Positions 1 through 64,000 of a stretch of DNA of 64,000 nt are shown here, in pieces (the stretch's first letter is position 1; the number at the start of each line of letters is the position of its first letter). The notes under the pieces are model-generated. The model was not told the DNA's origin and did no database searches. It saw only the letters and a program-made list of their open reading frames with translations. Source of the DNA: Planktomarina temperata RCA23 (GTDB lineage Bacteria > Pseudomonadota > Alphaproteobacteria > Rhodobacterales > Rhodobacteraceae). Position numbers and translations under genes: made by a program. The stretch is from contig NZ_CP003984.1 of the NCBI RefSeq assembly GCF_000738435.1, positions 124,001-188,000 on the forward strand, read 5' to 3'.

Positions 1-996
1 ATGACCCTGGTGGCCAAAACTGGGACAGCTATTGAAGACATTGAGGCCGTTCTGGCGGCGGAAAAGCAGCGACTTGCCTTTGAGCCGATGGATCACCGCG
101 CGATCTTGGGCACATCGGGTCAGCCAACCCTTGGTGGGGTGATCGCCGCCAATGTCTCGGGTCCGCGCCGCATTCAAGTGGGCGCCGCGCGTGATTTTGC
201 GCTGGGCGTGACCTTTGTGGATGGGACGGGGCAAGTGCTGAGCAACGGTGGCCGGGTGATGAAGAATGTCACCGGCTATGATCTTGTGAAATTGATGTCC
301 GGCTCTTGGGGCACGCTTGGGGTGCTCACTGAGGTAGCGTTGAAGGTTCTGCCTGTCAGCGAGACCCAGGCCACTTTGAAAATTCACGTCACCACCTGGG
401 CAGATGCGGTCGGCTGCATGTCCGCGGCGCTGGGCACGCCGTTTGATGTCAGTGGCGCTGCAACCGTGCAGGCGGAAGACGGCGGCTTTGACTGTTTGAT
501 CCGGGTTGAGGGGTTTGAGACCTCGGTTCAATACCGCGCGTCCGAATTGACGCAACGCCTTGCGAAATTTGGTGCGGTTGATGTGGTTGATGATCCTTGG
601 GCTGAGGTGAAAGACCTAAGGTCTTGGGCAGCCCTCGACACAGTGTGGCGTATTTCAGTGCGTCCTACAGACAGTTTGAGGGTCATTGATCTGATGCAAG
701 ACCTGCAGAAAGAACCCGGATTTCACTGTCAATTGGATTGGGGCGGGGGATTGATCTGGCTTGGGCTGGAGGCGGCACAGATTGCAAATGCACAGGCCGG
801 CCTAGCATTGCATCAGGCCTTGCAGACACATGTGGCGCAGCTGAGTGGTCATGCGACTTTGGTGAAATCGGGTCTTTTGCGTGATCAAGAGCTGTGTCAC
901 TTCCAGCCGCTCGGACGCGCAATTGAGCATGTTTCTCAAACCCTGCGCGAAAAATTTGATCCGCGTGGCATCTTAAACCCGGGACGGATGAGCTGA
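1..996 (+). CDS. glcE: Glycolate oxidase FAD-binding subunit GlcE (5' end cut by window edge)
   Basis: GlcE is the smaller FAD-binding subunit of the GlcDEF complex, which oxidises glycolate to glyoxylate at the inner face of the membrane. The visible 331 residues show the FAD_binding_4 core (GGVIAANVSGPRR near residue 47, then VTGYDLVKLMSGSWGTLG near 90) and a C-terminal end PRGILNPGRM typical of the family. GlcE proteins are usually about 370-400 residues, and the first visible residues match the middle of the N-terminal domain, so the ATG at base 1 is internal and the true start lies upstream of the window. It is joined to glcF by a TGATG overlap, so the two are translationally coupled. 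glcD is expected just upstream. Identification is firm; only the start is missing. Confidence 0.93.
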   Translation: MTLVAKTGTAIEDIEAVLAAEKQRLAFEPMDHRAILGTSGQPTLGGVIAANVSGPRRIQVGAARDFALGVTFVDGTGQVLSNGGRVMKNVTGYDLVKLMSGSWGTLGVLTEVALKVLPVSETQATLKIHVTTWADAVGCMSAALGTPFDVSGAATVQAEDGGFDCLIRVEGFETSVQYRASELTQRLAKFGAVDVVDDPWAEVKDLRSWAALDTVWRISVRPTDSLRVIDLMQDLQKEPGFHCQLDWGGGLIWLGLEAAQIANAQAGLALHQALQTHVAQLSGHATLVKSGLLRDQELCHFQPLGRAIEHVSQTLREKFDPRGILNPGRMS

Positions 997-2312
997 TGCA
1001 AACACATTTTACCGAAACGCAGCTGTTGGACCCGCAAATCAAACGCACCAATGATATTCTGCGCAGCTGTATCCATTGTGGCTTTTGCACGGCGACTTGT
1101 CCCACTTATCAAGTGCTGGGTGATGAGTTGGACAGCCCACGCGGCCGAATTTATCTTATTAAGGATATGCTGGAAAATCAGCGGACGCCGGATGAAAAGA
1201 CGGTTAAACATATAGATCGCTGCCTGTCGTGTTTGGCCTGTATGACAACATGCCCCTCGGGTGTGAATTATATGCATCTGGTAGATCATGCGCGGGCCTA
1301 TATTGAGCAAACCTATAAGCGCAGCTGGTCGGATCGTGTTTTGCGGTGGGTTCTGGCGCGAATTTTGCCCTATCCCAACCGCTTTCGACTGGCCCTGTTG
1401 GGTGCAAAAATCGCCCGACCCTTTCGCCACTTGGTGCCCGATCCTCGGCTGAAAGCGATGCTCGACATGGCGCCAAAGCAAATTCCCGCGCCCAGCCCCA
1501 ATGATGACGCGCAAATTTTTCCGGCGCAGGGCCAGTTGAAATTGCGTGTGGCGCTTATGACAGGCTGTGCGCAGCGTGCATTGAACACGGATATCAATGA
1601 CGCAACCATTCGGCTTTTGACTCGGCACGGTGCGGAAGTGGTTGTGCTCAAGCAGGGCTGTTGCGGCGCCTTAACCCATCATATGGGCAAGGTGGACGAA
1701 AGCCACCGAACAGCGGCGGTGAATATCGAAGCCTTTGCCGCCGAAGACGCCGCGCGCGGATTGGATGCAGTGGTGATTAACACCTCTGGTTGCGGCACCA
1801 CCGTGAAAGATTACGGCCATATGTTTGAGGGCGACCCTTTGGAGGGCAAGGCCGCGCGTGTGGCGCAATTAGCGCGCGATGTGAGCGAAGTTTTGATGGA
1901 GCTGGACCTGCCAAAACTGCCAGATCAAGGCCTGAGAGTTGCCTATCATGCGGCTTGCTCTTTGCAACATGGTCAACAGATCAAGACCTTTCCGAAAGAC
2001 CTTCTGCGCCGCGTGGGCTATAAGGTCTTGGAGCCTGAAAACAGCCATCTGTGCTGTGGCTCTGCGGGCACTTATAATTTGATACAGCCTGAGATTTCTG
2101 GTCAACTCAAAGCGCGGAAAATTGAGACTCTTGAAGCCAAGACGCCAGATGCCATTTCGGCGGGAAATCTTGGCTGTATGATGCAAATCGGCAGTGGTAC
2201 GGATATTCCGATTATGCATACGGTGGAATTGCTCGATTGGGCCACCGGGGGCCCAAAACCTCGCGCTTTGTCAGGTCAACCGGCAGCCGGTCAGGTTCCA
2301 ATTCTACGGTAA
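996..2312 (+). CDS. glcF: Glycolate oxidase iron-sulfur subunit GlcF
   Basis: This is the electron-transfer subunit of glycolate oxidase. Two ferredoxin-type [4Fe-4S] motifs are present: CIHCGFCTATCP (Cys25, 28, 31, 35) and CLSCLACMTTCP (Cys76, 79, 82, 86). Two CCG-type cysteine-rich motifs follow (GCCGALTHHMG and CCGSAGTYN), as in GlcF and heterodisulfide-reductase-like proteins. The length of 438 residues is normal for the family. The start ATG overlaps the glcE stop by one base. Glycolate is a major phytoplankton exudate, which fits a marine heterotroph. No clear terminator is seen before the next gene, 160 bases on. Confidence 0.95.
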   Translation: MQTHFTETQLLDPQIKRTNDILRSCIHCGFCTATCPTYQVLGDELDSPRGRIYLIKDMLENQRTPDEKTVKHIDRCLSCLACMTTCPSGVNYMHLVDHARAYIEQTYKRSWSDRVLRWVLARILPYPNRFRLALLGAKIARPFRHLVPDPRLKAMLDMAPKQIPAPSPNDDAQIFPAQGQLKLRVALMTGCAQRALNTDINDATIRLLTRHGAEVVVLKQGCCGALTHHMGKVDESHRTAAVNIEAFAAEDAARGLDAVVINTSGCGTTVKDYGHMFEGDPLEGKAARVAQLARDVSEVLMELDLPKLPDQGLRVAYHAACSLQHGQQIKTFPKDLLRRVGYKVLEPENSHLCCGSAGTYNLIQPEISGQLKARKIETLEAKTPDAISAGNLGCMMQIGSGTDIPIMHTVELLDWATGGPKPRALSGQPAAGQVPILR

Positions 2313-2475
2313 CTCATGTGGTGGCGTGGCGAAAATTGGGGATTCCTTTGGCGCTTGGTTTTCGGCATAGAGTAATTTCGGCCTATACTTGGGCATGATG
2401 GATCGCCCACCAAGAGCGCCAAGCGCGGGCGGTTATGGATTGCCCAATAATAGCTGCAGATGCGATAGGGGTAGG

Positions 2476-3198
2476 ATGCAACATTTCTTGAAGCGGGCTT
2501 GTCTTGTCATCGGATTCTTACCGGGGGTGATGGGTTTAACTGCCGCCTCGGCAACAGATATGGATAGGCAATGGCCCGCTGTCGGGCGGCTCAATGTGAC
2601 AGGCGGCGGGTTTTGCACCGCAACATTGATCGGAGAGTTGCATGTGTTGACAGCTGCGCATTGTGTTTTTGATGCACAATCCGGAGCCCGCGTGGACGTT
2701 GATGATCTGGAATTTCGGGCCGGTTGGCAGGATGGGCAGGCCGAATCTTATCGCAAGATCGCGGCTGTTAGGGTGCACCCAGATTTTTCCTTTGCCGAGC
2801 AAGAGGGGCTCAAACGGGTGGCGAGTGATTTGGCCATCCTGCGGCTGCGCACCCCCATTGCGCATCCCGACATCATCCCCTTTTCAGTCGCACAGATGCC
2901 GATGCGTGGCGCGCGTGTCGCTGTGGTGTCTTATGCTCATGACCGCAGTGAGGGGCCGAAGGTGCACCAAGGCTGCACCATTTTGGGGCGTAAAGAGAAG
3001 GCCCAAGTGTTTGGTTGTGAGGTCGACTACGGCTCCTCCGGCGCACCGGTGTTTCGTTTGGACCTTGGCATGCCGATGATAATTTCGGTCATTTCTGCCA
3101 AATCCACACATGCCGGAGAGCCGATCTCCCTGGGTGCGGCGGCGGGTGAGAAATTGGTGATCCTGCCGTCCCGTGGCGCGAATTTTTTGCGGCCGTAA
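2476..3198 (+). CDS. Secreted trypsin-like serine protease
   Basis: A chymotrypsin-fold (S1) protease of about 240 residues. The catalytic triad is visible: His in LTAAHC, Asp in SDLAILRL, and Ser in YGSSGAPVF (family GDSGGP-like). A Sec signal peptide opens the protein (basic MQHFLKR, then a hydrophobic stretch ending near AASA), so it is probably exported. The frame is open from a TTG at 2389, but the ATG at 2476 is preferred because the signal peptide begins there and AGGGGTAGG lies just upstream. Four cysteines could form disulfides. The substrate cannot be told from sequence. It stands alone between glcF and a convergent small secreted protein gene. Confidence 0.85.
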   Translation: MQHFLKRACLVIGFLPGVMGLTAASATDMDRQWPAVGRLNVTGGGFCTATLIGELHVLTAAHCVFDAQSGARVDVDDLEFRAGWQDGQAESYRKIAAVRVHPDFSFAEQEGLKRVASDLAILRLRTPIAHPDIIPFSVAQMPMRGARVAVVSYAHDRSEGPKVHQGCTILGRKEKAQVFGCEVDYGSSGAPVFRLDLGMPMIISVISAKSTHAGEPISLGAAAGEKLVILPSRGANFLRP

Positions 3199-3220
3199 GC
3201 CCGAGGTGGCCTATTGTGCG

Positions 3221-3514
3221 TTATTTTTCGAAGTAATAATACAGCACAGCCTCTGGATCTTTCGCGGTGTCGTGCGACATGCCAGCTCTGTTTAAATAGA
3301 CGGAAATGACTGTCCAGCCCCGGTTGTACATTTCCCCAACAGATTTTTCGACCATGGTGATGTTATCGCCATATTGGCTTTGCTGGAAACAACTGAGATC
3401 GGTGGCCTCAAAACCCCCTTTGCAAAAGGCAAAGTCAACGGCTGCGGCGGTGCTGCCCGCAAGGCTGAGGCTGCAAAAGGCAGCACCTGCACAGAGATAG
3501 GTTTTAAGTTTCAT
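3221..3514 (-). CDS. Small secreted protein of unknown function
   Basis: A 97-residue protein with a clear signal peptide (MKLKTYLCAGAAFCSLSLAG, cleavage near STAAA) and a mature part of about 70 residues containing two cysteines (FCKGG and SCFQQ). The end YYYFEK is aromatic. GAGAGG lies a few bases before the ATG. I do not recognise a family. It lies downstream of the chitinase remnant on the same strand and converges on the protease gene with 22 bases between their stops. A real small periplasmic or secreted protein is likely from the signal peptide; function is unknown. Confidence 0.6.
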   Translation of the reverse strand: MKLKTYLCAGAAFCSLSLAGSTAAAVDFAFCKGGFEATDLSCFQQSQYGDNITMVEKSVGEMYNRGWTVISVYLNRAGMSHDTAKDPEAVLYYYFEK

Positions 3515-3545
3515 ATTTTACCTCTCATTCGTTATATGCGGGCCC

Positions 3546-4473
3546 TTAAGGGCCGGGGGCCCAGACCGCTGAGACGCCGGGCGTTTCGCCTTGGGTGTCC
3601 CATTGATTTTGCCATATTGCCCCATTGTAGGACACAAGGTATTTACGAGTCCCTTCGTTTCGACGGCTGGCGCTGTAAAAAATATACCTGCTCCAAGGGT
3701 CGCGGTCTGTGATCGTGACTTGGATCACCAACATCTTCGTCGTGACCGGCGCCGCCTGGAAACTCAAAGTCGAAATCAATACCATCAATTAACCCAAATG
3801 CAGGGGTTTTCAGCCACATTTCAAGGCTGTCAATGAATTTTGCGCGGTTCTCGGGTGTAGAGATCATCTCGAAGAACGGGCGGCTATAGCTCCAACCACC
3901 GACTGATACGATGACGTTCAAATCTGCATTGCGATTTTTCCAATCAAGGATCTGTTTGAACTGTGTGTCTCTTAGCGCGTCTGTGGCGGTGGGGTCTTTT
4001 TTGTCAAACATGCCCCATGGGTCATCAATGAAGCTGGCTTCACCATCTTCAAGGGATGTAATGTGTGGCAAATAATAGCTGCCGCTGTCGCTATTTGCAT
4101 GAGAGTCTTCGCAGAATTTTGCGAGCGACGCACCGCCTTCGAAAGCGCCGGGATTGAGACCACAAATAGCGCCAAAAGCGAGATAAACTTCGCTCAAACG
4201 CTCTACAGGAACGTCAGCAGGCCAGTAATCACGGCCACCATAGATGCCCCAAGTTGCATAATAGCTGCCCAATTCGAAGTTTTCTGGGATCTGATAGCTC
4301 CGATCAGAAAACTTTACATTGCGCTGAACGCCGGAGGCGGTACCTGTTGGTACGGCCACACCGCCGGTTACCACCGACATATCAATTCCGCGGTTTACGA
4401 CTTCTTGAGCTTGCAACGCCGTCGAGGCGAGCAGCAAGCCCATAGCCAAACTTATCTTCTTTTTCGTGGTCAT
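3546..4473 (-). pseudogene. Decayed GH18 chitinase: N-terminal catalytic half joined out of frame to a chitin-binding tail
   Basis: From the ATG at 4473 (preceded by GAAAGGGACG) the frame encodes a signal peptide (MTTKKKISLAMGLLLASTAL) and the first half of a glycoside hydrolase 18 domain: a strand region SYYATWGIYGG, VIVSVGGWSY, and the catalytic motif region DGIDFDFEFPGG. The frame then runs into unrelated sequence and stops at 3643. In another frame, ending at 3546, the last about 35 residues resemble a CBM5/12 chitin-binding domain (YNGAIWQNQWDTQGETPG). The second half of the GH18 barrel and most of the linker are missing, so a large internal deletion with a frame change is the simplest reading. 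The family's final catalytic Glu is present, but the barrel cannot be complete. A sequencing or assembly error is the alternative. Confidence 0.75.
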
Positions 4474-5158
4474 TTTAATACGTCCCTTTCTAGTTAGATC
4501 GTTCAAAGTATTTGCTTCAATTGCATTTTCTGCATGAGTTCCGATGTGAACCACTCGAAACCATGCGAGATAAGTCAGTCCTAATGGTCGGTATTTTCCA
4601 AATCAACGTGGATGCTTTGATCACACGGACTTGTGAGGTTCTGTGAGAAATAGGTTAGAATTTTCGTCAAAATTGTGAGGTATTGCGTGAGTGCTCGGGG
4701 TGTGGATCCTGCAAATTTTGATCTGAAAAAGGGAGTAAATTTCGCTTTGATTGGCATTATTCTCATTGCACTAGCGTGCGTATTTGCAATAAAAACATGG
4801 AGTTTACCCAAGGTTACCTGATAACAGCAGGCTCGACCCTCCCCATCGCTCGTGCTGCCGGTGGCCGGCGCGTAGATTGGGCCTCAAATGTAACAACTTG
4901 TCAGAAGCGCTTGGCGGGCAAACCGTGTTTTGTAACATTTCCGCAGCTCGGCGCTCGGATCACCTGCTCGTTTTTGTGAATCATCTGGGGAATCTGCACA
5001 CCTTTCGTTTTTTGCCGTTATCACGCACCTATAGCTCTTGAACTGTGACGCCCCGATTCCCACCTATAGTGAAGATCGCCCAGACGGGGATCTAGAACTT
5101 ATCAGGCTACGCCCGAATGGGGTGGCCGACTTGGACTCGCTTTTGAAAGGATACTCCT
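4474..5158. other. Long low-gene-density intergenic region (chitinase remnant to hsp20)
   Basis: About 685 bases between the divergent chitinase remnant and hsp20. The left part (4560-4800) is AT-rich. It contains one plausible 44-codon open frame (listed separately). The remainder, 4822-5158, has no convincing gene; CCGGTGGCCGG near 4858 could form a small hairpin. The hsp20 promoter must lie near 5030-5150: CTTGAA at 5037-5042 resembles a heat-shock sigma -35 element, but no -10 at the usual spacing was found. Confidence 0.5.
4687..4821 (+). CDS. Candidate 44-residue single-span membrane protein
   Basis: A short frame from GTG at 4687 to TGA at 4819-4821. GAGG sits six bases before the GTG. 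The peptide has a polar N-terminus (VSARGVDPANFDLKKG), one strongly hydrophobic stretch (FALIGIILIALACVFAI) that would span the membrane once, and a short tail. The arrangement of a plausible ribosome binding site, amphipathic start and a single helix looks like a genuine small membrane protein rather than a chance frame, but the codon sample is too short for certainty. I do not recognise a family. Confidence 0.42.
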   Translation: MSARGVDPANFDLKKGVNFALIGIILIALACVFAIKTWSLPKVT

Positions 5159-5614
5159 ATGCGTTCGTTTGACTTTGCACCGCTTTACCGTGCCAGCATT
5201 GGCTTTGATCAGATTGCTGACCTGCTCGACCGTGTGTCGGCTCATGAGGGCGGACAATCCAGCTACCCGCCCTACAATATCGAAAAAACTGGAGAAGATG
5301 GATATCGCATTTCCATTGCGGCTGCCGGATTTTCAGAGGCGGATCTGGAAATTGAAGTTAAGGAAAAAACCTTAAACGTTTCGGCGCACAAGCCGAAAGC
5401 TGAAGATAACAAGACCTATTTGCACCGCGGTATCGCCACGCGCGCCTTTGAGCGGCAGTTTCATCTTGCCGACCATGTGCGCGCGGTCGGCGCGAGCTAT
5501 GAGGATGGCATGCTGCATATTGATTTGATCCGCGAGGTGCCAGAGGCTCTCAAACCTCGCCGCATCCAAATTCAATCAAAATCTCCGTTGCAGGTGGAAG
5601 CCAGCCCGGCATGA
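5159..5614 (+). CDS. Hsp20/alpha-crystallin small heat shock protein
   Basis: A 151-residue ATP-independent holdase of the IbpA type that binds unfolding proteins in the cytoplasm. The N-terminus MRSFDFAPLYRASIGFDQ is typical of alphaproteobacterial IbpA/HspA proteins, followed by YPPYNIEKTGEDGYRI and the alpha-crystallin domain to about residue 130, with the family pattern AAGF near 58-61 and the beta strand GMLHIDL. The C-terminal R-I-Q-I motif (RRIQIQS) matches the I-x-I/V oligomerisation tail. GAAAGG precedes the ATG. It is a single-gene unit closed by a strong hairpin terminator. Heat-shock regulation is expected for the family; the promoter could not be fixed by eye. Confidence 0.93.
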   Translation: MRSFDFAPLYRASIGFDQIADLLDRVSAHEGGQSSYPPYNIEKTGEDGYRISIAAAGFSEADLEIEVKEKTLNVSAHKPKAEDNKTYLHRGIATRAFERQFHLADHVRAVGASYEDGMLHIDLIREVPEALKPRRIQIQSKSPLQVEASPA

Positions 5615-5636
5615 TCTGATCGCAGGGTTTAATCAA

Positions 5637-5662
5637 AAAAGGCAGGGATATCCCTGCCTTTT
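5637..5662. terminator. Bidirectional rho-independent terminator (hsp20 / gabD)
   Basis: A perfect inverted repeat GGCAGGGA / TCCCTGCC (5641-5648 and 5651-5658) flanked by A4 on the left and T4 on the right, so it works on both strands. It lies between the convergent hsp20 and gabD stops. Confidence 0.88.
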
Positions 5663-5679
5663 CTTTTAGGATGGCCCAG

Positions 5680-7155
5680 TTAGACCGACATACAGATATA
5701 TTTCAGCTCTAGATATTCATCCATGCCATGACGGCTGCCTTCCCGGCCAAGACCGGATTGCTTAACACCGCCAAACGGGGCGACCTCAGTAGAGATGATG
5801 CCTGTGTTCACGCCGATAATGCCGTATTCTAGCGCTTCGGCCACTTTATACACACGGCTCAGGTCCTTGGCATAGAAATAGGCGGCCAGGCCGAAAATCG
5901 TATCATTGGCCATGGCAATCACATCATCTACGTTTTCAAACTTGAACAGAGGCGCCATGGGGCCGAATGTCTCTTCCTTGCTCACGGTCATGTCTTGCGT
6001 CACGCCGGTCAGGATGGTCGGCTCAAAGAAGGTGCCGCCCAGATCATGCGGCTTGCCCCCAGTTGCGACAACCGCGCCCTTGGACAGCGCATCGGCGATA
6101 TGATCCTCGACCTTTGCCAGAGCTGGCTTAGAGATCAGCGGGCCAAGGTCTGCACCGGCAAACCCGTCGCCCACTTTCATGGCTTCAACCGCCACTTTAA
6201 AGCGTTTGGTGAATTCCTCGTAAACGCCTGCTTGCACATAAATCCGGTTGGCACAGACACAGGTCTGGCCATTGTTGCGGAACTTACAGGCCATGGCCCC
6301 GATCACCGCCTCATCAAGAACTGCATCATCAAAGACAATAAAGGGGGCATTGCCGCCCAGCTCCATGGAGCATTTTTTCACCTGCTCAGCGGCTTGACCC
6401 AAAAGAATGCGTCCAACGCGGGTTGAGCCGGTGAAGGTGAGTTTGCGCACTTTCGAGTTTTCACAAAACTCCTTGCCCGAAGCGGATGCGTCATTGGAGG
6501 GGACAATCTGTAATATCCCCGCAGGTAAGCCCGCGCGCTGGGCCAAGACCCCCAGAGCCAAAGCGGACAATGGGGTCAATTCTGAGGGCCGGGCGACGAA
6601 CGCGCAGCCTGCGGCCAAAGCGGGTGCCGCTTTGCGGGTAATCATCGCATTGGGGAAATTCCAAGGCGTGATTGAAGCCGCAACACCGATGGGCTGTTTT
6701 ATAACGGTAATCCGCTTATCGGCCTGGTGACCCGGAATGGTTTCACCATAGTTGCGCTTGGCCTCTTCGGCGAAAAATTCGACGAAGGACGCACCATAGG
6801 AAATTTCTCCCATGGCTTCTGTAAGGGGTTTGCCCATTTCCGCCGTGAGGATCATCGCCAAATCAGACTGATGTTCCATCATCAAATTATACCAGTTGCG
6901 CAGGATGTTGCAGCGTTCCTTCGCGGTCAGCGCGGCCCATTTCTTTTGTGCGGCCTCAGCGCCGTCAATCGCCCGTGCCAAATCAGCGCGCGAAAGGTCA
7001 GCGACCTGCGCGATCACATCACCGCGCGCGGGGTTTGAAACGTCAAAGGTTGCACCATTTTCCCCATCAACCCATTGGTTGTTGATGAAGGCTTGCGTTT
7101 GCAGCAAGCTAGGATCTGAGAGCATGGATTTTAGATCTGTGGATGAATCAAGCAT
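5680..7155 (-). CDS. gabD: NAD(P)-dependent succinate-semialdehyde dehydrogenase
   Basis: A 491-residue aldehyde dehydrogenase that would oxidise succinate semialdehyde to succinate, the last step of GABA and related amine degradation. Family landmarks: ITPWNFPNAM (substrate channel), FTGSTRVGR (cofactor loop), ELGGNAPFIVFDDA (general base Glu) and NNGQTCVCANR (catalytic Cys). The N-terminus ending in QAFINNQWVDGENG and the C-terminal LKYICMSV are typical of GabD. It is monocistronic, divergent from a hydrolase gene, and shares a terminator with hsp20. No GABA aminotransferase is adjacent, although two class III aminotransferases lie elsewhere in the window. A close relative such as glutarate-semialdehyde dehydrogenase cannot be excluded. 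Confidence 0.88.
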   Translation of the reverse strand: MLDSSTDLKSMLSDPSLLQTQAFINNQWVDGENGATFDVSNPARGDVIAQVADLSRADLARAIDGAEAAQKKWAALTAKERCNILRNWYNLMMEHQSDLAMILTAEMGKPLTEAMGEISYGASFVEFFAEEAKRNYGETIPGHQADKRITVIKQPIGVAASITPWNFPNAMITRKAAPALAAGCAFVARPSELTPLSALALGVLAQRAGLPAGILQIVPSNDASASGKEFCENSKVRKLTFTGSTRVGRILLGQAAEQVKKCSMELGGNAPFIVFDDAVLDEAVIGAMACKFRNNGQTCVCANRIYVQAGVYEEFTKRFKVAVEAMKVGDGFAGADLGPLISKPALAKVEDHIADALSKGAVVATGGKPHDLGGTFFEPTILTGVTQDMTVSKEETFGPMAPLFKFENVDDVIAMANDTIFGLAAYFYAKDLSRVYKVAEALEYGIIGVNTGIISTEVAPFGGVKQSGLGREGSRHGMDEYLELKYICMSV

Positions 7156-7220
7156 TTTGGCCTCCCTAGGTTAAGGATGTGAGACCATTTGATCGCTTAT
7201 TTGTCCAGAGGAGAAGCGAA

Positions 7221-8024
7221 GTGAGCCTTGATGATGCCTATGCAAATGCCGCCTATATTCCCGATGCCGACGGGTTTTTAACCTATTGGGATGAAACCGC
7301 GCGCAGCTATCGAGACGCCGAGCATACGCTGGGCCGGGCACAGTTGAACCAGCCCTATGGGGCGCATCCAGACCAAGCTTTTGACCTGTTCTTTCCGGCG
7401 GGACGCCCGCTGGGCCTGATGATCTTCGTGCATGGCGGCTACTGGTTGCGATTCGGACGGCGAGATTTTTCTCATTTGGCCCAAGGCGCCTGCGCGCGCG
7501 ATTGGGCCGTGGCCTTGCCCAGTTATCCATTGGCCCCTGGTGCATCGATCCCTGAGATCACGCAGTCGGTGGCCTTGGCCATAGGTCAGATTGCCAATCG
7601 GATCCCTGGACCGATTGTTTTGGCAGGTCACTCTGCCGGGGGGCATTTGGTGGCGCGTATGGGGCAGGTGGACAGCGGCCTGTCTTCAGAGGTTCGCGCG
7701 CGGATCCAGAGCATTGTGCCAATATCGCCGGTTGCCGATTTGCGGCCGTTACTGCAGACGCAGATGAGCGGGCCACTGGCGCTGACCGAGGATATTGCCA
7801 AGGCGGAAAGTCCGGCCTTGCACCCGGCGCCCAAAACGATGCGCGCACATATTTGGGTTGGCGCGGATGAGCGGCCGGCGTTCTTAGAACAAGCGCGGCT
7901 TTTGGCAGAAAATTGGCAATCGGACCTGACAATTGAGCCCAAAAAACATCATTTCGACATCATCGCTGGCCTGGAAGATCCCGAAAGTGACCTGCTGGAT
8001 GCACTACTGGGGCGGGCGCCTTAG
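7221..8024 (+). CDS. Alpha/beta hydrolase, kynurenine-formamidase-like esterase
   Basis: A 267-residue alpha/beta hydrolase. The oxyanion motif HGGYW, the nucleophile elbow GHSAGGHL and a C-terminal KHHFDII carrying the probable catalytic His are visible, the pattern of the esterase/lipase branch that includes kynurenine formamidase KynB. The frame is open from GTG 7179, but the GTG at 7221 is preferred because AGAGGAG precedes it by seven bases. Its stop overlaps the stop of the convergent gene. No kynurenine genes are nearby, so the substrate is unknown; an arylformamidase or carboxylesterase activity is a guess from the family. Confidence 0.78.
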   Translation: MSLDDAYANAAYIPDADGFLTYWDETARSYRDAEHTLGRAQLNQPYGAHPDQAFDLFFPAGRPLGLMIFVHGGYWLRFGRRDFSHLAQGACARDWAVALPSYPLAPGASIPEITQSVALAIGQIANRIPGPIVLAGHSAGGHLVARMGQVDSGLSSEVRARIQSIVPISPVADLRPLLQTQMSGPLALTEDIAKAESPALHPAPKTMRAHIWVGADERPAFLEQARLLAENWQSDLTIEPKKHHFDIIAGLEDPESDLLDALLGRAP

Positions 8025-8344
8025 GGTCTGTTGCGCAAAGCCACGAAAGAGCCAAGATAGGTCAAGCGATCTGTTCCAGCCGTGTCCAGCTCAGCTTGCG
8101 CATGTTCAAAGATGATGACGCATGTGGTGTTGAGCCCCAAACTATCTTCAATGGCTGCGCTATCGCCTTGTGAGAACCAATGCGCCAGTCTCGGTTCTGG
8201 GTTTTCGTTGCAGATCACCTCGACACGATCTGGAATAAACGCCGTGCCGGCCGCGCCGCGCAGATGCGTGAACACTTGCCGTTGGTTGGCAAAGCGCCCG
8301 GCATAAATATCCGCCGTTTGGCCTATAGAACTGGGCGGGTTCAA
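8021..8344 (-). CDS. Conserved-looking hypothetical protein, coupled to the upstream SDR
   Basis: A 107-residue soluble protein starting at TTG (8344), which overlaps the TGA stop of the upstream SDR as TTGA, so translation by coupling is plausible. No signal peptide or membrane segment is evident; the sequence has a mixed alpha/beta look (TAFIPDRVEVICNENPEPR, TTCVIIFEHAQAEL). I do not recognise the family. Its 3' end overlaps the convergent hydrolase stop by four bases. The start is the weak point. Confidence 0.5.
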   Translation of the reverse strand: MNPPSSIGQTADIYAGRFANQRQVFTHLRGAAGTAFIPDRVEVICNENPEPRLAHWFSQGDSAAIEDSLGLNTTCVIIFEHAQAELDTAGTDRLTYLGSFVALRNRP

Positions 8345-9081
8345 ATGCAGCGCCCGCCGTCAACTTCCAGCGCCACTCCGGTGATCATACTGGCTTCATC
8401 AGAGCACAGAAAGCTGGCGGCATGTCCCATATCCTGCGGCGTTGAAAAACGTCCAAGCGGAATAGTCGAGAGAAATTTTGCCCGCATCTCCGGCGTGTCT
8501 TCTCCCATGAAACTGGCGAGCAATGGAGTCTCACCGGCCACAGGATTGAGCGCATTGACCCGAATGTTAAATGGCGCCAGTTCAACGGCCATGGCTTTGG
8601 TCGCGGTAATCATCCAGCCTTTTGAGGCATTATACCAATTTAAATTGGGTCTGGGCGATACACCGGCGGTTGAGGCAATATTCAAGATGGCGCCCGACCT
8701 TTGGCGCTTGAGCAGCGGCACAAGATGGCGTGCGGTCAAGAAAACGGATTTGGCGTTCACGGCGAAGACCTGATCAAATTCTGCTTCGCTGACCTGATCC
8801 ATCGCTTGCGGCAAATGGGTAATGCCAGCATTGTTGACCAAAATATCAATCCGTCCCCAAAGGGCCTGCGCCGCGCCGATCATATGAGCGACAGAGCTGT
8901 CGCTTGCGACATCCACATGCTGCGCCGTCGCTGCAAGTGGTTCTGCGATGGCTTGCGCGGCATCCAGATTGATATCTGCGACCATCACTGTTGCACCTTC
9001 GGCAGCAAATTGTTGAGCTATTCCGGCTCCAAAGCCTGAACCTGCCCCCGTGACAATCGCGGTTTTTCCATGAAGTCGCAT
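8341..9081 (-). CDS. SDR family oxidoreductase (FabG-like)
   Basis: A 246-residue classical short-chain dehydrogenase. Visible motifs: TGAGSGFGAG (Rossmann cofactor loop), ADINLD (acidic residue after beta-2, favouring NAD), NNAG, the catalytic Ser in IASTAG, and YNASK carrying the Tyr-Lys pair. The ATG at 9081 is chosen because GGGAGG lies just upstream, although the frame extends to 9186. The end EVDGGRCI is family-like. The substrate is unknown; such proteins range from 3-oxoacyl reductases to sugar and hydroxybutyrate dehydrogenases. It is probably cotranscribed with the small downstream gene. Confidence 0.85.
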   Translation of the reverse strand: MRLHGKTAIVTGAGSGFGAGIAQQFAAEGATVMVADINLDAAQAIAEPLAATAQHVDVASDSSVAHMIGAAQALWGRIDILVNNAGITHLPQAMDQVSEAEFDQVFAVNAKSVFLTARHLVPLLKRQRSGAILNIASTAGVSPRPNLNWYNASKGWMITATKAMAVELAPFNIRVNALNPVAGETPLLASFMGEDTPEMRAKFLSTIPLGRFSTPQDMGHAASFLCSDEASMITGVALEVDGGRCI

Positions 9082-9263
9082 TTTGCCTCCCCCTTGTGAT
9101 GATCTCACGATGCGCAACTGGGCGCGCATTGGCAATATAAATCCTCCCGCAAGAATGCGTGCCAGCAGATTGCGGCGCAACTTCACAGCGGTGACGCTTT
9201 ACACCTCTCTTCTGCAGCGTATTACTTGGCGCATAAAAGCTCACAACAGGGTCTAACGCGCCG

Positions 9264-9566
9264 ATGATTTTTTTGCTCTCCTTGTCTTTTCCCGTGCTTG
9301 CGGCGTTGTTTCTTGGGCGCCGTGCGGGGCGGCGGGATCCGCAAGGGATTGGGGAATTTTGGCAAGAAGCGGCTGTGGCTCTTTCCTGGGCTTTTGTGGT
9401 GGTTTTCCTCTGGCATTGCCTTTGGATCACCTCAACTATCCCAGCCCCTTGGCAAGATACAGCCCTTTCCGGCGTGATTTGGACCGTTGGAACCGGAGCC
9501 GTTTGGGTGCCAGCTTTGATGATCTGCTATGTCATTACGGCGCTGAAAATCCGGCGCGCGGGATAA
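9264..9566 (+). CDS. Small membrane protein of unknown function
   Basis: About 100 residues with three hydrophobic stretches: near residues 1-17, 36-54 and 70-92. A polar loop RRAGRRDPQG follows the first. Charged KIRRAG closes the protein, suggesting a cytoplasmic C-terminus. No ribosome binding site is obvious before the ATG at 9264. I do not recognise the family. It may be cotranscribed with the DUF1523 gene 94 bases downstream. Confidence 0.6.
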   Translation: MIFLLSLSFPVLAALFLGRRAGRRDPQGIGEFWQEAAVALSWAFVVVFLWHCLWITSTIPAPWQDTALSGVIWTVGTGAVWVPALMICYVITALKIRRAG

Positions 9567-9660
9567 AGGCGCGCGGGAAATCATAGCCAAGGGGCTTCTG
9601 ATTGGCACTTTGTGCCCCTATATAGTTCAAAGGTGAGACACCCCCAAAGGAGCGGTTTGT

Positions 9661-10278
9661 ATGCTGGTCAAAATGAGATGGATTTTGAAAGTGCTATTGG
9701 CTTTGCTGGTGCTTGCGGTGTTTCATTATAATTTACCCCAACGCGATATTGTGCGCATCACGGGCACAGAGATTTTGCGCAAAGACTTATCGGGCTGGAC
9801 TGGCATGTTCTATGCGGCAGCACAAAGTGGTGAGGCGCAAACTCAGAACCGTGATTTGAGGTTGATTAATACCGTCCGGGCCAATGGTAAGGTGAGCGTG
9901 TATCGCAATGAAGACACGGGCTTTAACTGGCCGCCCTATCTCAAGTTTGACAGCTCAAACCTCCAGGCCGAAGCCGAAGATGCTGTCTCGAGCAAGGAGG
10001 CGCCAGAATGGTATATTCTGCGGCATTATGGGTGGCGCAACACGTTTTGGTCGATTTACCCCAATGCCGTTAGCCTCACGCCGGTCGCCGGGCCGGATGT
10101 CCGGTTGATCCCTTGGTTTAACATTGTCTTTTTGGTCCTATTGGCGGCTTTGATTTGGGCGGTCTATGTGCGCCTGCGTGGGTTTTGGGCGCGGCGCGTG
10201 GATCCGGTCATTGACCGGATTGATGCGGCGGCAGAGGAGACCACGGACCGCGTCAAAGGGTGGTTTCGCCGCAAATAA
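9661..10278 (+). CDS. DUF1523 family membrane protein
   Basis: A 205-residue protein with an N-terminal transmembrane helix (residues 6-22), a periplasmic-looking domain of about 120 residues with the family segment NLPQRDIVRITGTEI, and a second helix near 150-170 followed by a basic tail (GWFRRK). This pattern and the segment match DUF1523, a family widespread in Rhodobacterales with no known function. GGAGCGG precedes the ATG. It converges on the aldehyde dehydrogenase gene with seven bases between the stops and no visible terminator. Confidence 0.8.
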   Translation: MLVKMRWILKVLLALLVLAVFHYNLPQRDIVRITGTEILRKDLSGWTGMFYAAAQSGEAQTQNRDLRLINTVRANGKVSVYRNEDTGFNWPPYLKFDSSNLQAEAEDAVSSKEAPEWYILRHYGWRNTFWSIYPNAVSLTPVAGPDVRLIPWFNIVFLVLLAALIWAVYVRLRGFWARRVDPVIDRIDAAAEETTDRVKGWFRRK

Positions 10279-10285
10279 TGCAGCA

Positions 10286-12598
10286 TTACTCGCCGTAGGG
10301 GATCCAGATGGTTTTGATCTCTGTGCCCGCATCTAGCCAGCTGTCGTGATCGTCTTGTGCCGCGCCTTGCCAAACGCGTTTGATATTGCTGCTGGCGCGC
10401 GCTTGCACCTCTTGGGTGAGCTCTGCGCCTGATAAACACCACACAGTGTCCAGCCCCATATGCGCGCCCAGATGTGGCGCAAGGTCCGCCTGAGGTCCGG
10501 TGAGGATATTCACCACCCCGGCCGGCACGTCAGATGCTTCAAGGATGTGCGAGAAATCTGTGGCCGCCAAGGGAAACGGCGCGCTGGCGCAGAGGGTTAT
10601 AGAGTTGCCCGTGCAAAGAGCGGCAGCCATGGGCGTGACCAAGCCCAGAAGGGGATGTTGATCTGAACAAAGAGCTGCAATCGTCCCCACGGGTTCACGC
10701 ATGGCCAAAGCCACTGCGCGCATCGGTACAGATTTGGCCCGGCCTTCGAATTTATCGGCCCAAGCGGCATAGGTGAATAAGACATCGACCGCCGCACGCA
10801 CTTCTTCAGCGCCTGTGGTCGAGCCCGTCATCGCGTCCAAGCGCTCAGCAAACCTATTGGTTTGGGCCGCTAGATTTTCGGCGAGGTAATAGAGAATTTG
10901 TGCCCGCAAGTGACCAGTGGTTTTGCCCCAGCCGCAGGCCAATTGCGCTTGCACGGCGTTGCGGATGTCCTTGCGATTGGCGATGGGCGCGTGGCCGAGC
11001 AGTTGCCCTTTGGGGCCAAAAATCGCTTGGCTATAGCCTCCGTCCGGCCGGGCCTGTTTGCCACCGATAAAGAGTTTCGCGGTTCGATCAATATCATCGG
11101 CAGCGGCACCTTGTCCGGTGAAAGGCGTCACTTGGGCCGGCTCGGGCAAGGGCTGTCTTGGCTTGCTATAGGCTTGCAACCCTTCCCAGCCGCCTTCGCG
11201 GCCAAATCCACTTTCGCGCGTGCCGCCAAACCCGGCTGCAGCGTCAAATAGATTGGTCGCATTGACCCAGACCACACCGGCCACGAGCTTAGGGGCGATT
11301 TCCAGCGCAAGATTGATGTTTTCGGTCCAGAGCGTCGCTGCCAAACCGTATTTGCTGTTGTTGGCAATCTCCACGGCCTCCGCCGGGGTGCGGAAGGTGG
11401 TTGAGACCAGCACGGGACCAAAGATCTCTTCCTGCATAAGGGTATCGGCTGGATGCAACCCGGTGATCAAAGTGGGCGGGTAAAAACAGCCCTCTGGCAC
11501 GGGCGTTTGTGCGTGATAGGTCTGCCCAGCTGTATTGGCCTGCACCAGCGCTTGGATCTGCTGAAGTTGAATGGGATCAACTATTGCCCCGACATCTATG
11601 GATTTATCGAGCGGGTCGCCGATGCGTAATTTATCCATCCGCGCCTTTAAACGGTTGTGAAAATCATCGGCAATGGCTTCATGAATGAGCAAGCGAGACC
11701 CCGCGCAGCAGACCTGACCTTGGTTGAACCAGATCGCATCCACGAGCCCTTCGACGGCGCTGTCGATATCGGCGTCATCAAAGACGATATAGGGAGATTT
11801 TCCGCCCAATTCGAGGGTGAGGGATTTGCCACTGCCGGCCGTTGCCTCTTGAATTTGCCGCCCGACCGAGGTTGAGCCGGTGAAGGCGATTTTGTCCACG
11901 GTCGCATCGACCAATGCGGCGCCTGTGCTGCCGTCCCCAGTTACGATATTCACCACACCTGGGGGCACGCCGGCCTGGCTGCAAATATCGGCGAAGATCA
12001 TAGCTGTCATCGGCGTATATTCGGCGGGCTTAAGGACAACCGTATTGCCCATCGCCAAGGCGGGTGCAATTTTCCAAGCGAGCATGAGAAGCGGGAAATT
12101 CCACGGGATAATTTGCCCGCAGACACCCAAAGCCACGCGATCCGATAGGGCCGAGGGCATCAATTGTGCATGGCCGGCGTGATGGTAAAAATGTCGAATG
12201 GCGAGAGGGATATCAATGTCCCGGCTTTCACGGATGGGTTTGCCATTGTCCAAAGATTCCATCACGGCGAGCAATCTTGCGTGTTTTTGCATCAAACGTG
12301 CGAGGGCATAGAGCACGCGGGCGCGCGCCGCCCCCCCTGCTTTTTGCCAGTCAGGTTGCGCAGCTCTGGCGCTCTGCACCGCCTCTGTCACCTCATCTTT
12401 TGTGCATAGGGTCATGCCTGCAAGCTTCTCGCCTGTCGCATGATTGCGAATGGTCAGATCGTCCCGCGCAGGCGCGAAGGCGCCATTGACATAAGGGCCA
12501 ATAAGGCCGCCGTGATTGGCAATCCACTGAAGCGCTACGCTGCGATCTTCAGGGGCTGTGCCATACTCCATTGTGTCAAAAATTGTTTCAATAGGCAT
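10286..12598 (-). CDS. Aldehyde dehydrogenase with a second, degenerate ALDH-like domain
   Basis: A 770-residue protein. Residues 1 to about 500 form a complete aldehyde dehydrogenase: IPWNFPLLMLAWK, FTGSTSVGR, ELGGKSPYIVFDDAD (general base) and NQGQVCCAGSR (catalytic Cys). Residues about 515-770 form a second ALDH-like N-terminal/cofactor domain (KLFIGGKQARPDGG, REPVGTIAALCS, PAGVVNILTG) with no catalytic Cys region. The ATG at 12598 lies four bases after the deoC stop, so the two are one operon. DeoC releases acetaldehyde, so acetaldehyde oxidation to acetate is the likely role. The double-domain form next to deoC is, from memory, common in Rhodobacterales; whether the second domain has a structural or regulatory role is unknown. 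Confidence 0.88.
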   Translation of the reverse strand: MPIETIFDTMEYGTAPEDRSVALQWIANHGGLIGPYVNGAFAPARDDLTIRNHATGEKLAGMTLCTKDEVTEAVQSARAAQPDWQKAGGAARARVLYALARLMQKHARLLAVMESLDNGKPIRESRDIDIPLAIRHFYHHAGHAQLMPSALSDRVALGVCGQIIPWNFPLLMLAWKIAPALAMGNTVVLKPAEYTPMTAMIFADICSQAGVPPGVVNIVTGDGSTGAALVDATVDKIAFTGSTSVGRQIQEATAGSGKSLTLELGGKSPYIVFDDADIDSAVEGLVDAIWFNQGQVCCAGSRLLIHEAIADDFHNRLKARMDKLRIGDPLDKSIDVGAIVDPIQLQQIQALVQANTAGQTYHAQTPVPEGCFYPPTLITGLHPADTLMQEEIFGPVLVSTTFRTPAEAVEIANNSKYGLAATLWTENINLALEIAPKLVAGVVWVNATNLFDAAAGFGGTRESGFGREGGWEGLQAYSKPRQPLPEPAQVTPFTGQGAAADDIDRTAKLFIGGKQARPDGGYSQAIFGPKGQLLGHAPIANRKDIRNAVQAQLACGWGKTTGHLRAQILYYLAENLAAQTNRFAERLDAMTGSTTGAEEVRAAVDVLFTYAAWADKFEGRAKSVPMRAVALAMREPVGTIAALCSDQHPLLGLVTPMAAALCTGNSITLCASAPFPLAATDFSHILEASDVPAGVVNILTGPQADLAPHLGAHMGLDTVWCLSGAELTQEVQARASSNIKRVWQGAAQDDHDSWLDAGTEIKTIWIPYGE

Positions 12599-12602
12599 CG
12601 GA

Positions 12603-13589
12603 TTATCCCATCGGGTGGCGGTGATTGGCAGAATATCCGCCAGTGAGGTGATGTTCGAGCTGGCGTTCAATATCACCGAGCAAAGAGGAGGCGCCAAAGC
12701 GGAACAGATCGGGGCGCAACCAGCGGTCGCCCAGTTCTTCTTTGATCAAAGCCAGATAGGTGATGGCGTCCTTTGCCTTTGAGATCCCGCCCGCTGGTTT
12801 ATAGCCGACCCGAAAACCTGTGCGATTATAATAGGCACGGATGGCGCGCAGCATGACCAAAGTCACCGGCAGGGTCGCATTCACGCTTTCCTTGCCCGTC
12901 GAGGTTTTGATGAAATCAGCTCCGGCCATCATGCAGATTAAGCTGGCACGTCCAACATTGCGCAGGCTGCCAAGCTCACCTGTGGCAAGAATGGCCTTCA
13001 CATGCGCATCACCGCAGGCCGTTCTGAAGGCGGCCATTTCATCATAGAGAGCTTGCCAATTTTGGGTCAAAACATGGCGGCGCGAGATGACGATGTCAAT
13101 TTCCGAGGCCCCGGCTTTTACACTCTCGCGGATTTCCTCAATGCGAAGATGCAGCGGCGATAGGCCCGCGGGAAAGCCGGTACTGACGGCGGCCACGGGA
13201 ATGCCGCTGCCCTGCAATGCGGTCACTGCGGTCTCAATCATATCATGGTAAACGCAGACCGCTCCAGTGGTCAGATGCGGCAGGCCGATCTGTTGCAAAA
13301 TATCTTGACGTACCGGCTGGCGGGCTTTGGCGCAGAGACGTTTGACCCGGCCCGCAGTATCATCGCCCGACAGGGTGGTAAGATCAATGCAGCTGATTGC
13401 CCGCGCGAGCCAAGCGGCTTGATGATCTTTTTTGACAGAGCGCCGTCCCGGCAGGCTGGCGCAGCGCCTTTCAATGGCGGAGGTATTGGCCTGAACGGAA
13501 AGGGCCCAATCCAAATCAAGCGGCAATCCCGGATTGCGCGGCTCGAGTGTCTGAGGCAACTGCGTCACTGTCGTCGTAATTTGTTCCAT
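12603..13589 (-). CDS. deoC: Deoxyribose-phosphate aldolase
   Basis: This 328-residue class I aldolase splits 2-deoxyribose 5-phosphate into glyceraldehyde 3-phosphate and acetaldehyde. The Schiff-base lysine is in ADFIKTSTGK and the second active-site Lys in VGYKPAGGI; DLTTLSGDDT marks the N-terminal active-site strand. It is the long form (over 300 residues) rather than the 220-250 residue bacterial short form. The start is uncertain: ATG 13589 is chosen from the expected N-terminal length, while ATG 13604 and TTG 13643 remain possible; none has a strong ribosome binding site. It precedes the aldehyde dehydrogenase in one operon and is divergent from rpe. Confidence 0.92.
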   Translation of the reverse strand: MEQITTTVTQLPQTLEPRNPGLPLDLDWALSVQANTSAIERRCASLPGRRSVKKDHQAAWLARAISCIDLTTLSGDDTAGRVKRLCAKARQPVRQDILQQIGLPHLTTGAVCVYHDMIETAVTALQGSGIPVAAVSTGFPAGLSPLHLRIEEIRESVKAGASEIDIVISRRHVLTQNWQALYDEMAAFRTACGDAHVKAILATGELGSLRNVGRASLICMMAGADFIKTSTGKESVNATLPVTLVMLRAIRAYYNRTGFRVGYKPAGGISKAKDAITYLALIKEELGDRWLRPDLFRFGASSLLGDIERQLEHHLTGGYSANHRHPMG

Positions 13590-13691
13590 AACGCTTGTGT
13601 GCATGGGATTGCATTGCAATTCAAGCATTCTAGCGCGTGACAATCGCCTTCTGCCACGATAATTGCTGCGAAACGATATAAAGGTGAGCCT

Positions 13692-14366
13692 ATGTCTTTC
13701 GACCGATCTGTAAAAATTGCACCCTCAATCCTCTCTGCGGATTTTGCCAACTTTGGAGAAGAAATCCGCTGTGTTGAGGCAGAAGGCGCCGATTGGATTC
13801 ATGTCGACGTCATGGATGGGCATTTTGTGCCTAATATCACATTTGGCCCAGCAACCTGTGCCGCGATCCGGCCGCATATCAAAACGGTGATGGATGTGCA
13901 TTTGATGATTGCTCCGGTTGATCCGTATATCGAGGCATTTGCCGAGGCCGGTGCGGATGTGATTACCGCCCATGTCGAAGCTGGCGCGCATATTCACCGC
14001 AGCCTGCAAGCGATAAGAGCCACGGGCGCCAAGGCCGGGGTGGCGCTTAATCCTGGCACGCCCGCCGGCGCAGTTGAGCATTTGCTTGATATTGTGGATT
14101 TGGTCTGTGTGATGACTGTGAATCCCGGTTTTGGCGGGCAGTCGTTTATCCCACTAGAAAAGAAAGTGTCGCAATTGCGGGCGATGATTGGCGACCGACC
14201 CATCCATATTGAGATTGACGGGGGTGTCACACCGCTGACCGCGCCAGGGTTGATTCGTGCAGGGGCCGATGTCTTGGTGGCAGGTTCAGCTGTTTTCAAA
14301 GGTGGCTCAGTGGCAAATCCCGCGCCCTATGGTGAGAACATAAGAGCGATCCGCGCGGCGATTTAG
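13692..14366 (+). CDS. rpe: Ribulose-phosphate 3-epimerase
   Basis: A 224-residue TIM-barrel enzyme interconverting ribulose 5-phosphate and xylulose 5-phosphate. Landmarks are [14 protein letters not shown], the metal-binding [12 protein letters not shown], and VDVHLM-like [17 protein letters not shown], and EIDGGV with the catalytic Asp. Length and start ([18 protein letters not shown]) are normal. GGTGAG precedes the ATG. It is divergent from deoC, so two pentose-phosphate steps share a promoter region of about 100 bases. The convergent RTX gene ends 18 bases beyond its stop. Confidence 0.96.
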
Positions 14367-14384
14367 GATCCACGCCAGCGATCT

Positions 14385-16190
14385 TTAGCTCTGAAAAAAT
14401 ACAAACTGATCGATGTCTGCGGCGTCATAATTGGCGATGCGAAATTCTGCGGCGGCGCTGATGAGGGTGGCTTGCGCGGGGCCAGCAGTGGGCGTTTGGT
14501 CAGAGCCCTCATCGAGCAGCCCTTGGATGTTCTGCAACGCCAGCGTATCTATCGTGGCCTCAAGCTCTGTGGCAAGCGGCATGCCTTGGGGGAGAAAAAC
14601 AAAACTGTCACTGCTGGCTGTGGCTGCCGTTTGGCCTGCCATTTGCTGTGCGGCATAAACCGCCGCAGCTGTGTGGGTTTGCACCGCCCAATTATGCTGG
14701 ACTGTCAGGCCGGTGGTAAGTGCTTGGTGCGAAACGGTGAAATTTGTTTCGGCCGCGAGGGTGGCGCTGAGGTCAGTTTGGGGCAGGGCAATGACATTGG
14801 CGTTGGTGAAATCTGTGGCAGACAGGGTAAGGCCATTGGCGCTGTCCACCACGAGCTGTTCATTGTTGAAACTTAGAATTGCTCCGGTTGCTGTGCTGGT
14901 CACGGTCAATTGTTGGACATGGGTGAAGCCGGCCCAATGGGACAGGTCCAAACGATCCTGCCCAAGCTCAAAATCGGTAATGCGATCGGTGCCACCATCC
15001 CCAATCAACATGAATGTGTCCGCTCCAGTTCCGCCTGTGAGCTGATCCACACCCGCCCCATCGCGCAGCAGGTCATCTCCTGCGCCGCCATTGAGGGCTT
15101 GCCCGGTATCCTGTGCAAATAAAACATCAGCCTGTGCGCTGGACGTTGTGCTCAGGCTGAGGGTGAAATGACCTATGCCCGCCTCCGATCCCGAGACGGT
15201 GAACAATTGAACGTCACCGCCAATGATGTCGACATAGATATCTGTAATGCTGTTGATCGGTGTGTTGAGTTGATCGGCGATGGTGTCAAGATGTACGAGC
15301 TGCCCATCGTCCGAAAACCGAAACAACGACAGGCCGCTGTCTTGTCCCGCAGCGATGACATAGGCATTTCCTTGATGGGTGAAGCTCTCCAGAACCTGGG
15401 CCCCTTGGAATCGCGTGTTGAGACTGTCTGCCACCTGATCCACTGGCGATAAGACACCCGCAGAATCTAGGGTCAGGACGGTTAAGGACCCTGTGCCCGC
15501 ACTGGCCAGGACAATGTAGCTTTGTCCTTGGACTGAGACCGTGGCCATATCCTGCGGTGTGGCAATGGGCAAAAATTGCTGTGCGCCCAAAGTGGACGCG
15601 GGCGACAAGGTGCCGTTGGAGGAGACAGCATAGGCGGTGATGCTATGATTGCTGGCGGAGGCGGCCAAAACGGAGCTGTTGCTGCCTTGGGTTACGACGC
15701 TCAGCGCGGAAATTTGACCGGTGAATGCGGCCTGCTGGCTGGCCACTTGGTTTTGCTCCACCATCGTCCCGTTGCTGTCGACTTGAAAGGTGGCCAATCC
15801 ATTGCCGGTCGTGTCTGCGAGCACCACAAGGCCCGTTCCGCCGGTCTGCAGATGTACCGCCTCGAAGCGATCTGAATATCGGCCTGAATTGCCCGAATGC
15901 AGGGTTAACGAACTGTCGGATCTGCTGTTGAGTACAGCGGTCAAATCTTGATCCGAAATTGAGATCACGCGCCCGCCAAGGGCCACATTCTGGGAGGGAG
16001 CCGTGGCACTCATTGGCACGCTGTGGGCAAGGGTTGCGGCCTGATTGGCGCCGGTTGTGAGCGTCACAACACCCTGTCCACCATCGCTGGCGAGGGTAAT
16101 CTGTCCATTATGTTCGTAAAATCGCGCATCCCCAAGCGGGTTGTTCAGGATGGATCCCGAAATTGCCCCATTAAACTGAAAGCTTCCCAC
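14385..16190 (-). CDS. RTX-type calcium-binding protein with beta-propeller-like repeats
   Basis: About 601 residues. The middle consists of repeated strands of the pattern G..YIVLASAGTGSLTVLTLD.AGVLSPVD, as in lactonase-type beta-propellers. They are followed by three nonapeptide RTX repeats (GGAGDDLLR, DGAGVDQLT, GGTGADTFM) and a DRITDFELGQDRLDLS peptide typical after RTX blocks. No Sec signal is seen at the N-terminus, which fits type I secretion, though no T1SS genes are in the window. The GTG at 16190 is preferred because TTGGAGACC precedes it; the frame extends to GTG 16226. The C-terminal 130 residues are Ala/Thr/Gln rich and unlike anything I recognise. Function is unknown; an extracellular surface protein is likely. 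Confidence 0.72.
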   Translation of the reverse strand: MGSFQFNGAISGSILNNPLGDARFYEHNGQITLASDGGQGVVTLTTGANQAATLAHSVPMSATAPSQNVALGGRVISISDQDLTAVLNSRSDSSLTLHSGNSGRYSDRFEAVHLQTGGTGLVVLADTTGNGLATFQVDSNGTMVEQNQVASQQAAFTGQISALSVVTQGSNSSVLAASASNHSITAYAVSSNGTLSPASTLGAQQFLPIATPQDMATVSVQGQSYIVLASAGTGSLTVLTLDSAGVLSPVDQVADSLNTRFQGAQVLESFTHQGNAYVIAAGQDSGLSLFRFSDDGQLVHLDTIADQLNTPINSITDIYVDIIGGDVQLFTVSGSEAGIGHFTLSLSTTSSAQADVLFAQDTGQALNGGAGDDLLRDGAGVDQLTGGTGADTFMLIGDGGTDRITDFELGQDRLDLSHWAGFTHVQQLTVTSTATGAILSFNNEQLVVDSANGLTLSATDFTNANVIALPQTDLSATLAAETNFTVSHQALTTGLTVQHNWAVQTHTAAAVYAAQQMAGQTAATASSDSFVFLPQGMPLATELEATIDTLALQNIQGLLDEGSDQTPTAGPAQATLISAAAEFRIANYDAADIDQFVFFQS

Positions 16191-16369
16191 AACAGGTCTC
16201 CAAAATGCGCTTGGCAGCTTTCTCACAGATAAATATTAATGAGACCTTATCCTCTGGTTTCAAATGTGAACAATTTAGTTGAAATCCAAACGGCTGCATT
16301 TCGGGGATCCTCCTCTTGACCCGAGGGGCGTTTGCGGCCTTTGTGCAGGACAGACAGAAGGAGCAGACA

Positions 16370-19300
16370 ATGGCATGGGAATTTTGGGTCGATCGCGGAG
16401 GCACGTTCACGGATATCGTGGCGCAAGATCCGGCTGGCGTGCTTCACAGTCACAAGCTTTTGTCTGAAAACCCAGAGCAATACATTGATGCCGCCGTCGC
16501 TGGAATACGTCACATACTCGCCGATACAGAGCTGGAAGAGGCCGATATTGCCGCGGTGAAGATGGGCACAACTGTGGCCACCAATGCTTTGTTGGAACGT
16601 AAGGGCGCAAGAGTGCTTTTGATGATCACTGAGGGTTTTGGAGATCTGCTTGAAATCGGATATCAGACCCGACCCGATTTGTTTGCCATGCAAATTTCGC
16701 GCCCAGAGTTGCTTTTTGACAGCGTTGTCGAGGTGTCCGAGCGCCTTGATGCGGCCGGTACAGTTCTGACACCCTTGGACCTGTCCCGCGCGCGCGCCGA
16801 TATGGAGGCGGCCCGTGCGGCGGGGATCGACTCCATCGCAATCGCGCTGCTCCATGCCTATCTGAATCCGGTGCATGAGCAGCAATTGGCACAGTTGGCC
16901 GCCGAGCTTGGCTTTACGCAAGTCTCGGCCTCCCATGAGGTCTCTGGTCTGGCCAAGCTGGTTGGGCGCGGTGACACCACCGTGGTCGACGCCTATCTCT
17001 CTCCAATCTTGCGGCGCTATGTCGATCAGGTGGCGGGGGCTTTGAATGTCGGGGGAAATTGCCAGGCATTGATGTTTATGCAGTCAAACGGCGGGCTCAC
17101 AGATGCGCGTAAATTCCAAGGCAAGGACGCGATCTTATCTGGTCCGGCAGGGGGAATTGTCGGCATGGTGCAAACCGGCCAACACGCCGGTTTTGATCAG
17201 CTGATTGGTTTTGACATGGGCGGCACCTCCACCGATGTCAGTCATTTTGCGGGCAAATTTGAGCGCAGTTTTGAGACGGAAGTGGCCGGGGTGCGGATGC
17301 GGGCGCCGATGATGGATATTCACACCGTGGCGGCTGGTGGCGGCTCGATTTGTAGCTACCGCGACGGCCGATTCCAAGTGGGACCCGAAAGCGCCGGCGC
17401 CGATCCTGGCCCGGCCAGCTATCGTCGGGGCGGGCCTTTGACTGTGACGGATTGCAATGTGATCTTGGGCGCTTTGTCGGCGGATTATTTCCCGGCTGTT
17501 TTTGGGGCCTGCGGCACCTTGCCCTTGGATGCCGAGGCGGCTGTTGCGCGGATCGAAGCCTTGGCGGCACGGCATGGTTTGGAGGGTACTGCGGAAGATA
17601 TGGCGCAGGGATTTTTGGACATCGCCGTGCAGAATATGGCCAATGCGATCAAGAAAATCAGCGTAGAGCGTGGCCATGATATCACCTCCTATACGCTTCA
17701 GAGCTTTGGTGGGGCCGGAGGGCAGCATGCCTGTCTGGTGGCCGAAGCGCTGGGTATGTCGCGGGTGATGGTCCATCCTTTTGCGGGCGTTCTCTCTGCC
17801 TATGGCATGGGGCTGGCCGATGTGCGCTGTCTGCGAGAAGGGCAATTGGACTGCGATTTGTCGGATGAGGATCAGGTGGTGGCTCGGTTGGCATCCTTGC
17901 AAGCGGCGGCACGCGGCGAGTTGCTGAGCCAAGGCATCACCGATCCGCGGCTCGAAATCACGGCGCATTTGCGCTATGAGGGCTCTCATCAATCTTTGGG
18001 CGTCGCCTATGGCACGCAACAGCAGATGGTCCAAGATTTTGAGGCCGCGCATATGGCGCGCTTTGGCTTCGCCTCGCCCGATCGTAAGCTGCAATATGAG
18101 ATGCTCAGTGTTGAGGCGATTGGCGAGATGACCCAGGCGGCGAGCCCAGCCCAGAGCTTTGGCGCGGGCGCGCCTATTGGTGAAAGCCGGCTGTATCGCA
18201 AAACCTGGCATGAGACCCAAGTCTATGATCGCGGTCGTTTGCGGAAAGATCAGGTGATCTCGGGTCCGGCCATAATTATTGAGCCCACCGGGACCAATGT
18301 GGTGGAGCCGGGCTGGCAAGCACGGCAAGATGCGCTTGGGAATTTGATCTTGGAGCATGTGGCCCGCACGCCCCGCGATCTGGCCAGCACCAAGGTCGAT
18401 CCGATCCTTTTGGAGGTGATGTCGAACCGCTTTATGTCTATTGCAGACCAAATGGGCGCCACATTGGCCAACACAAGCTGGTCGGTGAATATCAAAGAGC
18501 GCTTTGATTTTTCCTGTGCCATTTTTGACGGACAAGGGGATTTGGTGGCCAATGCGCCGCATGTGCCGGTGCATTTGGGCTCAATGTCGGACAGCATCAA
18601 AACTGTCATGCAGCAAAACCCGTCGATTGCAGAGGGCGATGCCTTCATGCTGAACTCACCCTATAACGGCGGCACGCATTTGCCAGATGTCACTGTTGTC
18701 ACGCCGGTTTTTGTCGCGGGAAAACCGGCCTATTGGCTCGGCTCGCGGGGGCATCATGCGGATATTGGTGGCCGCACCCCGGGATCTGCGCCGCCCGATA
18801 GCCGGCATATTGACGAAGAGGGTGTTCTGATTGACAATGTGCAATTGGTCCGCGCCGGAACCCTATGCGAGGCTGCCGCCATCGACGTCTTGTCATCCGG
18901 CCGATACCCCTGTCGCAATATTTCGCAAAATATGGCCGATCTTAAGGCGCAGATTGCCGCCAATGAAACGGGGCGGCGCGAAGTGTTGCGCATGGTGGAC
19001 AGCTATGGGGCGGCGGCGGTCACGGCCTATATGGGGCATGTGCAAGACAATGCCGAACAGAGCGTGCGCGCAGTCATCGCAGGTCTAAAGGACGGAAGCT
19101 TTGTCTATCCTATGGACACTGGCCAACAGATTAAAGTTACCCTGAAGATTGATCATGCCGCTGGCCGGGCCTGCGTCGATTTCACCGGCACCAGTGCGCA
19201 GCATCCGGGCAATTACAACGCGCCCTTTGCCGTCTCTCGAGCGGTGGTGCTCTATGTTTTCCGCATGATGGTGGGTAAAAATATTCCGCTCAATGAGGGC

Positions 19301-19915
19301 TGTCTTAAGCCGCTGGATATTATCGTGCCGGAAAATTCGATGCTCAACCCTGCCTATCCGGCTGCGGTGATTGCAGGCAATACGGAGGTCAGCCAAGCGG
19401 CCTGCAACGCCCTCATCGGAGCGCTGGGTATTATGGCTGGCAGCCAGGGCACGATGAATAATTTTGTCTGGGGCAATGCGGAGTTCCAGAACTACGAAAC
19501 CATTGCCGGCGGCACGGGCGCTGGGCCAGGATTTGATGGCTGTGATGCGGTGCAAACCCATATGACAAACACAAAAATGACGGATCCTGAAATTTTGGAA
19601 AGCCGTTTTCCGGTGCGCCTGCGCAGTTTTGCTATTCGGCGGGGATCAGGGGGGGCTGGCGCCTATCGCGGCGGGCATGGGGCGCTGCGGCGTTTGGAGT
19701 TTTTAACCGATGTGACCGTGACAACCCTCTGCTCTCACCGCACCATCCCACCTTTCGGAGCTGCTGGCGGCGGCGCTGGCGCGACGGGCGAAAATTGGGC
19801 GGAATTGCCGGATGGTCGGAAGATCGCCTTGCAAGGAAACGACGAGATTGACCTGCCCGCAGGATCCATTTTCGGATTAGCAACCCCAGGCGGCGGCGGC
19901 TGGGGCGCGGGTTAA
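16370..19915 (+). CDS. 5-oxoprolinase / hydantoinase A-B fusion (ATP-hydrolysing)
   Basis: An 1181-residue fusion. Residues 1 to about 690 match HyuA/OplA (FWVDRGGTFTDIVAQDP, GTTVATNALLERKG, GFDMGGTSTDVS). Residues about 690-1181 match HyuB/OplB (DPILLEVMSNRFMSIADQMG, FSCAIFDGQGDLVANAPH, GSRGHHADIGGRTPGS, GGGGWG near the end). The single-chain length matches ATP-dependent 5-oxoprolinase of the eukaryotic type and some bacterial forms, converting 5-oxoproline to glutamate; a hydantoinase activity is the alternative. AAGGAG lies seven bases before ATG 16370, which is preferred over the upstream TTG. It stands alone, convergent with an aminotransferase gene, separated by a long inverted repeat. 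Confidence 0.88.
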   Translation: MAWEFWVDRGGTFTDIVAQDPAGVLHSHKLLSENPEQYIDAAVAGIRHILADTELEEADIAAVKMGTTVATNALLERKGARVLLMITEGFGDLLEIGYQTRPDLFAMQISRPELLFDSVVEVSERLDAAGTVLTPLDLSRARADMEAARAAGIDSIAIALLHAYLNPVHEQQLAQLAAELGFTQVSASHEVSGLAKLVGRGDTTVVDAYLSPILRRYVDQVAGALNVGGNCQALMFMQSNGGLTDARKFQGKDAILSGPAGGIVGMVQTGQHAGFDQLIGFDMGGTSTDVSHFAGKFERSFETEVAGVRMRAPMMDIHTVAAGGGSICSYRDGRFQVGPESAGADPGPASYRRGGPLTVTDCNVILGALSADYFPAVFGACGTLPLDAEAAVARIEALAARHGLEGTAEDMAQGFLDIAVQNMANAIKKISVERGHDITSYTLQSFGGAGGQHACLVAEALGMSRVMVHPFAGVLSAYGMGLADVRCLREGQLDCDLSDEDQVVARLASLQAAARGELLSQGITDPRLEITAHLRYEGSHQSLGVAYGTQQQMVQDFEAAHMARFGFASPDRKLQYEMLSVEAIGEMTQAASPAQSFGAGAPIGESRLYRKTWHETQVYDRGRLRKDQVISGPAIIIEPTGTNVVEPGWQARQDALGNLILEHVARTPRDLASTKVDPILLEVMSNRFMSIADQMGATLANTSWSVNIKERFDFSCAIFDGQGDLVANAPHVPVHLGSMSDSIKTVMQQNPSIAEGDAFMLNSPYNGGTHLPDVTVVTPVFVAGKPAYWLGSRGHHADIGGRTPGSAPPDSRHIDEEGVLIDNVQLVRAGTLCEAAAIDVLSSGRYPCRNISQNMADLKAQIAANETGRREVLRMVDSYGAAAVTAYMGHVQDNAEQSVRAVIAGLKDGSFVYPMDTGQQIKVTLKIDHAAGRACVDFTGTSAQHPGNYNAPFAVSRAVVLYVFRMMVGKNIPLNEGCLKPLDIIVPENSMLNPAYPAAVIAGNTEVSQAACNALIGALGIMAGSQGTMNNFVWGNAEFQNYETIAGGTGAGPGFDGCDAVQTHMTNTKMTDPEILESRFPVRLRSFAIRRGSGGAGAYRGGHGALRRLEFLTDVTVTTLCSHRTIPPFGAAGGGAGATGENWAELPDGRKIALQGNDEIDLPAGSIFGLATPGGGGWGAG

Positions 19916-19935
19916 GCAAAGTTGCAACCTCTGAA

Positions 19936-20019
19936 GATCTCTGCATAACAGAGCAGCCGAGCCAAAACACTTTGACCGCTGCTCTCATTCCCTTGGTGAA
20001 ATGGCGTTATGCAGAGGTC
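19936..20019. repeat. Long nested inverted repeat in a convergent intergenic region
   Basis: GATCTCTGCATAAC (19936-19949) is matched, 13 of 14 bases, by the inverted GTTATGCAGAGGTC (20006-20019). Just inside, AGAGCAGC (19950-19957) pairs with GCTGCTCT (19978-19985). The left arm can also fold on itself (CTCTG/CAGAG). Only TTTT follows on the plus strand, so a terminator for the 5-oxoprolinase transcript is possible but not a textbook one. Confidence 0.6.
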
Positions 20020-20021
20020 TT

Positions 20022-21374
20022 TTAGATGGCTTTGAGGCCCACTCGAAGATCATCCAAGATTTTGGACACATCCGCCTCTGTCAGTGTCAGGGGCGGAGAC
20101 ATTAAAAGATTGTTGCCGCCCATGCGCACCATTGTGCCAGATTGATAGCAGGCTTTATGGGCGCGTTTAAGGCTGGGCATGTCCATCGGCGTTTTTGTGC
20201 CCCGATCAGAGACCAGCTCAATCGCGGCCATCAACCCATGTCCGCCGCGCACATCGCCGATAACATCAAACTCCTCTTGCAGCGTCTTTAATCCGTTATA
20301 AAGCTGGGTGCCGCGGGCTGCGGCGTTGCTCTTGAGATCCAAACGCAGGGTCTCGCTCAAACAGGCATTGACCGCCGCCATGCCCACGGGATGGGCCGAG
20401 TAGGTATAGCCATGGAAAATTCCGCCCTCACCGGATTGATCGCTTTCAAAGGTCTCGGCGACTTTGGCATTCAGCAAAGTGGCTCCAACTGGGAAGTAGG
20501 CGGAGGTGATGCCCTTGGCCGTGGTCATCATATCCGGTTGCACGCCCCAATGGCGCGCGCCCGACCAATCGCCCGTACGACCAAAGCCAGTGATCACCTC
20601 ATCCGAAATCATCAAGATGCCATATTTGTCGCAAATATCGCGGGCCAGTTTCATGAAGCTCTCATGATAAACGATCACCCCACCTGCGCCTTGGATCGGC
20701 TCGAGGATGAAAGCGGCGATGGTGGAGGGATCTTGAAACAAGATCTCATCTTCCATGGTTTGCGCCACCAATTGCGCCAATTTGGCCGGATCGCTTTCAT
20801 TGAACGGGTTGCGATAACTATAGGGTGACGGCAGGTGATAACAGCCTGGCAGCAAAGGTTCATAGGCTGTGCGGAACCTTGCATTGCCATTCACCGAGGC
20901 GCCGCCAAAATGCGTGCCATGATAGCCTTTCTTAAGGCTGAGAAACTTGATCCGCTGAGGTTGTCCGCGCAAGCGATGATACTGGCGCGACAACCGCAGG
21001 GCGGTTTCCACCGAATCAGAGCCGCCAGAGGTGAAGAATGCCCGTGCCATGCCATCGGGTTTGAAGAAATTCACCACCGTTTCGGCCGCTTCAATCGCAG
21101 GGGCATTGCTGGTGCCAGCGAAGGCGGAATAATAGGGAAGCTTGGACAGTTGGTCTGAGATTGCCTGTTTCACCACATCATTGGAATAGCCCAAATTCGC
21201 GCACCACAGGCCGCCGACGGCATCAATCGTCTCATGGCCATCAATGTCAGTGATGCGAACGCCCTCGGCGCGATCAATGATCGTGGGCGCATTGGCTTGT
21301 AAATCGCCGGGATGACCCATCGGGTGCCATATTTGCTTTGCGTTGAGGTCTTTGAGCTCTTGAATGTCTTTCAT
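20022..21374 (-). CDS. Class III (omega) aminotransferase
   Basis: A 450-residue PLP-dependent transaminase of the omega-amino-acid:pyruvate type. Landmarks: WHPMGHPGDL, AVGGLWCANLGY, FTSGGSDSVETALRL (phosphate and substrate site), KKGYHGTHFGG, LMISDEVITGFGRTG with the PLP-binding Asp, and TTAKGITSAY with the PLP lysine. It resembles beta-alanine/taurine/polyamine-pyruvate aminotransferases, but the donor cannot be named. Its ATG overlaps the stop of the ureidoglycolate lyase gene (ATGA), so the two are coupled. This pair ends the long galactoside operon; glyoxylate from the lyase step could be an amino acceptor, which is only inference. Confidence 0.85.
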   Translation of the reverse strand: MKDIQELKDLNAKQIWHPMGHPGDLQANAPTIIDRAEGVRITDIDGHETIDAVGGLWCANLGYSNDVVKQAISDQLSKLPYYSAFAGTSNAPAIEAAETVVNFFKPDGMARAFFTSGGSDSVETALRLSRQYHRLRGQPQRIKFLSLKKGYHGTHFGGASVNGNARFRTAYEPLLPGCYHLPSPYSYRNPFNESDPAKLAQLVAQTMEDEILFQDPSTIAAFILEPIQGAGGVIVYHESFMKLARDICDKYGILMISDEVITGFGRTGDWSGARHWGVQPDMMTTAKGITSAYFPVGATLLNAKVAETFESDQSGEGGIFHGYTYSAHPVGMAAVNACLSETLRLDLKSNAAARGTQLYNGLKTLQEEFDVIGDVRGGHGLMAAIELVSDRGTKTPMDMPSLKRAHKACYQSGTMVRMGGNNLLMSPPLTLTEADVSKILDDLRVGLKAI

Positions 21375-21865
21375 GTCACATCTCCTGAGACGGTGAAGGG
21401 TGTTTCATACCAGTATTCTTGCAAATTCGCGCTATTGCCTATCCGATCCACGACCGCAAATAGACCAGGGGCGAACAGGGGGGTTAATACACCATGCCAG
21501 ATATTGCGGTGAAAATTTATACCCTGTCCAGCTTCTGTGCGAAAGGCCAAGGGGCGGCCGGGAATGCCGTTTTCATCTGGAGCCACAATCACCAAAAAAG
21601 GATTTTGGGTCATGGGGATAAAGGCTTGCGAGCCCTCTGGATGCCGCTCCACCAGCTCTAAAACATAGGGCAGGCTGCGCGGTGTGGCGTCAAAAAGGCT
21701 GACACCCGCCCGACCGTCCGGTCCAAAATCCATCGCTGCCAAATCATGGTGCCGGCCGCAAAGCCCTTGATTTATTAGCTTATCGGGCGTGGATTTCAGC
21801 GTGAGAATATCACCATAAGGCGCGAAAGCGTCTTGGGTTAGGGGCTGGATGAGGATGTCATTCAT
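21371..21865 (-). CDS. allA: Ureidoglycolate lyase family protein
   Basis: A 164-residue cupin-like enzyme. AllA cleaves (S)-ureidoglycolate to glyoxylate and urea at the end of allantoin degradation. The family pattern is visible: FAPYGDIL near the start, HPEGSQAFIPM and VAPDENGIPG in the middle, NFHRNIWHGVLTPL and FAVVDRIG near the end. Length is normal. It starts 25 bases after the galM stop on the same strand and overlaps the aminotransferase start. No other purine or allantoin genes are in the window, so placement here is odd. Confidence 0.85.
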   Translation of the reverse strand: MNDILIQPLTQDAFAPYGDILTLKSTPDKLINQGLCGRHHDLAAMDFGPDGRAGVSLFDATPRSLPYVLELVERHPEGSQAFIPMTQNPFLVIVAPDENGIPGRPLAFRTEAGQGINFHRNIWHGVLTPLFAPGLFAVVDRIGNSANLQEYWYETPFTVSGDVT

Positions 21866-21890
21866 GAATCAGACCTTTTCAACTTCAAAC

Positions 21891-22898
21891 CTAGCCTATC
21901 TGCTTGGCTGAGAAGGTCCAGCTTGTGATTTGCCGATAGGGTGCGCCCGGGCGCAAAATAATATCGGGGAAATGTGTCTGCGCCAATGAGCCCGGCCAGC
22001 TTTGTGCCTCGAGCGCAGGAGCGGCATAGGGCCCATAGGGTGCCCGGTGATGAGTTGGATAATCGCGCCCGTCAATTGTCCCTCCGTCGTAGAGTTGCAG
22101 CCCGCATTCGGTTGTGGCCATCTCCATGCAAACCCCCTCCCGCCCGGTCAACTTCGCAATCGGGCGCAGCGCGGCTTTGCTTGAGCTAAGACAGAGGTTG
22201 AGATCATAAAATTCGCTTGCATCGCCTGCCAAACTGCGTCCGGTGCTGAAATCATAGGGGCTGTCGTCCACGGGCAAAATACGTCCGGTGGGCATCAACT
22301 CAGCATCCGGCTCGCTGTAGTGATCGGCGGCAATCTGAAGCTTTTGCCCCCCATAGCCAGGCGTGGGGTCCAAGGACCAATAAGAATGATTGGCGGGGTT
22401 GAAAGGAGTGGGGGCATCGCTGGAGGCCGTGGCGGTCATACGCAGGCTGGCCCCCTCAATGTCATAGCGCAGCGTGATGTCGCGGTTGCCGGGAAAGCCG
22501 CCCAATCCATCGGATAAACTCAACGTTAGAACGACATAGTCGGGCCCATGTTCGGCGATGCTCCAAATCTGCCGATGCATGCCGGTGCTGCCGGAATGTT
22601 GGGTCAAATTGCCAGAATGGTGCTTTTCAAACGTATAGCGTTGTCCATCAATCTCGGCGGTGCAGCCTTTGATCCGATTGATGACCGGCCCCATGAAGGA
22701 GCCAAAGCTGCTCAATTTTCCCTCATAACCCGCCACATCTGGACTGCCGAGCGTGAGGGGCCAGGCCACGCCGGTCAGCCGAACATCATTGATCACCGCG
22801 CCGAGGGTCAGGATCGTGACGGTGAGCTGTTCAGAGCGCAGGGAAATTTTTTGAACCTCGCGCCCATCGGCCGTCTGCCCAAAGCTTGCGATTGGCAT
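21891..22898 (-). CDS. galM: Galactose mutarotase (aldose 1-epimerase)
   Basis: A 335-residue aldose 1-epimerase that interconverts alpha and beta anomers of galactose. Motifs: GAVINDVRL, FGSFMGPVINRI, LTQHSGSTGMHRQIW (substrate-binding His), FNPANHSYWSL (second His) and GLQLYDGG. GGGAGG precedes ATG 22898, whose A is shared with the TAA stop of the beta-galactosidase gene (TAATG). In this operon it would process galactose released by both galactosidases before oxidation by the galactose dehydrogenase. Confidence 0.92.
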   Translation of the reverse strand: MPIASFGQTADGREVQKISLRSEQLTVTILTLGAVINDVRLTGVAWPLTLGSPDVAGYEGKLSSFGSFMGPVINRIKGCTAEIDGQRYTFEKHHSGNLTQHSGSTGMHRQIWSIAEHGPDYVVLTLSLSDGLGGFPGNRDITLRYDIEGASLRMTATASSDAPTPFNPANHSYWSLDPTPGYGGQKLQIAADHYSEPDAELMPTGRILPVDDSPYDFSTGRSLAGDASEFYDLNLCLSSSKAALRPIAKLTGREGVCMEMATTECGLQLYDGGTIDGRDYPTHHRAPYGPYAAPALEAQSWPGSLAQTHFPDIILRPGAPYRQITSWTFSAKQIG

Positions 22899-24778
22899 TA
22901 TTTGGCCTCCCAATGCACAGCTGCGGCTGGCAGGGTTATATGTTGGTAGGCGACAGTGCGCGGGCCGTAGTTAAACCAAAATCTATGGCTGTCTGTTTCC
23001 CGCAGGCGCAGATCTGGCGGCAAATCCATCAGATCGAGCCCGGCTTGCTCTGCGAGCATCTCCAAAATCCGTCGCCAGCCGGCGGCATCTGGCCATCCTG
23101 CGATGTAAATCATCTGTCCGTTGCGCACAGCCGCGGGCGCGCCCTCCTCAAGGTGCAAGATCACGGTGTCTGTTGTCTCAAGAGCTTCGCGCCATTTTAT
23201 AAAAGCCCCACCGCCGGCGAGGGTCATCGGCGCAAAAGGCGGCAGGCTTTCGACAAAGGTGACCTTTGTGGACAGGCCTGTAATATCAGGTCCAAGACCG
23301 TCCGGGATCGTCATCTCTTCGGTTTTGGACCCCGCCCGCGGCCCCGCCACAACCAGACCGCCCTGCAGGCTTTCTGGTACTGTCAAAAGGCCAGGGGCGA
23401 AGGTGATTTCATAGGCGCTGGGATCCACAGATTTGGGCACGACATCCACCGAGAGCCCTGCCCGCCGCAAAGCGCGGTAGCAGTCAAACACCAACTGGAA
23501 ATAATCGAAATCTGCGCCTTGCGGCTGGCTTTCCCAAGCGTAGGCGCTGTCATAATCAAACACCAGTGCCACTGGGGCTTTTGCCGTGCCAACATCTGGC
23601 ACCTCTGCCAGCTCCTTTGCGACCTGGGCTGCCTCAGCCAGGGCGGGGGCGGGGCTGCGGTCGGGCCGCAAAAGGCCTGCGTGCATTTGCTCTTGGGCGA
23701 ATGGCGCTTGCCGCCAGCGGAAATAGCACACGGTTTCTGCGCCATGGGCAAAAGCCTCCCAAGCCCAAAGTCGCGGCATTCCGGGTAGGGGGGCGGGGTT
23801 CCATGGCGCCCAGTTGACCGGGCCGGGCTGTTGCTCCATCACCCACCAGCGCCCCGAGGAGGTGGCGCGGTAAAGATCATGGTGGAAGGCTTGAAAGTCT
23901 GGGTCACCTTGGCGCAAATAATGCGCCTGCGCGGTTTCATCAGCGCCAACGCGGTCCAGCAAAAACCCCATAGGGTAGCTATCCCAAGAGGATATATCCA
24001 AATCTGCGCCCAGGTCATAATGATCAAAGGCGGTGATGCGGCCCATGAAATTATGAATGATGGGACGATCAGAATATTTGCGAATTTCGTCACATTGCAC
24101 GCGGTTGAACAATACCACTTGATCGGATGAGAACCTGCGAAAGGCCAAGACATGGCTGGGGTTTGGTTCGGTCACGGTTTGATTGGGCAGATCCAACTGG
24201 TCGAAACTGTCATATTCCATGGACCAAAACACATTCCCCCAAGCCGCATTGAGCGCTTGTGGGCTTTGATAGCGCTGGGCGCACCAGTCTTGGAAGGCGT
24301 GTTTGGCATGGGCAGAATAGCTAATGGCTGTATCGTGGCAATCATACTCATTGTCGGTCTGCCATGCAGCAATACTGGGGTGCGCGCCATAGCGTTCGGC
24401 CATGAGGCGCGTGATCCGCCGTGCTTCGTCTCGGTAGGCTGCGTGGCTAAAACAATAATGGCGCCGCGAGCCAAATTTGCGGACCTCGCCCGCGCTGTTG
24501 CGGGCCAGCATGTCTGGATATTTGTCGAGCATCCAGCGTGGCGGGGTGGCGGTGGGTGTGCCCAAAATAACCTTGAGCCCGGCAGTGCCCAAAGTCGCAA
24601 TTGCGCGGTCCAGCCAGCCCCAGTCAAACTGCCCAGGCTGCGGCTCAAGCCGCGACCAAGCAAATTCGCCAACCCGCACCCAAGTGAGACCGGTTTCAAC
24701 CATCTGCTGCGCATCAAGGGCCCAAATCTCTTCGGGCCAATGCTCTGGATAGTAACAAACTCCAAGGCTTCGTTTCAT
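22898..24778 (-). CDS. GH42 beta-galactosidase
   Basis: A 626-residue glycoside hydrolase family 42 enzyme releasing terminal beta-galactose. The N-terminus LGVCYYPEHWPEEIW is characteristic. The acid/base Glu is E144 in WQTDNEYDCHD and the nucleophile is E315 in WVMEQQPGPVNW. The trimerisation and beta domains follow (VALVFDYDSAYAWESQPQ near 420). No signal peptide is present, so it acts on imported oligosaccharides. ATG 24778 is chosen because the family starts there; the open frame extends to 24955. It begins seven bases after the SMP-30 stop and overlaps galM. Confidence 0.94.
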   Translation of the reverse strand: MKRSLGVCYYPEHWPEEIWALDAQQMVETGLTWVRVGEFAWSRLEPQPGQFDWGWLDRAIATLGTAGLKVILGTPTATPPRWMLDKYPDMLARNSAGEVRKFGSRRHYCFSHAAYRDEARRITRLMAERYGAHPSIAAWQTDNEYDCHDTAISYSAHAKHAFQDWCAQRYQSPQALNAAWGNVFWSMEYDSFDQLDLPNQTVTEPNPSHVLAFRRFSSDQVVLFNRVQCDEIRKYSDRPIIHNFMGRITAFDHYDLGADLDISSWDSYPMGFLLDRVGADETAQAHYLRQGDPDFQAFHHDLYRATSSGRWWVMEQQPGPVNWAPWNPAPLPGMPRLWAWEAFAHGAETVCYFRWRQAPFAQEQMHAGLLRPDRSPAPALAEAAQVAKELAEVPDVGTAKAPVALVFDYDSAYAWESQPQGADFDYFQLVFDCYRALRRAGLSVDVVPKSVDPSAYEITFAPGLLTVPESLQGGLVVAGPRAGSKTEEMTIPDGLGPDITGLSTKVTFVESLPPFAPMTLAGGGAFIKWREALETTDTVILHLEEGAPAAVRNGQMIYIAGWPDAAGWRRILEMLAEQAGLDLMDLPPDLRLRETDSHRFWFNYGPRTVAYQHITLPAAAVHWEAK

Positions 24779-24785
24779 TGGGACC

Positions 24786-25622
24786 TCACAAAATGACTTG
24801 ATGTTCGAGCTGTCCGACAGCGGCGACCTCGGCAGCGAAGGTTTGGCCATCATATGCCGTGAGCTCTGCCGGCGCGATGCCTTCTGTTGCGCTGGTGCAA
24901 AAAATTCGGCCGCTGGCTCCGGCAAAGGCGGGGCATGTGGCCTGTGCCGCGCCAATGTCCAGGGTCTCTAACAAAGCGCCTTGCGGGCTATAGCAGGCCA
25001 GGCGCCCGGCGCCCCATTGCGCGTTCCAAATATTGCCCTGCGCATCCACCACGGCACCGTCGGGGTTCTCGGCTGTTGCTGTCAAATCCACTGCCACACG
25101 CGCTGCGCTGCATGGCCAGCCATCTGCATCCAGATCGACCGCAAGAATTTGCCGGAGCGGGGTGTCGGTGAAATAGGCGGTCTGCCCATCTGGTGCAAAA
25201 CATATGGCATTGGGAATGGTGATCTCAGGGAACAGCTGCACCAGATCACCGCGATAATATCGGTATATCGCGCCGGCCTTGGCCTCTGCTTTCTTGCCCA
25301 TCGTGCCAATCCAAAACCCACCTTGCGGATCACAGCGCCCATCATTGGAACGTGTGATTGGATTGTCCGCTTCGAGGTCACAGAGTTTTGTTTGACTGTG
25401 ATCGCTCAGGTGAAAGCGAAACAGCTGACTTTCAGAGGCGATGAGCAACTCATCGCGGCTGATCCATCCAGCCGCAGAGACAAATTCATCAAATTGCCAC
25501 ATGTCGGTTTTGCTGAGCAATTGATGGGCGTTGATGTCAAACCAGAACAGCTCGCCGCGCAAGGGATGCCAGAGCGGACCCTCGCCGAGGCTGCAGGGGC
25601 GGGTGTCAAAAACGCTTACCAT
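24786..25622 (-). CDS. SMP-30/gluconolactonase-type sugar lactonase
   Basis: A 278-residue six-bladed propeller lactonase. Metal and substrate residues typical of the family are visible: GEGPLWH (metal Glu), IPNAICFAPDG with the central Asn, and NPDGAVVDAQGNIWNAQWG with the metal Asp. In this operon it would open galactono-1,4- or 1,5-lactone to galactonate, step two of De Ley-Doudoroff galactose oxidation. Its start overlaps the dgoA stop by seven bases. A lactonase for a related aldose (arabinose, fucose) is the alternative, but the neighbours favour galactose. Confidence 0.88.
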   Translation of the reverse strand: MVSVFDTRPCSLGEGPLWHPLRGELFWFDINAHQLLSKTDMWQFDEFVSAAGWISRDELLIASESQLFRFHLSDHSQTKLCDLEADNPITRSNDGRCDPQGGFWIGTMGKKAEAKAGAIYRYYRGDLVQLFPEITIPNAICFAPDGQTAYFTDTPLRQILAVDLDADGWPCSAARVAVDLTATAENPDGAVVDAQGNIWNAQWGAGRLACYSPQGALLETLDIGAAQATCPAFAGASGRIFCTSATEGIAPAELTAYDGQTFAAEVAAVGQLEHQVIL

Positions 25623-26218
25623 GCAGCATCGAATGCGGCCACAATGGCGCGCGCCTTTTGTTTAACGCTCTGTGGCGTGTCGCCGGGTTTGTAAATGGCC
25701 GAGCCAAGGCCGAAGCCATCAGCGCTGGCGGCAATCCAATCGGCGAAATTATCTGGCTGAGCGCCGCCCACCGCATAGACCTGCGTCCCGGCTGGCAAAA
25801 TAGCGCGCATCGCCTTTAGACCGCGCGGCTGTACCATGTCGCCGGGAAATAGTTTCAAGCCCGTTGCCCCCGCTTTGAGGGCTGTTAAGGCCTCACTTGG
25901 GGTAAAGATTCCGGGCCAACTTTCTAGACCAGCGGCGGTCGTGGCCCTTATGACCTCAACATCGCAATTTGGCGACACCACCAAACGGCCCCCGGCCTGA
26001 TGCACCTGCGCGACCTCTTGCGGTGTCAGCACCGTTCCGGCACCAATCAAGGCCTGATCGTCATAGGCCTTCGCCAGAGCTTCGATACTGTCTAAGGGCG
26101 AGGGAGAGTTCAGCGGCACTTCGATTTTTTCAATACCCGCTTGCAAAATGGCATCGGCAACCGCCAAGACCTCCTCTGGCGTCACCCCGCGCAGAATGGC
26201 GATAATAGGACGGGTCAT
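25616..26218 (-). CDS. dgoA: 2-dehydro-3-deoxy-6-phosphogalactonate aldolase
   Basis: A 200-residue class I aldolase cleaving 2-dehydro-3-deoxy-6-phosphogalactonate to pyruvate and glyceraldehyde 3-phosphate. The opening RPIIAILRGVTPEE is typical of DgoA. The active-site Glu lies in EKIEVPLNSP, and the Schiff-base lysine is K122 in TGLKLFPGDM. ATG 26218 overlaps the dgoK stop as ATGA and begins at the normal family start, although the frame is open upstream. KDPG aldolase (Eda) is the closest alternative, but DgoA is favoured by the NSP motif and by the dgoK neighbour. Confidence 0.93.
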   Translation of the reverse strand: MTRPIIAILRGVTPEEVLAVADAILQAGIEKIEVPLNSPSPLDSIEALAKAYDDQALIGAGTVLTPQEVAQVHQAGGRLVVSPNCDVEVIRATTAAGLESWPGIFTPSEALTALKAGATGLKLFPGDMVQPRGLKAMRAILPAGTQVYAVGGAQPDNFADWIAASADGFGLGSAIYKPGDTPQSVKQKARAIVAAFDAAW

Positions 26219-27120
26219 TGGGTTTCCTTCCAAGTGGCATAGGCTGCTTTGAGACCGGCGAGGGTCATTTGGCTGGCATCGGTGCGGGTTACCGGCACGT
26301 GCTGCGCTACAAGCGCGGCTGCATAGCCATCGCAGAGCTCTTGTGCGCCAATCATGGCAATGGATTGCCCAATCCAATAGGGTTTCGCAGCGGCCAATTC
26401 CGCGCCGACCAAGAGGCCAGATAGGCGCGCGCGGGCGGAGGCGGGGGGCAGATGATGGAGAAGATCCTGGGCCCTGATCCCAAATAGCCGCGCGGCTAAG
26501 GCTTCTGGACGCGACATGGCCTCGTCCACAGCTGTCAGGAAGGCGTCATCCTCCCAAGTCTCGCCGCTCACAGAATGGCGCAGAACCGAGGAGGTGGAGA
26601 GAAGGGCGAAAATCTCGCCGGTCATGAAGGTTTGAAAGCTCACGATCTCGCCCGCACTCATTTGCACCCATTTGGTATGGGTGCCAGGCAGGCAAATAAC
26701 CCCATCCCATTTGGGATTCAGGCGCTGAAACCCGGCAATTTGCGTTTCTTCCCCGCGCATGACATCGGCAGGTTCGGATTGGCTGACACCGGCGATGATT
26801 TGCACATCTAGCCTCGGATCTCGGGTTGGAGCCGCCGTGAAGCGTGATTGCGGCTGGCAGGGGGTGGCCGCGTAGGGGGCTTCGGTCCAGCCTTGTTTGG
26901 CGCCGACCATGCCGCAGGCGATAACCGAGGTCGGCGTGTCTTCTGCAAGCCAAGTCTCGATCAGCCGCAACAGCGCCGGTTCAAACTCTTCTGAGGTCAA
27001 TTGCCCCATGCCATCCGCGCTTGAGGCGCTGGCCAAATCCTGCCCATCATGGCTCATCGCCCAAGCCCGCAGTGTGCTTGTGCCCCAATCCACGGCGATC
27101 CAATCGGCTGCAATAGTCAT
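26215..27120 (-). CDS. dgoK: 2-dehydro-3-deoxygalactonokinase
   Basis: A 301-residue sugar-acid kinase phosphorylating 2-dehydro-3-deoxygalactonate at C6. Typical DgoK features: AVDWGTSTLRAW near the start (ATP-binding), CGMVGAKQGWTEAPY, ICLPGTHTKWV and FMTGEIFALL. Length is normal. ATG 27120 overlaps the stop of the SDR gene (ATGA). With dgoA it forms the lower half of the galactonate pathway; the dehydratase that makes its substrate is not in the window. Confidence 0.94.
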   Translation of the reverse strand: MTIAADWIAVDWGTSTLRAWAMSHDGQDLASASSADGMGQLTSEEFEPALLRLIETWLAEDTPTSVIACGMVGAKQGWTEAPYAATPCQPQSRFTAAPTRDPRLDVQIIAGVSQSEPADVMRGEETQIAGFQRLNPKWDGVICLPGTHTKWVQMSAGEIVSFQTFMTGEIFALLSTSSVLRHSVSGETWEDDAFLTAVDEAMSRPEALAARLFGIRAQDLLHHLPPASARARLSGLLVGAELAAAKPYWIGQSIAMIGAQELCDGYAAALVAQHVPVTRTDASQMTLAGLKAAYATWKETQ

Positions 27121-27884
27121 CCTGTGGTGACCACGCCGCCATCTATGACCAAGGCTTGGCCGGTCATCATTTTCGAGGATTGAGAGGCCAGAAACAGGCA
27201 TCCGCCAACGATATCCTCTGGCTCCAAAGTCTCTTTCAGGCATTGCCTTGCCACATGGGCCGCCAAACCTTCTTCTGTGACCCAGAGATCTTTTTGCTTT
27301 TGCGTCAGCACCCAGCCCGGTGCCAAGGCATTAACGCGAATTCGATCGGGTCCAAATTCGCGTGCGAGACTGCGGGTCATGCCGTTGATGGCCGAATTGC
27401 AGGCGGTGTAGATCGGATAGCCCGCATTTCCCATCATATAGCTGATCGAGCTGAAATTGATGATCGAGCCAAAGCCGGCCGCTTGCATCTGCGGCAGGGC
27501 CGTTTGGCAGGCAAAGAAGTAGGCCTTGAGATTGATTTGCACCATCCAATCCCAGAAGTCTTCAGTGACGTCCTGCGTTCTATGCCGCTCATCATTGGCC
27601 GCATTGTTGATCAGGCAGGTGATCGGACCATGCGCGTCTTTGGCCTGCGCCATGCTAGCTTTGAGCGCGCCGGTGTCGGTGATGTCACCTTGAATAAATA
27701 GCGGCGGGTTGCCGTATTTTTCAGCCAGATCATTGGCGAAAGCCGTGGCGTCGGATCTTCCGATAAAGGCCACCTTGGCGCCCTGGGCGACAAAGCCTTC
27801 AGTGATGGCCGCGCCGATGCCAGAGCCACCGCCGGTGATATAGACGGAGGCCTCTTTGAGATCGCTATACTGGGCGCTGGGCAT
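27117..27884 (-). CDS. SDR oxidoreductase, galactose 1-dehydrogenase candidate with an altered catalytic lysine
   Basis: A 255-residue short-chain dehydrogenase with a normal cofactor loop (YITGGGSGIGAA), NNAAND, and catalytic Ser at S146 (NFSSISY). The Tyr at 159 is followed by TACN, so the expected Lys of the YxxxK motif is Asn163 (codon AAT). Position in the operon, between alpha-galactosidase and dgoK, points to oxidation of galactose to galactonolactone, step one of the pathway. The residue change would normally abolish or reduce activity in classical SDRs, so either the enzyme has adapted, another protein supplies the activity, or the base is an error. The C-terminal VIDGG is family-typical. 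Confidence 0.8.
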   Translation of the reverse strand: MPSAQYSDLKEASVYITGGGSGIGAAITEGFVAQGAKVAFIGRSDATAFANDLAEKYGNPPLFIQGDITDTGALKASMAQAKDAHGPITCLINNAANDERHRTQDVTEDFWDWMVQINLKAYFFACQTALPQMQAAGFGSIINFSSISYMMGNAGYPIYTACNSAINGMTRSLAREFGPDRIRVNALAPGWVLTQKQKDLWVTEEGLAAHVARQCLKETLEPEDIVGGCLFLASQSSKMMTGQALVIDGGVVTTG

Positions 27885-27928
27885 GATGGGTCTCCTTGCG
27901 GCGGTCTTTGTGTCTTGTGAGAATAAAG

Positions 27929-30013
27929 TCAGAGTTTTCGGCCTTCAACAACCCATATTGAGCCAGGCATGGCATAGGGCAACTGCACCCCATGGGCCAT
28001 CAACCAAGCTCCAGAGGCTTGCAGGTCTTGGGATTTGAGCAGGGGCGCCCCGCGTGATAGGCTCGTCGCCTCATTGCGGTTGCGCAGATGCAGCCTGTAT
28101 TGGGCTTTCGGGTCAAGCTCGGTTAAGCAAAGCGGGCGGGGCAGAATGTGTTGCGCGCTGTCCAGTTGATTGGAAAACACCACAAAGCGCGACCCATCCG
28201 CTGCGCGCTGCATCTCTGCCAGAACCGAGGGATCGGCGGTATCCAAGCGTAGGATATCCGCTGTGGCCAGCCAGTCTCGGTTGTCTTTGTACCATTGGGT
28301 CACCTCGGTGAGGATCTGCGCCTCTTGCGCGTCCAGCTCGCGCGGGTCCATTTCAAAGCCCATATGCCTTTGTGCGGCGACCCAAGCGCGGTATCGCATG
28401 TCAAACACGCGGCCCGAGGTGTGACACAGGCGTGGACCAACGTGGCTGCCGGTTACGAGGGCGGGCAAAAACAACGCTGCGCCATGTTGAATGCGGCTGC
28501 GTTCGAGCGCGTCATTGCTGTCTGACAGCCAGACCCGCTGGCAGTGCTGCAATATGCCAAAATCAATGCGCCCGCCGCCAGAGGCGCAGCTTTCAATCTC
28601 CACATGGGGAAAAGCGGCGCGCAAGCGGGCCAAAAGCGCATAGGTGCCCTCGGTTTGGGTCACATCGGACAGGGGCAAGGTCCGGTTGTGATCCCATTTC
28701 AAATAGCCAATGTCATAGGTCTCAAGTATGGCGGAGATGCAGTCATACAGATAGGCTATGACCTCATCGCGCGCCATGTCGAGCACCAGTTGTTGGCGCC
28801 CAAGCAGTTGGTCTTTTTGCCCCAGAATCCAATCGGGATGGGCGCGATAGAGGTTGCTGTCGGGGTTCACCATTTCCGGCTCAACCCAAAGACCGAATTG
28901 CAGGCCCAGAGATGTGATATGATCGATCAGCGGATCCAAACCGCTCGGATATTTGCGCGGATCAATCTGCCAATCGCCAAGGGAGGAGTTGTCATCATCG
29001 CGGCGACCAAACCAGCCGTCATCGAGAACAAACCGCTCGGCACCCAGATCTTTGGCGCGGGTTGCGATGTCCTTTAGGCTGCTTAAGTCATGGTCAAAAT
29101 AAATGGCTTCCCAGCAATTATAATGTACCGGACGCGGCAGGGAGGCTTTCGGGAAGGTTAGGATATGATCGCGCAGGTGCCTTTGAAAACCTGTCCCACA
29201 GCCATTGATCCCCCTGTCGGAAAACACAGCATAGAGTTTCGCAGTTTCAAAACTCTGGGCCGGGCCGTTGTGGCTGTCGCAGGCATGACCAAATTGGATT
29301 TGCCGGCGCCCATCGGGCAGCTCTTCGGCGATCATTTGATGCCCACCTGACCAGCCATAGTGAAACCCATAGGCCCGGCCGATTGTGTTGCGCGCGCCAA
29401 TCTCGGGGAGGATGAGGCCGGGGAAATGTTCATGCCCGCTGCGGCCTGTGCGGCTCTCGCGCTTGTGAATGCCGGGGCGCCAAGGGATTGAGTGGGTTTG
29501 AAATTCGCCGATCCAACGCCCGGAAAAGCTCATCATGGAATCACTTAACTGTGGCGCGGGAAACACTGGGGCGGCCAGCCAATGCAGCATGAGCGGCTGC
29601 GTCGCCTCCAAGCGGCTCCAGCAGGTGAGTATGTTTGAGCTGGCTGTCAGTTCAAAATGCGCCTCATAGGTCAGGCCCAAATCTTTGTCTGCATAGGTGA
29701 GACATAGGCTGTGCTCTTTCGCCAGGTCCTTCACAAAGCGAAACTTTGGGCGCAGCACGCGCCCCTGCGCATCGCGGCACATGAGACCCGGTTGACCGGG
29801 AAAGGATTGGCTGGATTCGGGGCAGATGGACAGCTCTGGGTTCGCATCGAGCATACCGCCCGTGACATCCATTGTATGGGCAGCGGCGAGCGTGGCGCAA
29901 TCGTCGGATGTGGGCAGGGGTGGCCCCCAATAGATGACCTGCGGCAGCCGCTCCTGCTGCGCCGCAAGAATGAAGGTTTGAAGGGGCCCATCTAAGCGCC
30001 AAAACTGTGACAT
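27929..30013 (-). CDS. GH36 alpha-galactosidase
   Basis: A 694-residue retaining alpha-galactosidase, length normal for the bacterial GH36 (AgaA/RafA type). The barrel begins at PVHYNCWEAIYFDHD; VLDDGWFG, LWVEPEMVNPDS, the nucleophile Asp in YLKWDHNR, and the acid/base Asp in WLSDSNDALER are all present, with ESCASGGGRIDFG between. No signal peptide is seen, so it is cytoplasmic and acts on transported alpha-galactosides. It starts 29 bases after the inner permease gene and precedes the SDR by 44 bases. Confidence 0.94.
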   Translation of the reverse strand: MSQFWRLDGPLQTFILAAQQERLPQVIYWGPPLPTSDDCATLAAAHTMDVTGGMLDANPELSICPESSQSFPGQPGLMCRDAQGRVLRPKFRFVKDLAKEHSLCLTYADKDLGLTYEAHFELTASSNILTCWSRLEATQPLMLHWLAAPVFPAPQLSDSMMSFSGRWIGEFQTHSIPWRPGIHKRESRTGRSGHEHFPGLILPEIGARNTIGRAYGFHYGWSGGHQMIAEELPDGRRQIQFGHACDSHNGPAQSFETAKLYAVFSDRGINGCGTGFQRHLRDHILTFPKASLPRPVHYNCWEAIYFDHDLSSLKDIATRAKDLGAERFVLDDGWFGRRDDDNSSLGDWQIDPRKYPSGLDPLIDHITSLGLQFGLWVEPEMVNPDSNLYRAHPDWILGQKDQLLGRQQLVLDMARDEVIAYLYDCISAILETYDIGYLKWDHNRTLPLSDVTQTEGTYALLARLRAAFPHVEIESCASGGGRIDFGILQHCQRVWLSDSNDALERSRIQHGAALFLPALVTGSHVGPRLCHTSGRVFDMRYRAWVAAQRHMGFEMDPRELDAQEAQILTEVTQWYKDNRDWLATADILRLDTADPSVLAEMQRAADGSRFVVFSNQLDSAQHILPRPLCLTELDPKAQYRLHLRNRNEATSLSRGAPLLKSQDLQASGAWLMAHGVQLPYAMPGSIWVVEGRKL

Positions 30014-30042
30014 AGCGTGCTCCTTGGCGGCTAGGGTATGGG

Positions 30043-30888
30043 TTACTTGACCGCGCCAAGGGTTAGGCCGGCAATGAAATGTTTCTGCATGAGGAAGAAC
30101 ATCAAGACAGGCGGCAGCGCTGCAACAATCGAGCCGGCGCTCATCAGGTGATACATGGCGCGAAACTGCGCGTTAAAGCTGGTGATCCCAGCGGTCACAG
30201 GCTGGGCATTTTCGCCCTGGGTCAGCACAATGGCCCAGAAATAATCATTCCAGATGAAGGTAAAGATCAAAACCGACAGCGCCGCAATCGCGGGTTTCAT
30301 GAGCGGCAGGACCACAAACCAAAATATCCGCCATTCCGCGATCCCTTCAACCCGGGCCGCTTCGATCAGCTCATAGGGCAAGGCCTTGATGAAATTGCGC
30401 ATAAAAAGAGTGCAAAATCCAGTTTGAAACGCGATGTGAAATAAGACGAGCCCGGTCTTGGTATTATACAACCCCATATCAAGGGTCAGGTCGCGCACGG
30501 GCACCATGAGGATTTGAAAGGGCACGAAATTGCCGGCAATGAACATGAAGAAGATCAGTAAATTGCCGCGGAATTTGTAAACGCCCAGTGCAAAGCCGGT
30601 CATACAGCTGAGCGCGACCGCTCCAATCACCGTTGGGATGGTGATGAAAAAGGAATTCATGATGTAGCGTGGCATTGCGGAGCCAAACACCATACCATAA
30701 TTTTTGGTCATCTCAAAAGATGATGGCCAGCCCCAGTAATTGCCAATTAGAAAATCAGAGTCCGGGCGGATCGAGAACAACGCCACCGCTAGGAGCGGCG
30801 CCAGCCACAAAAGCATCGCGATTGGCAAGAGAACTTGGTATCCAATTTGCCAGGCGCGGTGAGATTTTTCGATAGGTTTGGGAAACAT
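30043..30888 (-). CDS. Sugar ABC transporter permease (MalG-like)
   Basis: A 281-residue carbohydrate-uptake (CUT1) inner-membrane permease with six predicted helices. The EAA loop that contacts the ATPase is visible as ELIEAARVEGIAEWRIFW. The C-terminal FIAGLTLGAVK is typical of MalG-type subunits. ATG 30888 is preferred because TTTTGGAG precedes it; an upstream ATG at 30942 would overlap the previous gene by 23 bases and lacks a ribosome binding site. It partners with the permease, binding protein and separately encoded ATPase in this locus to import galactosides. Confidence 0.9.
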   Translation of the reverse strand: MFPKPIEKSHRAWQIGYQVLLPIAMLLWLAPLLAVALFSIRPDSDFLIGNYWGWPSSFEMTKNYGMVFGSAMPRYIMNSFFITIPTVIGAVALSCMTGFALGVYKFRGNLLIFFMFIAGNFVPFQILMVPVRDLTLDMGLYNTKTGLVLFHIAFQTGFCTLFMRNFIKALPYELIEAARVEGIAEWRIFWFVVLPLMKPAIAALSVLIFTFIWNDYFWAIVLTQGENAQPVTAGITSFNAQFRAMYHLMSAGSIVAALPPVLMFFLMQKHFIAGLTLGAVK

Positions 30889-30919
30889 CAGCGAGGGCTC
30901 CAAAATGGATTGTTTCGGC

Positions 30920-31864
30920 TCATCGACTTGCGGCTTTCTCATCTTGATACATGCGCCAGAGGAAATACCCAATAAAAACCATCATGATCAAAAACAAAAT
31001 GACGGCAATCGCGGCGCCATACCCCATTTTGAAACCATATTCAGAGAGCGATTTCTCGAACATGTAAAAGCTTAAAACGCGGGACGAGCCGAAGGGGCCG
31101 CCGTTGGTCATGATTGAGATCAGGTCAAATGAGCGCAGCGAGCCAATTACCGTAACTACAAAGGCAATGAAGGTCGCGGGGCGCAATTGCGGAAGAATGA
31201 CATGCCAAAGCATACGCAGCCCCTTTGCCCCATCCAGCCGTGCAGCTTCGATTTGTTCAGGATCTACTGAGTTTAATCCGGTGAGATAGAGGATCATACA
31301 ATAGGCTGTTTGAGGCCATATCCCAGCAGCGATAATGCCATAAGTCGAGAGTGTGGGATCCCCCAACACATTGATCGGCTCAAAGCCAATGAAACCAATA
31401 ATGCCATTGAATAGCCCATATTGTGGATCATAAAACCAGGTAAACACCAGTCCCACAACAATTTGTGAGATCACAAAGGGGAAGAAGAATAGAGATTTAT
31501 ACAGGCGAATTCCGCGCACTGTTTGATTTAGAAATAGAGCAATGAACAAGCCAGCCGGAATGGCCGCGAGATAAAAGACCAGCCACTTCAGATTGTTCCA
31601 AAGCGATGTGTTAAAGGCTCGGTCGCGGGTGAGCAGTTTCTCAAAATTGGCCAGGCCAACATAATCAGCATGGGTGGCCAGCGTGCCCAGCCCATCCCAT
31701 TTATACAGTGAGATCCGAAAGCTCTGGAAGATTGGGAAAATCACATAGACTACGAACATGATCAGCCCTGGCACCAAAAAAAGCCATGGCGTCACCGCAA
31801 TTTCATTGCGTCTATACCAGCCCTGTTTGGCAAGAGGGGGGTGGGTTTGAGTTGTTGTGTCCAT
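30920..31864 (-). CDS. Sugar ABC transporter permease (MalF-like)
   Basis: A 314-residue CUT1 permease with six predicted helices, starting TPWLFLVPGLIMFVVYVIFP. The EAA loop reads EQIEAARLDGAKGLRMLWH. ATG 31864 is preceded by GCGGAGGCG and is chosen over the longer open frame. It lies 150 bases downstream of the binding-protein gene, beyond two stem-loops that may set the expression ratio. The cytoplasmic tail FLWRMYQDEKAASR is basic. Confidence 0.91.
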   Translation of the reverse strand: MDTTTQTHPPLAKQGWYRRNEIAVTPWLFLVPGLIMFVVYVIFPIFQSFRISLYKWDGLGTLATHADYVGLANFEKLLTRDRAFNTSLWNNLKWLVFYLAAIPAGLFIALFLNQTVRGIRLYKSLFFFPFVISQIVVGLVFTWFYDPQYGLFNGIIGFIGFEPINVLGDPTLSTYGIIAAGIWPQTAYCMILYLTGLNSVDPEQIEAARLDGAKGLRMLWHVILPQLRPATFIAFVVTVIGSLRSFDLISIMTNGGPFGSSRVLSFYMFEKSLSEYGFKMGYGAAIAVILFLIMMVFIGYFLWRMYQDEKAASR

Positions 31865-31944
31865 GCGGGCGCCTCCGCAGTTGTGAAGGTCAAAATCAGC
31901 ACAGAGAAACGTCGCTTTGGCGCTTGTCACTGCTGATGGTGAGG

Positions 31945-32006
31945 TGGGATACACGGAGGTCCGTGCATCCCATGAGTAAAACACCGCTGGACCGGTGGGC
32001 CCAGCG
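31945..32006 (-). terminator. Two intergenic stem-loops between binding protein and permease genes
   Basis: Read on the minus strand, CGCTGG/CCAGCG (32006-32001 and 31990-31985) closes a 10-base loop and is followed by GTGTTTT. A second stem pairs 11 of 12 positions between 31945-31956 and 31961-31972 with a four-base loop. Such structures after a binding-protein gene usually act as a partial terminator or 3'-end mRNA stabiliser, so that the binding protein is made in excess. Confidence 0.6.
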
Positions 32007-32013
32007 ATGGGTC

Positions 32014-33270
32014 TTAGTATACGTCCTGACGTACAGATTCCAAACGCTCTAGGATATCATCTAAGTTGTCTGGGAAAACCATGAACTCTTGCATCCCTTC
32101 CATGGCAGCTTGTGCCATTTCTGCGGGGAAGTCACGGTCAAAAAATTGGGCTACACCACCGGGGCTGTTGGAGGATAACATTTCAAAGCCCTGTTTAAGG
32201 AATTTATCATCGTCCACTGACGCTTCAGAGTTTATTGGAAGCTGACCTAAGTTAGCGCCATTGTTCATTTCTGTTTGAGCGTCTGCCGAAACAATATAGG
32301 CTAAGAAAGCGCGAGCATTATCCTTGTTTTTAGCCTTTGCTGCAATGTGGAAAGTATCGGTTGGCGCGTCCTCTGCCATAGCAATCCCAGGTGTGATAGC
32401 TGGAAACTGGTGGAAATCTAATTGGTCATCAGTTAACCCGCCATCCCTCATAGGGGCTACAGCAAAGTTGCCCATTAAGATTGCACCAGCTGACCCATCG
32501 ATAATAAACGGCAACGACTCTTGCCAGGCTTTGTTTTGGTTGTCGTCAATGAATGCACCCATACGAATAAGTTTGCCCCAATTTTCGAATGTTTTGCGAA
32601 CTCGTTGATCTGTCCATTCAATTTCACCGGCGGCCATTTGCATATGAAAATCAAAACCGTTTGTACGAAGATTAAGATAATCAAACCAACCTGCACCGGT
32701 CCATAGATATTTGTTACCGATGGTGTAGCACTTTCGGCCAGAGGCAAGCATTGCTTCACAGTTCGATAGCATTTCATCAAAGTTTGCCGGCTCGTTCAGG
32801 CCTAACTCTTCATAAATGTCTTTGCGGTAATAAATACCCCATTGATAGTAGGTGTAAGGAACGCCCCATTGTTTTCCATCAATTGTGAGTGCTCCTTTAG
32901 TAGAAGCCAACTCGTTGGCGATAGACGTGCCATCAGCCCACATGTCGGAGACATCTTCCAACAAACCAGCATTAACATACGGCTTCATTCGATTGGCTGC
33001 ATACCAATTAAGAACGTCTGGGGCATCTGCCGACAAGAAATTGCGAATTTGCGTTTTATATGCCTCGCGATCAATAATATTAGTTGTAATGTTCAGTGCA
33101 GGATTGGCTGACTGAAATTTTGCAATCAATGCTTCCATGGTCGCGCGGGGCGCCGGGTTCGACGTATCGAGATTGATCTTTAGGTTGCCAGTCAATTCTG
33201 CAGATGCAGGCCCAGCCAGTGCAACGAGTGTTGCGAGCGACACAGCTGTCGCTTTCAAAATGGAACGCAT
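32014..33270 (-). CDS. Sugar ABC transporter substrate-binding protein
   Basis: A 418-residue extracellular solute-binding protein (family 1, CUT1). The signal peptide is clear (MRSILKATAVSLATLVALAG, cleavage after ASA). The mature start GNLKINLDTSNPAPRATMEA and later motifs (NAPDVLNWYAANRM-like segment, YTYYQWGIYYRKDIYEELG) are typical of sugar binding proteins. GGGAGAATACC precedes ATG 33270. The gene is visibly more AT-rich than its operon partners. It is the first gene of the galactoside operon; the ligand, judged from the two galactosidases, would be an alpha- or beta-galactoside, but sequence alone does not fix it. Confidence 0.9.
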   Translation of the reverse strand: MRSILKATAVSLATLVALAGPASAELTGNLKINLDTSNPAPRATMEALIAKFQSANPALNITTNIIDREAYKTQIRNFLSADAPDVLNWYAANRMKPYVNAGLLEDVSDMWADGTSIANELASTKGALTIDGKQWGVPYTYYQWGIYYRKDIYEELGLNEPANFDEMLSNCEAMLASGRKCYTIGNKYLWTGAGWFDYLNLRTNGFDFHMQMAAGEIEWTDQRVRKTFENWGKLIRMGAFIDDNQNKAWQESLPFIIDGSAGAILMGNFAVAPMRDGGLTDDQLDFHQFPAITPGIAMAEDAPTDTFHIAAKAKNKDNARAFLAYIVSADAQTEMNNGANLGQLPINSEASVDDDKFLKQGFEMLSSNSPGGVAQFFDRDFPAEMAQAAMEGMQEFMVFPDNLDDILERLESVRQDVY

Positions 33271-33335
33271 GGTATTCTCCCTAGTGTTTCCGCGTTTTTG
33301 TTTCAAATAATGATACTCGGTTTTACATATTGATA

Positions 33336-33365
33336 TTTTAATCGTGACTCGCATATGCTTGTCAA
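33336..33365 (-). promoter_or_regulatory. Probable sigma-70 promoter of the galactoside operon
   Basis: On the minus strand a perfect -35 box TTGACA (33365-33360) is followed after 18 bases by TTAAAA (33341-33336), about 65 bases before the binding-protein start. The region is shared with the divergent iclR gene, so IclR probably binds nearby; no clear palindromic operator was identified. Confidence 0.5.
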
Positions 33366-33459
33366 CAAATTCGTCGGCGTTGGCGTCAGAAAATCTTCCT
33401 GGCCCGGCTTTGATTTTCAAATTAAGTGAATTGGGCAAATATTGGGACTGATACTATAA

Positions 33460-34245
33460 ATGTATGACGCACCGCATTCAGATGGAACGGTTGGCAAGGC
33501 GATGCAGGTCTTGGACCAAGTGGCGTCTTTTGAACGTCCGGTGCGGTTTTCTGAGTTATTGGCCAGTAGCCCCTTTCCAAAGCCGACGCTTTATAGGTTT
33601 GTGCAAACCCTAACCAATCAGGGGATGCTGGCCTTTGATGCTGAACGCCAAACCTATTCCATGGGTCTTCGGCTGGTACGTTTGGCGCACGCGGCTTGGC
33701 GGCACAGCTCCCTTGCCTCCGTCGCCCGCCCATTTATTGAGGCTTTGGCGGAGGAGATCGGTGAGGCGATTCACTTGGCGCAAATCGACAATGGCCATGT
33801 TCTATTTGTTGACAAATACAAAGCGACTGACAAATTTGATACTTTGGCGCAGGCTGGAAAAATAGCGCCGGGATATTGCACAGGTGTCGGGAAAGTGATC
33901 TTGGCATTCATGCCGGAGCGCGCACAAAAACGCGCTTTGGAAGAACAATCTTTTGTTGCTTATACCCCCAATACTCACCGAAATCAGAAAACTTTAGCGG
34001 CGGAATTGTTGACCATCCGTGAAGCGCGGGTGGCCTATGACCGCGAAGAGCACGAACTTGGAATAATTTCCATAGCCTGCCCGATTTTGACCGGGCAGGA
34101 GCAAGTTGTTGGCGCTTTGTCCATTGCCACCTCCACCAACCGATATGGCATTGATGAATTGAATAAACATTGGCCCGCTTTGCGTGACACCGCAAATTCC
34201 ATTGGGGCCCATGCAGAATTATGGCAGGTTCCGGTATGGAGCTGA
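33460..34245 (+). CDS. IclR family transcriptional regulator
   Basis: A 261-residue regulator. The N-terminal winged helix-turn-helix (FSELLASSPFPKPTLYRFV) is followed by the IclR effector domain with GYCTGVGKVILAFM and YDREEHELGIISIACPI, where IclR proteins bind their small-molecule effector. It is divergent from the sugar-binding protein gene and 20 bases upstream of the transporter ATPase gene, so control of the galactoside operon by galactose or a pathway intermediate is the natural inference. The ATG at 33460 lacks a strong ribosome binding site. Confidence 0.9.
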   Translation: MYDAPHSDGTVGKAMQVLDQVASFERPVRFSELLASSPFPKPTLYRFVQTLTNQGMLAFDAERQTYSMGLRLVRLAHAAWRHSSLASVARPFIEALAEEIGEAIHLAQIDNGHVLFVDKYKATDKFDTLAQAGKIAPGYCTGVGKVILAFMPERAQKRALEEQSFVAYTPNTHRNQKTLAAELLTIREARVAYDREEHELGIISIACPILTGQEQVVGALSIATSTNRYGIDELNKHWPALRDTANSIGAHAELWQVPVWS

Positions 34246-34265
34246 CCGATTGGGAGACGAGATAA

Positions 34266-35324
<1,059 letters not shown>

Positions 35325-35343
35325 GGCGCGCCGCGTTGGGGTG

Positions 35344-36111
35344 TTAAATTCCAAAGATCATCCGCAGGATGCCCCAGCTGGCCAGAGCCAGCAAAAGCAG
35401 AAGACAAAACGGCTTGTAAAAATGCTCCCACCTGGAGCTGAATGACAGCTGCCCCAGGATAACCCCAAGAGCCGTGGGTCCAGCCATGGCCAATCCGCGG
35501 GCTATGGCGGTTCGGTCCATTAGTCCAAAAGCCAGCAGGCTAAGCGCCGTCGTGACACTGCCCAGAAACAAAAATAACACCAAAGAGGCGCGCATCTCAC
35601 GCGGTGGCGCATTTTGCGCTAAGACGTAAAGCGCCACAACCATGCCGCCAACACTCGCCAGGCCCGTGGCCACGCCGGCCATCCAGCCCGATCCGTAAAG
35701 TCCCCAGTTGCTCGCCAAAAAGCGCAATTGCACCCGGGCAAGCTGCAGGGCGGCGAGACTGGCGATGACGGCAAGCGCGATCAGCTTTGAGGTTTCGACA
35801 TCCACCTGCGTTGTAAGGGCCAGACCAAAAGGCACGCCAATGGTTGACCCAATGGCCAGACCCAGCGCAACCTTGCGATTGGCCTCCCGCCAGCCGCCGC
35901 GCAGCATGAAAAGCGAGGCGGTCATCTCAAGCCACCAACAGACGGGTATCAGTTGGACCGGCGGCAGGATCAAGGCGCCGGATGCCATGACCATGGCGGA
36001 CAGTGCAAAGCCCGAAAAGCCGCGAACCAACCCGGCAATTAAGCAAATCAGACCGAGCAATGCAAGGTGATCCGGCGGCAGGGCCAAGGCTGCTAAGACC
36101 GCTTGCATCAC
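35344..36111 (-). CDS. TauE/SafE family sulfite/sulfonate exporter
   Basis: A 255-residue inner-membrane protein with about eight helices. Family features: LICLIAGLVRGFSGFALSA near the start and the internal repeat GWMAGVATGLASVGGMVV. Members export sulfite or organosulfur anions (TauE, TauZ, CuyZ). It overlaps the tauR stop (GTG 36111 or ATG 36108 as start), so it is coupled to the taurine regulator. Here it would relieve sulfite build-up from Xsc, in parallel with SoeABC oxidation. Assignment to sulfite is by context. Confidence 0.85.
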   Translation of the reverse strand: MMQAVLAALALPPDHLALLGLICLIAGLVRGFSGFALSAMVMASGALILPPVQLIPVCWWLEMTASLFMLRGGWREANRKVALGLAIGSTIGVPFGLALTTQVDVETSKLIALAVIASLAALQLARVQLRFLASNWGLYGSGWMAGVATGLASVGGMVVALYVLAQNAPPREMRASLVLFLFLGSVTTALSLLAFGLMDRTAIARGLAMAGPTALGVILGQLSFSSRWEHFYKPFCLLLLLALASWGILRMIFGI

Positions 36112-37562
36112 GGGCGCATCTCGCTGGCAATAAGCGCCACGCCTTCTGCAATTTTTCGAACGGGAAGCGAGCTATAGGCCAATCGATAATAATTTTTCGG
36201 GGCATCTTGCTGGGTGAAAAACGGCCGGCCCGGTTCGATCAAGACGCCCTTGCTGCGCAGCCGCTCTGCAACCTGCTCGGCGTCGACGTTGGCCGGGGCA
36301 CGCATCCAAAAGGAGCTACCGCCAAAGGCGCCTTGCCCGGCAACGGTCAGGCCATTTTGGGCGAAGGCCTCCTCCATGGCCAGGCGCCGTGCATGAAATT
36401 CTGTACCCATCCGGCGGATCAGCGCGTCGTAATGGCCGAGCGACAGGAAATAGGCCGCCGTGCGTTGAATATGGCCGGGGGGATGGCGCAGCACGGTTGA
36501 GCGCAGCGCGCGTGCCTCGCGGATGAATGGCTTGGAGCCCACCAAATAGCCAAGCCGCAACCCTGGAAATAGCGATTTAGAGAAACTGCCAACATAGATC
36601 ACCCGCCCCTCACGGTCCAAGGATTTCAGCGCTGGAGAGGGTGCTTTGAGAAAGGACATTTCGAATTCATAGTCATCCTCAACAATTAAAAAATCTTTCT
36701 CTGCCGCGCGAGTTAGGAGTGTCCGGCGGCGCTCCAGTGGCATTGTGGTGGCGGTCGGGCATTGGTGGGATGGGGTGGTGAAGACCACATCAACATCAGA
36801 TGGCAAGGCATCTGGCGGCAGGCCTGCCGCATCCACCGCAACACTGGCCACTTGGCAGCGCGACTGGGTTAAAATATCGCGCAGGGATGGGTAGCAGGGG
36901 TTTTCCAATGCCGCTGTTCGTCTTTGGTTCAGCAGAACATTCGCAGTTAACCAAAGTGCATTCTGCGCCCCCATGGTGACCAAAACCTCATCTGGTTCGG
37001 CCCTGATTCCCCGGCGCGGCAGGGTGTGGCGCAGAATGAATTCGATCAACTTTGGATCATCCCGATCGAAGTAATCACTGGTCAGCGCATCATAATCTTT
37101 CGAGCCCAGAGCTTGAAGTGCACAGAGCCGCCAATTCGACCGATCAAACAGGGTTTCATCGGCTTGGCCGTAGATGAAGGGATATTTGTAACTGCCCCAA
37201 TCGGAGGGTTTCGTAAGTGTCACCCCGCCGGAAAACTTTTGACCAATGGCGCGGACCCAATCCACTTTGTCTTCGCGGGGCATGATGGGGAATTTTGGCG
37301 GCTGCGGTGCATTCGTGCTGATATAATAACCGGACCGACCGCGGCTCGTGAGATAATCATCGGCCAGAAGCTCTGTATAGGCGAGGGTCACGGTGATCCG
37401 GCTCACCCCCAAATGGGTCGCCAATTTTCGGCTTGAGGGCATTTTTTCGCCGGCCCGAAACCTTCCGCTGAGAATCGCTTCGGCGACCAGTTGTTGGATT
37501 TGGTTTTGTAGGGTGCCTTCCGCATCGGGCGGCAAAAAGAAAGTCTCTTCAGAAATCGCCAT
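36108..37562 (-). CDS. tauR: MocR-type GntR/aminotransferase regulator TauR
   Basis: A 484-residue MocR/PdxR-family regulator. Residues 15-80 form a GntR winged helix (AEAILSGRFRAGEKMPSSR, HLGVSRITVTLAY), and residues about 110-480 an aminotransferase-I-like domain with the PLP lysine in VGSFSKSLFPGLRLGYLVG. In Rhodobacter capsulatus TauR activates taurine genes from direct repeats (established knowledge). Here a similar pair of direct repeats lies at its own start, upstream of tpa and upstream of xsc. Placement next to tpa-tauABC makes the assignment strong. Start ATG 37562. Confidence 0.9.
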   Translation of the reverse strand: MAISEETFFLPPDAEGTLQNQIQQLVAEAILSGRFRAGEKMPSSRKLATHLGVSRITVTLAYTELLADDYLTSRGRSGYYISTNAPQPPKFPIMPREDKVDWVRAIGQKFSGGVTLTKPSDWGSYKYPFIYGQADETLFDRSNWRLCALQALGSKDYDALTSDYFDRDDPKLIEFILRHTLPRRGIRAEPDEVLVTMGAQNALWLTANVLLNQRRTAALENPCYPSLRDILTQSRCQVASVAVDAAGLPPDALPSDVDVVFTTPSHQCPTATTMPLERRRTLLTRAAEKDFLIVEDDYEFEMSFLKAPSPALKSLDREGRVIYVGSFSKSLFPGLRLGYLVGSKPFIREARALRSTVLRHPPGHIQRTAAYFLSLGHYDALIRRMGTEFHARRLAMEEAFAQNGLTVAGQGAFGGSSFWMRAPANVDAEQVAERLRSKGVLIEPGRPFFTQQDAPKNYYRLAYSSLPVRKIAEGVALIASEMRP

Positions 37563-37563
37563 T

Positions 37564-37595
37564 TTGGACCTAAACCTATATGACTTTTGGATCTA
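37564..37595. promoter_or_regulatory. Probable TauR operator at tauR
   Basis: Tandem repeats TTGGACCTA (37564-37572) and TTGGATCTA (37587-37595), exactly 23 bases apart, about two helical turns. The first touches the tauR start codon, which suggests negative autoregulation. The first half differs by one base from CTGGACCTAA, a TauR repeat known from Rhodobacter capsulatus. Confidence 0.65.
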
Positions 37596-37669
37596 TTGAT
37601 GCCGAGTTTTCTGTAGGGGCGCAAGGTCTAGAAGTGGTGGCATGTTTGGAAATATTTGGCTGGGTATAA

Positions 37670-37697
37670 AAAAGGCAGGGACAGGCCCTGCCTTTTT
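37670..37697. terminator. Rho-independent terminator of tpa
   Basis: GGCAGGG/CCCTGCC (37674-37680 and 37686-37692) with a five-base loop, A-run on the left and TTTTT on the right. It lies just past the tpa stop on the minus strand and can act in both directions. The stem sequence equals that of the hsp20/gabD terminator. Confidence 0.85.
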
Positions 37698-37715
37698 AGT
37701 CAGGCTTTGGGAGGA

Positions 37716-39104
37716 TTAGCCAAAGACTCGGCTTAAGGCCTGATCTATTGCATCGGTGATGAGGTCGATATCTTCGGCTGTACAAATCAGCGCCGGTGAC
37801 AGGCACAGAGTGTTGTTGAACCCTGGCAAGGAGCGGTTTGTCGCGCCGATGATGACGCCCTGCGCCATGCAGTCTTTGACCACCGCCTGCACTTTTGCTT
37901 CTGGTGCCGGTTCGCGGGTTTCGCGGTTCGTCACCAGCTCTGCGCCGCAGAACAAGCCTTTACCACGGACATCGCCAATGATGCTGTGCTTCTTAGCCAA
38001 GGCTTCGAGATTAGCAATCAATTGCGCTCCGCGGGCTGTGCAATTTTCAAGAAGGTTTTCATCCTCAATGATGCGCATGTTTTCCAGCGCTGCTGCCGGG
38101 CCTGCAGTGCAGCCGCCGAAAGTGGAGATATCACGAAAGTATCCCATGTGATCGCTGGCGTCTTTGAATTGCTCGAAAACCTCTTCAGTGGTGACGGTCA
38201 ACGATATCGCCGCATAGCCGGAGGCGACACCCTTGGCCATTGTTACAATATCTGGCTGGATGTCGTAATGTTGATACCCAAACCAGGTCCCAGTGCGCCC
38301 CAGGCCGCAAACCACTTCGTCTATCATAAGCAAAATATTGTATTTTCTGCAAATTTCCTGCACGCGTGGCCAGTAGCCTTCGGGAGGCACAATAACGCCA
38401 CCCCCTGCTGTGATAGGCTCAAGGATCAAACCGCCAACGGTGTCCGGACCTTCGCGCAGGATGATATCTTCAATCGCATTTGCGGCACGCAACCCGTAGC
38501 TTTCGCCTTGTCCAAGGTTGTCTTGGGCAGCTTCGCGATATTCAAGGCAATGCGGCACGGAAATGAAACCTTCGGGGAAGGGGCCATATTGCGCGCTGCG
38601 CTCATGCTGGCCACCGGCAGCTAACGTCGCAATGGTGGTGCCATGATAATCGCGCTCGCGATACAGAATTTTATTCTTCTTGCCGCCATATTTTTTATGG
38701 GCGATTTGTCGGATCATCTTGAAGCCTTTTTCATTGGCTTCCGATCCAGAATTGGAGAAATAAACGCGGCTCATCCCTGGCATTTTCTCAATTAAGCGCT
38801 TTGCAAAATTGGCTGCAGGGATAGAGCCGGCGGCTCCGGCAAAAAAATTCATTTTTACCAGTTGATCGCGTACTGCGTCGGCGATGCTTTCACGCCCGTA
38901 GCCAACATTGACGGTCCAAACACCGCCTGAGACCGCATCCAAATGTTCTTTGCCGGCTTGATTCCAAACCCGCATGCCCTTGCCCTCGACAATGATATTG
39001 GGGTCAGCGGTTTCGAACATTTTATGTTGGATCAAGTGATGCCAAACATGGGCTTTGTCGTTGGCGACAACTTCACTCAAGTCATTTTGCAGATTGCCGT
39101 CCAT
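37716..39104 (-). CDS. tpa: Taurine-pyruvate aminotransferase
   Basis: A 462-residue class III transaminase converting taurine and pyruvate to sulfoacetaldehyde and L-alanine. Landmarks: HLIQHKMFETADPN (Tpa-like N-terminus), DAVSGGVWTVNVGYG, FSNSGSEANEKGFKM, RDYHGTTIATLAAGG, LMIDEVVCGLGRTG with the PLP Asp, and TMAKGVASGYAAIS with the PLP Lys. AAGGAG precedes ATG 39104, preferred over upstream starts. It is divergent from tauABC, with probable TauR repeats 91-122 bases before the start, and is closed by a hairpin terminator. Confidence 0.93.
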   Translation of the reverse strand: MDGNLQNDLSEVVANDKAHVWHHLIQHKMFETADPNIIVEGKGMRVWNQAGKEHLDAVSGGVWTVNVGYGRESIADAVRDQLVKMNFFAGAAGSIPAANFAKRLIEKMPGMSRVYFSNSGSEANEKGFKMIRQIAHKKYGGKKNKILYRERDYHGTTIATLAAGGQHERSAQYGPFPEGFISVPHCLEYREAAQDNLGQGESYGLRAANAIEDIILREGPDTVGGLILEPITAGGGVIVPPEGYWPRVQEICRKYNILLMIDEVVCGLGRTGTWFGYQHYDIQPDIVTMAKGVASGYAAISLTVTTEEVFEQFKDASDHMGYFRDISTFGGCTAGPAAALENMRIIEDENLLENCTARGAQLIANLEALAKKHSIIGDVRGKGLFCGAELVTNRETREPAPEAKVQAVVKDCMAQGVIIGATNRSLPGFNNTLCLSPALICTAEDIDLITDAIDQALSRVFG

Positions 39105-39566
39105 GGGGCATACTCCTTTTTCAGATGTTTTGGAATGGTCAATTTCTATAGGCTTTCTTCGACACCTATCAGCGCAGAAAAGCTGTGCCAAAAATAGGTC
39201 CAGATATATATCCTTTGTATGTCCAAAAAGCATTTCTGCTTGCTGGATGCAACGACTGTTTGCAGTGTTGCGCGGATGATGCCGTCGTGCTGGCGTGAAG
39301 ATCAGCAGCGGCTGCTCGTTGTGAAATTGGGAGAGACCGAAATAAAAGCTGTGCGAGTCTGAGTAAATATTTCTCTGAATATTTTAAGTGATATTGCGAT
39401 ATCATTCAAAAAAAATCAAGAATATGCTTTGCGCGGCTTGTATTTTATGGTTCGGTATACTCCTGAATTTCGCCATTTTGACCATGCAAGCCGGTCTCAT
39501 TTTGGCGAGGTTGAATGAAGAAAACAAGTTGGCCATCAAACGCCAGCGCAACTGGGAGAAAGTAAT
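39105..39566. promoter_or_regulatory. Divergent tpa/tauA control region
   Basis: A 462-base region without a convincing gene. It holds the TauR-type repeats on the tpa side (39195-39226). The half nearer tauA is AT-rich (39355-39425) and includes one isolated CTGGATGCA at 39243 that could be a weak extra half-site. The tauA ribosome binding site GGGAGAAAG sits just before 39567. A 60-codon hydrophobic frame (39388-39570) is probably not real because it lacks a ribosome binding site and overlaps tauA. Confidence 0.6.
39195..39226 (-). promoter_or_regulatory. Probable TauR operator at tpa/tauA
   Basis: Read on the minus strand, TTGGACATA (39226-39218) and CTGGACCTA (39203-39195) are tandem repeats exactly 23 bases apart and point toward tpa. 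The second half equals the core of the known Rhodobacter TauR repeat CTGGACCTAA except for the last base. Confidence 0.75.
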
Positions 39567-40568
39567 ATGAAAATGAAAACTGCATTGAAGAGTGCTGTTG
39601 CTGGGTTAACTCTGGTGTCCGGCTCCGCTGCATTTGCAGGCGGCCACGGCGAGTTGAACGTCGCTTATTTTCTAGAGTGGCCAATGCCATTCCAAGCGGC
39701 AAAAGTTTCTGGCGCCTATGACGCTGCTTTGGGCATGAAGGTAAACTGGGTTTCTTTCGACACAGGCACAGCAATGTCCGCAGCCATGGCGTCCGGTGAC
39801 ATTGATATCTCCGTGTCTCAGGGTGTTCCACCTTTCGTAGTCGCAACATCAGCAGGTCAAGATCTGCAAATTGTTGACGTGGCTGTGTCCTATGCGGACA
39901 ACGACAACTGTGTGGTCGCGTCCGGTTTGGAAATCGACAAAAACTCCGCAGGCGAATTGGCCGGCAAGAAAGTTGCCGTGCCGTTGGGCACAGCGGCGCA
40001 CTACGGCTTCTTGAAACAAATGGAGCACTTTGGCGTATCCTTGGACAGCCTGACAGTTGTGGACATGGCACCTGCTGAAGGCCAAGCGGCCTTGGCTCAA
40101 GGTGCTGTCGACATGGCTTGTGGTTGGGGCGGTGCGCTGCGCCGTATGAAAGAATCTGGCAACGTATTGCTGACAGGTGCGGAAAAAACTGAGCTGGGTA
40201 TTTTGGTCTTTGATGTGACCACAGCACCTTCTGGTTTTGTCGCTGAAAATGCCGATATTGTGGCGAAATTCTTGGCTGTGACTGCTGATGCTAACACCGC
40301 ATGGAATACCTCTCAGCCTGAATTCATGGCCAACATGATTGCGCAAGATGCCGGTATGAGCGTTGAAGATGCAAAAAGCTCCATGAGCACATTTGTGTTC
40401 CCAGACATTGACACCCAATTGTCTCAGTCTTGGCTCGGTGGCAATGCGCAGACCTTCATGAAAGGTGTTGCGGATGTTTTCGTGAATGCAGGTTCAATCG
40501 ACAGCGCCAAAGGCAGCTATGCTGACAATGTAAATACTGGTCCTTTGGCTTCCGCTAAAGGCATGTAA
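39567..40568 (+). CDS. tauA: Taurine ABC transporter substrate-binding protein
   Basis: A 333-residue periplasmic binding protein of the nitrate/sulfonate/taurine family. The signal peptide is MKMKTALKSAVAGLTLVSGS with cleavage near AFAGG. The mature N-terminus NVAYFLEWPMPFQ and VSQGVPPFVVATSAGQD are typical of alphaproteobacterial TauA. Codon use is strikingly uniform, as expected for a highly expressed transporter. It begins the tauABC operon and is followed by a hairpin that probably reduces read-through into tauBC. Confidence 0.92.
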   Translation: MKMKTALKSAVAGLTLVSGSAAFAGGHGELNVAYFLEWPMPFQAAKVSGAYDAALGMKVNWVSFDTGTAMSAAMASGDIDISVSQGVPPFVVATSAGQDLQIVDVAVSYADNDNCVVASGLEIDKNSAGELAGKKVAVPLGTAAHYGFLKQMEHFGVSLDSLTVVDMAPAEGQAALAQGAVDMACGWGGALRRMKESGNVLLTGAEKTELGILVFDVTTAPSGFVAENADIVAKFLAVTADANTAWNTSQPEFMANMIAQDAGMSVEDAKSSMSTFVFPDIDTQLSQSWLGGNAQTFMKGVADVFVNAGSIDSAKGSYADNVNTGPLASAKGM

Positions 40569-40577
40569 TATTTGAAT

Positions 40578-40611
40578 GAGGTAGGCGGTTTCAGATCGCC
40601 TACCTCTCTTT
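40578..40611 (+). terminator. Stem-loop with T-run between tauA and tauB
   Basis: A perfect 10-base stem GAGGTAGGCG/CGCCTACCTC (40578-40587 and 40597-40606) with a nine-base loop, followed by TCTTTTT. Its place after the binding-protein gene fits a partial terminator that lowers tauBC relative to tauA. Confidence 0.82.
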
Positions 40612-40689
40612 TTACTGTGTGATTAGTCCGCGGGAATCCTCCGTTAACATAAGAGAAGGCCAAGCATTTTGGCCAGAGGGGAGCTTCAG

Positions 40690-41496
40690 GTGTCAGGCCT
40701 GCTTATTGACAATATTTCTATGCGCTTCGATTTGCCCAATGGTGGATCGGTCCAAGCGCTTAAAAACGTAACCTTGGATATAAAATCTGGAGAATTGCTA
40801 AGTGTTCTTGGCCCGTCAGGCTGTGGCAAAACCACTTTGCTGAATATCGTGGCCGGGTTCTTGGCGCCCACAGAGGGACAGGTTGTTGTCAACGACCATG
40901 CGGTCAAGGGACCCGGACCTGAGCGCGGCATGGTGTTTCAGCAAGGCGCGTTGTTTGAATGGATGACCGTGCGGGAGAATGTTTCTTTCGGACCAGATAT
41001 GAAGAAAATGCCGCGCATCAAAAGCGTAAAGATCGTCGATCGTTTGTTGGAAGTTGTGGGGCTTCAGGATTTTAAAGACAAGGCGGTTTATGAGCTCTCA
41101 GGCGGCATGCAGCAACGCGTGGCTTTGGCCCGTTGCCTGGCCAATGAGCCGGATGTGATTTTGATGGATGAGCCTTTGGGCGCTTTGGATGCTTTGACCC
41201 GCGAAAAGATGCAATCCTTGGTGCTTGATCTGTGGAAAGAGACCGGCAAAACCATTATCTTGATCACCCACTCCGTGGAAGAAGCGTTGCTTTTGGGCGA
41301 GCGCTTATTGGTTATGGCGCCGCGCCCTGGCCGAATTCACAAAGAGTATCGCCTGCCCTTTGCGGAAATGGGTGTTGGCGCGGATTTACGCGCGGTTAAG
41401 AAACATCCCGATTACGCCAAAACCCGTGAGGAGATTTTGGCGATGATTTGGGAAATGGAAGAAGAAATAATGGGCCGCACGGAGGAAAGCGCATGA
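40690..41496 (+). CDS. tauB: Taurine ABC transporter ATP-binding protein
   Basis: A 268-residue ATPase of the nitrate/taurine class. Walker A GPSGCGKTT, signature LSGGMQQRVALARCLA, Walker B VILMDEPLGALDALTRE and the switch His in LITHSVEEALLLGERL are present; FQQGALFEWMTVREN is typical of TauB/SsuB relatives. GTG 40690 is preferred over TTG 40669 because GGGGAG lies six bases before it. Its stop overlaps the tauC start (ATGA). Confidence 0.94.
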   Translation: MSGLLIDNISMRFDLPNGGSVQALKNVTLDIKSGELLSVLGPSGCGKTTLLNIVAGFLAPTEGQVVVNDHAVKGPGPERGMVFQQGALFEWMTVRENVSFGPDMKKMPRIKSVKIVDRLLEVVGLQDFKDKAVYELSGGMQQRVALARCLANEPDVILMDEPLGALDALTREKMQSLVLDLWKETGKTIILITHSVEEALLLGERLLVMAPRPGRIHKEYRLPFAEMGVGADLRAVKKHPDYAKTREEILAMIWEMEEEIMGRTEESA

Positions 41497-42803
41497 CCGG
41501 TTTGATCCTTCTTGCCGTATATATCGCGATTTTTGCGGTTAGTATGGTGATTGTAGCTTGGGCCACAAAACGATTTTTTACCCGCGCTGATTTTACCTCA
41601 CTCAAGACGGTGACCTTTGGCGATGAAAGCGCTGTAAAGGCGAACCGGGCCGCGTCAGTGATTTCGGTTCTGGCGATTTTCGCCCTTTGGGTGGCTTTTA
41701 CCAATTCATCCTTGCCTTTGTTCAAGGCCAAAGGTCCGTTCGAGGGTATGGTGGAATTCACCTATACCTCTACCTTGCCTGATGGACGCAGCGATGACGC
41801 AACCGTTTCCATTTTGGTCTACCCTGAAGATGTTCAACTGACAGAAGATGCCAATGGAGCGCCAGGGAAAATTCCGAACAAACCTGACGTCGATCTCGGC
41901 GAAGGGTTCGCAAAGAACGATACATTGGTCATCCCGCGTTATGGATCAAAGCTGGTCTCTGTGTTCAAAAATGATGAGTTCAAAAAATCAGATGGGGCCA
42001 TCGTGACCCATCTCAATGGACAGGCCCTCACACCTGGTGAGCAGATTATCTTGTCCGAGGGACGCTTGGCGCTCACCGAAAAAGGCACACCGTTCTTCGA
42101 ACCCTCCACCGGGTTTCGCATGGCGCGGCTCTATCTGCCTGCTCCGGAAGTGACGACGAACCGCTTTTTACAGCTGAATCGTGAAGGGTATCGCAATTTC
42201 ACCCTGCTTGAGCATACTTGGGCCTCTTTGCAACGTGTGTTGCTTGGTTTTATCTTTGGCGCGCTTGTGGGTATTCCCCTCGGTTACGCCATGGGGCTGA
42301 CCAATTGGGCGCGGGGCTGGTTTGATCCGATTGTCGAATTTATGCGCCCTGTGCCGCCCTTGGCCTTGATCCCCTTGATGATTATTTGGTTCGGCATTGG
42401 TGAGACGTCCAAAGTGATCTTGCTCTTTCTTGCAGCGCTCTGGATCATGGCTATCGCGGCGCGCTCTGGCGTGTCCGGTGTGGCCATTGCCAAAGTGCAT
42501 GCGGCCTATTCCTTGGGTGCCAAAAAATCGCAAATTTTGCGTAAGGTGATCATTCCAAACTCCCTGCCTGAGATTTTTACCGGCGCACGGGTGGCCATGG
42601 GCGTGTGTTGGGGCACGGTTGTGGCGGCTGAATTGGTGGCGGCGGAAAAAGGTCTTGGCATGATGATCATGGTCGCGGCTAAGTTTCAGCTGACAGATAT
42701 CGTGATTGTCGGGATTATCCTCATTGGTGTGATCGGTTTTGCCATCGACATTGGAATCCGCAAGCTTGAAGGCTGGCTGGTGCCTTGGAAAGGTAAAGTT
42801 TAA
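41493..42803 (+). CDS. tauC: Taurine ABC transporter permease with long N-terminal extension
   Basis: A 436-residue permease. Residues 236-436 form the usual TauC/SsuC permease domain, with helices and the coupling segment KVHAAYSLGAKKSQILRKVIIP. Residues 1-25 and 53-70 add two helices, and residues 71-235 form a polar, probably periplasmic domain (TLPDGRSDDATVSILVYPED). E. coli TauC is near 275 residues, so the extension is large. It is coupled to tauB and closed by a strong terminator. Confidence 0.9.
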   Translation: MTGLILLAVYIAIFAVSMVIVAWATKRFFTRADFTSLKTVTFGDESAVKANRAASVISVLAIFALWVAFTNSSLPLFKAKGPFEGMVEFTYTSTLPDGRSDDATVSILVYPEDVQLTEDANGAPGKIPNKPDVDLGEGFAKNDTLVIPRYGSKLVSVFKNDEFKKSDGAIVTHLNGQALTPGEQIILSEGRLALTEKGTPFFEPSTGFRMARLYLPAPEVTTNRFLQLNREGYRNFTLLEHTWASLQRVLLGFIFGALVGIPLGYAMGLTNWARGWFDPIVEFMRPVPPLALIPLMIIWFGIGETSKVILLFLAALWIMAIAARSGVSGVAIAKVHAAYSLGAKKSQILRKVIIPNSLPEIFTGARVAMGVCWGTVVAAELVAAEKGLGMMIMVAAKFQLTDIVIVGIILIGVIGFAIDIGIRKLEGWLVPWKGKV

Positions 42804-42812
42804 GACCTTATC

Positions 42813-42838
42813 AAACGGGCCCTATGGGCCCGTTTTTT
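42813..42838. terminator. Bidirectional terminator between tauC and the flavoprotein gene
   Basis: A perfect 10-base stem AAACGGGCCC/GGGCCCGTTT (42813-42822, 42826-42835) with loop TAT and a following T-run; A-residues before the stem let it serve the convergent gene too. Confidence 0.9.
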
Positions 42839-42846
42839 ATGCGGCT

Positions 42847-45252
42847 TTAAGATTTAACCCGGCTGTTGTCTGGGTCGTAAACTGGCCCGTTCAGAAGTCT
42901 GGCCGCATAGGGCTTGCCGATGATATCAACAGTTATGCCCTCGACGATATCGGGCTGCATAAAGGCATAGGCGATATTCTTGCCCGTGCGGTGCCCCCAG
43001 TCGGCAGAGGTGACCGAGCCTATCAGCCGCCCGCCGGCATAAAGGCTGTCGCTGGGTTGTGGGCTTGCGTGAGTGGCGTCAATCTCAAGCATCCGCAGTC
43101 GGCGGCGTTTCTTGTCGCCGCGGGCCATGAGCGCTGCTTTTCCGAGGAAGTCTTTGTCGCGGCAGACAAACCGGTCGAGTCCAGTCTCATAGGGGTCAAA
43201 CTCAGTGATCAGATCTGATTTCCAGTGGAGATAGCCTTTCTCCATGCGCATACTGTCCACGGCGCGCGCGCCGAAATGTCCGATATCATGGGCGGCGCCG
43301 GCCCGCATCAGCGCCGAGTAAGCGGCGAAGAGCGCGGAATTGGGAAGGTGGATTTCATAGGCCAATTCACCTGAAAAGCTCACCGACATGACGATTGCCG
43401 GCGCATGTCCAATGCGGGCCTCGCGGACCGAAAGCCAAGGAAAGCCTGCGGCTGACCAATCGCCTCTGGCGCAAGCGCTGAGCACGGCGCGGGATTTTGG
43501 CCCGGCCAAGACTAAGATCGTGTGGTCATTGGTCAAACTGCGCAGCGTGACGGAGCCATCTTTCGGCAGATGCTTGCTCAACCAATCCATATCATGGAAT
43601 TCTGCGGCTGCGGCCGATCCATACCAAATGCGGCCATCTGGGAGATTGGCGATTGTGGCTTCTGCTTTCACATTGCCATAATCATTGAGAAGATACCCAA
43701 GCCCCAGTTTTCCAATTTTGCGCGGCACGCGAGAGCAGATCATATAATCCAGCCAATCGCGCGCACCTGGGCCGGTGATCTCAATCCGATTGAACCCGTT
43801 CACTTCCGCAAGCGCCACATGATTTTGCACCCGTGCCACCTCGGCTGCGACCAGCTCATGCACCTTTGTGTATCTATAGCCATAGTCTTCCACAAAATCG
43901 GGGGTGGGTTTGAAATAGTCCGACCGCTCCCAGCCATTGACCACAGTGAAATGTGCGCCGGCTTGCTCCAAGATCGGGGTCAGAGGTGTGGTTTTGGCTG
44001 GGCGCCCCGCCGGGCGGTGCTCATGGGGCAGATGAAAGCGAAACTCGTTTTGATAATCTTGGATGGCGTAAAGGGACGTCAATTCTTGCGTGGCATGGCC
44101 GGTGAAACGCCGTGGATCTAAGGCCCATGTGTCATAACAGGCCTCCCCATGGACAATTTGCTGTGCCAGTAGCCAGCCGTGACCACCGCCCTCACCAAGC
44201 CCGGCCCTGAGACCTATGATGCAAAAGGCGTTGCGCTTGCCGGGAATCGGCCCAACCAAAGGGGTGCCGTCGATGGTATAGGTGATGGGGCCATTGACCA
44301 CCTGTTTGATGCCAACTTCCGCAAGGGCGGGCATACGGGAGATTGCCCCTTCCAACACATCCATAACCCGGTCCAAGTCATCCGGGCACAGATCATTGCT
44401 GAATTTGGGATCAATCCCATCCATGCCCCAGGTCTTGCAACCTTGTTCATAAAACCCGACTAAGAGACCATTTTTTTCCTGCCGCGAATAATAGTCTGAA
44501 ATCGGGCAGCGCAGCAGTGGGATCCGATGCCCGGCCTCCATAACGCCCGGCATATCTTCGGTGATGAAATACTGATGCTCCATGCTTGCGACTGGATGCT
44601 CTACTCCCATCATAGCGCCAACCTCATTGACCCGGTACCCGCAGGCGTTGACGACAATCTCTGCGCGAATATCGCCCTTGTCCGTGTGCACCGTCCAACT
44701 GTCATCGGCATGTTGCGTCAGGTCCGTGACAGAGGTGAAACGGTAGACCTCAGCACCGGCGGCGCGGGCCCGGCGTGCCAAGGCTTGGCAGAGCTGGGCC
44801 GGATCGATATGCCCGTCACTTGGATCCCAGAGGCCGCCCATTAGGTTTTCGGTCGAAATCAACGGATGCCGCCGCGCGCATTCCTGTGCATCCAGCACTT
44901 CGAACTCAACCCCCATGCCCTTGGCCAGGCTGGTGAAATGCGCGTATCCGTCCATATGAGCTTGCGTATTGGCCAGACGGATGCCGCCATCTCCAAAGTT
45001 ATATCCGACCGGGTATTCAGGATCTGCGGCCAGCTCTTTGTAGAGTTTGATCGAATGGCTTTTGAGACCAATCATCACCTGCGACATGCCGAAATTGGTG
45101 ACCTGCGCCGCAGAATGCCAGGTGGTGCCGGAGGTTAATTCATCGCGCTCCACCAGAACCACATCGCTCCACCCCTCCTGGGTCAAATGGTAAAGGGTTG
45201 AGCAACCGGCGATTCCGCCGCCGATAACCACAACGCGTGCTTGAGATTTCAT
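42847..45252 (-). CDS. FAD-dependent demethylase, dimethylglycine/sarcosine dehydrogenase-like
   Basis: An 801-residue two-part enzyme. Residues 1 to about 380 form a DAO-type FAD domain (VVVIGGGIAGCSTLYHL, TSGTTWHSAAQ where the His normally carries FAD covalently). Residues about 430-800 form the GcvT-like tetrahydrofolate-binding half (GFNRIEITGPGARDWLDYM, YLHWKSDLITEFDPYETGLD). Length and layout match DMGDH, which oxidises an N-methyl group and hands formaldehyde to THF. AGGAGG precedes ATG 45252. It is divergent from an MttB-like gene and lies between the two halves of the taurine pathway. The substrate is unknown; N-methylated glycine is the default, N-methyltaurine a hypothesis. Confidence 0.87.
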   Translation of the reverse strand: MKSQARVVVIGGGIAGCSTLYHLTQEGWSDVVLVERDELTSGTTWHSAAQVTNFGMSQVMIGLKSHSIKLYKELAADPEYPVGYNFGDGGIRLANTQAHMDGYAHFTSLAKGMGVEFEVLDAQECARRHPLISTENLMGGLWDPSDGHIDPAQLCQALARRARAAGAEVYRFTSVTDLTQHADDSWTVHTDKGDIRAEIVVNACGYRVNEVGAMMGVEHPVASMEHQYFITEDMPGVMEAGHRIPLLRCPISDYYSRQEKNGLLVGFYEQGCKTWGMDGIDPKFSNDLCPDDLDRVMDVLEGAISRMPALAEVGIKQVVNGPITYTIDGTPLVGPIPGKRNAFCIIGLRAGLGEGGGHGWLLAQQIVHGEACYDTWALDPRRFTGHATQELTSLYAIQDYQNEFRFHLPHEHRPAGRPAKTTPLTPILEQAGAHFTVVNGWERSDYFKPTPDFVEDYGYRYTKVHELVAAEVARVQNHVALAEVNGFNRIEITGPGARDWLDYMICSRVPRKIGKLGLGYLLNDYGNVKAEATIANLPDGRIWYGSAAAAEFHDMDWLSKHLPKDGSVTLRSLTNDHTILVLAGPKSRAVLSACARGDWSAAGFPWLSVREARIGHAPAIVMSVSFSGELAYEIHLPNSALFAAYSALMRAGAAHDIGHFGARAVDSMRMEKGYLHWKSDLITEFDPYETGLDRFVCRDKDFLGKAALMARGDKKRRRLRMLEIDATHASPQPSDSLYAGGRLIGSVTSADWGHRTGKNIAYAFMQPDIVEGITVDIIGKPYAARLLNGPVYDPDNSRVKS

Positions 45253-45407
45253 TGCCTGCCTCCTGATCCGCACCTTATTCCTGGCACATTGGAAGGGGTT
45301 TTGAAAATATTTTTCCACCATTTGATAGTCTGCCAGCGCGGTTATTTTCCTTGACCGAAGCCCGCGTGCGCGAGACGGTGCCTGCAAAAGTAATCGAAGG
45401 GAGTGTT

Positions 45408-46925
45408 ATGGCGCGCGCAACAGGTGGCAGAGCGGGGCGACATCTGCGGCGCAGTAAAGCCTTGCCGATAAATCCCGCGCCCCCCGGCGGGTTTGGCGGG
45501 CAATATAAACCTTTGAGTATGTCTGATATGGAGCAGATCTACGATGTCGCCCTGCGCTTGCTCGAAGAGCTTGGGGTTGGCGAGGTGCCGGACCGCTTGC
45601 GGGATCTCTTTGTGCAGCAGGGGGCTCGATTCGAATCTGGGCGGATTTATATACCGCGTCGCTTGATTGCGCAGGCCGTTGCCGCTGCTCCAAAAACCAT
45701 CACTTTGCACGGCCGGGATCCCGCGCGCAGCATCGAAGTGGGTGGGGATCGGGTGCATTTTGGCACCGGAGGCGCGGCGGTGCAGACTTTGGATTTGGAC
45801 AGTGGCGATTATCGTGCATCAACGCTGCAGGACCTCTATGATTTTGCCCGGCTTCAGGACCAATTGACCAATGTCAGCTGGTTTACCCGTTGCTGCGTTG
45901 CCACCGATTTGGTTGGAGAGGAGGCTTTGGATATCAATACAGCCTATGCCTTGCTCGCAGGCACCAGCAAACCTGTGGCCACCTCTTTCACCTTAGCGGA
46001 CCATGTGGCGCCCATCGTTAAGATGATGGATATGGCGGAGGGGCGCGAGGGGGCGTTTTCGGAGCGGCCGTGGTTGGCGGCCCATATCAGCCCGATGATT
46101 TCACCGCTGCGATTTGGCGCGGATGCGGTCGAGGTGTGTTTTGAATGCGTGGCGCATAATATCACGGTCAGCTGCATCACCGCGGCACAATCAGGGGCAA
46201 CAGCGCCGGCCACCCCCGCGGCATTTTTGGCGCAATCTTTGGCGGAAACATTGGCGGCTCTGGCCATGGTGCATGTGATGAAGCCTGGCCATCCGATGAT
46301 TTTTTCCAACTGGCCATTTGTGATTGATCTGCGCAGTGGAGCGTTCTCGGGCGGAGGTGGTGAGATTGCCCTCATGAATGCCGCATCAGCGCAGCTTTCA
46401 AATTGGTTGGGCCTGGTCAGCGGTGTCGCCAGCTCGATGACTGATTCCAAGGCGATTGATGCGCAATATGGTGCGGAGAAAGGGGTGACGGCCCTCGCTG
46501 CAGCCTTATCGGGTGCCAATATGATCTACGAAAGCGCCGGCATGACCGCGGCTTTGCTCGGGGTTTCTTTCGAAGGGTTTGTTCTCGACAATGATATGCT
46601 TGGCAATATTTATCGCATGCTGCGCGGGGTTGAGGTGACCGATGAGAACCTCGGTTTTGATGTGATTGTGGACGTGGTCCAAGGGGAGGGGCATTTCCTA
46701 GGTCATCCCCAAACGATGGCGGCGATGGAGCGGGATTATTTCTATCCTGAGACCGCCGATCGAGAGGCGCCGATTACGTGGCGCGAACGGGGCAGCATGG
46801 ATGCGCAGACCCGGGCCAAAGCCACGGCGCGCACTTTGTTGCAGCGGCATCCGACCTATTTGTCGGCCCAAGCCGATGCCCGTATTCGCGCGGCCTTCGA
46901 CATCCAACTGCCACCGCAGCGATAG
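45408..46925 (+). CDS. MttB-like (COG5598) methyltransferase without pyrrolysine
   Basis: A 505-residue member of the trimethylamine/glycine-betaine methyltransferase superfamily. Family features: MSDMEQIYDVALRLLEELG near residue 38, FGTGGAAVQTLDLDSG, and LVSGVASSMTDSKAIDAQYG and SGANMIYESAGM in the C-terminal part. No internal TAG interrupts the frame, so it belongs to the non-pyrrolysine group that includes MtgB (betaine demethylation). GAAGGGAG precedes ATG 45408. No corrinoid protein or reductive activase is in the window. Probable role: demethylation of a quaternary amine; the substrate is unknown. Confidence 0.85.
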   Translation: MARATGGRAGRHLRRSKALPINPAPPGGFGGQYKPLSMSDMEQIYDVALRLLEELGVGEVPDRLRDLFVQQGARFESGRIYIPRRLIAQAVAAAPKTITLHGRDPARSIEVGGDRVHFGTGGAAVQTLDLDSGDYRASTLQDLYDFARLQDQLTNVSWFTRCCVATDLVGEEALDINTAYALLAGTSKPVATSFTLADHVAPIVKMMDMAEGREGAFSERPWLAAHISPMISPLRFGADAVEVCFECVAHNITVSCITAAQSGATAPATPAAFLAQSLAETLAALAMVHVMKPGHPMIFSNWPFVIDLRSGAFSGGGGEIALMNAASAQLSNWLGLVSGVASSMTDSKAIDAQYGAEKGVTALAAALSGANMIYESAGMTAALLGVSFEGFVLDNDMLGNIYRMLRGVEVTDENLGFDVIVDVVQGEGHFLGHPQTMAAMERDYFYPETADREAPITWRERGSMDAQTRAKATARTLLQRHPTYLSAQADARIRAAFDIQLPPQR

Positions 46926-46927
46926 TT

Positions 46928-49231
46928 TTATTCGATTGCGGCCCCGCTGAGCATGGCGTTGATCCAGCCTTTGGTCTCGGGGGTTTTGGCGAGCCGAAGA
47001 AAGGCGGCGCGCTCGCGGTCGAACATATCTTGTTCTGTGACCTCCAGCGGCGCATCGGAGCTGGTGTTGACCACGATGGTCGCGATTTCCATGGCCGTGG
47101 TTTTATTGTGCGGTTTGAACCAGCCCTTTGCCAGGCCATCGGCCATGAAGGCGTCCATTTTTGCAAAGATGGCTTGCCCTGGCAGGGTCATTTTTGGTGG
47201 CTCTGGCGGTGTGTAGCCCGGGGCCATGTCGCGGATCATCGCGCTGGCGCGGGTGATGAGCTTGTCGCGGTTCATCACTGTTTCGTCATGACCGGGCCGG
47301 AAATACCGAAGTTTTGTAGCCTGTTCAGGGCTTTCGCCGGTTTTTCCATAACCGATTTGCATCCAGGTTTCCCAAGCGGCGGTCTCTGCATCGCCCGTTG
47401 CCTCAAACCAGCGTTGGTAGGTGGTTTTAACCCCGCCGCCGCCGGGCACAACCCCAACGCCACTTTCCACCAATCCCAGCACGGAATTGGCATGGGTGAG
47501 CAGTCGGTCGCAATGTAAAAGCACTTCGAAGCCTCCGCCAAGCGAGAGACCCGAGGGCGCGCCCACAACTGGCACGGGGCAATATTTCAGCGCCGCAACG
47601 GCTTGTTGGAAGTCATTGAGAAAGGCGTCCATTTCCCCCCAGGCTTCGCGGGCAATGAAATCGGCAAAGCGGTTCAAATCAACCCCTGCGCTGAAGTGCT
47701 GCGCGTCGTTATGGATCAAAATGCCTGTGCCGTGATCCTCGGCAGCTTGGCGCACAATGGCCATGCTCTCACCTGTGAGTGCATTGGCTTTGGAATGAAA
47801 CTCCACCAAGCGCAGACCGCCGGGCAGGCTCCAAAGGCTGGCTGCGCGGTTGCTGGCAATGGGGGTCAGAGTTCGGCGCGTGAGGCTAAAGCGCTCTGTG
47901 CCTTCGGGCAGCTGCACGGGTTTGAGCTGTGATGCAGTTTGATCAAAATTGCGGACCATCAAAGTGCCCTCTTGCACCTGATAGAACGGGCCATGATCTG
48001 CGGATGTTTGCAGGGCTTGGGGAATGGTGCAGCCGGCGTCTTGGGCCAATTTTATGACCACGTCAGCGCCCAAAGCATCGATCATTTCAAATGGGCCGCG
48101 GATCCAGTTGAATCCCATCTTCATCGCGTCATCAATGTCTTGCGGCGTGCCGGTGACATCCGGGATCAAAGCGGCCGCATAGGCCAGCACGCGGCCGAGG
48201 AAATTGCGACAATATTTGTGATGCGGCTCTGCGCCTTCGATCATCATGGGAAGGGTTTCGAGCCCATCTTGCTGCGCATTGGCGGCTTTTTGTGCCAAGG
48301 CTGGCAGCTCGGTGATGCGCGGTCGCAGTGCGCCGCTGGTCAAATCAAGGGCTTGATCCTCGCGATAAAACCCGCCCTTGCCTGATTTCAGGCCGGTGAA
48401 ACCTTCAAAGATCATCCTATCGATCAGGGCGTTTGCCGGGTTGTTGGAGCGTCCAACCGCGTGAAATACGTCATTTTCTGGTAGAATATCGCCCAAAGTG
48501 TCCACCACATCGGACATGAGGTCCACGCCAATCATATCGTAAAGACCAAACACCCCCGTTTTTGGAATGCCCATGGGACGGCCCATCAGAGCATCGGCAT
48601 GCTCGATGCAAAGCCCCTGTTTAAAGGCCTCGTCCATACCCACTTGCAGCGCAAAGACCCCAACGCGGTTGCCCAAAAATCCTGGCGTGTCATTGCAAGG
48701 AACCACGCCCTTGCCGAGAATTTCGTCATTGTAGCGCGACAGGCGCTCCATCACATCGGCGCGGGTGTCTGCGCCGCGGACAAGCTCCAAAAGGCGCATG
48801 TAGCGCACGGGGTTAAAGTAATGGGTGATGGCAAACCTTTGCCGGAAGGCCAAAGGCATTTCTGCCACCAATAGTTTGATTGGAATGGTGGAGGTGTTGG
48901 AGGTGACGATACAGTCGTCGCTGATCACCGCATCCAACCGTTTGTACAGATCGCGTTTGATGTCGAGCCGTTCGACCACCGCTTCAACGATCCAATCGCA
49001 TTCGGCGAGCTTGTCAAAATCGGCCTCGATGGTGCCAGTTTCAATCAGATCAACATTGCCACGCTGGTGCAAAGGTGCGGGCTCAGACTTTTGCAGCCGT
49101 TCCAAAGCGTAATCGGTGGCTTGGGTTGTGAGGTCCAAGAGGAGAACCTTTTGGCCTGCATTGGCGATTTGGCCGGCGATGCCAGAGCCCATGGTGCCAG
49201 CGCCGATCACTGCGATGCGTTTGAATGTCAT
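46928..49231 (-). CDS. 3-hydroxyacyl-CoA dehydrogenase / enoyl-CoA hydratase fusion (FadN-like)
   Basis: A 767-residue bifunctional beta-oxidation enzyme. The NAD-binding motif IGAGTMGSGIAGQIANAG opens the hydroxyacyl-CoA dehydrogenase half, followed by ITHYFNPVRYMRLLELV. A C-terminal crotonase half holds HFSAGVDLNRFADF and LSLGGGFEVLLHCD. Dehydrogenase-first order is the FadN layout, opposite to FadJ/FadB. It starts 14 bases after an alpha/beta hydrolase gene in a metY-hydrolase-fadN-like operon. No thiolase or acyl-CoA dehydrogenase is in the window. Confidence 0.9.
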   Translation of the reverse strand: MTFKRIAVIGAGTMGSGIAGQIANAGQKVLLLDLTTQATDYALERLQKSEPAPLHQRGNVDLIETGTIEADFDKLAECDWIVEAVVERLDIKRDLYKRLDAVISDDCIVTSNTSTIPIKLLVAEMPLAFRQRFAITHYFNPVRYMRLLELVRGADTRADVMERLSRYNDEILGKGVVPCNDTPGFLGNRVGVFALQVGMDEAFKQGLCIEHADALMGRPMGIPKTGVFGLYDMIGVDLMSDVVDTLGDILPENDVFHAVGRSNNPANALIDRMIFEGFTGLKSGKGGFYREDQALDLTSGALRPRITELPALAQKAANAQQDGLETLPMMIEGAEPHHKYCRNFLGRVLAYAAALIPDVTGTPQDIDDAMKMGFNWIRGPFEMIDALGADVVIKLAQDAGCTIPQALQTSADHGPFYQVQEGTLMVRNFDQTASQLKPVQLPEGTERFSLTRRTLTPIASNRAASLWSLPGGLRLVEFHSKANALTGESMAIVRQAAEDHGTGILIHNDAQHFSAGVDLNRFADFIAREAWGEMDAFLNDFQQAVAALKYCPVPVVGAPSGLSLGGGFEVLLHCDRLLTHANSVLGLVESGVGVVPGGGGVKTTYQRWFEATGDAETAAWETWMQIGYGKTGESPEQATKLRYFRPGHDETVMNRDKLITRASAMIRDMAPGYTPPEPPKMTLPGQAIFAKMDAFMADGLAKGWFKPHNKTTAMEIATIVVNTSSDAPLEVTEQDMFDRERAAFLRLAKTPETKGWINAMLSGAAIE

Positions 49232-49245
49232 GCTCGATGTGCCTG

Positions 49246-50034
49246 TTAGAAAAATGCCCGGAGGGCTTTGTTGACGTCAAAAGGGTGTTCGGTGATCGAC
49301 ATATGGCCCGATTGGGCAATTTCGACCAGCTCACCCCCTAGCGCAGCCTGCAGGGCCAATCCAGTTTTACGGGGCGTCATTCGGTCCTGGCCGCAGACCA
49401 CGGTTAAGGTGGGGCAGGTGACAGATTGCGCAGCGGTGGGGCCATTGTCATAGGCGTTACAAGCCACCAAATCTTTGTGAAGTGTTCCGGGCGCATTGCC
49501 AGCCATAAGGCGGCTGCCGTAAAGCATATGCGAGGTGCCGGGCATTGTGTGGTCATGAATATGCCCTGCTGTGCCATGGCCCCAGTCCATCATCGCGGCA
49601 ATGGCCGCGCTTTCGTTTGTTGCGGCCAGATTGATCAGAGCGTCATTGACCGGGATCGCCAGCGCCGTGCTGATAAAGGCCGCCTTGGCAACGAGATCAG
49701 GGTAGCGGCTGGCCAATTCCAATTCGATCAAACCGCCCATGGAGTGACCGACCAAAATGGCTTTGGGGATGCCGAGCGCTTGCATGAATTGTGCATACCA
49801 ATCGGCCATGGCCTCCACTGTTGTGAGCGCCTCGCCCTTCGACAAGCCATGTCCTGGCATATCGGGCGTGATGCATTGAAAGCCACGATTGGCAAAAAAG
49901 CGATGTTGCAACATGAAGCCAAGATGCGATTGGCCGGAGCCGTGCACGAAGAGCACAACCGGTCCTGATGATGGATCAAAATCGCGCCCGCCGGTTGAGG
50001 CAAAAATTTCGACATTATTCAGCGTCAGTTTCAT
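49246..50034 (-). CDS. Alpha/beta hydrolase
   Basis: A 262-residue hydrolase. HGSGQSHLGF marks the oxyanion loop, GHSMGGLIELELA the nucleophile elbow, VVCGQDRMTP the acid-residue region and AQSGHMSITEHP the catalytic His. This matches the broad haloperoxidase/esterase-like group. Its ATG overlaps the metY stop (ATGA), so it is coupled to metY and just precedes the FadN-like gene. The substrate is unknown; ester or thioester cleavage is possible. Confidence 0.82.
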   Translation of the reverse strand: MKLTLNNVEIFASTGGRDFDPSSGPVVLFVHGSGQSHLGFMLQHRFFANRGFQCITPDMPGHGLSKGEALTTVEAMADWYAQFMQALGIPKAILVGHSMGGLIELELASRYPDLVAKAAFISTALAIPVNDALINLAATNESAAIAAMMDWGHGTAGHIHDHTMPGTSHMLYGSRLMAGNAPGTLHKDLVACNAYDNGPTAAQSVTCPTLTVVCGQDRMTPRKTGLALQAALGGELVEIAQSGHMSITEHPFDVNKALRAFF

Positions 50035-51347
50035 GCGCCTGTTCCTTTTGCCTTGGCAGCGGTTAATTTTCCAGCCGTGCGCAGCGCTTGTTTGAAGTCA
50101 TCGATAATGTCTTTTTGGTCTTCCAAGCCCACTGAAATTCGGATCAAATCATCGGTCAGCCCAGCTGAGGCCATGGCCTCAGAGGTCAGATGTGAATGCG
50201 TGGTGGAGCCGGGGTGGATCACCAGCGTTTTGGCGTCGCCCACATTGGCCAAATGGCTGGCCAGCTGCACAGATTCTATGAAGGCACGACCCGCGTCACG
50301 GCCGCCTTTGATGCCGCAGGCAATGATTGAGCCTTGGCCTTTGGGCATGAGACGCATGGCGGTGTCATGATCTGGATGATCAGGCAAGCTGGGGTGTTTG
50401 ACCCAGGCGATTTGCTCATGACCTACGAGAAACTCTAACATGGCTGCGGTGTTGGACATATGTTTTTCCATCCGCAGACCCAGCGTTTCCAGGCCTTGTA
50501 AGATGTAGAACGCATTTTGCGGTGACATGCAGGGGCCGACATTCATCATGCCTTCCGTGCGGATGCGTACTGACAGGGCCGCCGGGCCAAACTCTTCCCA
50601 AAGAATCGCGCCCTGATAGCCGAAATGCGGGGTGGTGAGCATGGGGAATTTATCATTTTGCCCCCAATCGAAATTGCCCCCGTCAATCACGGCACCACCC
50701 AAAGCAATGCCATGGCCACCCATCCATTTGGTGAGCGAATGGATCACGACATTTGCGCCCAATTCGATCGGTTTGACCATCCAAGGGGTGTTGAACGTGG
50801 CGTCGATGACTAAGGGAATGCCCGCGGCTTGGGTGATTTTGGCCACAGCCGGCACGTCCATGATATCCATCCCGGGATTGCCGATCACTTCGCCAAAGAC
50901 CATTTTCGTATTGGGGCGAATGGCCTCAGCAATGGCTGTGGGGTCATTCGGTGGCACGAAGCTGGTCTCGATCCCGTAGCGTTTCAGCGTATGCTCAAAC
51001 AGGTTGATATTCGCACCATACATTTGCGAGGAGCTGACGATGTGATCGCCGGCTGAGCAAAGTGCCAGAACGGTCACAAACAGCGCTGACATGCCAGAGG
51101 CCGTTGCAATGGCTGCAACCCCGCCATCCAAAGCGGCCAGGCGTTGCTCGAGCACGGCGACGGTGGGATTGGTCAAGCGGGAGTAGATATGCCCGCCAAC
51201 TTCCATATTGAACAGGGCAGCGGCATGTTCCGTGCTGTCAAAAACATAGCTGGTGGTTTGGTGAATAGGCACGGCCCGGCTGCCAAAGCGCGCATCGGGG
51301 CTTTGGCCGGCGTGAAGCGATAGGGTGTCGAACTTATAGTCAGCCAT
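50031..51347 (-). CDS. metY: O-acetylhomoserine sulfhydrylase (O-acetylhomoserine aminocarboxypropyltransferase)
   Basis: A 438-residue PLP enzyme making homocysteine from O-acetylhomoserine and sulfide (or methanethiol). The N-terminus FDTLSLHAGQSPDARFGSRA, YSRLTNPTVAVLEQRLAAL, the PLP lysine in HSLTKWMGGHG, and VIHPGSTTHSHL near the end all fit MetY. AGGAG precedes ATG 51347. It leads the operon with the hydrolase and FadN-like genes and is divergent from the GGDEF-EAL gene. Sulfide for it would have to come from assimilatory sulfite reduction, which links loosely to taurine sulfur. Confidence 0.93.
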   Translation of the reverse strand: MADYKFDTLSLHAGQSPDARFGSRAVPIHQTTSYVFDSTEHAAALFNMEVGGHIYSRLTNPTVAVLEQRLAALDGGVAAIATASGMSALFVTVLALCSAGDHIVSSSQMYGANINLFEHTLKRYGIETSFVPPNDPTAIAEAIRPNTKMVFGEVIGNPGMDIMDVPAVAKITQAAGIPLVIDATFNTPWMVKPIELGANVVIHSLTKWMGGHGIALGGAVIDGGNFDWGQNDKFPMLTTPHFGYQGAILWEEFGPAALSVRIRTEGMMNVGPCMSPQNAFYILQGLETLGLRMEKHMSNTAAMLEFLVGHEQIAWVKHPSLPDHPDHDTAMRLMPKGQGSIIACGIKGGRDAGRAFIESVQLASHLANVGDAKTLVIHPGSTTHSHLTSEAMASAGLTDDLIRISVGLEDQKDIIDDFKQALRTAGKLTAAKAKGTGA

Positions 51348-51520
51348 GAGTGTGCTCCTGGGCAAGATTTCAGCGTCGTTGCTATCGCGCAATGGATCAT
51401 AGCTCAAGCGTCTGCGCCATGGAATTTCATGCGTTACCATCATATATAATTGAAATTTCGAGAATATTGGGAGATGTGACGTAGGGTGAGATTGGGCCTG
51501 CACAGGGGGCAGACTGCGTC

Positions 51521-53014
51521 TTGCACGATTTTGTCTTGCGCTACGGGCGGGAGATGGGTTTTAATACTTCCATTATGACATTGATATTTCATGTATTATT
51601 TTTAGTTTTGCTCTTGGTGGCGCTGGCTTTCTTGCTTTATATGCTTCACCGCGGTCGCGTTGAGCGCCGGAAAATGCGCCGCCTTATTGACCGGTTGCGC
51701 CTGTCGAACTCCAAGCTCTCTCGCTATGTTGATCTTGATGACCTGACTGCGGCGCAATCGCGCCGGTACTTGGTGGATCGGATCGACCGCCACAAGCGCC
51801 GCGAAACCCACGCGCTGCTTTATGTGGATTTGGATGAGTTCAAGACCGTGAATGACACCTATGGCCATGATGTCGGGGATGCGTTGTTGATCAAGGTGAC
51901 TGATGCCATGGTGGCGGCTTGTCGTCCTGGAGATTTTGTCGCGCGACTTGGTGGGGATGAGTTCTGCGTCTTTCTTAAGGGCTGTGACTTGGAGAGCGCT
52001 GGGCAGGTGGCGCGCCGCTTTTTGCAAGCGGTGGTGGAGGCCGATATGGAGGTCGCGGGGCGCCGGGTGATCCGCACCGCGAGCATTGGCGTGTGCGAAT
52101 TGCGGCCAGATCAGAGCATGGAAGATGCGTTGAATGTTGCCGACGCGGCGCTCTATGAGGCGAAATCTAAGGGTAAGAATCAAATTTTAGTAGCGGATCA
52201 AGATGTTGTGCTCCGCATGCGGCAAAAACAGTCACGCCCTTCTGCTGAGGAGGTCGGAGCGGCTTTGGAAAATGGGGAAATCACCTATTTTGTTCAGCCA
52301 ATTTTTGATTTGGAACAGGATCGAATTGAAGGGGTTGAGGCTTTGATCCGATGGGTCAAGCCGGATGGTGAGATATTATTGCCAGGCCAATTTTTGGATC
52401 TGATGGCGGACAGTTATAAACGCGGCGTCCGGCCACCACTTGAGGAGGCCAATGCGGCTGCAATTGGATTTTCCAAATTGGACCCGCCGATCTACTGCGG
52501 ATGGAATATTTCGAGCAAGTTTCTGAACAATACTGTACTGCCGGGCGCAGACGCGGAATGGCTCAAAGCCTTGCTCAACGGCCTGCCGCCAGAAATGACA
52601 GTTTTTGAAATTGTCGAGAGCACCGTGATTGAAAATCCCGAGGCCACCAAAACGCTCATCAATAGGCTGAGATCCAAGGGCGTGCGGATTGCCTTAGATG
52701 ATTTTGGCATTGGTATGTCCAACCTTGAGCGATTGCTGGAATATCCGATCGATATTTTGAAAATTGACCGAAGTTTCGTGCAAAGCCTGACACAAGAAAG
52801 CCGTGAGGGGATTATGCGCGGACTTGTTGAGATGTCCAAAACTATGGGCTTTGAAATTATTGCAGAGGGAATCGAAACTCAGAATCAACTAGACCTCGTG
52901 CGCGCAGTGGGAATCACCCATGCGCAGGGGTATTTTCTTGGAAAACCAGGGACAGCTGACTATTGGCTCGAAGAAATATTGCGCCGGCGGTCTCAAAAAA
53001 CGACATCTGAGTGA
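51521..53014 (+). CDS. Membrane-anchored GGDEF-EAL protein
   Basis: A 497-residue cyclic-di-GMP enzyme. One N-terminal helix (about residues 18-42) anchors it. A GGDEF domain (residues about 70-220) contains an intact active site RLGGDEFCVF. An EAL domain (about 240-490) keeps EGVEALIRW, FEIVESTVIENP, ALDDFGIGMSNLE and EGIETQNQL. Both motifs look catalytically competent, so it may make, break or switch between both. The TTG start at 51521 is uncertain; ATG 51554 is another choice. No sensory domain is seen beyond the helix. Confidence 0.85.
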   Translation: MHDFVLRYGREMGFNTSIMTLIFHVLFLVLLLVALAFLLYMLHRGRVERRKMRRLIDRLRLSNSKLSRYVDLDDLTAAQSRRYLVDRIDRHKRRETHALLYVDLDEFKTVNDTYGHDVGDALLIKVTDAMVAACRPGDFVARLGGDEFCVFLKGCDLESAGQVARRFLQAVVEADMEVAGRRVIRTASIGVCELRPDQSMEDALNVADAALYEAKSKGKNQILVADQDVVLRMRQKQSRPSAEEVGAALENGEITYFVQPIFDLEQDRIEGVEALIRWVKPDGEILLPGQFLDLMADSYKRGVRPPLEEANAAAIGFSKLDPPIYCGWNISSKFLNNTVLPGADAEWLKALLNGLPPEMTVFEIVESTVIENPEATKTLINRLRSKGVRIALDDFGIGMSNLERLLEYPIDILKIDRSFVQSLTQESREGIMRGLVEMSKTMGFEIIAEGIETQNQLDLVRAVGITHAQGYFLGKPGTADYWLEEILRRRSQKTTSE

Positions 53015-53024
53015 AAATATCGAT

Positions 53025-53056
53025 GTGGATATATTTGAGGGTCGGAACTGGCCCTA
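53025..53056 (+). promoter_or_regulatory. Probable TauR operator upstream of xsc
   Basis: Tandem repeats GTGGATATA (53025-53033) and CTGGCCCTA (53048-53056), exactly 23 bases apart, about 100 bases before the xsc start and pointing toward it. Spacing is identical to the tauR and tpa sites; the second half differs by one base from the tpa half-site CTGGACCTA. Confidence 0.6.
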
Positions 53057-53158
53057 AATATGTCATTGCCTATGTCCTAATAGAAGGGCAGACATTAACC
53101 CACAGAGATGCTGCGAGAGAAAACCGTGGCATATTCAATCCCTTTAAGGAGCTGCCCC

Positions 53159-54928
53159 ATGAAAATGACCACTGAAGAAGCCTTTGTAAAAACGCTCCAG
53201 ATGCACGGTATCCGCCACGCTTTCGGGATCATTGGTTCTGCCATGATGCCTATTTCTGATATCTTTCCAAAAGCTGGAATCATGTTTTGGGACTGCGCCC
53301 ATGAAGGGTCCGCTGGGATGATGGCGGATGGCTACACCCGCGCCACCGGCGAAATGTCCATGATGATCGCACAAAACGGTCCTGGCATTACCAATTTCGT
53401 TACTGCGGTCAAAACCGCCTATTGGAACCATACCCCCCTGCTGTTGGTCACACCACAAGCGGCCAATAAAACCATCGGTCAGGGTGGCTTCCAAGAAGTT
53501 GAACAAATGAAATTGTTCGAAGATATGGTTGCCTACCAAGAAGAAGTTCGCGACCCGAGCCGGGTGGCAGAAGTTCTGAACCGTGTCATTATGCAGGCGC
53601 ATCGGGCCTCCGCCCCGGCACAGATCAACATTCCGCGCGATATGTGGACCCAGGTTGTTGATATTGAGTTGCCAAAAATCGTTGCATTCGAGCGCCCACA
53701 AGGTGGGGAGAGCGCGGTTGCGGAAGCGGCTGAGTTGATCTCGAATGCGAAATTCCCGGTCATCTTGAATGGCGCCGGCGTTGTTCTGGCCGATGCGTTT
53801 GACGATGTTGCCGCTTTGGCAGAGCGTTTGGATGCACCGGTCTGTGTGGGCTACCAGCACAATGATGCATTCCCTGGCTCGCATCCTTTGTTTGCCGGTC
53901 CTTTGGGCTATAATGGCTCAAAAGCGGGCATGGAGCTGATCTCACGGGCTGACGTCGTGGTCGCGCTGGGCACACGGCTTAACCCCTTCTCAACACTGCC
54001 GGGCTACGGGATTGATTACTGGCCGGTGAATGCGAAAATCATTCAGGTGGATATCAACCCAGATCGGATCGGTTTGACCAAGCCTGTAAGCGTGGGCATC
54101 GTTGGGGATGCGAAAAAAGTGGCGCAAGGCTTGCTGGCGCGCCTGTCTGATACGGCCGGCGATGCGGGTCGTGAGGAGCGCAAGAACTTGATCGCGACAA
54201 CCAAATCAGCTTGGGCGCAAGAGTTGACTTCAATGGATCACGAAGATGATGATCCAGGCACCACTTGGAACCAGCGTGCACGTGCGGACAAGCCAGATTG
54301 GATGTCTCCGCGTATGGCTTGGCGTGCTATCCAATCGGCTCTGCCAAAAGAGGCAATTATCTCCTCAGACATTGGCAATAACTGCGCCATCGGCAACGCC
54401 TACCCCTCCTTTGATGAAGGCCGAAAGTATCTGGCTCCGGGTCTCTTTGGTCCCTGTGGCTACGGTCTGCCGTCAATCGTTGGCGCGAAAATTGGCCAAC
54501 CTCACGTTCCTGTGGTTGGTTTTGCAGGTGACGGCGCCTTCGGGATTGCGGTTAATGAGCTGACGGCCATTGGTCGGGACGAATGGCCTGCTGTGACACA
54601 GATCGTGTTCCGCAACTACCAATGGGGTGCAGAAAAGCGCAACTCAACCCTCTGGTTCGACGATAACTTTGTTGGCACTGAGTTGGACACCAAAGTCTCC
54701 TATGCCGGCATCGCGCAGGCCTGTGGTTTGATTGGTGTGCAAGTGAAAACCATGGAAGAGTTGACCGATGTGTTAAACCAAGCCATCAAAGACCAAATGG
54801 AAAACAATAAAACCACTTTGATCGAGGTCTTGTTGAACCAAGAATTGGGTGAGCCTTTCCGCCGGGACGCAATGAAAAAACCTGTTCAAGTTGCAGGCGT
54901 GTCTTCGACAGATATGGCGGCTGAATAA
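53159..54928 (+). CDS. xsc: Sulfoacetaldehyde acetyltransferase
   Basis: A 589-residue thiamine-diphosphate enzyme that converts sulfoacetaldehyde and phosphate to acetyl phosphate and sulfite. The pyrimidine-binding half ([32 protein letters not shown]) and the diphosphate-binding half ([34 protein letters not shown]) are intact, and [15 protein letters not shown] is typical of Xsc. AAGGAG precedes ATG 53159. It is followed by pta after 11 bases and lies downstream of a probable TauR operator. This is the key desulfonation step. Confidence 0.96.
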
Positions 54929-54939
54929 GGAGCTTCGGT

Positions 54940-55944
54940 GTGGCGGCATTTCGCGATATTCTTGCCGCCACCTCTGGCGCAACACCAACCATTGTATTGA
55001 GCGAGGGCGCCGACCCTCGCGTTGCAGAAGCCGCGGTTGCGGCTTCTGTTGCTAATTTGGCAAAAATTATTTGCATCGGCGACCCGGCCTTGGTGCAACC
55101 GGCGCTTGCTGCGGCGGGCTCAGTGGGCGATATCGCAATCGAAGGCCCCGCCACAAGCCCGCGATTGCCCGGCTATATTGCAGATTATGTGCGCAAGCGT
55201 GCGGCCAAGGGCATGACGCCCGAAAAAGCCCAGCTTGAATTGTCCCAAGCCAACTTTTTCGCAGCCGCCATGGTCGCGGCCGGGGATGCCGATGGTACGA
55301 TTGGTGGCGCAGTCTATTCCACACCCGATATCATCCGCGCAGCACTCAAAGTGATTGGCACGGCGGAGGGTACAAAGCTTTTATCGTCTTTTTTCTTTAT
55401 GCTTTTCGAAGATCGCCCGGATCTGCCCAGCCCGGTGAACGTCTTCACCGATTGCGGTCTGGTGATTGACCCCAGCGCTGAAGAATTGGCCGATATTGCG
55501 ATTTCCTCTGCGGAATCGATGCGCTGTCTCACCGGGCTGGAGCCCAAAATCGCGATGCTGTCTTTCTCCACGCGCGGCAGTGCCAAACATGCCAATGTCA
55601 CCAAAGTGAGCCAGGCCACCGCCATGGTGCAGGCGGCGCGACCGGATCTTGTGGTTGATGGTGAGTTGCAATTCGATGCGGCCATGGTGCCATCGGTCGG
55701 TGCCGCGAAAGCACCCGGTTCACCCGTTGCCGGGCAGGCAAATATCTTTGTCTTTCCGAATTTGGATGCCGGCAATATCGGCTATAAAATTGCGCAGCGT
55801 TTTGGTGGCGCCAAGGCCATTGGCCCGATTTTACAAGGCCTGGCAAGACCAGCGAATGATTTGTCACGCGGCTGTACTGCGGATGATATCATTGACATGA
55901 TTTGTGTAACGGCAGCTCAAGCGGCCGTTCAAAAAAATACCTGA
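54940..55944 (+). CDS. pta: Phosphate acetyltransferase
   Basis: A 334-residue PTA_PTB enzyme that turns acetyl phosphate from Xsc into acetyl-CoA. Motifs: [57 protein letters not shown] and [22 protein letters not shown] start at 54940, with AAGGAG overlapping the xsc stop. It lacks the N-terminal DRTGG-type extension of long Pta forms, as usual for xsc-linked genes. Confidence 0.95.
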
Positions 55945-55970
55945 ACTGCAGGCAATAGGGGGTCCTACCC

Positions 55971-58781
55971 ATGGGATTTGAAGAACCAAAACTGAACTTG
56001 TCACCCAAGGTGAGTGATGAGATCCGCAAGACCACTTGCTATATGTGCGCTTGCCGTTGTGGGATCAATGTCCACATGAAGGAGGGTAAGGTCGCCTATA
56101 TCGAGGGCAACCGCGATCACCCGGTGAATAAGGGGGTTCTTTGCGCCAAAGGTTCGGCAGGCATTATGCAGGTCAACGCCCCGTCGCGTCTGCGCGTACC
56201 GCTCAAACGGGTTGGGCCGCGAGGCTCTGGGGCTTTTGAAGAAATTTCATGGGATGAGGCGCTGCAGCTGGCGCAGGATTGGCTGGAGCCGGTTCATAAA
56301 GAAAATCCCGAAAAACTGGCGTTTTTCACTGGGCGGGATCAATCTCAAAGCTTCACCTCCTTTTGGGCGCAGGGGTTCGGCACGCCAAACTACGCGGCCC
56401 ATGGCGGCTTTTGTTCGGTGAATATGGCCGCCGGGGGCATATACACCATGGGCGGCGCCTTTTGGGAGTTTGGACAACCCGATTGGGAGCGGACAAAATT
56501 GTTCATGCTCTTTGGCGTTGCCGAAGATCACGACAGCAACCCGATCAAAATGGGTCTGGGCCGGTTGAAGGAACGCGGCGCGAAGGTGATTGGCGTCAAC
56601 CCGATCCGCACGGGCTATAATGCGATTTCCGATGAATGGGTGGGTATCACACCGGGCACAGATGGGCTGTTTATCCTATCCATGGTGCATTTGCTGCTTA
56701 AAGCTGGCAAAGTGGATTTGAATTACCTTGCTCAGCTGACCAATGCGCCTGCACTGGTGGACAGCACCGAGGGGCCGAATAAAGGCATGTTGCTGCGCGG
56801 TGCAGATGGCAAGCTGCTGGTTATTGACCGCAAAAGCGGAAAGCCTGTGGCCTTTGACACCAAGGGCATCACGCCAGATTTGGCCGCCACCTATGAAGGG
56901 CATCGCACGGTGTTCCAACATCTGGCCGAGCGTTATCTGTCTGATGACTATGCGCCTGAAAACGTGGCGGAGCGCTGCGGGATTTCCGCAGATCGGATCC
57001 GGGCCATCGCTGCAGATTTGGCCCGCGTTGCCTTTGATGAGGCCTTCGAGCTTGACCAACCCTGGACCGATTTCCGCGGCAATAAGCATGATAAGATGAT
57101 TGGCCGCCCGGTGTCCTTTCACGCCATGCGGGGCGTATCTGCCCATTCCAATGGCTTTCAAACCTGCCGCAGCCTGCATTTGCTGCAAATCATCCTGGGC
57201 ACGGTTGAGGTGCCCGGCGGGTTTCGCTTTAAGCCGCCTTATCCAAAACCCGTTTCTGCGCATCCCAAACCGCACTGCAAAGTCACCCCCGGCGCCGCGC
57301 TGGACGGGCCGCATTTGGGCTATGTTCAGGGGCCGGACGATCTGTGTCTCAAAGACGACGGCAGCGCGGCCCGCATTGACAAGGCCTACACTTGGGAAAA
57401 CCCCATGTCGGCGCATGGCCTGATGCATATGGTGATATCCAATGCCCATGCCGGCGATCCCTATAAAATCGACGTCTTGTTCATGTATATGGCGAATATG
57501 AGCTGGAACAGCTCAATGAACAGCAGTGGTGTGATGGAGATGCTCACCGACAAGGATGAAAACGGCGAATATGTGATCCCGAAAATCATCTATTCGGACG
57601 CTTATTCTTCGGAAATGGTGGCCTATGCGGATCTGATATTGCCAGACACGACCTATCTGGAGCGCCATGACTGCATTTCCTTGCTGGATCGTCCGATCTG
57701 TGAGGCGGGCGGTGCGGCGGACAGCATTCGCTGGCCGGTGGTGGAGCCGGACCGCGATGTGCGCGGCTTTCAGTCTGTTCTGGTCGATTTGGGCGCCCGC
57801 ATGGGGCTCAAGGGCTTTGTCAATGACGACGGATCGGCGAAATACAAAGACTATGCAGATTACATCGTCAATCACGAGCGTCGCCCTGGCGTGGGGCCGC
57901 TGATTGGGTTCCGCGGCGAGACGGGCCAAGAGGAAGGCCGCGGCGCGCCGAACCCCGATCAAATGCAGGCCTATATCGACAATGGCGGTTTTTATGAGAT
58001 CCATGTGCCCGAAGGGGCAGATTACTACAAACCATGGAACGCGGCCTACCAAGATTGGGCCGTGAAAATCGGCATTTATGACGCGCCGCAACCCTATCTT
58101 TTTGACATATATTCCGAACCCATGCGCCGCTTCCAACTGGCGGCAGAAGGCCATGGAGAGCGTCAACCGCCAGAGCATCTGCGCGCGCAAATCAAGCAGA
58201 CGCTGGATCCGCTGCCGATGTGGTATGCGCCCTTTGAGGATGGCGCGGTCGATGTGGAGGAATTCCCCGTCCATGCGCTGACCCAGCGCCCGATGGCCAT
58301 GTATCATTCATGGGGGACGCAAAACGCTTGGCTGCGGCAAATCCATGGGCAAAATCCGCTGTTTGTGCCGACCAAGATTTGGCAGGCCAATGGCTTTGCC
58401 GAGGGCGACTGGGCGCGGGTCACCTCCGCCCATGGCTCGATTGTGGTGCCGGTTGCACATATGGCTGCGCTGAACGAAAACACTGTTTGGACCTGGAACG
58501 CGATTGGCAAGCGCAAGGGGGCTTGGGCCTTGGATGAAAAGGCGCCTGAGGCGACCAAAGGCTTCCTGCTCAACCATTTGATCCATGAGCTGCAACCGCC
58601 CAAGGGCGACGGGCTGCGGTGGTCGAACTCCGATCCGGTGACTGGCCAAGCGGCCTGGTTCGATCTGCGGGTGAAAATCGAGAGGGCCGAGGCGCAGTCC
58701 GAAAGCAGCCCACGCTTTGAGCCGATCACCTCGCCGGTTGAAAAAGGCCCCAAAGCGATGCAGTGGAAAGTTGGGGAATGA
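55971..58781 (+). CDS. soeA: Sulfite dehydrogenase molybdopterin subunit SoeA
   Basis: A 936-residue molybdopterin oxidoreductase of the DMSO-reductase family. An N-terminal [4Fe-4S] motif is present (Cys23, Cys26, Cys30, Cys58). TCYMCACRCGINVHMKEGKV and NKGVLCAKG are typical. No twin-arginine signal is seen, which fits SoeABC, whose catalytic side faces the cytoplasm. SoeABC oxidises sulfite to sulfate and passes electrons to quinone. Location right after xsc-pta, which produce sulfite, supports this over thiosulfate, tetrathionate or DMSO reduction. Its stop overlaps the next start (ATGA). Confidence 0.87.
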   Translation: MGFEEPKLNLSPKVSDEIRKTTCYMCACRCGINVHMKEGKVAYIEGNRDHPVNKGVLCAKGSAGIMQVNAPSRLRVPLKRVGPRGSGAFEEISWDEALQLAQDWLEPVHKENPEKLAFFTGRDQSQSFTSFWAQGFGTPNYAAHGGFCSVNMAAGGIYTMGGAFWEFGQPDWERTKLFMLFGVAEDHDSNPIKMGLGRLKERGAKVIGVNPIRTGYNAISDEWVGITPGTDGLFILSMVHLLLKAGKVDLNYLAQLTNAPALVDSTEGPNKGMLLRGADGKLLVIDRKSGKPVAFDTKGITPDLAATYEGHRTVFQHLAERYLSDDYAPENVAERCGISADRIRAIAADLARVAFDEAFELDQPWTDFRGNKHDKMIGRPVSFHAMRGVSAHSNGFQTCRSLHLLQIILGTVEVPGGFRFKPPYPKPVSAHPKPHCKVTPGAALDGPHLGYVQGPDDLCLKDDGSAARIDKAYTWENPMSAHGLMHMVISNAHAGDPYKIDVLFMYMANMSWNSSMNSSGVMEMLTDKDENGEYVIPKIIYSDAYSSEMVAYADLILPDTTYLERHDCISLLDRPICEAGGAADSIRWPVVEPDRDVRGFQSVLVDLGARMGLKGFVNDDGSAKYKDYADYIVNHERRPGVGPLIGFRGETGQEEGRGAPNPDQMQAYIDNGGFYEIHVPEGADYYKPWNAAYQDWAVKIGIYDAPQPYLFDIYSEPMRRFQLAAEGHGERQPPEHLRAQIKQTLDPLPMWYAPFEDGAVDVEEFPVHALTQRPMAMYHSWGTQNAWLRQIHGQNPLFVPTKIWQANGFAEGDWARVTSAHGSIVVPVAHMAALNENTVWTWNAIGKRKGAWALDEKAPEATKGFLLNHLIHELQPPKGDGLRWSNSDPVTGQAAWFDLRVKIERAEAQSESSPRFEPITSPVEKGPKAMQWKVGE

Positions 58782-59659
58782 ACCGCAAGCATTCCATAAC
58801 GGGCCATGGCGGCGTGCAGCTGTGCGTGCATGATCTCGGACCTGAAACGGCGCCGGCGATTATTTTGGTGCATGGCTGGTCGCAATGCCACCTGTCGTTT
58901 GCGCGGCAAGCGGCGCTGGCCGAAGGGTTTCGGCTGATCCTGCCCGACCTGCGCGGCCATGGGCAATCGGATAAACCTCTGGGTCCAGCCTGTTACGACA
59001 ACAGCCGGCCATGGGCGGAGGATATGCAGGCGATCATCACCAGCCTTGCCCTTGATGCGCCCCTATTGGTTGGGTGGTCGATGGGTGGCTGGGTTGTGAT
59101 GGATTATCTGGAGCATTTTGGCGATGCGGCTTTGGCGGGTGTCGGTCTGATCGGCTCGTCCATCACCACCGGGGCGCATCTGCCGCCCGCGGCCGCCAAG
59201 GTGCGCAATGATCCCCCGGCAAAGGCTGTGGGCATGTATTCCGAGGATCTGGCGGAAAATCTGGCCGCCGTTCAGGCCTTCGTTTCGGTCTGTTTCCATC
59301 AACAGCCCGATGCGGGTACTCTGGCTCAGGCGGTGGGGTATAATATGCTCGTGCCGCCGCAGGTGCGGGCCGCGGCGCGGTTGCGCCAAGAAGATCGCCG
59401 GGCTGTCGCCGAGGCGACGGTTAAACCCGCTTGGGTGGCCTGGGGCGCACATGAGCGCTTGGCCCCGGCGGAAATGGGGCAACAAGCCCTGGCGCATTTC
59501 CCGAATGCGGAAGGGCAAATCTATCACAATTCCGACCATTCGCCCTTTTGGGAGGAAGCCACGGCGTTCAACACCGACCTCGCCGCATTCGCAACCCGCT
59601 GCTTCGCGCCCATCCCGCGCGGTTCATCCGCAGCCCATATTTCAGGAGGTCCCCTATGA
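58778..59659 (+). CDS. Alpha/beta hydrolase inserted between soeA and soeB
   Basis: A 293-residue hydrolase. VHGWSQCHLSF forms the oxyanion region, DLRGHGQSDKP is typical of the fold, GWSMGGWVVMDYLEHFG carries the nucleophile Ser, WGAHERLAP the acid region and HNSDHSPFWEE the catalytic His. It overlaps soeA and soeB by ATGA at both ends, so the four genes are tightly coupled. The substrate is unknown. I know of no role for a hydrolase in sulfite oxidation; it may be a neutral insertion or relate to sulfonate ester release. Confidence 0.85.
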   Translation: MNRKHSITGHGGVQLCVHDLGPETAPAIILVHGWSQCHLSFARQAALAEGFRLILPDLRGHGQSDKPLGPACYDNSRPWAEDMQAIITSLALDAPLLVGWSMGGWVVMDYLEHFGDAALAGVGLIGSSITTGAHLPPAAAKVRNDPPAKAVGMYSEDLAENLAAVQAFVSVCFHQQPDAGTLAQAVGYNMLVPPQVRAAARLRQEDRRAVAEATVKPAWVAWGAHERLAPAEMGQQALAHFPNAEGQIYHNSDHSPFWEEATAFNTDLAAFATRCFAPIPRGSSAAHISGGPL

Positions 59660-60402
59660 CAACCTTACCCGAAACCTCCGCAAAAAAGCTGGGCTTGGTC
59701 ATTGACCTTGACACATGCGTTGGTTGCCATGCCTGTGTGGTCAGCTGCAAAGGCTGGAACACCGAGAATTATGGCGCGGCCCTGTCGGATCAAGATCCCT
59801 ATGGGGCAGATCCTTCGGGCACCTTCTTGAACCGTGTGCATTCCTATGAGGTGCAGCCTGAGACCGGCCCGGCGCAGTTGATCCATTTTCCAAAATCCTG
59901 CCTGCATTGCGAAGATGCGCCCTGCGTGACCGTTTGCCCCACCGGCGCGAGCTATAAGCGCAGTGAGGATGGGATTGTGCTGGTCAATGAGGATGCCTGC
60001 ATTGGCTGTGGTCTTTGTGCTTGGGCCTGTCCTTACGGGGCGCGGGAGATGGATCAAGCGGCGGGTGTGATGAAGAAATGCACGCTCTGTGTCGACCGGA
60101 TTTATAATGAAAACCTACCGGAGGAGGACCGCGTTCCGTCCTGTGTGCGCACCTGCCCCTCCGGCGCGCGGCATTTTGGCGATTTGGGCGATGAAAGCTC
60201 TGAGGTGTCGCAATTGGTGGCGGCGCGTGGGGGCATGGATCTGATGCCTGAGCTGGGCACCAAGCCGGTGAACAAATACCTGCCGCCACGTCCGAAAGAT
60301 GTGCCGGCTGATCTCGATATCCTTGCCCCCTATTTGGAGCCAGTTTCTGGCACGCAAAAAGGCTTCCTTGGGTGGCTCGACAAAGCTTTGGAGAAACTCT
60401 GA
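59656..60402 (+). CDS. soeB: Sulfite dehydrogenase iron-sulfur subunit SoeB
   Basis: A 248-residue DmsB/NrfC-type ferredoxin with four [4Fe-4S] sites: CVGCHACVVSCKGWN, CLHCEDAPCVTVCPTGA, CIGCGLCAWACPYGAR, and CTLCVDRIYNENLP with CVRTCPSGAR. It carries electrons from SoeA to the membrane subunit on the cytoplasmic side. AGGAGG precedes ATG 59656. Its stop overlaps soeC (TGATG). Confidence 0.93.
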   Translation: MTTLPETSAKKLGLVIDLDTCVGCHACVVSCKGWNTENYGAALSDQDPYGADPSGTFLNRVHSYEVQPETGPAQLIHFPKSCLHCEDAPCVTVCPTGASYKRSEDGIVLVNEDACIGCGLCAWACPYGAREMDQAAGVMKKCTLCVDRIYNENLPEEDRVPSCVRTCPSGARHFGDLGDESSEVSQLVAARGGMDLMPELGTKPVNKYLPPRPKDVPADLDILAPYLEPVSGTQKGFLGWLDKALEKL

Positions 60403-61274
60403 TGCATCCTGCTGGTTCTGTAATACTCTTCACTGTCGCTTCCGGATTGGGCTTTGGCCTGCTCACCTGGCTGGGGCTTGGTCTGCCAGATGTGCGCGGC
60501 TGGGCGGCGTTTTTCTACTATGCTTTGGCCTTTGCGCTGGCGGTGGGTGGGCTTTTGGCCTCGACCTTCCATTTGGGCAATCCGCAGCGGTTTCTGAGGG
60601 CCTTCTCGCAATGGCGCAGCAGCTGGCTGAGCCGTGAGGGCTGTTTGGCCGTTGCCTGTTTGCTGGTCATGGGGCTTTTTGCCCTGGGGGCCGTGTTTTA
60701 CGATGCCACTTGGCAGCCTTTGGGCTATATTGGCGCGGCTTTATCAGTTTTGACGGTGTTTGCCACGTCGATGATCTATGCGCAGCTGAAGACCGTGCCG
60801 CGTTGGAACCATTGGAGCACCCCGGTCCTGTTTTTAGCTTTGTCGCTTGGTGGCGGTGGGTTGCTTGCGGGGCAAGTGGGTCCCGCCATCGGGCTTTTGG
60901 CTTTGGCTGGGGTTATGCAGCTTTTTGCTTGGCTGTCCGGTGATGGGCGTTTTCAGGAACGGGGCACGGATATCGGCACCGCAACGGGCTTGGGGGTGCG
61001 CGGCGTCGTGCGCGCCTTTGAGCCGCCCCATACGGGCAACAACTATCTGTTGAAAGAGATGGTCCATCAGGTGGGGCGCAAACATGCGGTGAAATTGCGG
61101 CTGATCGCTTTTGCGCTGATGATTGCGGCGCCTTTAGTTTTGGTGATGATCTCGAGTGGCGCGCTGATGATTTGTTTGGCTGTGATCTGCCATGCGCTGG
61201 GCACCTTTGCACAGCGCTGGCTCTTTTTCGCCGAGGCGGAGCATGTGGTGGGGCTTTACTACGGCAAGCGCTGA
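60402..61274 (+). CDS. soeC: Sulfite dehydrogenase membrane anchor SoeC
   Basis: A 290-residue DmsC-family protein with eight or so hydrophobic helices, beginning GSVILFTVASGLGFGLLTW. The motif TFHLGNPQRFLRAFSQWRSSWLSREG is split across two halves (only partial here as text) and typical of DmsC anchors. The end WLFFAEAEHVVGLYYG is also family-like. It anchors SoeAB and reduces quinone. It ends with a strong hairpin terminator. Confidence 0.9.
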   Translation: MHPAGSVILFTVASGLGFGLLTWLGLGLPDVRGWAAFFYYALAFALAVGGLLASTFHLGNPQRFLRAFSQWRSSWLSREGCLAVACLLVMGLFALGAVFYDATWQPLGYIGAALSVLTVFATSMIYAQLKTVPRWNHWSTPVLFLALSLGGGGLLAGQVGPAIGLLALAGVMQLFAWLSGDGRFQERGTDIGTATGLGVRGVVRAFEPPHTGNNYLLKEMVHQVGRKHAVKLRLIAFALMIAAPLVLVMISSGALMICLAVICHALGTFAQRWLFFAEAEHVVGLYYGKR

Positions 61275-61304
61275 GCTCTGGTTACAGTCCTATGCGCAAA
61301 TTAA

Positions 61305-61342
61305 AGGCGGGAGGTGAAACGTTCACCCCCCGCCTAAATTTT
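61305..61342. terminator. Terminator between soeC and the symporter gene
   Basis: A 14-base stem, 13 paired, between 61305-61318 and 61322-61335 with a three-base loop ACG. AAATTTTT follows. It ends the xsc-pta-soe operon and may also serve the convergent symporter gene. Confidence 0.85.
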
Positions 61343-61379
61343 TGAAACGCGGCGCGCTTTTTATAGCGCCGCTGTGCGA

Positions 61380-62741
61380 TTAGAACGGATTGTTTTCTGA
61401 CTTGCCGCGGCTGTCGAAAAATTCCTTGGTAATCTTAAAGACGATTGGGCTGAGCAAGGCCAAGGCCACCAAGTTCGGAAGGGCCATAAGCGCGTTGAGC
61501 GTATCGGCCAAAAGCCAAACGAAGCCGAGCTTCAAGGTTGCCCCGACAAGCGCAGCCAGAGACCAGACCGCACGGAACGGCATGATGATTTTCACGCCGA
61601 ACAGATATTGCAAAGACCGCTCGCAGTAGTAGCTCCACCCCAGAATTGTTGTGAATGCGAAAATCGTTAGGGCGATGGCGATGATATATCCTCCAACACC
61701 CGGCAGAGCCAGATCGAAGGCATGGGATGTCAAAGCAGCACCGGTTTCCCCACTGGTCCAAGCCCCCGAGGCGATGATGGCCAAGGCGGTGAAGGAACAG
61801 ACGATGATCGTATCAATAAAAGTGCCCAGCATAGCGACAAGACCTTGGCTCACAGGGCCTTTGGTCGATGTGGCCGCATGTGCAATGGGCGCCGATCCAA
61901 GACCTGCTTCGTTTGAAAATACGCCGCGGGCCACACCAAATCGAATAGCCGCCCAGACAGCCGCGCCGGCAAAGCCGCCAGTGGCTGCGGAGGGGGTGAA
62001 AGCATGGGTGAAGATCAAGCCAAAGGCCGCTGGAATTTCCGTAACATTGATCAACAAGACCAAGGTTGCAGCAGCGATATAAGCCACGGCCATGAAGGGC
62101 ACCAATTTTCCGGCCACGGTTGAGATGCGGTCAATACCGCCCAAAAGGACAGCCCCGACCAAAAGCACCAGCACCACGCCTGTGATCCATTCTGGGATGG
62201 AGAAATTGGCGTTTAACGCATTGGCGATGGAATTGGCCTGCACCATATTTCCGATGCCGAAGCCGGCAATCCCGGCAAATAGGGCAAAACATATCGCCAG
62301 CCATTTCCAATTCGCACCGAGCCCGTTCTGGATGTAATACATGGGCCCACCGACCTGCTTGCCACGTTCATCGGTCTCGCGGAAGCGTACAGCCAGAACG
62401 GCCTCTGCATATTTTGTGGCCATGCCCACGAGGGCGGTCATCCACATCCAGAACACCGCACCCGGCCCACCGAGGAAAATCGCGGTTGCGACGCCAGCAA
62501 TATTTCCAGTGCCAATCGTGGCGGCCAGAGATGTCATAAGGGCGTTGAAGGGGCTGATGCCCTTATCGTCCCCTGGAATACGGCCTTTCCAAAGCAGATC
62601 AAAGCCGAATGGAATTTTGATGATGGTCAACAGTTTGAGGCCAAATGTGAGGTACAGCCCGACTCCCAAAATTAGGATCAGCATTGGTACGCCCCAGACG
62701 ATGCTGTTGAGGTCACCAACGAGTTTTGTGAGTGCTTCCAT
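61380..62741 (-). CDS. Sodium:alanine symporter family protein
   Basis: A 453-residue AGCS-family sodium or proton coupled amino-acid transporter. Family motifs: ALMTSLAATIGTGNIAGVA, GGPGAVFWMWMTALVGMATKYAEA, NEAGLGSAPIAHAAT. About ten helices. GGAGGAGA precedes ATG 62741. It converges on soeC. Tpa produces one alanine per taurine, so alanine uptake or release is a plausible link, but the direction of transport cannot be read from sequence. Confidence 0.93.
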   Translation of the reverse strand: MEALTKLVGDLNSIVWGVPMLILILGVGLYLTFGLKLLTIIKIPFGFDLLWKGRIPGDDKGISPFNALMTSLAATIGTGNIAGVATAIFLGGPGAVFWMWMTALVGMATKYAEAVLAVRFRETDERGKQVGGPMYYIQNGLGANWKWLAICFALFAGIAGFGIGNMVQANSIANALNANFSIPEWITGVVLVLLVGAVLLGGIDRISTVAGKLVPFMAVAYIAAATLVLLINVTEIPAAFGLIFTHAFTPSAATGGFAGAAVWAAIRFGVARGVFSNEAGLGSAPIAHAATSTKGPVSQGLVAMLGTFIDTIIVCSFTALAIIASGAWTSGETGAALTSHAFDLALPGVGGYIIAIALTIFAFTTILGWSYYCERSLQYLFGVKIIMPFRAVWSLAALVGATLKLGFVWLLADTLNALMALPNLVALALLSPIVFKITKEFFDSRGKSENNPF

Positions 62742-62916
62742 AGTCTCCTCCCTAGAGTAAAAAATATTTTTGAGACAATTCAATTAAAATGCCTTGGAAA
62801 TTTCCGAAGCGTGATTGCACTATATATAGGCGTCTTAATAAATCAATTAATAACATATGGTTGAAAATTGGTTAACGGCACCAGAGGATCGGTTTGATCC
62901 CAGAGCTGGCTGTGTC
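62742..62916 (-). promoter_or_regulatory. AT-rich promoter region with a perfect palindrome
   Basis: 175 bases upstream of the symporter gene and just downstream of the tdk stop. GGAAATTTCC (62796-62805) is a perfect ten-base palindrome, and TATATA follows near 62822. Likely promoter and operator material, regulator unknown. Confidence 0.35.
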
Positions 62917-63519
62917 TTAGATTGGCAGCTCTGGGGACCTATCGTCCGCCACTGCGGCGCGGTAATGTTTGCGGCAAAGCGAAAGGTAGGTTTCATTGCC
63001 GCCTATCTGCACTTGATCGCCGGCCGTGACGGCTTTGCCAGTGCTGTCAAATCGCACGACCATTGTCGCCTTCTTGCCGCAATGGCAGATGGTCCGTACC
63101 TCGCGCATTTCATCAGCCAGCGCCAAAAGCGCGGCGGACCCCGGAAACAGCTCCCCCAAAAAATCCACTCTCAGGCCATAGCACATGACGGGCAGGCCAA
63201 GGTCATCGACCACGCGGGCCAGGGCCCAAACTTGTTCCTTGGTCAAAAACTGCGCTTCATCAATAAAGGCGCAGGCGACGGGACCCTGTGCCAGTCGATT
63301 TTGTATCTTCTCAAAGAGGTCATCCTGGGTGGTAAACGTGTCCGCCTCTTCGCCAATGCCGATGCGGGAGGCGATTTTACCCTGACCGGCCCTTGTGTCC
63401 ATTTGCGCGGTGAGCAGATAGGTCTGCATACCGCGCTCCTTGTAGTTATGCGACGCCTGCAGCAGCAAAGTCGATTTGCCGGCGTTCATCGTGGAGTAGT
63501 TGAAATAGAGCTTAGCCAT
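62917..63519 (-). CDS. tdk: Thymidine kinase
   Basis: A 200-residue type II thymidine kinase that phosphorylates thymidine in the salvage path. The P-loop MNAGKST, the segment CAFIDEAQFLTKEQVW, the zinc-binding ICHCGKK and CRKHYR are all present. ATG 63519 is the normal family start (MAKLYFNYSTMNAGKST); the frame is open upstream to 63573. It is divergent from the arsH-type gene. Confidence 0.96.
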   Translation of the reverse strand: MAKLYFNYSTMNAGKSTLLLQASHNYKERGMQTYLLTAQMDTRAGQGKIASRIGIGEEADTFTTQDDLFEKIQNRLAQGPVACAFIDEAQFLTKEQVWALARVVDDLGLPVMCYGLRVDFLGELFPGSAALLALADEMREVRTICHCGKKATMVVRFDSTGKAVTAGDQVQIGGNETYLSLCRKHYRAAVADDRSPELPI

Positions 63520-63649
63520 ACAGTTATGTGCCCCGAGCGCGGAGCCGATGCAAGAGGGTGAGGGCCTATCCATTGGGAGGTGATCGCAGCTTTCCTTGCC
63601 CCTGAGATGGTGTTAATTGCGAGCGATAGATTGACCGGAGGAGGGGAAA

Positions 63650-64000
63650 ATGTCCCAAACTGACGTCCCACTTTATGATCCCAATATGCTGCGCCCGATT
63701 GATTTTTCGGCTCTGGCCGGACCGGAAGATGATGGGCATGCGCCGCGCATTTTGCTGCTTTATGGGTCGTTGAGGCCGCAAAGCTATTCGCGTGCGGTGG
63801 CCGAAGAGGGCGCGCGGGTTCTGCGGGCATTGGGCTGTGAGACAAAGTTCTTCGACCCCACTGGCTTGCCCCTGCCCGATGGGGCGCCCGATAGCCATCC
63901 CAAGGTGCAAGAACTGCGCGAATTGGCACTGTGGAGCGAGGGAATGGTGTGGTCCAGTCCTGAGCGGCACGGGGCGATGACTGGGATTTTAAAAACACAA
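63650..64000 (+). CDS. arsH: ArsH-type NADPH-dependent FMN reductase (3' end cut by window edge)
   Basis: The first 117 codons of a flavodoxin-like reductase run open to the window end. [21 protein letters not shown] is close to the FMN phosphate loop of Ars[11 protein letters not shown] follows, and [15 protein letters not shown] matches the flavin-binding part. ArsH proteins reduce or oxidise organoarsenicals and quinones in arsenic-resistance operons. GGAGGAGGGG precedes ATG 63650. The downstream neighbours that would confirm an ars operon are outside the window. Confidence 0.85.

Follow-up and report, generated by a model that had tools for sequence, protein, structure and literature searches.

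N-methyltaurine is converted to taurine by the N-methyltaurine dehydrogenase of Alcaligenes, a membrane-bound enzyme of another type than those considered here. In the roseobacter Ruegeria pomeroyi, glycine betaine is demethylated in a cobalamin-dependent manner by MtgB/MtgC/MtgD, with a PF06253 methyltransferase and an MtgC-like corrinoid protein, and the parts of PMC12478193 drawn on here put the number of PF06253 genes in a genome at up to seven and propose further substrates. The degradation of C3-sulfonates by HpsN and CuyA-CuyB has also been described, and N-methyl-removing enzymes are not mentioned in the parts of that account used here (PMC11382572).

In the window, the whole stretch of 64,000 nucleotides of Planktomarina temperata RCA23 that was analysed, a DMGDH-like gene (42847-45252, minus strand, 801 aa from the first ATG of the conserved frame) and a divergent MttB-like gene (45408-46925, plus strand, 505 aa) were sited as the original prediction had claimed, with the 155-bp divergent promoter region 45253-45407 common to both. 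The MttB-like product matched PF06253 with 373 bits (cut-off 25) over positions 3-475 of the 500-position profile, and failed the trimethylamine methyltransferase equivalog TIGR02369 (326 bits, cut-off 525). Pyrrolysine was absent from it, since Met344 occupies the position of Pyl334, and Met was found there in 140/140 alignment rows. Its closest solved relative is the glycine betaine methyltransferase MtgB (207 bits). Unlike MtgB, it belongs to a divergent paralogous clade whose members as a rule have a DMGDH-like gene of their own next to them; the nearest paralogue in the same genome is 40% identical, and the parts of PMC12478193 drawn on here do not include the substrate of this clade among those demonstrated.

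The DMGDH-like product contains the Pfam domains DAO, FAO_M, GCV_T and GCV_T_C, and among solved structures it comes closest to the mammalian dimethylglycine dehydrogenases (481 bits). It shares with these enzymes (PDB 5l46, 4p9s) the full-length set of four domains, a GCV_T region of the tetrahydrofolate-binding type and the His of a T[TS]WH[SA]A motif, which we take to be the FAD-linking residue; the motif was present in 115/115 DMGDH-like homologues examined. Unlike the mammalian enzyme, the window protein is partnered with an MttB gene, and it is at most 38% identical to the other DAO-GCV_T proteins found in its own genome. These matches support well the predicted classes of both proteins, a non-pyrrolysine methyltransferase of the MttB superfamily and a DMGDH-like FAD/tetrahydrofolate amine dehydrogenase.

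The pair had been placed between tauABC and xsc-pta-soeABC, which stood in outline. On the left, genes for a TauA-like binding protein (39567-40568, 135 bits against an NCBIfam taurine cut-off of 304), a TauB-like ABC ATPase (40669-41496, 275 against 357) and a TauC-like permease (41448-42803, 232 against 342; a mechanical ORF of 451 aa whose start is possibly later) lie on the plus strand, all scoring below the taurine cut-offs. Beyond them, on the minus strand, are a class III aminotransferase (37716-39233, PF00202), a candidate taurine:pyruvate aminotransferase (Tpa) under the NCBIfam cut-offs, and a MocR-type GntR/aminotransferase regulator (36108-37562). The regulator is a candidate TauR by position only, and this identity was not confirmed because it exceeds the NCBIfam PdxR cut-off (347/320 bits). 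On the right, xsc (53108-54928, TIGR03457 930 bits, cut-off 676) and pta (54940-55944, TIGR00651 347 bits, cut-off 311) exceed curated cut-offs, and are followed on the same plus strand by a molybdopterin oxidoreductase gene (55971-58781), SoeA-like by position, with distant NCBIfam matches, none over cut-off. Four genes are interposed between mttB and xsc: on the minus strand a FadB-like gene (46928-49231), an alpha/beta hydrolase (49246-50034) and an O-acetylhomoserine sulfhydrylase (50031-51503), none with an evident link, and on the plus strand a GGDEF-EAL protein (51521-53014). Although the TauA and Tpa candidates lie under their cut-offs, close TauA homologues were present in 126/248 family genomes. 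In a manual comparison of gene positions in 17 genomes, TauA shared a contig with xsc at a distance of 2-8 kb in 16 and was 13 kb away in the remaining one.

Homologous loci were compared at 140 distinct sites (the window, 80 loci of a family and genus survey and, from 379 relatives in named genomes, the best 80, with 21 duplicates removed). Gene calls at these loci follow a crude rule that takes the longest ORF, and the family survey left out one of 75 ortholog-bearing genomes (G096). A close DMGDH-like homologue was found near the MttB gene in 115 loci, adjacent and divergent in 109 (<600 bp; gaps 99-379 bp), divergent with a gap of 0.7-1.5 kb in five and farther away in one, while four loci end at contig edges and 21 were without such a homologue. 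Most flanking genes other than this partner differ between loci. The two genes are a widespread portable unit.

Neighbour families were defined as 45% identity clusters without preselection and ranked by the fewest changes on the MttB tree (FastTree; 45 weak forks among 137 inner branches). LysR ranked first with 25 changes, followed by HpsN (11), a ProV-type ATPase (8), OpuAC protein and a second LysR cluster (6 each) and, at 5 changes, the arginase family, a TauB-like ABC ATPase, CuyA, CuyB and one shadow ORF of mttB. The families known from C3-sulfonate degradation adjoin the pair in several roseobacters and in several arrangements, with at least 11 changes for HpsN and at least 5 each for CuyA and CuyB. 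Within 10 kb of the pair, HpsN was found at 21/140 loci and CuyA and CuyB at 5/140 each, against 0/40 for each at loci of a control MttB paralogue, two of which were <16 kb and which had slightly shorter flanks than the pair loci. With equal full flanks of 9 kb, HpsN occurred at 11/103 pair loci and 0/38 control loci (p 0.036), and any sulfonate marker at 16/103 and 0/38 (p 0.006). At 8 kb the pooled markers remained significant (14/104 against 0/38, p 0.02), whereas HpsN singly was not (9/104, p 0.11). With equal flanks, CuyA, CuyB, TauA and Xsc were each non-significant when taken by themselves (p 0.3-0.6), as was HpsN in the family survey alone (6/80 against 0/40, p 0.18). Since equalising the flanks made the enrichment smaller, our confidence in the sulfonate reading was slightly lowered. 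None of the sulfonate markers scanned was found in 113/140 loci within the stretch examined, and nine of the 21 HpsN loci belong to related Ruegeria in which HpsN lies about 9.5 kb from the pair.

All 18 clustered HpsN neighbours carry a GRY[SA]H motif rather than GSAPL, and three further tblastn matches stand outside this count; in the parts of PMC11382572 used here, GRY[SA]H is reported to bind the sulfonate and to distinguish HpsN from histidinol dehydrogenase. Curated cut-offs were exceeded by one CuyA and one CuyB representative. CuyA lay ≤10 kb from the pair in 4 of the 39 family genomes having both (0.21 expected, P 7e-5). Another scan was limited to 40 hand-picked genomes out of the 75 with an ortholog, five of which were already known to have HpsN near the pair. 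Same-strand arrays adjoining one or the other arm of the pair were observed in the order DMGDH-CuyA-CuyB-HpsN (L135), DMGDH-HpsN (L181 and L214) and MttB-(DegT-like)-HpsN-CuyA-CuyB (L088). A supposedly conserved gene directly 3' of mttB at L151, L156 and L177 (cluster c38) was rejected as a shadow ORF antisense to a LysR gene; this LysR gene lies between mttB and hpsN, so the two are not co-operonic there. A 360-aa ORF at L189 resembles these shadow ORFs and was treated likewise.

Because sulfonate genes and quaternary-amine uptake genes both recur near the pair, an N-methylated aminosulfonate is a reasonable hypothesis for the substrate. We tentatively regard the pair as a B12- and folate-coupled N-demethylation module most likely acting on such a compound, a reading we hold at rather short of even. 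The MttB-like protein would demethylate a quaternary amine once, handing the methyl group to the MtgC-type corrinoid protein of the cell, from which it would reach tetrahydrofolate, and the DMGDH-like protein would oxidise the remaining N-methyl groups, yielding methylene-tetrahydrofolate. The demethylated core could then enter the nearby sulfonate pathway, Tpa/Xsc in Planktomarina and, in other roseobacters, an HpsN-type dehydrogenase either alone or together with CuyB/CuyA. The corrinoid partner, the reaction order and the substrate in this scheme are inferred. An MtgC-like protein of 235 aa with a B12-binding and a cap domain is encoded in the genome next to DUF1638 and S-methyl_trans genes, and the genome also has a candidate pterin methyltransferase (MtgD candidate; PF00809, 89.6 bits, at 1886502). 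The same setting of the MtgC-like gene is found in R. pomeroyi and Phaeobacter in the parts of PMC12478193 drawn on here. Candidate substrates would be N,N,N-trimethyltaurine or N-methylated cysteinolate, and tri-, di- and monomethyltaurine are given for the red alga Galaxaura rugosa in the part of PMC10538540 used here. The earlier idea that methylated taurine is converted to taurine survives in this broadened form, of which taurine betaine is one unproven version. Searches of listings of open-licence papers returned nothing on point for bacterial methylated-taurine breakdown, or for MttB with taurine or sulfonate genes. The wider claim, that the pair is the core of an unrecognised B12-dependent roseobacter route demethylating sulfobetaines (methylated taurine or cysteinolate) and repeatedly coupled to the desulfonation pathway of its host (Tpa-Xsc, HpsN or HpsN-CuyB-CuyA), is possible but on balance doubtful.

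Sulfonates and betaines are major algal products feeding marine bacteria. If the sulfobetaine route were true, it would join C1, nitrogen and organosulfonate cycling, and a unit opening methylated sulfonates to desulfonation would extend B12-dependent demethylation beyond glycine betaine. Taurine betaine and similar compounds would gain a genetic marker. A possible function would also be indicated for one of the MttB-type paralogues, which number up to seven in a genome and for the most part have no assigned substrate. Since the pair is conserved and its neighbours recur, the substrate question is directly testable in culturable strains.

Alternatively, the substrate of the MttB-like protein may be glycine betaine, or a carboxylate betaine related to it, and that of the DMGDH-like protein dimethylglycine, with the sulfonate neighbours reflecting gene islands for algal metabolites. 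The substrates of the closest solved relatives, MtgB and mammalian DMGDH, are such carboxylates, and two PF06253 proteins are up on glycine betaine in R. pomeroyi according to the parts of PMC12478193 drawn on here. Transporter genes of the betaine type (OpuAC/ProW) are recurrent neighbours as well, present at 17 loci with at least 6 tree changes; with equal flanks OpuAC occurred at 12/103 pair loci against 0/38 control loci (p 0.036). A palindrome of the relatives' pair promoters was also found 5' of LysR genes, and three Ruegeria have it 5' of the OpuAC gene; it was not found before HpsN/CuyA operons at the cut-off used, which gives no support for sulfonate genes in its regulon. Against this, the MttB-like gene is one of seven PF06253 genes in the genome, and four of the six paralogues are much nearer the model (704-760 bits against 373). 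The DMGDH-like protein likewise has six full-length DAO-GCV_T relatives in the genome, with identities of 29-38%; two of these are encoded in tandem at 69-75 kb and may represent the usual DMGDH/sarcosine dehydrogenase pair. Moreover, glycine betaine breakdown needs no HpsN, CuyA or CuyB neighbours, yet these recur. We consider a conventional betaine module somewhat unlikely.

The pair may instead have landed by chance between tauC and xsc in Planktomarina, whatever its substrate and with no metabolic tie to taurine. Homologous pairs are mostly away from tau genes, an outcome that the original prediction had named as refuting it: tauABC and xsc lie beside the pair in only 4/140 distinct loci, all of one Planktomarina clade and representing one evolutionary event. 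The FadB-like, hydrolase and sulfhydrylase genes interposed there adjoin the pair only in this clade, save one distant copy each of the latter two. Around the pair or a solo mttB of other Planktomarina genomes, the stretch examined showed no tau genes. The P. temperata copy was found to have no LysR gene, and its promoter region neither a LysR-type palindrome nor a TauR half-site at the stringencies tested. With CTGGACYTAA, which we take to be the TauR half-site consensus, the reported lack of a TauR-type repeat in 45253-45407 held at ≤1 mismatch; half-sites lie at 37564 and 53048, and the five in the whole window are not above chance (3.4 expected). However, the tau-xsc arrangement is retained in all four clade genomes with enough flank, and the tauC end is still beside the pair on a fifth, short contig (L068). 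Because sulfonate links recur elsewhere, a chance landing is less likely, and we rate it as improbable.

At genome level, xsc was present in 71/75 ortholog-bearing and 174/319 other family genomes (odds ratio 14.8, p 2e-12), but the control paralogue gave 14.5, so the excess was no stronger for the pair; among control-positive genomes the association was weak (odds ratio 3.3, p 0.03). CuyA co-occurrence was equally non-specific (3.3 for the pair, 3.6 for the control), and both were dropped as evidence. One Nitratireductor MAG locus has two TauA-like binding proteins near the pair. At L189, a 50%-identical TauA-like protein was rejected as a special link and counts as a weak second tau link, because TauA homologues, mostly of 60-79% identity, are common in the family.

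Arginase/agmatinase-family genes lie near the pair at 14-16/140 loci, and with equal flanks at 11/103 pair loci against 0/38 control loci. It is very unlikely that the substrate is another quaternary amine, for example the betaine of a guanidino compound or amino acid, with the neighbouring arginase-family hydrolases releasing urea and the sulfonate link incidental, since most pair loci are without arginase genes, HpsN is the more independent neighbour (11 against 5 changes), no known compound was identified and, among the control loci too, there is one with an arginase-type gene within 10 kb. Five Ruegeria-group loci, which favour that reading, carry one arginase-family gene 3' of mttB on the same strand (60-83 bp) and another within a convergent OpuAC-ProVW array. 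Amidinotaurine (taurocyamine) would reconcile the arginase and sulfonate links.

Both genes of the original prediction were found in the 64-kb window, the DMGDH-like gene at 42847-45252 on the minus strand, with full dimethylglycine-dehydrogenase architecture, and the MttB-like gene at 45408-46925 on the plus strand, encoding a PF06253 protein, and they diverge from a common 155-bp region. Their predicted position was borne out as well, with tauABC-like genes upstream and xsc-pta downstream, though four apparently unrelated genes separate mttB and xsc. The pyrrolysine position of the MttB-like protein is Met, likewise in 140/140 rows examined, and the flavinylation-type His motif was invariant among the 115 DMGDH-like proteins examined. 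A sulfonate-bearing quaternary amine is supported as a candidate substrate of this pair, since sulfonate genes and a betaine transporter recur around it.

MttB orthologues (at least 60% identity) were sharply distinct from paralogues (at most 44%) and were present in 75/394 family genomes. The locus set comprised 161 loci, 140 of them distinct. A close DMGDH-like homologue was adjoining and divergent at 109/140 loci with gaps of 99-379 bp, divergent across a gap of 0.7-1.5 kb at five and further off at one. The wide gap at L134, the one scanned of the five wide-gap loci, was filled by a LysR gene. The homologue was absent at 21/140 loci despite at least 3 kb of upstream sequence, and 4/140 loci were cut by contig ends.

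Neighbouring gene families, with no preselection of candidates, were placed in order of the minimum number of changes that each requires on the MttB tree. A LysR regulator was at the top (25 changes), followed by an HpsN-type histidinol-dehydrogenase homologue (11), a ProV-type ATPase (8), an OpuAC betaine-type binding protein and a second LysR cluster (6 each), and an arginase-family hydrolase, a TauB-like ABC ATPase, CuyA, CuyB and a shadow ORF of mttB (5 each); most of the remaining flanking families were seen at just a few loci. Tree changes are reported because related loci are not independent, above all nine loci of the Ruegeria group. At these nine (L193, L203, L209, L211, L217, L219, L220, L222 and L224), an arginase-family gene lies just past mttB, an array of OpuAC, ProV, ProW and a second arginase-family gene comes next, and an HpsN gene is located about 9.5 kb away on the other side.

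HpsN was counted at 21 of the 140 loci, OpuAC at 13 and ProW at 15, and CuyA and CuyB within 10 kb at 5 each, while all five were absent from the 40 loci of another MttB paralogue used as control, which held one arginase-type gene. With equal full 9-kb flanks, HpsN was present at 11/103 pair loci vs 0/38 control loci (p 0.036), OpuAC at 12/103 (p 0.036 against controls) and any sulfonate marker at 16/103 (p 0.006 against controls); CuyA, CuyB, TauA and Xsc taken singly were not significant. With 8-kb flanks, the values were 14/104 for any sulfonate marker (p 0.02) and 9/104 for HpsN, which was not significant (p 0.11). Across the full sequence of each locus, any sulfonate marker occurred at 27/140 loci, with at least 15 changes on the tree. 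In the family survey, HpsN was near the pair in 6/80 cases, where 0.86 would be expected given two HpsN-type genes per genome (P 3e-4), and the direct comparison with controls (6/80 vs 0/40) was not significant (p 0.18); 40 chosen genomes held 117 PF00815 genes, about 77 more than a single high-scoring copy per genome would give. CuyA lay within 10 kb of the pair in 4 of the 39 genomes having both, with 0.21 expected. The GRY[SA]H motif was detected in 18/18 clustered HpsN proteins, and one CuyA and one CuyB representative scored above the curated cut-offs. This motif is described as sulfonate-recognising and missing from histidinol dehydrogenases in PMC11382572.

At some loci the sulfonate genes are arranged closely with the pair. 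L135 carries DMGDH-CuyA-CuyB-HpsN as a same-strand array whose gaps are at most 24 bp, L181 and L214 carry DMGDH-HpsN with gaps of 46 and 34 bp, and at L088 mttB, a DegT-like aminotransferase gene (named from sequence), HpsN, CuyA and CuyB are on one strand, with zero gap after mttB. At L150 and the Shimia loci L151, L156 and L177, mttB and hpsN are separated by an opposite-strand LysR gene. The pair promoter is strongly enriched in the palindrome TTTCGA-N5-TCGAAA, whose core was found with at most one mismatch in 24/109 pair promoters vs 3/545 shuffles. A scan at a cut-off of one match per 1.1 Mb of shuffled sequence added 46 matches at other places in the 140 loci; 16 carry a label placing them directly ahead of a LysR gene, three, all in Ruegeria, precede OpuAC, and none was found before HpsN/CuyA operons at this cut-off. 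Its presence at the pair, at LysR genes and at OpuAC connects the pair with a LysR regulator and a betaine-type transporter. The Planktomarina copy of the pair lacks both a LysR neighbour and a palindrome match.

The original prediction of methylated taurines as substrates was a good guess in that sulfonate genes recur, but the tau neighbourhood was a weak reason for it and alone cannot carry the claim, because it represents a single event. Both tauABC and xsc are near the pair at only four loci, that of the window and those of its close relatives L145-L147; a fifth locus on a short contig, L068, retains the tauC end beside the pair, and in four other Planktomarina genomes no tau genes were seen in the available sequence around the pair or, in one of them, around a solo mttB. 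TauA homologues were present in 126/248 family genomes, and the TauA-xsc distance, compared by hand, was 2-8 kb in 16/17 genomes and is 12.5 kb in the window. From this confined setting and the widened distance, the pair was probably brought once into an ordinary taurine locus. Co-occurrence with xsc, proposed earlier as a check, was high (71/75 ortholog-bearing genomes vs 174/319 others) but non-specific, the control paralogue giving 194/225 vs 51/169 genomes; the odds ratios for CuyA were 3.3 for the pair and 3.6 for the control. Genome-level co-occurrence was therefore rejected as support for a taurine or sulfonate link. One-mismatch matches to the TauR half-site consensus are located at 37564-37573, just upstream of a MocR-type regulator, and 53048-53057, just upstream of xsc, and the number of such matches in the window was not above chance. 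The TauC-like ORF at 41448-42803 encodes 451 aa with a permease match starting only at about residue 225, which points to an incorrectly placed start or to extra N-terminal sequence. At L189, from a Nitratireductor MAG, the DMGDH-MttB pair is flanked by two TauA-like binding proteins whose identities to the window protein are 50% and 48%; a further MttB, an IclR regulator and a DAO oxidoreductase are encoded close by.

In the mechanism considered most likely, MttB would pass a methyl from the quaternary amine to cobalamin on the corrinoid protein MtgC and then to tetrahydrofolate (THF), and the DMGDH-like enzyme would remove the remaining methyls oxidatively onto THF. Trimethyltaurine would thus yield taurine, to be consumed by Tpa, Xsc and Pta, while a putative methylated cysteinolate would yield cysteinolate, which an HpsN-type enzyme may convert to cysteate, by analogy with histidinol, and CuyB/CuyA could then form pyruvate, ammonia and sulfite. 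Galaxaura rugosa is reported to contain tri-, di- and monomethyltaurine together (PMC10538540), and cysteinolic acid to occur widely in microalgae (PMC8703288), making these compounds candidate algal substrates or substrate cores. Glycine betaine or guanidino-betaines may be alternative substrates of the pair. Among the open-licence papers searched, none was found to report an enzyme assay, a mutant or expression data for the pair genes.

The genome (3,288,122 bases, single contig) gave five PF02310 matches, one in a 235-aa protein and the others in frames of 766, 681, 278 and 266 aa. The 235-aa protein has B12-binding and cap domains and, with its flanking DUF1638 and S-methyl_trans genes, matches what PMC12478193 describes for the split methionine synthase/glycine betaine demethylase in R. 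pomeroyi and Phaeobacter. A PF00809 protein is a candidate for the methyltransferase MtgD, judged by its sequence. Identity to the window protein is 29-38% for six further full-length DAO-GCV_T proteins, and two of these six, encoded in tandem at 69-75 kb, may act in the glycine betaine route, a function under which PMC4744692 names R. pomeroyi SPO3400 and SPO3396. Seven PF06253 genes are present in the genome, and another of these MttB paralogues has a lower-scoring PF00815 gene at a distance of about 8 kb (genome position 2344196-2355347, outside the window).
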